Shown here: piece by piece, positions 1 to 26,543 of the stretch
Position numbering within the stretch: position 1 is the first letter of the stretch
Layout: every line of letters begins with the position of its first letter
Origin: a virus
Reading direction: 5' to 3' (one strand)
Virus record (IMG/VR): IMGVR_UViG_3300010430_003072
Coordinates: 1-26,543 of that record
DNA: 26,543 nucleotides
The notes under the pieces: model-generated
What the model was told of the DNA's origin: nothing
The model's input: only the letters and a program-made list of their open reading frames with translations
The model's database searches: none
Made by a program: the position numbers and the translations under genes

Positions 1-395
1 ATCACCTCTCCGGTGACACTCAGGACCGATTGCCATCTCATGTGCATGAGGGAATGAAGGGGACGATGCGCCACGAGTTCGGCCACTATGTCATGTCGCA
101 GCTTTCCAGCGATCAGAGACACGAATGGACGAGCAAGGTGTACGGTGCGAGGATGATTGAGATGGGTGCCGACGGTGGGGCTAACTACGGCATGCTCGGC
201 AGCAACTCAGACAAGCAGTATGACTGGTACCGGAAGCCAGGTCTGGGTGGCACGTTCCCGTCCACCTACGCCATGGTCAACGACCGTGAAGGGTTCGCCG
301 AGACATTCTCCATCATCACTCACCCCGATTACGATCGCAGCAAATACGATCCAGAGATTTACCCGATGCTCGACTTCGTGGAGGGTCTCGCCTGA
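1..395 (+). CDS. zinc metallopeptidase-like protein, C-terminal part (5' end outside window)
   Basis: The reading frame is open from the first complete codon (base 3), so the gene begins upstream; the TTG at base 30 is unlikely to be the true start. The visible part contains HEFGH (bases 72-86), the zincin motif with two zinc-binding His and a catalytic Glu. About 70 residues later comes NDREGFAETF, whose Glu residues fit the third zinc ligand. This arrangement is typical of zincin domains attached to phage head-associated polyvalent proteins, which are thought to enter the host with the DNA. The missing N-terminus could be a portal or MuF head protein, another effector module or only this domain. 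It ends one base into the start of the next large modular gene (TGATG), suggesting translational coupling. The substrate is unknown. Confidence 0.72.
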   Translation, partial: HLSGDTQDRLPSHVHEGMKGTMRHEFGHYVMSQLSSDQRHEWTSKVYGARMIEMGADGGANYGMLGSNSDKQYDWYRKPGLGGTFPSTYAMVNDREGFAETFSIITHPDYDRSKYDPEIYPMLDFVEGLA

Positions 396-3300
396 TGCCG
401 AAAACAAGACCCCGTTTCATCGACACCGACGCCCCCGAGCTTGACCCGTTCGGACGCAAGAAGATCGTCAAGCACGAACACGAACGCACCGACCAGTCGG
501 GTCACGGCAACTGGGCGCGCGGCGGTGCGACCAAAACCACAGGCGCACCCGACTACACCCCACTCGAAGACGCCAAGAAGCCGAAACGCAAACCCGGCGA
601 GGGCGGCACCAAAGGCACCCAGGACAAGCTCGAAGGGTTGGATCTGCTGAGGGGGGACATCGGGGACCTTCTCGGGTTCAACGAGCAGAACGAATGGGAC
701 GAAGAGGTCGACGTTGCCGGACAGACCCTCTGGGAATTCGAGGACAACGCCAAGAGTGACTGGATGACGTGGCAAGGTGCCCGGGACATCCGCCAGGCAG
801 CCGCCGAGATCGCTGGGGTCGACGACGATGAAACCTTCGAGACGGTCGACCCGCATGTCGAGATGGATGCCAGGGATCATTCCGGTGGCTTTCATTACAA
901 TACCGACAGCCCACACCGCTCAGCCCAGTTCCTCATGGAGAGCCTCGTTGACGGCGAAAAGTACCGGGACCTGCATCGCGCCATCGGGATGCTCAACGCC
1001 GCCGAGATGGCCGACTTTCTCGAACTCGCCCAGCCGGGGGCCACTTTCGACGCACCGCTCCTGTCGTTCGCCAACATGGCGGTCATGGGTGAGACCAACA
1101 TCCTCGACCGGTTCGGGACCGACATCCTCCTCAAGGTGGACGGGTCTGCAACCGGGTATTTCGTCTCCCAGATGGAGGAACCTCTCTGGACGAAACAGGA
1201 CGAAGGTAGGTGGTTGCGTGGCTTGGAGATCGAGATGCTTTCCGGTATCGACGACCAGGAAGAGCCGGAACTTTGGGAACATTACTCCGAGGTCCGTGAA
1301 GCCATCGGTACCCATCTAGGTGGCGGCGAGCGGCTCGACGAATATCAACGGCAAGACCTGACTGACCTTGTCGGCGGCGAGGATTACGCCCGGTGGGCTG
1401 GGACGAAGATCAGCGAAAGCGAATACCCCGACGAGTACTACGGCTACATGGATGAACAATGGGGATACCAGGCTGATGTCCCGTCTGAGATCATTTCCGG
1501 TGGCCGCTTCAAGGTCAAATCTGTGGAGCGTGGCGAAGGCGAATACGAACCGTGGACGCACGTCATCACAGTCGAACAGGTCGGTGTGTTTGACCCGTTC
1601 AACGAGGACACGCTCATCATGAAGATGGTGAAAGCGGCGTTCGTGTTGGACGGCGGGTCGCTGTCGGTCGGGTATGAGAAGAAGAAGCGCCCCGGTCCGA
1701 AGATCGCCAAACACTACGGTCCTGGTCCGCACCCTTCCGGTAGCCCCCAGGATGTCCACGGCGGCCCGAAGCGTCTCCCGATGGACCGCCTCCCTGGCGA
1801 AGACTGGTCGCAGTACGGTATCGAACACCCGGAGATCCCGGACAGGGCCTGGTGGGATGATTGGTCTCCGGTGATGACGGAAGAGGAAGCTGACGACATG
1901 CTGTTGGAGCACGACCTCGACCAGATCTACTACGGGGCACATGCCACTGTCGACCCGGAAGCTGTCATGCGTGAAGGGTTCGAGGCTGATGAGATCGGTA
2001 GCGGTCTTGGTGTCGGCTGGGGTGAGGGTCTGTACATGGTGCAGGAGGACGCCGACGACTACTACGAGACCGCCATGGAATACTCAACGGCTGGCACCTC
2101 GGTTCGTATCGCCATGGGGATGGAGAACCCGCTGGAGGTGTTCGCTGAGGACCCGTCCGAAGCAACCTATGAGGCGATGCTACACGGACCAGAGTTTGGG
2201 GCGATGTTCCACTACACCGGTCCCGGTATGTGGCCGCTCGACCACTACAAGATCATCACTGAATGGGCTGAGATCCCGTGGGACCCTGCATGGGACGGGG
2301 AGCCTTGGGGGCCACATGCGGTCAGCGCATCAGACGCCTACCCCGGCCTCTCGAAGGTTCTCTCCGACGCCGGATACGACGGCCTCGTCATCAACGCACC
2401 GCGCGTATACCCGGTCGAGTTCTTCGGTATCTACGCCGACGAAGACATCCCGGAAGGCGGTGATGTCAAGTACGACCCCGACTGGTACGTCCCTGACGGC
2501 CAAGGTCAACCGGCCCCCGGCCTCGGCGGTTCCCAGACGATCCTCTTCGACCCCCAGCACTCAGCGATCATCGGCACCACCGAGTTTACCGACGGCCTGT
2601 ACGGTTCACCGGACGTACCCGATGCGATCACCACCGCTCTCGAAGCCGTCTCGAAGACCTGGGTCCCCGGCGTCACCGACGACATGGTCCGTCAGGTGTA
2701 CGGCCCGTGGCTGAAGAAGAAGGTTGCGAAGCACGCCGACCATAACCAAGATGACCATGGGAATTGGGCACGACGGGGTCACATTCTGCCACTCCTTGAA
2801 GCCCGATCGCTTGCTAGCGGCGTGTCTCTTTCCACCCAGGAAGGTGAAGAGCAGATTCTTCAGATTGTCCGTGAAGAGGGTTCACCGAAGACCGTGTTCC
2901 GGGGGTCTCGCAGGAAAGGTCTGAAGGTTGGCGATGAGGTGACGTGGGAACGGCCAATACTGTCAACTGCCGATCGTCGACACATTGGGGCAGGGTTCAC
3001 GAGGAAGGAAGGTGACCACAAGACTCTCATTGGATTCAAGGACGCTCACGCTCTTGACATTTCTGATGTGGTTGCCGAGAACAGTCAGTGGGAGCGAGAG
3101 CATCTGATCGAGGGCGGGACCTGGAAGCTTGTTGAAGAAACGATGGAGCCGAATGAGAATTATCCGAATGTCATGTATCGGGTGTTGTGGGCAGAGCGAG
3201 TCAAGTCTGTAGGGAAACATTATGGCCCTGGTCCGCACGCTTCCGGTTCGTCCCAGGATGTGCATGGCAAGAAGGGTCCGGTCAAGGTCGGCATGTACGA

Positions 3301-4357
3301 CACTACCGAGACGCTCGACCCGAAGACCCCCGAAGGGGCGTTCAACATAGCGAAGAAACGCTACGACCGGTTCACTGAGGCGGCGGAAGCGTTCGAGCAG
3401 GAGTTCAACAACGTCGCTAACCGGTGGACCAGCCAGGCCCCATGGGGGGATTACGACGAGGTCTACAACACGGACATCTACTACGACCTTGATACTCACT
3501 ATTTCGACGGTGCCCAGGAATGGATGGAGACCAACTATCCGAATGTGCTCGACACCCTCCAGTATGAATCGGCGAACGACTTCTGGTACCGGAGCGCAGA
3601 ATTCAAGGCGCTCAGTAGGAAGGTCGCCGACGACGGGACGCTCCTCAAAGCCGTAGAAAACCTCGACACATGGATGAAGCATGAAGCGAAGCCGTTCATC
3701 CGGGTCTCCCCGGAAACGCTTCAGAAGATTCTCTACGGAGGCCAGGTGCTCAACCAGACTGCAACCGGAGAGTCGAACGGCTGGTATGACCCGGTGGGGC
3801 GTGAGCATGTCGAGGATGTGCTCTTCGGGTACGGGCTAGAGGAATGGACGGGGGAAGGCCCCGACGAACGGGGCTATCCGATCTACGGCTACTTCGCCGA
3901 CGACGCCTATGTTTGGAATGAAGGACCAGTCCCGACGTTCGAGCATTTCCCGACGGCGGATTCCATGGCCGAGTCTCTAGAGCACTACGGTTCTGCTGCA
4001 ATCGAACTGAAGCACGGTGTATCCGCCACCTACACCCTCGGTGATTCACTCGACGACACTGGTGTGCAGAGCATCTTCCAAGGCCCGTTGTCCCAGAGTC
4101 AGGCTTTTCTCGCTCCGGGCACGGCAGGGTGGCCGTCGGTTGGTACGGTTGGTGCCCATGCTGCGGAGCTTGCCCACGGCAACGATCCGCAGTCGGTCGC
4201 ACGTTTCATCGAGGCCCAGTACCATGAGAAAATCACGTTCGATGACATCAGGGCCATCCATATTCCCCAATCGGAACTCGACGATCTTTCCATGACGGCG
4301 AACGAATACCACGACGAGTATCTCCCCGCCCACATCGAACTGGTGGTGCATGAATGA
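395..4357 (+). CDS. giant modular polyvalent protein with three or four ADP-ribosyltransferase-like domains
   Basis: 1320 residues; the ATG overlaps the upstream stop by one base and follows a TGGAGGG site. Four copies of the His-rich linker (residues 26-43, 439-456, 779-794, 941-958) divide it into modules. Module A (about 45-436) looks like an R-S-E ADP-ribosyltransferase: HRA at 194-196, LSF at 223-225, SEIISGGRFKV from 364. Module B (about 460-770) resembles the ART-PolyVal type: YYGAH at 512-516, GEGLY at 543-547, GYDGLV near 660, ILFDPQ near 716. Module C (about 795-938) is the clearest: FRG at 835-837, LST at 856-858 and an E-x-E at 900-902 followed by HLIEGG. Module D (about 960-1320) resembles DUF3626: YGGQVLNQ from 1114, YG..IEL from 1198, then TYTLGDS. 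Targets are unknown. It is probably a virion-delivered effector, inferred from its place just before the capsid genes. Confidence 0.75.
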   Translation: MPKTRPRFIDTDAPELDPFGRKKIVKHEHERTDQSGHGNWARGGATKTTGAPDYTPLEDAKKPKRKPGEGGTKGTQDKLEGLDLLRGDIGDLLGFNEQNEWDEEVDVAGQTLWEFEDNAKSDWMTWQGARDIRQAAAEIAGVDDDETFETVDPHVEMDARDHSGGFHYNTDSPHRSAQFLMESLVDGEKYRDLHRAIGMLNAAEMADFLELAQPGATFDAPLLSFANMAVMGETNILDRFGTDILLKVDGSATGYFVSQMEEPLWTKQDEGRWLRGLEIEMLSGIDDQEEPELWEHYSEVREAIGTHLGGGERLDEYQRQDLTDLVGGEDYARWAGTKISESEYPDEYYGYMDEQWGYQADVPSEIISGGRFKVKSVERGEGEYEPWTHVITVEQVGVFDPFNEDTLIMKMVKAAFVLDGGSLSVGYEKKKRPGPKIAKHYGPGPHPSGSPQDVHGGPKRLPMDRLPGEDWSQYGIEHPEIPDRAWWDDWSPVMTEEEADDMLLEHDLDQIYYGAHATVDPEAVMREGFEADEIGSGLGVGWGEGLYMVQEDADDYYETAMEYSTAGTSVRIAMGMENPLEVFAEDPSEATYEAMLHGPEFGAMFHYTGPGMWPLDHYKIITEWAEIPWDPAWDGEPWGPHAVSASDAYPGLSKVLSDAGYDGLVINAPRVYPVEFFGIYADEDIPEGGDVKYDPDWYVPDGQGQPAPGLGGSQTILFDPQHSAIIGTTEFTDGLYGSPDVPDAITTALEAVSKTWVPGVTDDMVRQVYGPWLKKKVAKHADHNQDDHGNWARRGHILPLLEARSLASGVSLSTQEGEEQILQIVREEGSPKTVFRGSRRKGLKVGDEVTWERPILSTADRRHIGAGFTRKEGDHKTLIGFKDAHALDISDVVAENSQWEREHLIEGGTWKLVEETMEPNENYPNVMYRVLWAERVKSVGKHYGPGPHASGSSQDVHGKKGPVKVGMYDTTETLDPKTPEGAFNIAKKRYDRFTEAAEAFEQEFNNVANRWTSQAPWGDYDEVYNTDIYYDLDTHYFDGAQEWMETNYPNVLDTLQYESANDFWYRSAEFKALSRKVADDGTLLKAVENLDTWMKHEAKPFIRVSPETLQKILYGGQVLNQTATGESNGWYDPVGREHVEDVLFGYGLEEWTGEGPDERGYPIYGYFADDAYVWNEGPVPTFEHFPTADSMAESLEHYGSAAIELKHGVSATYTLGDSLDDTGVQSIFQGPLSQSQAFLAPGTAGWPSVGTVGAHAAELAHGNDPQSVARFIEAQYHEKITFDDIRAIHIPQSELDDLSMTANEYHDEYLPAHIELVVHE
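470..523 (+). repeat. inter-domain His-rich linker copy 1 (HGNWA type)
   Basis: Encodes KHEHERTDQSGHGNWARG, near the N-terminus of the 1320-residue protein. It belongs to the compact subtype KH..H..xQ..HGNWA.G and marks the boundary before the first ADP-ribosyltransferase-like module. Confidence 0.85.
1709..1762 (+). repeat. inter-domain His-rich linker copy 2 (GPGPH type)
   Basis: Encodes KHYGPGPHPSGSPQDVHG, the long subtype. It separates the first and second ADP-ribosyltransferase-like modules of the 1320-residue protein. Confidence 0.87.
2729..2776 (+). repeat. inter-domain His-rich linker copy 3 (HGNWA type)
   Basis: Encodes KHADHNQDDHGNWARR. It separates the second module from the third, the one with the E-x-E motif. 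Confidence 0.87.
3215..3268 (+). repeat. inter-domain His-rich linker copy 4 (GPGPH type)
   Basis: Encodes KHYGPGPHASGSSQDVHG. It separates the third ADP-ribosyltransferase module from the DUF3626-like C-terminal module. Confidence 0.87.
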
Positions 4358-6351
4358 AATATCTCGTAGCCACCCAAGGCTCCCGGAAGCTCTACGCCAA
4401 CGAGCGCAACGACCCGACCACCATCGGCTGGATCGTTGACGAGAAGAAGGGCACCAAGTCGAAGACCGGGTCGTCGGTCGGGTCGATCCTTGCGCGCGGG
4501 TACTGGGAGTTGACGAACCCGAAACCGGTCAAGAAGCACCACGGCCCGGGACCTCATCCAGGTACCGGCACGCCACAGGACATCCACGGATCTGGTGGGG
4601 GCGGCCCGTCCTCCCCGTCCGGCGAGTCGACCACGGACGCTCTTGATGACTTCGGTACCGAGATGCGTCAACGCCATTACGGCAAGACGCTCGCCCTCAT
4701 CGAGCGTGGCAAGGAGCTACGCCCGTCGCTCGACGCTGCCATGGATGTGGCCGAGGCGCAGGTCGAGAAGATCAACGTAGGGCGCGACGCTATCAATGTG
4801 GAACAGAAGCAAATTCAGGATTGGAAACGGTTGTCGGAGGATGCGAGGCGCTGGACCCATCGGCGGCTGGTGCGGCTCGTGGAGCGCCATTACCCAACGG
4901 CCGACAGGGACCAAGTCCGCAACGCTGTCTACCTGTCGGAGGGCAGCTTCGAGAAGGCTCGCAGCATTCTTGAGACTGTTGAGGAGGTCCCGGACGTAGC
5001 GTCGACCATCAAGCTCACCAAGAAACAATACGAGATGCTGGTCTACGACTACGACTACGGGATGGTCGAAGCTCAAGACATGGGCATCGTCTTCAACGAT
5101 GACTACACGGTTGACATCCCGTCGACCGCTGCCGGGGATAGGCTCGTCAAGGATGTCGGTTGGTATGCGAGCGGTGAATCCGGGTCAGACAAGAGGGTGC
5201 TTAACGCCATCAAGAAGAAGATCTGGGATGCAGGTCCATACCAATCGCGGCGCTCGAAGCCGAAGCCTACACACGAATACACCGACCCGACGGTTTGGGT
5301 GAAGAACACCGAAGGCAGCAGGGTCATGCTTTCCGGTGACCTCCTCCAAGATCGGTTCTTCAGGATAGGTGCCACAGAGGGGCGTGTCTGGGAGGGCGAC
5401 AAGTTTGTCGATGCTGTGAACGAAGAGGGTGGCGTGTTCTCTATCACCCGCCAAGACGTACCGGGCGACTCCCGGTTCCTTGGGCGGTCATGGGAAGACT
5501 GGGAGGGGAATGAGGTTGCTGGCCTACCGCTCATCCATGCCAGCTACGACATCGGCCTGAAATATGCAGGCCCCGGTGGGGAAGGCGAGTGGCTACCGAT
5601 GCCGCTCTCAACTGTCTCTGAATCCATGTTCAGCGAATATAGTTTCTGGCACTACAAGGCGAAGGTATTCAGCGGCAGGAAGGACGCCAACTGGAATATC
5701 TTGAACGAGAAGTCGAGGCAGATCCGGGACGCATACGGTGATGCGTTCGCCGGTTGGCTCGGCGATCATCGTGAGACCGGTGTTGCTGTCGACCTCATGA
5801 GGACAAGCTCGGCGGGGGTAAATATCGCCGAAGCGAGCGCCAGGTTCTACCCGGCTGATTGGGTGCGTGCCTCGAACGAGCGGGGAGAGCTTTCCGTCAA
5901 CAAGCGGAAGCAACGGGGCCACTATGCCGAGAGTATCCACCGTGGTTCTACGGATCTCGATTCAGGTGAGGGTCGTATCGTCACCGAAGGGTCGCTAGAC
6001 ACCAACGTCCATGAACTCGGTCACCGCATGGAGCATTCATACACGGAACTTTCGCACGCCGAGGATCGGTTCTACACCATGAGGACGCTTGGCTCCGAGC
6101 GGGTCAGGTTGCAGGAGTTGGAGCCGGGGCGTGGCTACAAGTATCACGAGATCTCCTACCCGGATGACTTCACCGATGCCTACATGGGCAAGAAATACTC
6201 GGGCGGTGCCTACGAGTTGGTCTCGATGGCTGTGCCACGTCTCATGGGTGCGAGGCAACCGGCTAGCAAGTTCCACTACAAGGCTGAGAACCCGTACGGC
6301 ATGGACGAAGAGATGCTCCATTGGATATTGGGGGTGCTCGTCGATGTTTGA
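4354..6351 (+). CDS. modular protein with C-terminal zinc metallopeptidase (HELGH) domain
   Basis: 665 residues, starting in an ATGA overlap with the previous gene. A short N-terminal region (about 1-58) is followed by one His-rich linker (61-79) and a Gly/Ser-rich spacer. The middle (about 95-300) is charged, probably helical, and not recognised. The C-terminal third holds a zincin core, NVHELGHRMEHS with HELGH at 553-557. A downstream GGAYELVSM (Glu 621) is suitable as third zinc ligand, a layout seen in phage-borne zincins. This is the second HExxH protein in the window, and the two differ clearly around the motif, so this is not a recent duplication. It is likely a virion-associated protease that acts either on phage proteins during maturation or on host proteins after entry. 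The sequence does not decide between these. Confidence 0.72.
   Translation: MKYLVATQGSRKLYANERNDPTTIGWIVDEKKGTKSKTGSSVGSILARGYWELTNPKPVKKHHGPGPHPGTGTPQDIHGSGGGGPSSPSGESTTDALDDFGTEMRQRHYGKTLALIERGKELRPSLDAAMDVAEAQVEKINVGRDAINVEQKQIQDWKRLSEDARRWTHRRLVRLVERHYPTADRDQVRNAVYLSEGSFEKARSILETVEEVPDVASTIKLTKKQYEMLVYDYDYGMVEAQDMGIVFNDDYTVDIPSTAAGDRLVKDVGWYASGESGSDKRVLNAIKKKIWDAGPYQSRRSKPKPTHEYTDPTVWVKNTEGSRVMLSGDLLQDRFFRIGATEGRVWEGDKFVDAVNEEGGVFSITRQDVPGDSRFLGRSWEDWEGNEVAGLPLIHASYDIGLKYAGPGGEGEWLPMPLSTVSESMFSEYSFWHYKAKVFSGRKDANWNILNEKSRQIRDAYGDAFAGWLGDHRETGVAVDLMRTSSAGVNIAEASARFYPADWVRASNERGELSVNKRKQRGHYAESIHRGSTDLDSGEGRIVTEGSLDTNVHELGHRMEHSYTELSHAEDRFYTMRTLGSERVRLQELEPGRGYKYHEISYPDDFTDAYMGKKYSGGAYELVSMAVPRLMGARQPASKFHYKAENPYGMDEEMLHWILGVLVDV
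4534..4590 (+). repeat. inter-domain His-rich linker copy 5 (GPGPH type)
   Basis: Encodes KHHGPGPHPGTGTPQDIHG followed by a Gly-rich stretch. It lies between the short N-terminal region and the body of the HELGH metallopeptidase protein. Confidence 0.87.
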
Positions 6352-7627
6352 AATCACCGGGACCCGGAACGGAACCAAAGAGACCGTTGTGTGGGACGAC
6401 GGGCAGATCTATGCCTCACAGACCTTCACCGATGCTGTGTCAGACATGGAGGAGAGCGTCACCGAAGGCCCTGTCCCTGTCGTCTTCGAGTATCCCCGAA
6501 TGAGCGACGCATGGGCAGCGGCACAAGTCATCGAGTTCCTCTTCGACGACGTGACCTCCACGACCGGCCCGGTCATCTCGTGGGATGATTGCCTCCAGGA
6601 GGGCGAAGAGATCTCCAAACATCCCGGCCCGCGCGGCTCCGCTCTCCACGCCACCGGCACCGACCAATCCGTCCACGGCGGGTCCCGGATCTCCCCCTTC
6701 AACGAAGGGATGCATGGCTCCGAGAATTCGATGCAGGCACTCGAAGACCTTGACTATCCACCCTACCGGGGGGCGACGATCGGTGAGCGGGTCATCGCAA
6801 AATGGGAGGCCGTGACCGGGATCTCCCGCCGCAAGATCGTCAACCAATACCGTCGCATGCTGAAAGAAGCAGCGCCCCATTCCGACTATGAGTCGTGGAA
6901 GTACTGGTACGACGACGTACATGATCTCTCTACCAGCCTCGGCGAGAAGCACGGGTTTACCACCGACCAGGTCGCTGCTGCGTTTGCTGCGTTCTCGCCT
7001 GGCGTCAACTGGCAGGAAGAACTGAAAGCCATCCCACATCTCGTTGAGATGATGGACACCGACCCACCGGTCCCTGAAGGCAGCCTCGAACTTGTCAACG
7101 CCAAGATTCTCGCCGACGATGTGCTGACCGGACGCAACGACGGCAACATCGTCAAACCCCAGATCCTTCAGCCCGGGCAGAGAGTCTCCGACCTCGGCAA
7201 CCCTCGGGCCGCAGCGATCGCCTACGCTGAACTGGCCCGAGCCTCCGAGGCCCATGAGAACTGGGCGATCCCGTACGGCTACGCCCCCCTCATGGATTCA
7301 GTCATGATCCTTCGGGGTGCCGACATCGACACCACCCTCCGGGGCGTCACGACTCGCTCGTTCTACAACAACATGATGATGCCGGAAGATCCCCGGGACG
7401 TAACGATCGACTTCCAGATGATGGAGGCCGCAGCGCGCCGGGCGATCACCAAGAACGAGAAGTCCGGGCTGTCCGGCACCCCGGGAGTTACCATCAATGG
7501 CCTAGAGACCGACATCGGGGTCCGGCCCTACCTTGCCGACATCGTACGCCAAGTCGCCAACGAGTCTGGGTTGCTACCCAACCAGGCACAGGCGATCATA
7601 TGGAGTCAATGGAAGGAAGAGAAGTGA
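6344..7627 (+). CDS. modular protein with HhH-DNA-glycosylase-like domain
   Basis: 427 residues from ATG 6344, which overlaps the previous gene by 8 bases and has a GGGGGTG site upstream; a longer in-frame start at 6089 would lie deep inside that gene and is rejected. Residues 1-90 form an unrecognised domain. A long-form linker at 92-112 (KHPG...TDQSVHG) leads into a helical domain with VAAAFAAFSPGVNW (about 212-223), VNAKIL, RSFYNNM and VTIDFQMMEAA (Asp 356). This pattern resembles a phage-borne helix-hairpin-helix/GPD-like domain (DUF7178-type), in which an SP..W helix, a K..xFY segment and a VTID Asp recur. DNA-glycosylase or nuclease action on host or phage DNA is possible. Activity is inference, because I cannot confirm the hairpin or the catalytic Lys/Asp pair. 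Confidence 0.6.
   Translation: MFEITGTRNGTKETVVWDDGQIYASQTFTDAVSDMEESVTEGPVPVVFEYPRMSDAWAAAQVIEFLFDDVTSTTGPVISWDDCLQEGEEISKHPGPRGSALHATGTDQSVHGGSRISPFNEGMHGSENSMQALEDLDYPPYRGATIGERVIAKWEAVTGISRRKIVNQYRRMLKEAAPHSDYESWKYWYDDVHDLSTSLGEKHGFTTDQVAAAFAAFSPGVNWQEELKAIPHLVEMMDTDPPVPEGSLELVNAKILADDVLTGRNDGNIVKPQILQPGQRVSDLGNPRAAAIAYAELARASEAHENWAIPYGYAPLMDSVMILRGADIDTTLRGVTTRSFYNNMMMPEDPRDVTIDFQMMEAAARRAITKNEKSGLSGTPGVTINGLETDIGVRPYLADIVRQVANESGLLPNQAQAIIWSQWKEEK
6617..6679 (+). repeat. inter-domain His-rich linker copy 6 (long variant)
   Basis: Encodes KHPGPRGSALHATGTD followed by QSVHG: 21 residues sharing the KHxGP start and the Q-S-V-H-G end with the other copies. It precedes the HhH-glycosylase-like domain. 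Confidence 0.75.
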
Positions 7628-10600
7628 GCAAGCGCATCAAGCCGCTCTACGGCCAAGAGAGAGAACCTGGTCCCGATTGGGAGCAGGAGCTTGCCGCCGC
7701 TACCTCCGTCGAAGAGGTCAACGAGATCACTGCACGCTATGTGTTCGACAAGTCTGCTCCCGTCTCCGAAGCGTTCGGCGACAACCGGAAACGCAAACTG
7801 AAGCAGATCAAAGGGCTGAAGCGTTCCCGCAGCTACGACGACCCTCGCCCCGCCATTGCCTCGAAGAAGAAGCGTCGGCGAAAGAAGCGGAGATCCGAGC
7901 GCCCGACCCTGAGCGCAGCGAAGAAGCCGACAGCGAAACATCCCGGGAACCACAGGGAAGAGTCTCACGGCAACTGGTCACAGGGCCGCAAACCTGAGAT
8001 CCGTAAGCCTCGCAAACCGGTCAACCCGAACAAGCCGTCCCCGTCCTCCCAGAAACAGAAAGCTCCGGTCGACCCGAAGCTGAAGACCACTGACGACGCT
8101 GCCGACTCCGACAAGGAACTCGGCACCAAGGAGAACCCGATCGTCACCGACGATGTGAACGAAGCGATCGCTCTCCTCGCCGAAGGCAAATATGTCGAAC
8201 TGAACCAGCCGGACGAAGTCTCGACCCTCCTCGACAAGATGTCGGAGTATGCCCAGGAGGCCCAGGAGGCTGGGAACAAGGCCGAGGACATCGACCTGTG
8301 TCGCCTCACTGTGGCAGGCACCAACATCTTCTGCGTCCAGAACGTCGGTGTCGAACGTATCAACATGCCGCAGTTCTCAGGCAAAGCCGCCGAGGGTTCC
8401 CGGGCCTACGAGATCGGTGGGCGAACAGGTGAAGCGAACGTGTCCGGCCACTTCGTCAACCACCTCAAATCTCAGGGCATCGCCGTCACCGAGGAGATGG
8501 CCCCCGCCTCGCACCTGAGAGCCTCACAGAACCAACTGATCGGGACCAAGGTCGGTGGGATTATGGACGCCATGAACGAAGGTAAGCTCGAACAGACCCC
8601 GATCTTCGTGTCCCGAGACAACTACGTCATCGACGGCCATCACCGTTGGGCGGCGAACGTCGGCATCGATTTCGCAGACAACAAGGCCGGGGACTACGAC
8701 ATCCCGGTGATCAGGTTGGATGTGGGGATTCTCGAAGCGTTGGACATGGCGAACGAGTTTGCGACCGGGGTCGGGATCTTGCCGAAGGGTGCCCCCGGGG
8801 TGGAGGAGCGCAGCATCGTCAAGCACGCTGACCACAAACAGGAAGATCATGGGAACTGGGCCAGCGGAGCGAAGGTACCTGACGAGCCAGCGAAGGTGAC
8901 GTTTCACCGGTACGGTAGAGCGACGAAAATTGCGTCAGGGGAGACCCGTGGGGGGCGCTATGGCGACCTGTCCGGTCAGGACTATTGGGCTGAGGTGAAC
9001 GGTCGTCGGTGGGAGATTGAATCTTCCTCAAGCCGGGGCGGTGGCGGTAGGCGTCTCTGGATGGCGAACACCGGAAGTATTGAAGGCAACGACTATGACG
9101 TTGTCATCGGGTGGGGTAGGAAAGACCTGGTCGAGAAGATCCGGGAATATGGCAGCGGCAAGGGCATCGTCAAGCATTACGGTCCCGGCCCCCATTCGTC
9201 CGGCACCCCCCAGTCAACCCACGGCGCTTGGTCGCGCGGCCTCTCTGCCGATCAGCGTGTGAAGGATCTTGAGGGCGATATCGCCGAGGGCCGCCCGGTC
9301 GGGTTCACGATCCATGTTCCGTCTGGTGCTGAGCCGACGAAGGGCTGGTCGGTGGCTCTTGAGGGTCACGAGTCTCGGGTGAAGCTCTCGAAGCTGTCCA
9401 CCTCGTCGGTGCAGGCGTATCGCCAGCAGCATGCCGAGGCGCTCCAGGACCCGTCGACTTCGTGGGGTGCGTGGCTGGAGGGCGGCGACGTGTTCTTCGA
9501 CGTGTCGGTTGTGGAGGACGACCCGGGGGAGGCGATCAAGCTGGCCCGCTCGTCTGACCAGATCGGGATCTTCAACCTGGAGACGGGCGAGACGGTGCGG
9601 CTGGATGACGATGCCAGGATCGCCGAGCTTCTCGGTCCGGCCAGTATCGAGAAGGGTCTGGTCATAGGCTTTACGCCACGTCGCTCAGCGACTAGGGTGA
9701 AGAGCATGAGCGCCAACCCCATCGTCAAGCACGCAGCCACGGGAGCCGGAGGGAACCATCCGTCCGGTAGCCCACAGTCTGTGCATGGCAGTGGCGGTGG
9801 TGGTAAGTACGTCACCAAGGAGATTCGCATCCAACGCTCCGGTGGCGAACGTCCCTGCGTCCATCCGAACTGCGCCACCCTCCACTGGAACCTGAAAGAC
9901 GCCGTCTGGGACCTCGGTGACCACATCGTCCCCGACAACACCTGGGTCGTCCTGGACGCCGACACCGACGAGAACCTCTGGCATCATGGGGCCGGAGTGG
10001 AGGGCATGGACACGAAGCGCGAAGCGATCGAATGGGCGAAGCAGAACTACCCCGACATCCCCATCGACTCGAAGCCCACACCGAAGCCGCCACCGCCCCC
10101 CCCTGAGCCGGTTGACTTCGACAGCATCGGTAACTTCCAGCAGGCGAAGGCAATGGGCATGCTCGCCTCGAAATGGGTATCACTCCCCGAGGAAGAGCAG
10201 CGTCGTCTCTGGGCTGAAGCGAAGATCATGAAGCACTACGGTCCCGGACCCCACCCCGGCACCATGTCCCCACAGGACGTTCACGGTGCTGGCGGCGGCG
10301 GTTCCAGCAGCGACCCGATCGGCGACTCCCCGCAAGAGAACGCATCGGACGCTGTGCTCGGCGAGACCGAGAAACGTCAGAACCTCCCCAGGTGGTTTGA
10401 GGGCGGTACCCCGCCTCCCGGCAGCTATTGGATTGCCGATACCCGCATGGGCGATGTGGAGAAGAAGTTCGGCCAGCTAAACCGGCGTGGCGAGAAGTAT
10501 GGTCTTGAGCCGTTCAAGATGGAGGTCGTCGACCGTCACGAGCAGGTGGTCGCTGATCAGGACATGGGGTGGTCGGGTGAAGGCCAATCTGTCGTAGCCT

Positions 10601-12036
10601 GGTCGCTCGTCCAGGTCAACGGTACGCCACCCTCGTTCGAGGGCTGGGAGTTTGCCGGACGGATCGAGCACCTCCCCACCATGGAATCCGAAGGCGAAGA
10701 CCTGTTCAACATCCTCCACATGCGCCCCGACTTCGAGGGCGATTTCCCCGAGCAGTATCGAAATTCCGGCCCTGACTGCGAGGTCTGCAACCGCAAGGTC
10801 TATCGCAAGGACACGTTCCTTGTCCACAACACCAAGACCGACGAGTGGAAGCAGGTCGGGCGCGACGACCTGACCCTGTTCACCGGAGCGACCAACCCGG
10901 CCGCCTCGAAGTTCTACCTCCAAGTCTTCGACGACCTGGAGGAAAGTGAGTTCTTCGAGCCGTCAGGTTGGGGGAACGCCTACGTCTCCGACACCGGCAC
11001 CTACCTTGCCCGGGTTGCAGCCGAGGTGCGGGAGCATGGCTATGTCTCAGCATCTTCGCTGAAGGACGACTTTGGCAATCGGGTTGATTCGAGTAGCACC
11101 ACCGCTGAGATTGTCTTGGACCGGGAGTACTACAAGACCCAGTATGCCGACAAGACCCCCGAATCCACCCCCGCAGATATACAGCTTGCTGAGGACGCCC
11201 AGGCTTACTATTCGGCGTACGAGACACCGCCCGAGGTTGCTGCCTTCCGGGACTACAAGGCGAAGTATCAGTTTGACGATGACGGGTATTACACGGGTGA
11301 CTACCCGGACATCTACCCGCCAGATCCGATGAGCGATGTCGGGACCTACGGCTGGAAGGAAGGCAACTCCGCTGAGTTGTATTCGCAGCGGGTCGACTTC
11401 TGGAAGAAGAACGTAATGGGGACCCCGCTCGACCCGACCGGTGGGAAGGCCACCATCGAGTTTGAGATATTCGACGGGATCGGTGTAGAGGTGATCCACC
11501 ATTCTCAGTCGCTCACCGAAAAGGGCATGCGCGACCTGTACAAGGCTGAGACGAACGACTCGTTCATGATGAACATGAAGGCCGCCGCCATCACCCCCTT
11601 CACCACACGCTCCAATGCCGGTCTCCAGGCATACGTCGTTCCCGGCTACCAGCGGCACCTCGCCCAGGTGGAACTCGATGCGATCCGGGCAGCGAAGCCG
11701 CAATCCGAGTGGGTGGGTACGGTCGGCGAGCGCCAGCGGTTTGACCTGACGATCTATGAGGTCAAGAACGGTTGGAAGGACTCTGGCTACGGTGAGAAAG
11801 AATGGGTCCTGACCAAGACCACCGACCCCGACGGCAACCTCGTCCACTCATGGTATTCAGGGAAGTTCACGAAAGTCCCAAGCCCCGACCCCGAAGGCTA
11901 CGAGGACAACTGGAAGGCGGGCGATGTCGTCCACGCCGACGCCAAGGTCAAGTCGCACGACGTTGACCAGTACTCCGACGATCAGAAGGTAACCTGGATC
12001 GAGCGGCTCACCAAGGTGGAGGTTGACCAGTCATGA
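7624..12036 (+). CDS. giant modular polyvalent protein with ParB-like and phage/plasmid zinc-binding domains
   Basis: 1470 residues from GTG 7624, chosen because it makes a GTGA overlap and sits about 7 bases after GGAAGGA; ATG 7600 and 7609 are in-frame alternatives. Five linkers (105-121, 400-415, 517-534, 702-722, 870-888) split it. A very basic patch (about 81-92) precedes the first linker. Module 2 is ParB/sulfiredoxin-like: RINMPQ, then a helical S.NQL segment and VIDGHHRWAAN (Asp 337, His 339-340). Modules 3 and 4 are small and unrecognised. Module 5 has C745....C750 and a poly-Pro stretch. The last module (about 890-1470) resembles a large domain widespread in phages and plasmids: DFEGDFPEQYR, C1052..C1055, RKDTFLV, KQVGR. 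The Cys usual after KQVGR is Asp here (R1080-D-D-L). It is probably delivered with DNA; the role is unknown. Confidence 0.7.
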   Translation: MSKRIKPLYGQEREPGPDWEQELAAATSVEEVNEITARYVFDKSAPVSEAFGDNRKRKLKQIKGLKRSRSYDDPRPAIASKKKRRRKKRRSERPTLSAAKKPTAKHPGNHREESHGNWSQGRKPEIRKPRKPVNPNKPSPSSQKQKAPVDPKLKTTDDAADSDKELGTKENPIVTDDVNEAIALLAEGKYVELNQPDEVSTLLDKMSEYAQEAQEAGNKAEDIDLCRLTVAGTNIFCVQNVGVERINMPQFSGKAAEGSRAYEIGGRTGEANVSGHFVNHLKSQGIAVTEEMAPASHLRASQNQLIGTKVGGIMDAMNEGKLEQTPIFVSRDNYVIDGHHRWAANVGIDFADNKAGDYDIPVIRLDVGILEALDMANEFATGVGILPKGAPGVEERSIVKHADHKQEDHGNWASGAKVPDEPAKVTFHRYGRATKIASGETRGGRYGDLSGQDYWAEVNGRRWEIESSSSRGGGGRRLWMANTGSIEGNDYDVVIGWGRKDLVEKIREYGSGKGIVKHYGPGPHSSGTPQSTHGAWSRGLSADQRVKDLEGDIAEGRPVGFTIHVPSGAEPTKGWSVALEGHESRVKLSKLSTSSVQAYRQQHAEALQDPSTSWGAWLEGGDVFFDVSVVEDDPGEAIKLARSSDQIGIFNLETGETVRLDDDARIAELLGPASIEKGLVIGFTPRRSATRVKSMSANPIVKHAATGAGGNHPSGSPQSVHGSGGGGKYVTKEIRIQRSGGERPCVHPNCATLHWNLKDAVWDLGDHIVPDNTWVVLDADTDENLWHHGAGVEGMDTKREAIEWAKQNYPDIPIDSKPTPKPPPPPPEPVDFDSIGNFQQAKAMGMLASKWVSLPEEEQRRLWAEAKIMKHYGPGPHPGTMSPQDVHGAGGGGSSSDPIGDSPQENASDAVLGETEKRQNLPRWFEGGTPPPGSYWIADTRMGDVEKKFGQLNRRGEKYGLEPFKMEVVDRHEQVVADQDMGWSGEGQSVVAWSLVQVNGTPPSFEGWEFAGRIEHLPTMESEGEDLFNILHMRPDFEGDFPEQYRNSGPDCEVCNRKVYRKDTFLVHNTKTDEWKQVGRDDLTLFTGATNPAASKFYLQVFDDLEESEFFEPSGWGNAYVSDTGTYLARVAAEVREHGYVSASSLKDDFGNRVDSSSTTAEIVLDREYYKTQYADKTPESTPADIQLAEDAQAYYSAYETPPEVAAFRDYKAKYQFDDDGYYTGDYPDIYPPDPMSDVGTYGWKEGNSAELYSQRVDFWKKNVMGTPLDPTGGKATIEFEIFDGIGVEVIHHSQSLTEKGMRDLYKAETNDSFMMNMKAAAITPFTTRSNAGLQAYVVPGYQRHLAQVELDAIRAAKPQSEWVGTVGERQRFDLTIYEVKNGWKDSGYGEKEWVLTKTTDPDGNLVHSWYSGKFTKVPSPDPEGYEDNWKAGDVVHADAKVKSHDVDQYSDDQKVTWIERLTKVEVDQS
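7936..7986 (+). repeat. inter-domain His-rich linker copy 7 (HGNW type)
   Basis: Encodes KHPGNHREESHGNWSQG. It follows the basic patch and precedes the ParB-like module. Glu replaces the usual Gln before the HG. Confidence 0.8.
8821..8868 (+). repeat. inter-domain His-rich linker copy 8 (HGNWA type)
   Basis: Encodes KHADHKQEDHGNWASG, nearly the same as copy 3, which lies in a different protein 6 kb upstream. It ends the ParB-like module. Confidence 0.87.
9172..9225 (+). repeat. inter-domain His-rich linker copy 9 (GPGPH type)
   Basis: Encodes KHYGPGPHSSGTPQSTHG, between two small unrecognised modules. Confidence 0.87.
9727..9789 (+). repeat. inter-domain His-rich linker copy 10 (long variant)
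   Basis: Encodes KHAATGAGGNHPSGSP followed by QSVHG, then a Gly-rich stretch. It mixes features of both linker subtypes. Confidence 0.82.
10231..10287 (+). repeat. inter-domain His-rich linker copy 11 (GPGPH type)
   Basis: Encodes KHYGPGPHPGTMSPQDVHG, then Gly/Ser-rich spacer. It precedes the large C-terminal zinc-binding-like module and is the last copy in the window. Confidence 0.87.
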
Positions 12037-12602
12037 AACCGACCTACGTCCAACTCGACACGGACATGACTGACGATGAGGTTGTCGCCGCCATCCGGGA
12101 GGCATCCTCTCAGCCCAAGGTCGCCAAGTCCCTCCTCCGTGACCTTGCCAAGATCGACCCATCGGAGCGTGTCCTGTACCCTCGCCGCTCGATCGCCAAG
12201 ATCGCTGTGTTCCAACCCAACCTCGATATCACCGAGACCGACGCCGACAAGAACCTCGTGTTCGGGTGGGCGTCGATCGCCGTGCAGAAGGACGGCCACC
12301 AACTCTCCGACCTCCAGGGCCACTCGATCGACATCGACGATCTGGAAGACGCCGCCTACAACTTCACCATCGATTACCGCAAGACCGGTGAGATGCATTC
12401 CGGTGAATCTCTCGGCGAGATGGTGGAGTCGTTTGTGGTCACACCGGACAAGCTCGACCAGATGGGTCTCACCTCCGATGCTTTGCCGCTAGGATGGTGG
12501 GTAGGGTTCAAGGTACCTCCCGAAGTGTTCGCTAAGGTGAAGACTGGGAAGTACAAGATGTTCTCAATTCAAGGCAAAGCTACCCTCGAAGCAATCAACT
12601 AG
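12033..12602 (+). CDS. XkdF-like prohead (capsid maturation) serine protease
   Basis: 189 residues, starting in an ATGA overlap. After a short leader the protein shows the XkdF pattern: NLVFGWASIAV, a GHSIDIDDLEDAAY segment, a central His in GEMHSGE (His 122), VESFVVTPDK, LPLGWWVGFKV, and a terminal MFSIQGKA with Ser 178. His 122 and Ser 178 are the expected catalytic residues of this herpes-protease-like fold. The role is to trim scaffold and capsid proteins inside the procapsid before DNA packaging. The length is normal for a free-standing protease. It is placed directly after the linker-containing cargo proteins and before the scaffold-like gene. That makes the scaffold its likely substrate; cutting at the His-rich linkers is possible but unproven. 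Confidence 0.88.
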   Translation: MKPTYVQLDTDMTDDEVVAAIREASSQPKVAKSLLRDLAKIDPSERVLYPRRSIAKIAVFQPNLDITETDADKNLVFGWASIAVQKDGHQLSDLQGHSIDIDDLEDAAYNFTIDYRKTGEMHSGESLGEMVESFVVTPDKLDQMGLTSDALPLGWWVGFKVPPEVFAKVKTGKYKMFSIQGKATLEAIN

Positions 12603-12649
12603 ATATACTCCATACCTGGAGCGCCATCGAGCGCCGACCTCATAGGAGG
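12603..12649 (+). promoter_or_regulatory. leader element A: TATACT box, tandem GAGCGCC repeat, strong ribosome binding site
   Basis: In the 55-base gap before the basic-protein gene there is a TATACT (12604-12609) resembling a -10 box. It is followed by GAGCGCC at 12619-12625 and again at 12629-12635 (period 10), then AGGAGG at 12644-12649. No good -35 box is visible. The same repeat stands before three other starts. Confidence 0.55.
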
Positions 12650-12657
12650 CGACAACG

Positions 12658-12993
12658 ATGGCTGATACCTCAAAGAAGGCTCCCGGCAAGGCTCCGAAGA
12701 AGGCTGCCACAGTATCCGATTATCCGGCAGCGAAGCCCAGGTCGAAGCCCAAGCCCAAGTCGAAACCCAAGCCGACCCTCCCAGAGCTTCGTCGTGCCTG
12801 GGGTGACACTCAAGCCAAGACGCTCGACCGTGAGCGCAACCTATCTCGCGCCAACGCAACGCAATCCTCAGCCTCCGACCGCTCCATCCAGGTCGAGAAG
12901 GCAAAGATCTCCCTCCAGAAGGCTCGGGACGTGGAGGAGAAAGCTCGCTCCCGATTCATCAACCAACAGCGAGAGGAGGCAGCGAGGCGATGA
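12658..12993 (+). CDS. small basic Lys/Pro/Ala-rich protein, possibly scaffold-associated
   Basis: 111 residues with a consensus AGGAGG 8 bases before the ATG. The first 45 residues are rich in Lys, Pro and Ala, with repeats of the KPKSKPK kind, and are probably disordered and nucleic-acid-binding or internal to the head. Residues 55-111 are charged with heptad-like spacing and likely form a helix or coiled coil. No known family is recognised. It sits between the prohead protease and the scaffold-like gene and overlaps the latter by ATGA, so it is probably a minor head or assembly protein. It is the first gene behind leader element A, which suggests high late expression. Confidence 0.7.
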   Translation: MADTSKKAPGKAPKKAATVSDYPAAKPRSKPKPKSKPKPTLPELRRAWGDTQAKTLDRERNLSRANATQSSASDRSIQVEKAKISLQKARDVEEKARSRFINQQREEAARR

Positions 12994-14039
12994 AGAAATT
13001 CAAGCTCCGTCAGCTTCTGATCGACCGAGCGGACCTGGTCGACAAGGGTGCGAACCAGGAAGCGTTCATCGAGCTATTCAAGCGAGACGACACCAAGCCC
13101 AGCGTCCCCGAAGCCCTCGACCGGGCGAGGAAGCGCAAGACAGGAGGTCCCACCGTGGACAAGAAGAAGAAGCGCCCTGCGTTCCTCGACGAGGAGCTTG
13201 AGGGTGAGCCGAAGGAGAAGTCGAAGGATGAAGAGATGACCGACGAGGAGAAGAAGAAGCTCCTCTCGAAGGGCATGTCTGATACCCTCGAAGCCATCAC
13301 GAAGGGTCTCGTCGAAACCGACGTATTCGTCGATGATGCGACTGGTGGCGATCTTCGTGATATGCTACCGCCTGAGACACTCTCCAGTATCGAGGAAGTG
13401 TTGAAGAGCGCCTGGAGCGCCGAGCCAGTAGGAGAAGCTGGTATGAGCGAACCAAGCGCACTCAGCGCAACCGACCTGGAAGAACTGGTGGAGTATGTCG
13501 AGAAGCTCGAAGCTGAGGTCGTAGACCTTACGAAGAGACTCGAAGACGATCCTCTTCCCGAAGAGACCGAGATCACCAAGGCTCTCACTGAGTTGCCTGA
13601 AGATGTAGCCAAGGCCATCGAGGCCGAGCGTACCGAACTCGCTGAGAAGCGGGAAGAGGTAGCCAAGGCCGACATCGAGAAGGCCGACCGGGAGTACGTC
13701 GCCAAGATGGAGGCCCTGCCCGGCATCGTCGATTCCCCCAAGGACTTCGGCCCGGTGCTTCGTCAGGTCGCTGCCTTCGACGCCGATCTCGCCAAGTCCA
13801 TCGAAGCTGTCCTTGAGGCGGCGAACGCTCGCATCGAGAAGGGTGACCTGTTCACCGAGGTGGGCAAAGTCACAACGACAACCGGTGGAGATGCGATGGA
13901 AAAGGCGACAAGCATCGCCAAGTCGATGGTGGAAGCCACCCCAGAACTCAGCCTTGAAGAGGCGCGGTCCCGGGTGTGGGAGACCAACCCGGAGTTGTAC
14001 GCCGAATACAACGCCGAACGAGAAGCCGCCAAGAAGTAG
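12990..14039 (+). CDS. scaffold-like head assembly protein
   Basis: 349 residues, starting in an ATGA overlap with GAGGAGG upstream. The N-terminus has IDRADLVDKGANQEAF followed by LFKRD, close to the E-V-D-x-V-D-x-(G/P)AN...A...L.KR segment at the start of proteins that follow XkdF proteases in many phages. The middle is highly acidic and basic with long helices (LVEYVEKLEAEVVDLTKR and the region after it), as expected for a scaffold. The C-terminus (SIAKSMVEATPELSLEEARSRVW) resembles the P-x-L-(T/S)-x-x-x-A-x-x-x-V-(F/W) tail of the same group. Its place between protease and capsid gene supports the call. Two internal in-frame starts with excellent ribosome binding sites (13155, 13443) suggest nested shorter products. 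Confidence 0.75.
   Translation: MKKFKLRQLLIDRADLVDKGANQEAFIELFKRDDTKPSVPEALDRARKRKTGGPTVDKKKKRPAFLDEELEGEPKEKSKDEEMTDEEKKKLLSKGMSDTLEAITKGLVETDVFVDDATGGDLRDMLPPETLSSIEEVLKSAWSAEPVGEAGMSEPSALSATDLEELVEYVEKLEAEVVDLTKRLEDDPLPEETEITKALTELPEDVAKAIEAERTELAEKREEVAKADIEKADREYVAKMEALPGIVDSPKDFGPVLRQVAAFDADLAKSIEAVLEAANARIEKGDLFTEVGKVTTTTGGDAMEKATSIAKSMVEATPELSLEEARSRVWETNPELYAEYNAEREAAKK
13142..13157 (+). promoter_or_regulatory. internal ribosome binding site and in-frame GTG start inside the scaffold gene
   Basis: AGGAGGT (13142-13148) is a perfect Shine-Dalgarno sequence, followed 6-7 bases later by GTG 13155 in the scaffold frame. Initiation here would give a 294-residue product lacking the GAN...LFKR segment. 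Confidence 0.5.
13406..13445 (+). promoter_or_regulatory. leader element B: tandem GAGCGCC repeat, ribosome binding site and internal ATG inside the scaffold gene
   Basis: GAGCGCC occurs at 13406-13412 and 13415-13421 (period 9), then AGGAG at 13430-13434, then ATG 13443 in the scaffold frame. The product would be the 198-residue helical C-terminal part of the scaffold. The order of parts matches the leaders of the capsid and tail tube genes, although here the element lies in coding sequence. Confidence 0.55.
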
Positions 14040-14066
14040 CGGACGAGACGACAGGAGACAAGAACC

Positions 14067-14441
14067 ATGGCATTCGAGATTCCAGGTCAAATGGTCCCGC
14101 TCGATAGCGGATCAACGGCCGTCAAGCAATTTCTCGCTGTTGGCCTCGACGCATCCGGTGTGATCTTGGCCGCCTCTACGGCGGATACCAAGTTCATCGG
14201 GATCGCCCAGAACGACAACGACAGCACGACAGCAGGTGAGTCGATCAACGTGATGATCAACGGCGTGAGCAAGCTCATCGCCACTGGCACCACGATGTCC
14301 GCAGGCGACGCATTTGCGGTTGCCGCCACCGGGAAGGCCATCCCCCTCGCTGGTAACGCCACCCAGAAGGGCGTCGTGATCAGCGGCACCTCGGGCAGCG
14401 CCGACAGGGTCATGACCGTCCTTATCAACCCGCTCGCCTAG
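14067..14441 (+). CDS. capsid decoration/stabilisation protein (DUF2190-like)
   Basis: 124 residues with CAGGAGA 10 bases before the ATG. The sequence is small, Ala/Gly/Thr-rich and beta-strand-like: GVILAASTADTKFIGIAQ, a GESINVMINGVSKLIA stretch, TMSAGDAFAVAATGKAIP, and a closing DRVMTVLINPLA. This pattern of a GI/GVA segment and a G-x-V-x-V-x-x-x-G-x-x segment followed by a G-D-x-x-x-V...G-x-A turn is that of DUF2190-type proteins, which bind the outside of phage heads as cement proteins. It lies immediately before the major capsid gene, the usual place for such proteins, between scaffold and capsid. A short head fibre is a less likely alternative. Confidence 0.75.
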   Translation: MAFEIPGQMVPLDSGSTAVKQFLAVGLDASGVILAASTADTKFIGIAQNDNDSTTAGESINVMINGVSKLIATGTTMSAGDAFAVAATGKAIPLAGNATQKGVVISGTSGSADRVMTVLINPLA

Positions 14442-14448
14442 AGACAGA

Positions 14449-14497
14449 CATAAGGGAAGCCAGAGCGCCCTTGAGCGTCCGCGCTGAACACAGGAGG
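14449..14497 (+). promoter_or_regulatory. leader element C: tandem GAGCGCC repeat before the major capsid gene
   Basis: In the 60-base gap before the capsid gene, GAGCGCC at 14463-14469 and GAGCGTC at 14473-14479 (period 10, one mismatch) are followed by AGGAGG at 14492-14497 and ATG 14502. A poor -10-like CATAAG lies at 14449-14454. The second unit overlaps a short AGCG/CGCT inverted repeat. Confidence 0.55.
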
Positions 14498-14501
14498 CAA
14501 C

Positions 14502-15470
14502 ATGCCCATTCAGCCAGGACCAGGTGACGTACATCTTGATCAGGCCCTCACGGACCTGTCGGTACGTTTCACTCAAGATCATCAGGAGTTCGTGGCGGCG
14601 AAGGTTTTCCCCGTCGTGAATGTCTCCTTCCGAAGCGACAAGTACTTTGTTTATCCACGCGAGTGGTGGTACAAGACCGATGCGACCAAGAGAGCGCCAG
14701 CGACCGAATCGGCCGGTGGAGGTTACGAGCTTGACAGCGACGACTACAAGGCCGAGGTCTATGCGTTCCACCGTGACCTCGACGATCAGACCCGGGCGAA
14801 CGCCCAGAGCCAGATCACCCTTGAAGCGGACGCTACCGACTTCGTGACCACCAACCTCCTTCAGTTGCGCGAGCAACAGTGGGTGGAGAAGTACTTCGCT
14901 GCATCCGTGTGGACCGGAGAGACGACACTCTCAGGGACGGATCAATGGGACGACTATGCAAACAGCGATCCCATCGACGACATGCGGACCGTGGTCATCG
15001 ACATGGCACGGGGAACCGGCAAGCGCCCGAACAAGCTCGTGCTCGGACCTGAGGTCTGGAACAAGCTTCAGGACCACCCGGCGTTCCTCGAACGTGTCAA
15101 GTACACGGAGCGGGCCGTCATCGGAACCGAGATCCTCGCATCGATGCTCAACATCGGTGAGGTGCTCGTGCCCGAGTCGATCAAGCAGGAGAAGCAGGAA
15201 GGCGAGACCGTGGCGTTCACGGACTACGACTTCCACCTGGGCAAGAACGCCCTGTTCCTCTACGTTGCGCCCTCCCCGGGCCTCAACACCGCATCGGCTG
15301 GGTACACGTTCAACTGGTCGGGCCTCAACGGCTCTGCCGGTCAGGGCATCAGGATGAAGAAGTTCCGCATGGAAGCGATCGCATCTGATCGTGTCGAGGG
15401 CGAAATGGCCTACGACCAGAAGGTCGTGTCGGCTGACCTCGGCAGCATCCTCCTCTCGTGTGTTAGCTAG
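14502..15470 (+). CDS. major capsid protein (HK97 fold)
   Basis: 322 residues with AGGAGG four bases before the ATG. The N-terminal part contains QEFVAAKVFPVVNVSFRSDKYFVY followed by a WW, the opening typical of one large class of HK97-fold capsid proteins. Next come an acidic YKAEVYAFHRDLDDQTRANA region, a long helix around QWVEKYF, and the conserved KRPNKLVLGPEVWNKL ... HPAFLERVKY segment near residues 170-200. An ILASMLNIGEVLVPE stretch and a beta-rich C-terminus follow. The position after protease, scaffold and decoration genes and before connector genes fits exactly. The protein is short for a capsid protein with a fused scaffold, which agrees with a separate scaffold gene. Leader element C and the best-spaced ribosome site suggest strong expression. 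Confidence 0.92.
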   Translation: MPIQPGPGDVHLDQALTDLSVRFTQDHQEFVAAKVFPVVNVSFRSDKYFVYPREWWYKTDATKRAPATESAGGGYELDSDDYKAEVYAFHRDLDDQTRANAQSQITLEADATDFVTTNLLQLREQQWVEKYFAASVWTGETTLSGTDQWDDYANSDPIDDMRTVVIDMARGTGKRPNKLVLGPEVWNKLQDHPAFLERVKYTERAVIGTEILASMLNIGEVLVPESIKQEKQEGETVAFTDYDFHLGKNALFLYVAPSPGLNTASAGYTFNWSGLNGSAGQGIRMKKFRMEAIASDRVEGEMAYDQKVVSADLGSILLSCVS

Positions 15471-15479
15471 GAGGAACCC

Positions 15480-15848
15480 ATGACTTCAGTCGTAACAAGC
15501 CAGAGGGTCACCGATCGGTTTGGCATCAAGCATGTCACCCCGGCGGCGACCACCTCGGCCAACCTCCCGAACTATGGGGTGTCGCTGATTGCGTCCACAG
15601 GGGCGTACGTCATCGACAACCCGGTGGTCGGGACGCAGGCCATCATCGCTGTCACGGCTCTCTCCACGGAGACCTCGACGGTGGCGACCGCCTCAACGAC
15701 GGTCACGTTCGCTTCCTCTTCGTCCTCTTCGACCGGTGGTGACAACACACTGACGTTCGATGCGGCCGGTGAAGCAGTGACGCTCGTTGGTGCGTCGACA
15801 CAGTCGTGGGTCGTGGTCTCCAACAGCGGGTCCGTCGCACAGTCGTAA
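15480..15848 (+). CDS. small Ser/Thr-rich beta-type head protein, function unknown
   Basis: 122 residues, with TAGGAGGAA directly before the ATG, nine bases after the capsid stop. Composition is strongly Ser, Thr, Val and Ala with alternating hydrophobic residues, suggesting a beta sandwich or a short stalk. A SSSSSSTGGDN loop lies near residue 88. No family is recognised. Its place right after the major capsid gene suggests a second decoration or head fibre protein, but this is by position only. There is no signal peptide or membrane segment. Confidence 0.72.
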   Translation: MTSVVTSQRVTDRFGIKHVTPAATTSANLPNYGVSLIASTGAYVIDNPVVGTQAIIAVTALSTETSTVATASTTVTFASSSSSSTGGDNTLTFDAAGEAVTLVGASTQSWVVVSNSGSVAQS

Positions 15849-15874
15849 CAATCAACAGAGAAGGGAGCCACCAG

Positions 15875-16162
15875 ATGGCCTACCAAGCAGCCAAGCGAAT
15901 GACCCTTGCAGGAGTCAAGGTCGGCCCAGGCGACATACTCGACGAGGAACTCCTCGGAGATATGCCGACCGGTCGACTCGATTCCCTGCGTAGGGTCGGG
16001 CACATCGTTGAAGTTGTTGACACCCCTAAGTTGAAGGCACGGAAGCGCAAGCAACCGGAACCTGAGACATTGGAGACCACACCGGAAGAGGAGGCCGTAG
16101 AGGAAGAGTCTTCGACAGATGACTCGACCACTGTATCCTCCGACCCTGAAGCGTCTACCTAG
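15875..16162 (+). CDS. small head protein with acidic disordered tail, function unknown
   Basis: 95 residues from ATG 15875, preceded by GAAGGGAG; an upstream in-frame start at 15806 lacks a site and overlaps the previous gene. The first 45 residues form a compact unit (LAGVKVGPGDILDEELLGDM ... RLDSLRRVGHIVEV). The pattern of G-x-x-(V/I)-x-x-G-D-(I/V) followed by a Leu-rich R-L-x-x-L helix is common in small phage proteins encoded near the capsid gene. A basic KARKRK patch and about 30 Glu/Ser/Thr residues follow, probably unstructured. The role is unknown. Confidence 0.7.
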   Translation: MAYQAAKRMTLAGVKVGPGDILDEELLGDMPTGRLDSLRRVGHIVEVVDTPKLKARKRKQPEPETLETTPEEEAVEEESSTDDSTTVSSDPEAST

Positions 16163-16178
16163 TCAAGGGGAATGTTCA

Positions 16179-16952
16179 ATGGCAACGACGACCAAGAGTC
16201 GCAAGGCCAAGGCTGGTACCCCCCGAACTGTATACATCGTCGGGTTCGCACCCTCATGGGAAGACACTCCCTGGGGCGAACCCGACGCTGCATATTGGGG
16301 AATGAACGATCTGCATGCCGTCAAGGATGCAGCCGAGAAGCCGTGGACGAAATGGTTCCAACTCCACGACATCGACAAGCATCATGAGCACAACGCAGAT
16401 ACCCATGTCGGGTGGCTGAACCAGCAGGACTTTCCTGTCGTGATGTTCGAGGGCCATGTCGACAAGCGCATCAACAACCCGGAGCCGTACCCCAAAGCCG
16501 AGATCCTCGAAGAGTTCGGGACCTACTTCACAAACTCGGTGAGTTGGATGATCGCCCTTGCTATCGCCGAGGGCTACGAGAAGATTGGGATCTACGGCAT
16601 TGACATGGCCCAAGACAGTGAGTACGGCCATCAGCGTCCGTCGTGCGAATACTTCGTCGGGTGGGCGCAGGGCAGAAACATCGAGATCGATGTTGCCGAA
16701 TCTTCCGACCTACTCAAGACACCGTTCTTGTATGCGGTCGAGGACGGCGGCCCTCTTCGACGCAAGCTTGAGTCGAGGATGAAAGAACTGACCGAGCGTA
16801 AGACACAGATCGATGGGCAGATGAATCAACTTCAACTCCAGTCGGCGAACCTGGCCGGGGCGCTCGAAGACACCCGCTACTACTTGCGGGCGTGGTCTCA
16901 AGGCGAAATGACTGACGGCCCGGAGCCGCAACCACAGGAGGCGGCAACATGA
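16179..16952 (+). CDS. Rossmann-like phage protein of unknown function with C-terminal coiled coil
   Basis: 257 residues from ATG 16179, about seven bases after AAGGGGAA; the upstream in-frame start at 16119 lies inside the previous gene. It begins with a basic tail, then TVYIVGFAPSWEDTPW, a beta strand with a GxAPS turn resembling a nucleotide-binding loop. Further landmarks are YWGMNDLH, KWFQLHDIDKH, YFTNSVSWMIALAIAEGY, KIGIYGIDMAQDSEY and QRPSCEYFVGWAQGRNIEI. This set recurs in phage proteins of unknown function. The alternating strands and helices and the IYGIDM motif suggest an alpha/beta enzyme, possibly a nucleotide- or sugar-handling one. Residues 205-245 are Glu/Lys/Gln-rich and likely a coiled coil. 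An enzyme-like gene inside the head-tail block is notable; it may be a virion component. Confidence 0.65.
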   Translation: MATTTKSRKAKAGTPRTVYIVGFAPSWEDTPWGEPDAAYWGMNDLHAVKDAAEKPWTKWFQLHDIDKHHEHNADTHVGWLNQQDFPVVMFEGHVDKRINNPEPYPKAEILEEFGTYFTNSVSWMIALAIAEGYEKIGIYGIDMAQDSEYGHQRPSCEYFVGWAQGRNIEIDVAESSDLLKTPFLYAVEDGGPLRRKLESRMKELTERKTQIDGQMNQLQLQSANLAGALEDTRYYLRAWSQGEMTDGPEPQPQEAAT

Positions 16953-17284
16953 ATGTCCATTCACCAGTACAAGCGAGAGGTCTCCTGAATTCCGTAGTGG
17001 CAACGACCGAGGTCGGCGCTGGAACGGCGTTCGGGGTTCAGCCAACCGAGAAGGTCGCCATGCAGGTGGTTCACGGGTCGACGGCGGCAACGCCAACCCA
17101 GGTGAAGGTGGAAGGTTCTCTCGACGGAACCAACTGGTTCAACATCGGGGCGACCCAGAGCTACAACACCGCAGACACAAGCATCTATGTTTCGACCGGC
17201 TCGTTCGTTGCCACGGTGGTGCGGGCGAACGTCGTCGTACATGCAGCGACCGGTACGGTGCAGGCGGATCTGGCGGTGGTCTAG
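16949..17284 (+). CDS. small beta-sandwich head protein, possible Ig-like or carbohydrate-binding decoration
   Basis: 111 residues, starting in an ATGA overlap with CAGGAGG upstream. The core VKVEGSLDGTNWFNIGATQ resembles the strand-loop-strand G-S-x-D-G-x-x-W-x-x-(I/L)-G of phage Ig-like or discoidin-like beta sandwiches. A VRANVVVHAATGTVQADLAVV strand pair closes the fold. Such small proteins often sit on the head surface. The location between capsid and connector genes agrees, but there is no direct evidence for ligand binding. Confidence 0.7.
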   Translation: MNVHSPVQARGLLNSVVATTEVGAGTAFGVQPTEKVAMQVVHGSTAATPTQVKVEGSLDGTNWFNIGATQSYNTADTSIYVSTGSFVATVVRANVVVHAATGTVQADLAVV

Positions 17285-17736
17285 TGAGCCACGAAGCCAA
17301 CGCCACATATAGCGGCGACCCCTCCTCATCCGACCTGGATGCGGTGCGGTTTATCCTGGCTGACACGGGGGACACGTTCATCCTCACCGACCCCGAGATC
17401 GAATATCTGCTCGCCACCAACTCGTCCCCCGCCGCAGCAGCAGCGGAAGGGGCGCGCACGATGGCAGCCGTCTACGGGTCGAAGGCCGACAAGTCGGTTG
17501 GGGATCTCTCGATCCGATACTCGGACCGTAGGGAACATTTCCAGACCCTCGCCGACACCCTCGACGGCAAGACCGCCAGCCTGGGTTCGGCGCTGACCGG
17601 GATCACTGGAGGCAGGGGTGCAGAGCGCGACCCGATCTTCTGGCTCGGCCAGATGCGTCAGCCCGGCACACCGGTCACCGACTACTCGACTTCGATGGCC
17701 TCTGTCGAATCGTTCTCAGCGGGCACATCGACATGA
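17284..17736 (+). CDS. head-tail connector (adaptor) protein
   Basis: 150 residues starting at GTG 17284, which overlaps the previous stop by one base (TAGTG). The N-terminal region DLDAVRFILADTGDTFILTDPEIEYLL followed by an Ala-rich helix (SPAAAAAEGARTMAAVYG) is the hallmark of the gp6/gp15-type helical adaptors that bind the portal ring. The KSVGDLSIRYSDR stretch that follows is also typical. The C-terminus (FWLGQMRQPGTP) is extended. It opens the canonical series connector, closure protein, neck protein, terminator and tail tube, with ATGA coupling to the next gene. Confidence 0.85.
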   Translation: MSHEANATYSGDPSSSDLDAVRFILADTGDTFILTDPEIEYLLATNSSPAAAAAEGARTMAAVYGSKADKSVGDLSIRYSDRREHFQTLADTLDGKTASLGSALTGITGGRGAERDPIFWLGQMRQPGTPVTDYSTSMASVESFSAGTST

Positions 17737-18083
17737 GCTTCGACCCCGAGTTCCTGGAGCTAATGGCAGACACGATCCGTGTCTCGACCATGACCGGCTT
17801 CGACGGCTACGGGGATGTGGCGTATTCAACAACGCCGTCGACCTACCAGGCTCGCATCACGAACATCCCGAAGATGGTGCGGAACTTCATGGGCGAAGAG
17901 GTCGTGGCGTCGAACGTCGTCTGGGTGGCGAGCACCGGGATCATCCCGGCCACCGCCCAGGTCTCGTGGACGATGTCGGACGGTTCGACCCAGATGCCGC
18001 TCCTGATCTCGATCGAGCGCCCGGCCGACGAGGACGGCACCCACCACAACAAGCTCTACTTCGGACCGGCTGGGGGTGGGTGA
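17733..18083 (+). CDS. head closure (head-tail stopper) protein
   Basis: 116 residues in ATGA overlap with the connector gene. The sequence is beta-rich: DTIRVSTMTGFDGYGDVAY, YQARITNIPKMVRNFMGEEVVASNVVWVAS, and a final KLYFGPAGGG. The phrase DG(Y)G..xYst.st..xRi.....V....G.eV.S...V is common in stopper proteins of the SPP1 gp16/HK97 gp7 group, which seal the head after packaging. The length is normal. Position between connector and neck protein supports the call. Confidence 0.8.
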   Translation: MSFDPEFLELMADTIRVSTMTGFDGYGDVAYSTTPSTYQARITNIPKMVRNFMGEEVVASNVVWVASTGIIPATAQVSWTMSDGSTQMPLLISIERPADEDGTHHNKLYFGPAGGG

Positions 18084-18487
18084 TGGCTACAGCAAGCTTC
18101 AGTGAGAAAGGGATGCAGGCTGCCAGGGATGCCCTGGCGGGTCTCGGCCCGAAGGTCACCACGATCGGGGCCGGTGCGCTGTACAAGGAAGGCATCGACA
18201 TCATGAACGCCTCACTGGACATTGTCCCGGTGCTCACCGGCAGGTTGAAGGGGACCGGCACAGTGTTCCCCCCCGTCGAAGTAGGTGGCGACGCCGTCGT
18301 GCTCCTCTCCTACGGTGACGCCGAGATCGACTATGCCGTCGAGCAGCACGAAACCCCACCGGAGATCTACAGTCACAGGGCGGGCCAGTCCTGGAAGTAC
18401 CTTGAGCGTCCGGCGTTCGAGGCGACCAGGGGCATGGGGCATCGCATCGCCCTCTACATCAACAACCGCTTGAAGAGGGAGGCGTAA
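18083..18487 (+). CDS. neck/tail completion protein (HK97 gp10-like)
   Basis: 134 residues from ATG 18083, one base into the previous stop (TGATG); a longer frame reaching 17618 is only the open upstream extension. An N-terminal helix is followed by ALYKEGIDIMNASLDIVPVLTGRLKGTG, VLLSYGDAEIDYAVEQHE and KYLERPAFEA. The P-V-x-T-G-x-L-x-x-(S/T) motif, the Y-A-x-x-x-H/QHE and the K(Y/F)LE..A segment identify the gp10-type tail completion/neck family. The order before the tail terminator is the usual one. Confidence 0.85.
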   Translation: MATASFSEKGMQAARDALAGLGPKVTTIGAGALYKEGIDIMNASLDIVPVLTGRLKGTGTVFPPVEVGGDAVVLLSYGDAEIDYAVEQHETPPEIYSHRAGQSWKYLERPAFEATRGMGHRIALYINNRLKREA

Positions 18488-18882
18488 TGCTCCTCGATGA
18501 GATCGCCACCTACGTCGCCACAAACTCAACCCTTGTGGTCGGGACGGACCTGTTCAAGAACCAGTTTCCGGCGACGGCGAAAGATACGGCGGTCGGGATC
18601 TACGAGTCGGGAGGTGTCGGGCCGAGCGTTACGTTCGGTGGCGTCTCCCACGAGTCCCCGTCCATCCAGGTTGTGGTTCGCTCCACGTCGTATGGCGTGG
18701 CGCGCAACCTGGCCCAAACGATCTTCAACGATCTCCTCGACATCGAGAACTCAACCCTCTCGGGGACGAGGCATCTCATGGCCCGGGCGCAACAGTCGCC
18801 GTTCTCGATCGGAACAGACGCCAAGGATCGTCCCCGTGTGTCCTGCAACTACTTCATCGAGAAGGAAGTGTCGTCGACATGA
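18487..18882 (+). CDS. tail terminator protein
   Basis: 131 residues, with GAGGGAGG before an ATG that overlaps the previous stop by one base. The sequence runs EIATYVATNST..VGTDLFKNQFP, AVGIYESGG, SPSIQVVVRSTSYGVARNLAQTIFNDL, HLMARAQQSPFSIGTDAKDRPRVSCNYFIE. The I-Q-V-x-V-R-x-x-x-Y-x-x-A strand-helix unit and the closing S-x-N-(Y/F) strand characterise the terminators of siphovirus tails (lambda gpU-like), which cap the tail tube at its final length. Gene order supports this. Confidence 0.83.
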   Translation: MLLDEIATYVATNSTLVVGTDLFKNQFPATAKDTAVGIYESGGVGPSVTFGGVSHESPSIQVVVRSTSYGVARNLAQTIFNDLLDIENSTLSGTRHLMARAQQSPFSIGTDAKDRPRVSCNYFIEKEVSST

Positions 18883-19115
18883 CACCGTCATTCGTCTTCG
18901 ACCGAATCGCACAGCTTGACCAGGTTGAGGCAGATCTGCGTTCGTGGGCGAAGGTGTACGGCGGATATCGTGAGAGTCTTATCGAAGAGGGGTTCGACCC
19001 GGACGAAGCATTCTCCATGGTCATGAGTTGGCAGCAGGGTATGTTCACGATACAGGCCCACATAGAGACGGCTGCTATCCTCAACTCAATAGAGGAAGAG
19101 GGGAGGGAAGGGTGA
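18879..19115 (+). CDS. small helical protein, function unknown
   Basis: 78 residues in ATGA overlap with the terminator gene. The sequence is acidic and almost wholly helical, with LDQVEADLRSWAKVYGGYRES, LIEEGFDPDEAFSMVMSWQQGMF and an acidic tail. The G-F-(D)-x-x-x-A-x-x-(M/L)-x-x-x-(W/Y) pattern recurs in small phage proteins of unknown role found beside tail genes. No catalytic or metal-binding motif is visible. Coupling by GTGA to the next, Com-like gene suggests that they are produced together. Confidence 0.68.
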   Translation: MTPSFVFDRIAQLDQVEADLRSWAKVYGGYRESLIEEGFDPDEAFSMVMSWQQGMFTIQAHIETAAILNSIEEEGREG

Positions 19116-19306
19116 CGCCACTAACCCACGAGTTCGTGAATGAACTCAAAAGCGATATGCAGGTTCTACGTCAGACCTTCTCCGATGTACGGTGTGATGG
19201 GTGCGCTAGGCTTCTCCTTCGGTGGAGGCCGAGCGGTATAGCGACCATCAGCGTGAAGTGCCCAAGGTGCGGGAAGCTCGATACTGTCCAACTCTCAACC
19301 GGCTAG
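19112..19306 (+). CDS. Com-like zinc-finger protein (possible RNA-binding translational regulator)
   Basis: 64 residues from GTG 19112 (GTGA overlap; GGGAGGGAAG upstream). After a 25-residue helix comes VRCDGCARLLLRW, a 9-residue gap, then IATISVKCPRCGKLDTVQL. The four Cys (C-x2-C ... C-x2-C) with the I/V-(R/K)-C-P-R-C-x-K-x-(D/N) ending match the Com family of Mu-like phages. Mu Com is a small zinc protein that binds the mom mRNA leader and exposes its ribosome site, so translation can start. No mom gene is visible in this window. Its gene ends 63 bases before the first tail tube gene, whose leader holds repeat element D; an RNA-binding role there is speculation. A generic zinc ribbon is the alternative. 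Confidence 0.7.
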   Translation: MTPLTHEFVNELKSDMQVLRQTFSDVRCDGCARLLLRWRPSGIATISVKCPRCGKLDTVQLSTG

Positions 19307-19307
19307 C

Positions 19308-19360
19308 TACAATTCACTTCGGAGAGCGCCTGCGAGCGCCTTAACGGTCACCCCAGGAGG
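19308..19360 (+). promoter_or_regulatory. leader element D: TACAAT box, tandem GAGCGCC repeat and ribosome binding site before the tail tube gene
   Basis: The 62-base gap before the tail tube gene contains TACAAT (19308-19313, -10-like), GAGCGCC at 19324-19330 and again at 19334-19340 (period 10), and AGGAGG at 19355-19360. It has the same order and nearly the same spacing as element A. No clear -35 box is visible. Confidence 0.58.
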
Positions 19361-19368
19361 TAACCATA

Positions 19369-19785
19369 ATGGCACTTGCAGGAAAAGGCGGGAAGTTCCA
19401 GTTTGACGTAACTGGCACCCCCACAGAGGTGGCCGACCTCCGGGAATGGTCACTCAACATTGATCGGGATCTCTTCGAGATCTCCACGTTCGGTTCAAGC
19501 GGCTGGCGAGACTTCCAGCAAAATCTCAATGGCGCATCGGCGTCCATCTCGGGCTATTGGAACGTCGAGAATTCATCTTCGATGAAGACGATCCAGAGCA
19601 ACATTCTCGACCAGTCTGCTGCGGCGACCGCAGAGTTCTGGGTAGAGAACTCATCCGGTTGGGGCTACACGGCCGAGGTGTTCGTCACATCGCTCAGCCC
19701 GAGCGCAGCGGTGGATGGCATCGTCACGTTCGCTGCCGACATGACTATCACCGGAGCGGTGACGTTCAGCACGGCCCTCACTTAG
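19369..19785 (+). CDS. major tail tube protein (copy 1)
   Basis: 138 residues with AGGAGGT eight bases before the ATG. The sequence is a compact beta-rich tube subunit: MALAGKGGKFQFDV, then VADLREWSLNIDRDLFEIST, a WRDFQQNLNGASASISGYW strand pair, and C-terminal strands (AEVFVTSLSPSAAVDGIVTF, MTITGAVTFST). The A-V-D-G-(I/V)-V-T-F...ITG-x-(V/L) ending is typical of siphovirus tail tube proteins. The leader with repeat element D and the strong ribosome site fit a major structural protein. The next gene is a larger paralogue. Confidence 0.87.
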   Translation: MALAGKGGKFQFDVTGTPTEVADLREWSLNIDRDLFEISTFGSSGWRDFQQNLNGASASISGYWNVENSSSMKTIQSNILDQSAAATAEFWVENSSGWGYTAEVFVTSLSPSAAVDGIVTFAADMTITGAVTFSTALT

Positions 19786-19794
19786 GAGACAACC

Positions 19795-20439
19795 ATGGCA
19801 TTGGCAGGCAAAGACGCCAACGTCTACATCACCGCAGCAACGCCAACGACGGCGGCGGGAGAGACGTTCAATGCTGTCGCCGGGTCCTCAGTCTCCCACC
19901 AGATCACCGCCTCATCGAAGCGGCACTGGGAGCGTGAACCGGACACGGTAGGACGCCCCAGGATGCTCGTAGGCGGCACCACGGTGGGAGTACCCGAATA
20001 CGACATCAACTACGTCCAGGGCATCATCACGTTCGCCTCCACGGTCTCTGGTGCCGTCACCGGGGACGTGGAGTGGCTGACCTCAGCGTCGATCGCAGAG
20101 GGCCGTGAATGGCAACTCAGTGTCGACCGAGACCTGTTCGAGGTCTCCACCTTCGACAGCGGGGGGTGGCGGGAGTTCCAGGAGAACATCAACGGCGCAA
20201 CGGCGTCGGTGAGTCGCTACTGGTCAACAGGCGGTACGGGCGGGGGTGAGTTCTTCGACATGATGAACGTCGAACAGGACGTGATCCTACAGCTACGCCC
20301 CGACGAATCCGCAGGCGACGCCTACGAGGGCTACGCCAAGATAACGGCAGACAGCGTTGCAGCAGCGGTGGACGGCATCGTCGGTGAGTCGATTGACTTC
20401 ACCATTGACGGTGCCCTCTACTACACGACATCGGCATAG
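19795..20439 (+). CDS. tail tube-like protein (copy 2, with N-terminal insertion)
   Basis: 214 residues, nine bases after copy 1, with TTAGGAGA before the ATG. Both proteins start MALAGK. Residues about 102-143 (EWQLSVDRDLFEVSTF ... WREFQENINGATASVSRYW) match copy 1 at most positions, and the C-termini share the AAVDGIVGES/AAVDGIVTF strand and a final beta hairpin. Copy 2 carries about 75 extra residues after MALAGK, with HWEREPDTVGRPRMLVGG and YDINYVQGIITFAS, a Y-x-(I/V)-x-Y-x-x-G-x-I-x-F segment often seen in tube or baseplate proteins. It could be a second, minor tube subunit, a tube tip or a decorated tube variant. It arose by tandem duplication. Confidence 0.78.
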   Translation: MALAGKDANVYITAATPTTAAGETFNAVAGSSVSHQITASSKRHWEREPDTVGRPRMLVGGTTVGVPEYDINYVQGIITFASTVSGAVTGDVEWLTSASIAEGREWQLSVDRDLFEVSTFDSGGWREFQENINGATASVSRYWSTGGTGGGEFFDMMNVEQDVILQLRPDESAGDAYEGYAKITADSVAAAVDGIVGESIDFTIDGALYYTTSA

Positions 20440-20464
20440 GCCGATCAACTAGAAGGAGCCACAG

Positions 20465-20848
20465 ATGGCCTCAGAGCTACGAGCGAAAGCCCTCGAAGCA
20501 GACGACATCGACGAAGAGATTGTCCCGGTAGACCAATGGGGTATCAAGCTACTCGTCAAAGGCATGTCCGGCGGTGACCGGGCGAAGTTCCTGAAGCGTT
20601 CATCGCGCGCCGGGGAAGTCGACCTGGAACGGTTCTACCCAGAACTCGTCATCGCTACCTGCTTCGATCCCGACGCACCCGACGAGCGGGTGTTCGACCC
20701 GGCCGACCGGGATGCATTGTCAGCGAAGTCGGGCGCTGCCCTTGAGTTGATAGCAGCCGTGGCGCTTCGCCTCTCCGGGATGGGGCAAGCCGCCATCTCA
20801 GACGAGGTGGCGTCTTTAGACGAAGCCCCGAGCGAAGGTTCTACCTAG
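20465..20848 (+). CDS. tail assembly chaperone, short form (gpG-like)
   Basis: 127 residues with GAAGGAG before the ATG. The sequence includes DQWGIKLLVKGMSGGDRAKFLK, LERFYPELVIATCFDPDAPDERVFDPADRDALSAKSGAALELIAAVALRLSGM. The F-(Y)-P-x-L-(V/I)-x-x-(C/T)-x-x-D-P...VF...D-x-x-x-L-x-x-K/S-x-x-A-x-x-x-L-x-x-x-(A/V)-x-x-L-(S/N)-G-(M/L) pattern is that of the gpG/gp24-type chaperones preceding tape measure genes. The -1 frame is open across its end and continues into a conserved gpT-like tail, so a minor frameshifted gpG-T product is expected. It acts with the tape measure during tail assembly. Confidence 0.85.
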   Translation: MASELRAKALEADDIDEEIVPVDQWGIKLLVKGMSGGDRAKFLKRSSRAGEVDLERFYPELVIATCFDPDAPDERVFDPADRDALSAKSGAALELIAAVALRLSGMGQAAISDEVASLDEAPSEGST

Positions 20849-20868
20849 AGCTAGCGGAGAGACTCGGC

Positions 20869-21018
20869 ATGACGAAACGTGAACTACTCGAACGCATTTC
20901 GTCAGCCGAGATAAACGAGTGGATGGGCCTCCAGACGCTTCGTAGAGAGGAAGCCAAGGAGGCTCAAGCCACAGCGGGGCCGAGAGGAACACGCCCAACA
21001 CGGGCGAGGAGGAGATAG
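20869..21018 (+). CDS. gpT-like extension of the tail assembly chaperone (reached by -1 frameshift or by its own ATG)
   Basis: The reading frame one base back from the chaperone is open from 20746 to the stop at 21016-21018. Read from the overlap it gives ERRFYLELAERLGMTKRELL, then ERISSAEINEWMGLQTLRR and a basic tail. The FYLELAERLGMT..EL..RIS..E...W segment is the standard second half of actinophage tail chaperones, made by programmed -1 slippage. I see no textbook slippery heptamer. Candidates are G-GGG-CAA (20782-20788), GTC-TTTA (near 20812-20818) and AGCCCCG (near 20824-20830). A separate ATG (20869) with GGAGAG upstream could instead allow independent initiation, giving 49 residues. 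It ends three bases before the tape measure start. Confidence 0.68.
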   Translation: MTKRELLERISSAEINEWMGLQTLRREEAKEAQATAGPRGTRPTRARRR

Positions 21019-21021
21019 ACG

Positions 21022-23565
21022 ATGGCGACCACCGTAGCTGATCTCCTCGTAACACTCTCTCTGGAAACCGAAGGGTTCCAGCTTGCCGAGCGCGCCCTGA
21101 ACAACATCGCTCGCGCCAATGCGGTGGTCGCCAAAGAGGTTGGGGCCACCTCGGCCCAATACGACAGGCTCGTCGCCAACGTACAGCATGCGGTTGCCGC
21201 CCTCGAAGAAGTAGGGGTGAGGTCGCAGAAGATCTCCGACCTAGCGTCCAGCATGTCGTTCGACGAGGCCATAGCCTCGGCAGATAAGCTCAACGCTACG
21301 ATCCGGGAAGCGGAAACGCTCGCCGGGTACTACAAGGAACTCGACGCTGTTCCCGGCGCTGGGATAGGCACTGCTGCATATGACCAGGTTGCTGAGCAGA
21401 TCGGGTACACCAAGGAGGAACTGAACGAATACATCCAGTCCCTCAACGAAGAAGTCGTTGTCATCGGTTCCGTTATCGCAGCCCACCAGGCACAAGCGTT
21501 GGTCGCCGAACAGGTGACCGAAGCGGAAGCCAACCTGGAGAAACAGACCAACAGTCTCGTTCGCGCCCAGAGCCAGATGGAGGCGTCTGTTGGCGATACG
21601 AACACCGCCGTGGAGAAGAGCGGGGGGGCGCTCCGTTCCTCGTCGGCCCGGATGAACTACTACATCCAGGCGTTGGCGTCCGGGAACGTCACCCAAACCC
21701 TCATCGGCCAGTCGGCTGCGATGGCAGGGCAAGGTATCCAGAAGCTCCAGATGGCGATGCAGAACGCTTCGGGTGCGGGCGGCAAACTCGCTGCTGCCGG
21801 GAATGCGATCGGTACCAGCATCAGGGGCTTCCTCAACCCGACAACCGCAGCGATCGCTGTCGTTGGGGTCGCCGTCACCCTCTGGATGAAGTGGAAGAAA
21901 TCCAACGAGGAAAACAAGAGGGCCATCAAGGAACTCTCCGACGCCCTGCTCCAAGGTCAACAGGCTCTCGACGGCTGGGTGAGGAAGACCGTCGAAGTGA
22001 TAGCGGCGAACGACGACCTCGTTGAATCGCTTGAGAATGTCGGAAAAGCAGGCCAGCTTATCGGCTTCATCAGCGAGGAAGATCTCGGCGTCCAGGTCAA
22101 GATGCTGGAAATCCTGCAAGCCGAATATGACGCACTGTACGAGAAGATGGAGATAGGTCCCGACATGCGTCCGGGGAGGGGCGCTGACCCTGGGGATGTC
22201 GCCAGGCTCAACGACCTGGAAGCCATCATCGACAAGGAAGAGGAACTGCTTCAGCTACACCGGGATGCAGCCGGTGATATTGCGCTGCGCGCCCAAGCGG
22301 AGCATGCCCTCGCCGCCCAGGCGCGTGACACCCTCATGGTCTATGGCAACCTCGGCGAACAACTCGAAGCCGGGATGGTCGGTACCGAGGAAACGAGGAG
22401 GCGCATCGCTGGCCTCACCGGGGACTGGCAACTCCTCATGTCGGTCATCTCGGCCGGTGACAGCGACCTGAGGGACGCTTTCAGGAGCATGGACATCACC
22501 GGGATGGACAGCCTGGTCGACGCCATGACGCTCCTCGGCGACAAGTACCCGGAACTCAAGTCACTCGTTTCGCTGCTTACAGGCGAGCTTGATAAGCAGG
22601 CCGATGCTGCCCGGAGGGCTGCCGACGGCATCCAAGAACAGGCCGATGCTGCGAGAGCAGCCGTGGATGCCGGGTTTGCCCTGGCTCGCAGCGTGAAGCG
22701 TGCCGCCGAGGCTGCCGGTGAGATGAATAGGACCGGTAGCCCGGAGGCAGTTTTCGCCTTTGCCGAAGCAATGTGGGCCGTTCAGGTGGCCGCTGCCGCC
22801 AACCCGGATGCGCTCCCTGCCCTGACCGCCCAGCTTGCCGACATGTATGCTGCCGGTCTCTTCACCGCCGCCCAGTACGAGCAGTTGCTTGGCATCATCG
22901 CCGCCACGTCACCGATCTCTGACGCTGCGGCCGGTGGGCTTGGCATCGTCAGCGGGGCGGTCGACACGGTGGGTACCGGAGCCGACATCGCCGCAGGTCA
23001 GGTTGGCAGTTTGAACGAACAGCTTGGAGCGGTCAACGGCACCATCCCCGGCACCATCCTGAACATCAACGCCCTGTCGAACGCTGTCGTCGGTGCCTCC
23101 AACACTATCGCTGGCGCTGCAAAAGGCAGCGCAGCCGCCCACATTCCGGGCCAACCTTGGACGGGGAAAGAGACCGGTCTCCCGAACGCTAACAAGATTG
23201 ACTGGGGTGCAGTGTTCCCCGCCAACAGGGCCGCATGGGGCGGTTCCGGTGGCGGCGGTGGTGGAGGTGGCGGCGGGGGCGCAACCACAGACGGCAAGGG
23301 CCTCGCCATCGACGAGATCAAGAAGTTCTTCGAGCAGGTCAACAGGGCCATCAAGGCTGGCATCCAGGGCGGTGTCCTCTACTCCGATGAAGGCAACGCT
23401 GTACCGGTGGGGTCCCCATACGATTTCATTGCTAACGAGGGCGGGGTCAACGTGCAGACCATCAACCTCCGGGGCGTCTGGGACTTTGCAGACCCCACCG
23501 CCAAGCGTGAGATCGTGAGGCAAATGAAAGAGGCCCTTGCCCAGTTCGAGAAGGAGGTGGCGTAG
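21022..23565 (+). CDS. tape measure protein
   Basis: 847 residues with GAGGAGGAGAT before the ATG. The N-terminus is long and helical (ADLLVTLSLETEGFQLAERALNNIA and following), as in TP901-1/gp26-type tape measures. One hydrophobic segment at about residues 274-291 (TTAAIAVVGVAVTLWMKW) could cross a membrane. Ala-rich coiled-coil regions follow (about 500-560). A run of at least ten Gly at about 740-754 precedes the conserved C-terminus (NVQTINLRGVWDFADPTAKR ... VRQMKEAL), the usual ending of these proteins. The length predicts a short tail, roughly 120-130 nm if about 0.15 nm per residue holds. No lysozyme or peptidase domain is visible. Confidence 0.9.
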   Translation: MATTVADLLVTLSLETEGFQLAERALNNIARANAVVAKEVGATSAQYDRLVANVQHAVAALEEVGVRSQKISDLASSMSFDEAIASADKLNATIREAETLAGYYKELDAVPGAGIGTAAYDQVAEQIGYTKEELNEYIQSLNEEVVVIGSVIAAHQAQALVAEQVTEAEANLEKQTNSLVRAQSQMEASVGDTNTAVEKSGGALRSSSARMNYYIQALASGNVTQTLIGQSAAMAGQGIQKLQMAMQNASGAGGKLAAAGNAIGTSIRGFLNPTTAAIAVVGVAVTLWMKWKKSNEENKRAIKELSDALLQGQQALDGWVRKTVEVIAANDDLVESLENVGKAGQLIGFISEEDLGVQVKMLEILQAEYDALYEKMEIGPDMRPGRGADPGDVARLNDLEAIIDKEEELLQLHRDAAGDIALRAQAEHALAAQARDTLMVYGNLGEQLEAGMVGTEETRRRIAGLTGDWQLLMSVISAGDSDLRDAFRSMDITGMDSLVDAMTLLGDKYPELKSLVSLLTGELDKQADAARRAADGIQEQADAARAAVDAGFALARSVKRAAEAAGEMNRTGSPEAVFAFAEAMWAVQVAAAANPDALPALTAQLADMYAAGLFTAAQYEQLLGIIAATSPISDAAAGGLGIVSGAVDTVGTGADIAAGQVGSLNEQLGAVNGTIPGTILNINALSNAVVGASNTIAGAAKGSAAAHIPGQPWTGKETGLPNANKIDWGAVFPANRAAWGGSGGGGGGGGGGGATTDGKGLAIDEIKKFFEQVNRAIKAGIQGGVLYSDEGNAVPVGSPYDFIANEGGVNVQTINLRGVWDFADPTAKREIVRQMKEALAQFEKEVA

Positions 23566-24797
23566 TGGCAATCCTCACCATCGGGCGGGTCGGCCTTGAG
23601 GTTGACTTCCCGCACCCATCCGAGATGGAGGAGTCCCGGTCGGTCGACTCGCGCGAGTTCACGATCGGCGGGTATATCCGTTCCTCGTCGGTCACGATCA
23701 CGAAGTATCTCCGCAACGAACTCCTCGAACAGCAGGGCCAGGTTGTGGCCGTCACCTACACCGGGGACACACACTTCGACGCCTTCTATCTCCTCGCCGA
23801 CTCAAGCATCTCGTCGATCGAAGCGTCCTACCTCGGTGACGGGCTGTTCCCGTTCTCGATCACCCTGTTCCGCATAGGGGCGTCGCCCCGGGTCGAGTTC
23901 CAATCGAACATCACCGGCACCGTCCTCGAAAACACGATCGGGTTGACCGAGAGCGAGACCAAGCCGTTCATGTCGCCGCCGGTCAACGCCTCCGTCTTCG
24001 AGTGGGACGTGACCTCCCCCACCGGGCATGTCCGATCAACCGAAGATGGGGACATCGTGGTCTACACGTCGTCGGGCGACTTCAGCGCCGACGCCTCATG
24101 GGGCTGCCTCCCGTCACAGTTCTACCTCGGTGCCTCGAAGCTGTACGTCAGCACCAGGCTCCGGGCGGGCCTCGACGTTCCCCAGTCCCCCACCGATTGG
24201 GAGATGAACAACGGGATCATCAAAGTGGTGCCAAGCTCGGGGTCCAACAAGCTCGACATTTCCATGTGGGACGGTACATCTGCCTACGAGTCGTTGAAGA
24301 CCTGGGAACCGCTCTTCGCCTCATCGAACCTTGCAGCGTTCTCGTTCGTCAACGCCGTCAGGAACGACCCGGAATGTGTCATCATCCGGCTCACCACAGC
24401 AGGCACCCTCTCCCGGCACACCCTCGACCTCCAGCTTCGTCGAGGTTCGGCGCAACTGTTCGTCAACTGGTATTGGGGCGGTGCAGCGGGGGAGATGAAG
24501 ATGCAGCGTGACGCCGTCGAGGCAGGCACGTCGATCACCCCAACTGGAGCGTCCTCCAGTGCCGGTGTGCGCGCCACGTCGAACGATGGAGACGGAAATC
24601 GTTACACAATTTTCTCGCCAACAAGCGGGAGGGTCGACGAGTCGTACGGTGTCTACATCGCTTCAGGGAACCGGCTCAACACGGCGATCGGGTTCGAGAT
24701 CGCAGGCACGTCCGCAGTGACCGGCGACACCGCCAGCGACCTGGCGCTCCAATACTTCGGGATGGTCGGCGAACGTGTGCGGGCGGTGTGGAGATGA
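23565..24797 (+). CDS. distal tail/minor tail protein
   Basis: 410 residues from GTG 23565, overlapping the previous stop by one base (TAGTG) after AAGGAGG. It directly follows the tape measure, the usual place of the distal tail protein. The first 110 residues (GRVGLEVDFPHPSEMEESRSV, REFTIGGYIRSSSVTITKYLRNELL, VVAVTYTGDTHFDAFYLLADSSI, LFPFSITLFRIG) look like the ring-forming beta domain of Dit-type proteins. Residues 140-340 form a second beta-sandwich-like region (YVSTRLRAGLDVPQSPTDWE, LTTAGTLSRHTLDLQLRRG), resembling carbohydrate-binding insertions in evolved distal tail proteins. This may help host surface binding. The last strand set returns to a hub-like domain. Confidence 0.78.
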   Translation: MAILTIGRVGLEVDFPHPSEMEESRSVDSREFTIGGYIRSSSVTITKYLRNELLEQQGQVVAVTYTGDTHFDAFYLLADSSISSIEASYLGDGLFPFSITLFRIGASPRVEFQSNITGTVLENTIGLTESETKPFMSPPVNASVFEWDVTSPTGHVRSTEDGDIVVYTSSGDFSADASWGCLPSQFYLGASKLYVSTRLRAGLDVPQSPTDWEMNNGIIKVVPSSGSNKLDISMWDGTSAYESLKTWEPLFASSNLAAFSFVNAVRNDPECVIIRLTTAGTLSRHTLDLQLRRGSAQLFVNWYWGGAAGEMKMQRDAVEAGTSITPTGASSSAGVRATSNDGDGNRYTIFSPTSGRVDESYGVYIASGNRLNTAIGFEIAGTSAVTGDTASDLALQYFGMVGERVRAVWR

Positions 24798-25906
24798 TCA
24801 CCGAAGTCATGATGTCCCAAGGGTCTTGGGAGGTGGCCCTCTCCCCGGCCACCCCGGACGACCTGTGGACAGACCTCGAAGAGTTCGGTCACATCGTCGT
24901 CACGTCCCAATGGGTCGACCCGACAATGTACGGCGACACCTCCATGCTCGCAGCCGCCCGATACGTCGGGCCGCTCCACGGGAAGGTCGTCACCGAAGAG
25001 GGCGGGATCGGGATCGTCGGGGCGAACATGGTGTGGTGGCTCGGTGACGAGGACGGTGTTGGGGACATCATCGAGATCGAAGTGTCCCTCGAATCCTCGA
25101 CCCTGGAGAACGCCATCGACGAACTCCTCCCCCTCTCAGGGTCGATCACGAAAGGCACGATCAACGAACCGGCCGGACAGACCTACCAGGGTGTCCACCA
25201 GTGGGAGACGCCACTCTCAGCGATCAGGACCGTGTGCGCCTCGCTCGGATGCGAGTTCCGGGTCAACCCCGACGGGACGCTCGACGCCGGGCCGAAAGAG
25301 GACGTGTTCAACATCACGAACCCGGCTGTTGTCGTCACCCGCTACCCGGGCAAAGACCCCGAGTTCCTGACCGCCGACTCCGAGTCGATGGTGCTCTCAC
25401 TCGACGCCTCCATGTACGCCTCGCGCGGAATCGTGGTCACCGAAGACTCCGACAACGTGAAGACGCTCGTCGGCTATACGGATCGCATCCCGGGGCCGAC
25501 CGCCTACGACATCAACGGCAACCTGGTCAAGCGCACCTTGATGTCGGAGACGTTCGGGTCGCCCGTGTCGGTGGCAACCTACCTTCTCTCAACCCTCTCC
25601 GACCATTCGGTCATTGCCCAGATAGATATCGGCACGACTTTCAACGAAATGTCGGAGGGGTCTTTTGAGATCGGTGACGCCTTCTGGAGCTACGACCCGC
25701 CTGCGTTCACCGACGATGCGAACGAGATCTCGTTCCGGGGTGAGATCATCCACCCGAAGCTCCTGCGCCTCCTGTCGGCCTCCTGGCCGATCAGGGAAGG
25801 CATGGGGGTGTTCTACCGAACCCCAGCCGTCACCCCCACCTACATCGACCTGACTCGTTTCGTTCAATGGGAAGGCCCATCGTCCGAAGGGGTGGTGAGC
25901 CTGTGA
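24794..25906 (+). CDS. minor tail/baseplate hub protein (Gp37-like)
   Basis: 370 residues, starting in an ATGA overlap. The sequence has an N-terminal beta region (GSWEVALSPATPDDLWTDLE, SQWVDPTMYGDTSMLAAARYVG) and a central FG-like domain. That domain includes IDELLPLSGSITKGTINEPA and QWETPLSAIRTVCASLGCEFRVNPDGTLDAG, a pattern found in hub proteins that decode Y-x-x-x-x-x-x-L-x-x-(V/I)-C...G-x-E-(F/Y)-R-(V/I)-N-x-D-G-(T/R)-(L/I)-D-(A/V)-G. The rest is a hinge (SLDASMYASRGIVVTEDSDNV) and a small beta domain. It corresponds to the siphovirus ReqiPepy6 Gp37-like group and probably forms the tail tip below the distal ring. Confidence 0.78.
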   Translation: MITEVMMSQGSWEVALSPATPDDLWTDLEEFGHIVVTSQWVDPTMYGDTSMLAAARYVGPLHGKVVTEEGGIGIVGANMVWWLGDEDGVGDIIEIEVSLESSTLENAIDELLPLSGSITKGTINEPAGQTYQGVHQWETPLSAIRTVCASLGCEFRVNPDGTLDAGPKEDVFNITNPAVVVTRYPGKDPEFLTADSESMVLSLDASMYASRGIVVTEDSDNVKTLVGYTDRIPGPTAYDINGNLVKRTLMSETFGSPVSVATYLLSTLSDHSVIAQIDIGTTFNEMSEGSFEIGDAFWSYDPPAFTDDANEISFRGEIIHPKLLRLLSASWPIREGMGVFYRTPAVTPTYIDLTRFVQWEGPSSEGVVSL

Positions 25907-26543
25907 GTCGCATCCTCAACCCGGCGAGTCAGCCGAGAAGGTTCATGTCCCGCTCGACGGCGTCCACGACAACGAAGACGAAGAAGGGAACGAAGGTCGC
26001 CCCACCGCGCGGGACCCCGAACGACGGCAACTACGCCCACCTCTACTCCGGCAACATCCTGTACGACCCGGGTGTCGACCTGTTCGTCGGGAACTCTGCC
26101 GAGTCGTGGGCGTATTACGACTGGGATGACCGCATCGGAAGCAGGACGTTCGAGCTTCCCAACTTTGACCCGACGTGCGAGTTTGGTCAACGATGGCCGA
26201 ACGGCGACTGTGTGACCTATTGGGACCTCTCGCAATGGCTGTCGCAAGGTGGTGGGTATGCCCCCGACGGGGGACTTGACTCGCTGTCGTGGAGCGTGTC
26301 ACGGGCCGACCCGTACCTGGGCGACTGGTCGCTCGCTTGGTGGCGTTGGACTGAGGGGCCGAATGGCAATCCCCTGAATCTGATGATCCAGGCCCCTGGG
26401 TTGCCTCTGGGATATTCGGCACGGGTCCAGCCAGGTGACGACGTGGCATTCTCCGTACGGTCAAAGATGCATCCCGACGTAGGGTTTGCCGAGGGTGGTG
26501 AGCCGAAGATCAGCGTCCTGCTCTACTACTACAACCAGAGTGG
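25903..26543 (+). CDS. minor tail protein, N-terminal part (3' end outside window)
   Basis: Starts at GTG 25903 in a GTGA overlap and remains open to the window end, giving 213 visible residues. The first 45 residues are Arg/Ser/Thr/Lys-rich and extended (PRRFMSRSTASTTTKTKKGT). From about residue 50 a beta-sandwich begins: NILYDPGVDLFVGN, SWAYYDWDDRIGSRTFELPN, SLSWSVSRADPYLGDWSLAWW, ARVQPGDDVAFSVRSKMHPD, KISVLLYYYNQSG. The pattern D-P-x-L-G-x-W-S-L-x-W followed by V-x-P-G-D-x-V-x-(F/L)-S-x-(R/K)-x-K resembles the carbohydrate-binding modules at the tips of actinophage tails. It is probably a receptor-binding or fibre protein. Confidence 0.78.
   Translation, partial: MSRILNPASQPRRFMSRSTASTTTKTKKGTKVAPPRGTPNDGNYAHLYSGNILYDPGVDLFVGNSAESWAYYDWDDRIGSRTFELPNFDPTCEFGQRWPNGDCVTYWDLSQWLSQGGGYAPDGGLDSLSWSVSRADPYLGDWSLAWWRWTEGPNGNPLNLMIQAPGLPLGYSARVQPGDDVAFSVRSKMHPDVGFAEGGEPKISVLLYYYNQS

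Follow-up and report, generated by a model that had tools for sequence, protein, structure and literature searches.

A small covarying mRNA hairpin precedes scaffold, capsid and tail-tube start codons in a phage lineage

Results

The window analysed here is a 26,543-base fragment (positions 1-26,543 of IMG/VR record IMGVR_UViG_3300010430_003072). Its structural region contains a gene for a basic protein, for which family searches returned no match, followed by a scaffold-like unit, a major capsid gene and a tail-tube gene, and a short paired sequence element lies in the leader of each (Table 1). Three of the four elements are exact GAGCGCC-N2/3-GAGCGCC pairs (starting at 12619, 13406 and 19324), and the fourth (14463) carries one mismatch. 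A first-pass annotation of this DNA had reported all four pairs, each followed by AGGAG(G) and a start codon, and we recovered every one of them, with gaps between element and AGGAG(G) of 8, 8, 12 and 14 nt. Its gene names were correct or nearly so for the scaffold region, the capsid (Phage_cap_E, PF03864) and the tail tube (Phage_tail_2, PF06199). The hexamers TATACT (basic-protein site) and TACAAT (tail-tube site) indeed begin 15 and 16 nt, respectively, ahead of the first unit, and within the window the element is restricted to virion-assembly genes, as had been claimed.

Table 1. Positions of the hairpin elements and associated features in the window
Feature	Position	Strand	Remarks
-10-like hexamer TATACT	12604..12609	+	9 nt 5' of first hairpin; predicted
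Hairpin element 1, GAGCGCC-ATC-GAGCGCC	12619..12635	+	Leader of basic-protein gene
Shine-Dalgarno AGGAGG, basic-protein gene	12644..12649	+	
Basic 111-aa protein, Lys/Pro/Ala-rich N-terminus	12658..12993	+	
Hairpin element 2, GAGCGCC-TG-GAGCGCC	13406..13421	+	Leader of scaffold start inside ORF 12990-14039
Scaffold-like unit, in-frame internal ATG	13443..14039	+	Separate ORF in L004
Hairpin element 3, GAGCGCC-CTT-GAGCGTC	14463..14479	+	Leader of capsid gene; one G-U pair
Major capsid protein, Phage_cap_E (PF03864)	14502..15470	+	
-10-like hexamer TACAAT	19308..19313	+	10 nt 5' of hairpin 4; predicted
Hairpin element 4, GAGCGCC-TGC-GAGCGCC	19324..19340	+	Leader of tail-tube gene
Tail tube protein copy 1, Phage_tail_2 (PF06199)	19369..19785	+	

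Dinucleotide shuffles gave an expectation of 0.02 exact pairs per 26.5 kb window, against the three observed, while single GAGCGCC words numbered 20 against 6.7 expected. The scaffold copy lies in frame within its ORF; the basic-protein, capsid and tail-tube copies are intergenic. The earlier statement that the window holds no other such pair stands for the GAGCGCC sequence itself. A search by structure alone added one candidate with a Shine-Dalgarno sequence, GACGGCC-CG-GAGCCGC at 16914-16929, which has another core and lies 6 nt 5' of an AGGAGG ahead of ORF 16949. It is absent before the orthologues inspected and was set aside as probably a chance match.

Two features of gene organization were seen alongside the element. 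The scaffold-like unit starts at an internal in-frame ATG with its own hairpin and Shine-Dalgarno sequence in the window and in two relatives (L012 and L008), an arrangement that resembles the nested start of lambda C/Nu3; in L004 (2313-2960) it is a separate ORF, with a TAG directly 3' of the hairpin. Additionally, two tail-tube-like genes stand in tandem (19369-19785 and 19795-20439), and the hairpin leader precedes only the first, both in the window and in the relatives inspected.

To follow the element beyond the window, we used 13 further IMG/VR contigs of the lineage, found among the matches listed in capsid and tail-tube protein scans and in one pattern scan. Their capsid or tube proteins are approximately 55-61% identical to those of the window. 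Scans of genome contigs for a host returned no close relative, and cultured phages reach approximately 40% identity in the capsid and 26% in the tail tube. Every available orthologous start was read, irrespective of any prior motif match. With the window included, the element was present before 5/5 basic-protein, 5/5 scaffold, 8/8 capsid and 10/10 tail-tube starts. Together with a site before an 823-aa gene in L012, these 28 orthologous starts give 29 of 29 inspected lineage sites. The first-pass annotation had named the absence of the element before capsid and tail-tube orthologues of relatives as the outcome that would speak against it; all eight capsid and all ten tube starts carry the element.

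Because its arms diverge, the element escaped a direct-repeat search of the relatives. Searching the lineage by structure gave 40 matches versus 7 in the reversed-sequence control, and requiring a Shine-Dalgarno sequence and a start codon in addition left 31 versus 1. The same search of 73 more distant capsid relatives found no excess of the structure (29 versus 26 in the reversed-sequence control). Many raw pattern matches (in L105, L106, L129 and L202) were long coding repeats, and leader-like matches to the variant GAACGCC..GAGCGTC with a strong Shine-Dalgarno sequence were confined to the window lineage. L009 has a degenerate copy ahead of a cement gene (5247) and a further copy 73 nt upstream of the tail-chaperone gene (11651). 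The second tube copy and most cement genes have no element, though cement proteins are also high-copy. As a separate observation, the capsid genes of L009 (~5737) and L010 (~131) apparently start with ATT after a good Shine-Dalgarno sequence and hairpin; no ATG, GTG or TTG is found where the capsid start is expected.

The divergent arms revealed how the two units are related. Most capsid starts carry GAACGCC..GAGCGTC, the L004 tube start GAGCACC..GAGTGCC, the L009 scaffold start GAGCGTC..GAACGCC and the L011 capsid start GAGCGAC..GATCGCC; in all of these variants, the four central letters of one unit, reverse-complemented, give those of the other. Across 27 distinct sites, 108/108 core cells form standard pairs. 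Changes on both sides occur in three of the four core pairs, with nine double-sided changes in total, which represent approximately five independent compensatory events because the capsid sites inherit one change. None of 500 shuffles reached the observed paired fraction, the number of double-changed cells or the covariation score, and shifting the partner by one to three columns abolished the covariation signal. In both units, the flanking letters G1, A2 and C7 are invariant in all aligned sites and run in direct orientation. The consensus is 5'-G-A-[wxyz]-C-(N2-5)-G-A-[z'y'x'w']-C-3', with 7-nt arms and a four-base-pair core. Direct flanks combined with complementary cores fit an RNA hairpin, and neither a DNA palindrome or dyad nor a DNA direct repeat. 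The GAGCGCC pair, annotated earlier as a tandem repeat, is therefore better read as two units with complementary cores, which very probably form the arms of a small mRNA hairpin.

In isolation, the elements fold as 4-bp hairpins of -3.8 to -5.8 kcal/mol, which is weak, and another fold was predicted for the full leader in two of the four cases tested. The stem thus appears too weak to work through its stability alone, and this is among our reasons for proposing a bound protein. The fixed G, A and C around the core have a pseudo-twofold symmetry. Either A-C mismatches would cap both ends of the core, or G-C pairs would form outside it and leave a single bulged A in each strand.

The hairpin ends 18-31 nt 5' of the start codon and 6-22 nt 5' of the Shine-Dalgarno sequence, which places it just upstream of the expected ribosome footprint. 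Sequestration of the Shine-Dalgarno sequence by the hairpin was rejected, since the element lies at least 6 nt upstream of it and no conserved pairing partner for it was seen. A -10-like TAnnnT hexamer, 8-12 nt 5' of the element, accompanies 4/5 basic-protein hairpins, 10/10 tube hairpins and the one tail site of L012 (15/16 together), but 0/8 capsid and 0/5 scaffold hairpins among the lineage sites. The capsid and scaffold hairpins without a -10-like hexamer argue that the element is not part of a promoter, and the pattern by gene indicates that its placement tracks the start codon, not the promoter. Should the -10 sites be genuine, the basic-protein and tube mRNAs would begin approximately 5 nt before the hairpin.

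The same structure was detected in phages outside the lineage, whose assignment to rumen or gut rests on contig sets of rumen type and on relatives from human faeces. Among the 118 matches listed in the pattern scan, 28 lie outside long ORFs and 15 are leader-like, compared with 2/58 and 0/58 for a control with reversed units. The corresponding Fisher p values among the matches listed, ~0.0005 (outside long ORFs) and ~0.003 (leader-like), are optimistic, as related contigs are non-independent. In unrelated rumen/gut phages, the hairpin directly precedes a DUF6711 (phrog_1194) gene at 12 of 16 loci among the matches listed, some of them near-duplicates. In several rumen/gut phages, the tape-measure gene follows a version with the core TGCC/GGCA, and L225 shows the compensated core CGCC/GGCG. 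Furthermore, a covariance model built from the window lineage alone placed the DUF6711 sites among its top matches in 801 kb, and further leaders precede large-terminase and major-tail genes. Common ancestry, a common binding partner or convergence may relate the two sets.

At four rumen-phage loci, G001:15220 (L231), G002:19387 (L234), G003:22126 (L238:2126) and G004:22591 (L245:2591), unit 2 doubles as the 5' arm of an intrinsic terminator, which continues with GGCGCTC or GGCGTTC and then a T run. As unit 2 is common to hairpin and terminator, the two foldings look mutually exclusive, and these copies may have a role in termination control. A different layout was seen in the large-terminase leaders of L131, L140 and L200, and also in L184, where GAGCGCC-N-GAGCGCC is followed by GGAGGGCGCTT-ATTTTTATG or similar; there, the complementary arm overlaps the Shine-Dalgarno sequence, and a T run stands before the start codon.

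Discussion

Tailed phages need capsid, scaffold and tail-tube proteins in amounts far above those of neighbours in the same operon. To our knowledge, how such doses are set inside long late operons is poorly understood beyond a few models. One small covarying hairpin before just these cistrons is a defined, portable element, which could be used to fish out its binding partner and whose effect could be measured with a simple reporter. That it also occurs in unrelated phages hints at a device of wider use.

We consider it probable that the hairpin is a protein-bound, post-transcriptional leader element that co-regulates high-copy virion genes. Fixed unpaired letters on a short stem are what usually marks a protein-recognised hairpin. 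The cis-acting hairpin would sit at the upstream edge of the ribosome footprint, where a common trans factor might bind it on the basic-protein/scaffold, capsid and tail-tube leaders. The bound factor would then jointly set the translation or mRNA lifetime of these cistrons, whether by activation, stabilisation or repression, so that the leaders would constitute an RNA regulon for high-copy virion parts. Counting in favour of such a protein-bound element are its presence at 29/29 lineage sites, the 108/108 paired cells, the invariant flanks and the 31 versus 1 matches with a Shine-Dalgarno sequence, as well as the occurrence of the -10-like hexamer at 15/16 sites versus 0/13 capsid and scaffold sites and the recurrence before DUF6711 and tape-measure genes. 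Counting against it are the weak stem and the competing fold in two of four leaders, evidence for virion-gene restriction that covers just the structural region, and the lack of the element before tube copy 2 and most genes for the high-copy cement proteins.

It seems unlikely to us that the element is a plain stabilising leader hairpin without a dedicated protein. Lying near the 5' end (at approximately +5, provided that the -10 sites are genuine) or at an end created by processing, such a hairpin would hinder 5'-to-3' decay or 5'-end-dependent cleavage and raise the dose of the downstream cistron. Bacterial mRNAs are stabilised by 5'-terminal hairpins, the element directly follows a -10-like hexamer at the basic-protein and tube genes, and the downstream products are high-copy. 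However, the 4-bp stem, at -3.8 to -5.8 kcal/mol, is weak, and stability as such gives no reason for the GA and C flanks of the core to stay the same in every aligned site.

We regard as decidedly unlikely an RNA element that acts on transcription elongation (antitermination or attenuation, like put or nut) and governs read-through into the virion cistrons. The several rumen copies that adjoin an intrinsic terminator, with unit 2 as its 5' arm, point in this direction, yet none of the four window sites has a GGCGCTC complement nearby, the nearest minus-strand GAGCGCC being at 16859, and the several copies per operon keep a fixed distance to start codons.

Of the two proposals in the first-pass annotation, the mRNA-binding regulator is the one our data favour; the other, a binding site for a late activator, fares poorly given the covariation and the capsid and scaffold sites without a -10-like hexamer. 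A DNA site would fit the hexamers that lie 8-12 nt upstream at the basic-protein and tube sites with no obvious -35, whether as a tandem operator bound by a late transcription activator or as a component of a late promoter. It is nevertheless very improbable, because reverse-complement cores with direct flanks match neither DNA geometry, the units stand at variable distances of 2-5 nt, the element would fall downstream of +1, and the hexamer is missing at all eight capsid and five scaffold sites, leaving the element without a set place relative to a promoter. A GC-rich genome might repeat GAGCGCC by chance or through codon use, as the abundance of the single word (20 in the window) and the in-frame scaffold copy could suggest; this reading can practically be dismissed in view of the 0.02 pairs expected, the 31 versus 1 structure-plus-Shine-Dalgarno matches, the intergenic position at the basic-protein, capsid and tube genes and the retention across contigs with 55-61% identical capsid or tube proteins.

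Returning to the protein-bound hairpin, we tentatively raise the possibility, which we would not rate as high as even, that GA[4 bp]C-N2-5-GA[4 bp]C is an undescribed class of phage mRNA element. Its use before virion and packaging genes in unrelated lineages, that of the window and the rumen/gut phages, might then reflect recognition of the pseudo-symmetric flanking A residues, either by a conserved host factor (one associated with the ribosome, RNA polymerase or an RNase) or by a phage protein that is widely shared.

Comparison with known systems

Rfam 15 gave no match at or above the curated gathering threshold for the window and six related stretches, and none of relevance up to E=5. We dropped likenesses to the kink-turn (no tandem sheared G-A arrangement), to CsrA sites (no GGA loops) and to TRAP sites (only two repeats). 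A description of the element was not found in the open-access literature; publication elsewhere is possible.

The start-associated sequences (SAS) of cluster K mycobacteriophages have a 13-bp asymmetric consensus, GGGATAGGAGCCC, which contains the Shine-Dalgarno sequence, lies 3-7 bp from the start codon and occurs only in the non-structural half of the genome (PMC3203893). Approximately half of them carry an ESAS, an additional repeat pair with a variable spacer that comprises two imperfect 17-bp inverted repeats; changes in its arms do not support RNA pairing, and the authors favour a DNA-binding protein (PMC3203893). The parallel to these sequences drawn in the first-pass annotation extends to position only: both are short repeated motifs that stand in one orientation just 5' of the start codons of some phage genes. 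In contrast to SAS, GANNNNC-N2-5-GANNNNC is separate from and upstream of the Shine-Dalgarno sequence, at 18-31 nt from the start, and all conserved lineage sites precede virion-assembly genes. The decisive difference from ESAS is that the arms, 7 nt long and with all 108 core cells paired, show the covariation of an RNA stem.

Small hairpins also occur in phage or bacterial leaders as put, nut/boxB and terminator elements. The present element shares with these antitermination and attenuation RNAs its size and its leader position, and some rumen copies adjoin terminators. It differs in its placement relative to the start codon, its repetition within the operon and, in the window lineage, the lack of an adjacent terminator arm.

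The coat-protein operators of RNA phages (MS2/PP7) are short, protein-recognised hairpins in which an invariant unpaired A lies close to the start of translation. The element described here likewise is a conserved hairpin with fixed unpaired letters near a start codon, its protein binding being putative. Unlike those operators, it stands before several different genes, lies upstream of the Shine-Dalgarno sequence, leaves the start codon uncovered and has a fixed A on both strands.

Follow-up and report, generated by a model that had tools for sequence, protein, structure and literature searches.

A Com-family zinc ribbon and conserved leader hairpins suggest translational control of virion genes in an uncultivated phage

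Phage Mu controls translation of its DNA-modification gene mom through Com, a four-cysteine zinc ribbon whose RNA target is a hairpin, GAATGCC-TGC-GAGCATC, placed directly before the ribosome site of that single target, which overlaps com. The Mu com hairpin also serves as an RNA tag, the com aptamer, in genome engineering. Com-family or Com-like genes recur in B3-type operons, where the target is a DNA methyltransferase or, in Mcat3, a hypothetical protein. In seven annotated phages that we examined, com is overlapped or followed by mom in Mu, by a named methyltransferase gene in B3, Smp131, KS5, phiARM81ld, and ST2-1pr, and by the hypothetical protein gene in Mcat3. A fully paired Com-type hairpin lies at the com-target junction of B3, Smp131, phiARM81ld, ST2-1pr, and Mcat3; KS5 has none by the same rule. 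Small operator hairpins at the ribosome site of a phage gene are also bound by the coat proteins of RNA phages, but these are repressors, have an unrelated fold, and are themselves the capsid protein.

The sequence preference of Com has been defined by RNA SELEX. The Com protein of an H. sputorum prophage selected NGAGNNCC(N)2-3GAGNNCCNN, a bipartite motif present in 868 of 999 selected sequences and predicted to fold as a hairpin with a stem of 3–4 nt (PMC6483171).

We analysed a 26.5-kb fragment of an uncultivated phage (IMG/VR record IMGVR_UViG_3300010430_003072, positions 1–26,543; hereafter the window) and observe in it a com-like gene followed by a tail tube gene instead of a DNA-modification gene. 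The gene starts with GTG, overlapping (GTGA) the stop codon of the upstream ORF 18879–19115. By its sequence, the 64-residue product is a Com-family zinc ribbon: it matches PF10122 (Zn_ribbon_Com) at 32.7 bits, above the curated Pfam cut-off of 22.9, and its best PHROG is 6417, 'translational regulator' (1.6e-9). Alignment places the putative zinc-binding cysteines at C28, C31, C50, and C53, in two CxxC knuckles (VRCDGC and VKCPRC). A first-pass annotation made from the letters alone had already proposed a Com-like protein with this knuckle layout, and both profiles agree; it had com ending two codons before the nearest repeat, when the distance from the com stop to that repeat is 17 nt. Mu Com carries a disordered C-terminal tail, which PMC6483171 suggests may be needed for rearrangement. 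The window protein lacks this tail, having 11 residues after its last cysteine, and possesses an N-terminal extension instead. Single-sequence searches with the window Com among viral contigs returned no relative, a phage collection queried with the Com of contig L332 gave no match, and a search of solved structures found weak matches, mostly to ribosomal zinc ribbons. Relatives of the window were collected through its capsid protein and not through Com.

We propose, at a probability that we put at about 0.74, that this Com-family protein binds RNA hairpins in the leaders of four virion-gene targets and activates their translation; no binding or expression data exist. The four hairpins would lie directly upstream of the ribosome sites for a basic protein, a scaffold (at an internal start), the capsid, and the tail tube. 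In the absence of Com, most leaders would refold such that a hairpin arm or loop covers the Shine-Dalgarno sequence or start codon. Com, synthesized by translational coupling inside the late operon, would bind each hairpin as it emerges and hold its fold, and the ribosome site would stay accessible. Com would then be a translational activator of high-copy virion proteins, as it is for mom in phage Mu. Binding by the window's own protein, co-transcriptional action, and timing are inferred, as is the activating sign, an inference strengthened by analogy with Mu. Mu has one target, a DNA-modification gene overlapping com; the window has four virion genes, one of which (target D) starts 62 nt past the com stop, the others lying 4–7 kb upstream of com, unlike in Mu.

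Table 1. Positions of the com-like gene, hairpin sites, and proposed targets in the window
Feature	Position	Strand	Basis or remark
TATACT, possible -10 element directly 5' of site A	12604..12609	+	Inference; similar hexamers in relatives
Site A, GAGCGCC-ATC-GAGCGCC	12619..12635	+	Exact SELEX motif; before 111-aa basic protein
Ribosome site AGGAGG of site-A gene	12644..12649	+	Sequence
Proposed target A, Lys/Pro-rich protein, 111 aa	12658..12993	+	Function unknown
Site B, GAGCGCC-TG-GAGCGCC	13406..13421	+	Within gene 12990–14039, 5' of in-frame internal start
Internally started scaffold-like product, 198 aa	13443..14039	+	In-frame start at 13443
Site C, GAGCGCC-CTT-GAGCGTC	14463..14479	+	One G-U pair; before major capsid gene
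Proposed target C, major capsid protein	14502..15470	+	phrog_1005 1.1e-81, PF03864
com-like gene, 64 aa	19112..19306	+	CxxC...CxxC zinc ribbon; PF10122, phrog_6417, alignment with relatives
TACAAT, possible -10 element directly 5' of site D	19308..19313	+	Inference; similar hexamers in relatives
Site D, GAGCGCC-TGC-GAGCGCC	19324..19340	+	Exact SELEX motif; between com and tail tube gene
Ribosome site AGGAGG of tail tube gene	19355..19360	+	Sequence
Proposed target D, tail tube protein	19369..19785	+	PF06199, phrog_10528

The sites share the form GA-NNNN-C-N2-5-GA-NNNN-C, the two halves being the arms of one RNA hairpin. Changes within the arms of relatives preserve pairing (ACGC/GCGT, GCAC/GTGC, GCGT/ACGC, and G-U forms), and each repeat pair is therefore read as one small hairpin. 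The first-pass annotation had seen GAGCGCC repeats in the leaders; the pairs are real, but it overlooked that they are arms of a single structure. We observe that sites A, B, and D fit the SELEX motif, in the form GAGNNCC-N2-3-GAGNNCC, exactly (PMC6483171), and site C resembles the natural Mu site (Mu record). All SELEX-type matches of the window lie on the coding strand, 5' of a ribosome site. Their number exceeds chance and is modest taken alone: two 17-nt matches against a shuffle expectation of 0.27 (at least two in 6 of 100 shuffles) and one 16-nt match against 0.17 (at least one in 16 of 100). Strong evidence for real sites comes instead from comparison with the sequences of relatives. 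The pattern GARYGCCN{2,4}GAGYGYC has 29 matches in ten records of the window's clade and a second phage group, 28 of them preceding a gene start on the coding strand, and the reversed pattern has none. A search of window positions 12000–20500 against Rfam gave no relevant match.

The window's clade comprises eight contigs (the window, L009, L010/L332, L133, L134, L135, L335, and L136), of which L135 and L335 share a metagenome of origin and are possibly one phage. The first two relatives, found by capsid search at 59% and 55% identity, already carried site pairs with altered letters at equivalent places. Across the clade, all four stem pairs are kept at every one of the 22 covered places orthologous to sites A–D, with L136 showing a variant hairpin closed by an A-U pair. 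Orthologues occur in L009, L010, L133, and L134 for site A, in the same four plus L135 and L136 for site C, and in L009, L332, L134, and L335 for site D. The com gene is present in six of the eight contigs, L133 and L135 ending before its place; the fourth cysteine of the L136 protein falls beyond the contig end. The capsid gene is apparently AUU-initiated (ATTCCTCAGCCAACG) in L134 near 5730 and L135 near 130, in both cases immediately 3' of a Com-type hairpin with an SD-like sequence; the start at this place is ATG in relatives.

In the window, L010, and L133, site B is intragenic and 5' of an in-frame start; the L009 and L134 scaffolds each have an ORF of their own, with site B in front of it. 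Products of 199–203 aa in L009, L133, and L134 begin at the place equivalent to 13443. We infer from place and size that the 198-aa product is a scaffold. A nested scaffold made from an in-frame internal start, as proposed at site B, is familiar from lambda C/Nu3, where to our knowledge no Com-type hairpin exists. For the 111-aa protein behind site A, neither Pfam nor PHROG gave a confident family.

More remote capsid relatives, 75 in number and totalling 815 kb, hold two SELEX-type matches that pass the rule requiring a Shine-Dalgarno sequence and start, both in L197 and neither an evident leader by eye; under a looser rule, three of 73 such loci have one site each, with stems unlike the clade's. 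Com-like ribbons (E < 1e-3) occur in seven of these distant relatives, with none of the leader sites there, and may have other targets or other roles. The ribbon-bearing records are L148, L149, L183, L146, L154, L203, and L140, with weaker others; several ribbons lie 3–4 kb downstream of the capsid gene. Of three checked, two (L146 and L148) exceed the Pfam Com cut-off, as do the Com proteins of L009, L332, and L335 in the clade.

The association recurs in a second, unrelated phage group. A blind scan revealed sites 5' of capsid genes of PHROG 422 in L034, L039, and L127; the window capsid belongs to another family, PHROG 1005. A scan with the Com of this second group retrieved six loci. A capsid site is present in all four group-2 contigs that reach the capsid gene (L420, L421, L423, and L039) and a tail tube site in three of four; L422 and L424, short contigs with com within 0.6 kb of an end, have neither. 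In three group-2 records a third site precedes a long gene, which matches a tape-measure PHROG (4e-25) in one, the other two giving no match over the piece searched. The Com proteins of L127's record, L416, and L039 exceed the Pfam cut-off. A scan of genome contigs with the group-2 Com alignment gave two loci, both lacking a leader site by the rule used. In L033, a site precedes a capsid gene of a third kind (PHROG 1357), accompanied by a diverged ribbon without a Pfam match.

Loci chosen by the Com protein alone carry the same hairpin. Among the matches listed of 389, 80 such loci were considered, and in 69 of these a fully paired hairpin lies between -60 and +260 relative to the end of the com match. 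Spaced GA-N4-C pairs are fully paired in 90 of 122 cases at the com end in these listed loci, whereas randomly chosen regions from those loci give 26 of 1078, and for 41 distinct arm pairs none of 20,000 arm shuffles equals the observed pairing. Among the sites of structural genes, which comprise only eight distinct stems, the observed pairing is attained in 160 of 20,000 shuffles. Conversely, viral contigs scanned blindly for the motif with AGGAG had Com (E < 1e-4) at seven of 120 loci among the matches listed, one of which (L109) has its site remote from any gene start; a further caveat applies to L068, whose ribbon (below) falls short of the Pfam cut-off. With half-sites reversed, the control scan found Com at none of 120 listed loci (best E 3.7e-4).

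Folding predictions link the hairpin to the ribosome site. In predicted structures, hairpin arms or loops pair with the Shine-Dalgarno sequence or start codon. We defined coupling as the difference in the cost of freeing the Shine-Dalgarno-to-start stretch between the free leader and one with the Com hairpin forced, leaving the L136 capsid site and the group-2 tape-measure sites out of the counts. Mean opening cost across 29 leaders is 10.5 kcal/mol free and 6.5 kcal/mol with the hairpin forced; the gain exceeds 0.5 kcal/mol in 23, one leader loses more than 0.5, and six have no useful coupling (0.5 or less). At 92 other starts on the same contigs the mean opening cost is 6.7, against 10.5 for site leaders, although this comparison set holds a few doubtful starts (among them window 17618, L039 10884, and L136 1096, itself a capsid start). 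When hairpins are exchanged among leaders, mean coupling is 1.83 (sd 0.24), and none of 60 exchanges reaches the observed 4.0. With near-duplicates removed, none of 1000 swaps reaches the observed coupling, whether all 27 leaders are taken or just the 20 from the window clade; the seven group-2 leaders on their own give a weak result, with 35 of 1000 swaps reaching it. Junction leaders of com (34 Com-selected plus Mu) behave similarly, with a coupling of 3.75 against 2.30 when swapped (none of 30 swaps reaching the observed value); the leader of Mu, the single case in which activation is proven, gives only 0.49 in the same calculation. In the window, coupling is 9.7, 3.9, 0.0, and 7.3 kcal/mol at sites A, B, C, and D, and in L009 it is negative at D (-0.93) and B (-0.40). 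A switch of this kind is likely in general, as modelled, and is not shown for the window capsid leader. Forming the hairpin is predicted to cost up to 11 kcal/mol, which Com must pay unless it binds during transcription.

These calculations bear on the sign of regulation. Bound Com could instead block the ribosome beside the Shine-Dalgarno sequence and repress, in the manner of RNA-phage coat proteins, giving feedback or delayed virion-protein synthesis. Of the alternatives, repression survives best and remains unlikely. The hairpin end lies near the Shine-Dalgarno sequence in these leaders, close enough for a steric block, and the six leaders without useful coupling fit repression; against it, the forced hairpin opens the ribosome site in the other 23, each leader's own hairpin outperforms swapped ones, and Com is described as an activator in Mu (PMC6483171). 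As 23 of 29 leaders (the window capsid leader not among them) have, in silico, a competing fold that the hairpin would break, activation is the likeliest sign.

Could the repeats be DNA operators or promoter elements of a transcription factor? Their start-to-start spacing near 10 bp and the TATACT/TACAAT-like hexamers directly upstream of A and D would suit such elements. We consider this very unlikely, since the arms covary in the manner of paired RNA and contain many G-U pairs, site B is intragenic before an internal start, no clear -10 element accompanies B or C in orthologues, 28 of 29 matches lie on the coding strand ahead of a gene start, and the motif itself derives from RNA selection (PMC6483171). 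Hexamers like TATACT, TACACT, or TACAAT lie ~10 nt 5' of the A, D, and E hairpins of the window and relatives, with none clear at B and C, and the hairpin may therefore be the extreme 5' end of some transcripts. Hairpins near such possible 5' ends at A and D might protect or stabilise mRNA independently of Com. This we find scarcely credible, because a merely stabilising hairpin needs no fixed GA and C positions, and the sites occur together with com in two unrelated groups and adjoin it in 69 of the 80 listed com loci.

There is little to recommend the remaining possibility, also raised by the first-pass annotation, that Com serves mom or a DNA methyltransferase gene elsewhere and the structural sites are incidental: the neighbours of com in the seven annotated phages speak for it, but the window and nine related records, all of them fragments, yielded no D12 or N6/N4 methyltransferase, and the structural sites are conserved at all 22 covered places. 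A search for Mom was also empty but lacked a positive control and is uninformative. Recognition of GAGCGCC repeats in mRNA by Com, with control of capsid and tail synthesis, was the annotation's first suggestion, and it gains support, short of binding data, from the SELEX motif, conservation with com, and recurrence in the unrelated group. A mom-type gene with its own Com target, together with repeats not conserved with com, would have refuted it; this is not the case, because the repeats are conserved with com.

With less assurance, though on the favourable side of even odds, we extend activation by Com to at least two unrelated groups of tailed phages. Here Com would act as the master activator of translation for a regulon of virion assembly, in which hairpins compete with leader-specific folds hiding the ribosome site, and would set how large a burst of scaffold, capsid, tail tube, and tape measure is made and in what proportions. 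We found no paper on Com control of virion genes in the open-licence literature, subscription papers being outside our scope, and as far as our searches go a structural-gene Com regulon is undescribed. The family and its RNA site are known and the class and number of targets are new; the novelty thus lies in the targets. Tailed phages make capsid, scaffold, and tail proteins from long shared transcripts and need them in very different quantities, and our analysis suggests a new viral way to set the amounts of particle proteins. If true, a dedicated RNA-binding activator offers a direct, testable answer to protein dosage in some phages, and Com widens from a one-target curiosity to a family of many natural protein-hairpin pairs. 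GAGCGCC leaders would then become a searchable signature of Com regulons.

Several further observations concern the window and the scanned loci. Very large ORFs, of 1320, 665, and 1478 aa, lie at positions 395–12036 of the window; they have recurrent HGNW-type stretches and no Pfam match. A 277-aa protein among the head genes (16119–16952) shows a weak, below-cut-off likeness to a sialyltransferase family. A second tail-tube-like gene (19795–20439) follows the first, without a Com site, and L010 has an additional site 5' of an 823-aa gene of no known family. In L074 and L120, Com-type hairpins precede PHROG 1194 genes (DUF6711 in L074), with no Com found in either record. A 47-aa ribbon at L068:7397–7537, below the Pfam cut-off, has its two Com-like knuckles in reversed order, VEVKCPRC coming before IRCNVCHKLLLK, possibly a circular permutation of Com, and adjoins a Com-type hairpin 5' of a gene of unknown family. 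Many com-methyltransferase junctions among L336–L415 carry two tandem Com-type hairpins, with starts 22 nt apart.
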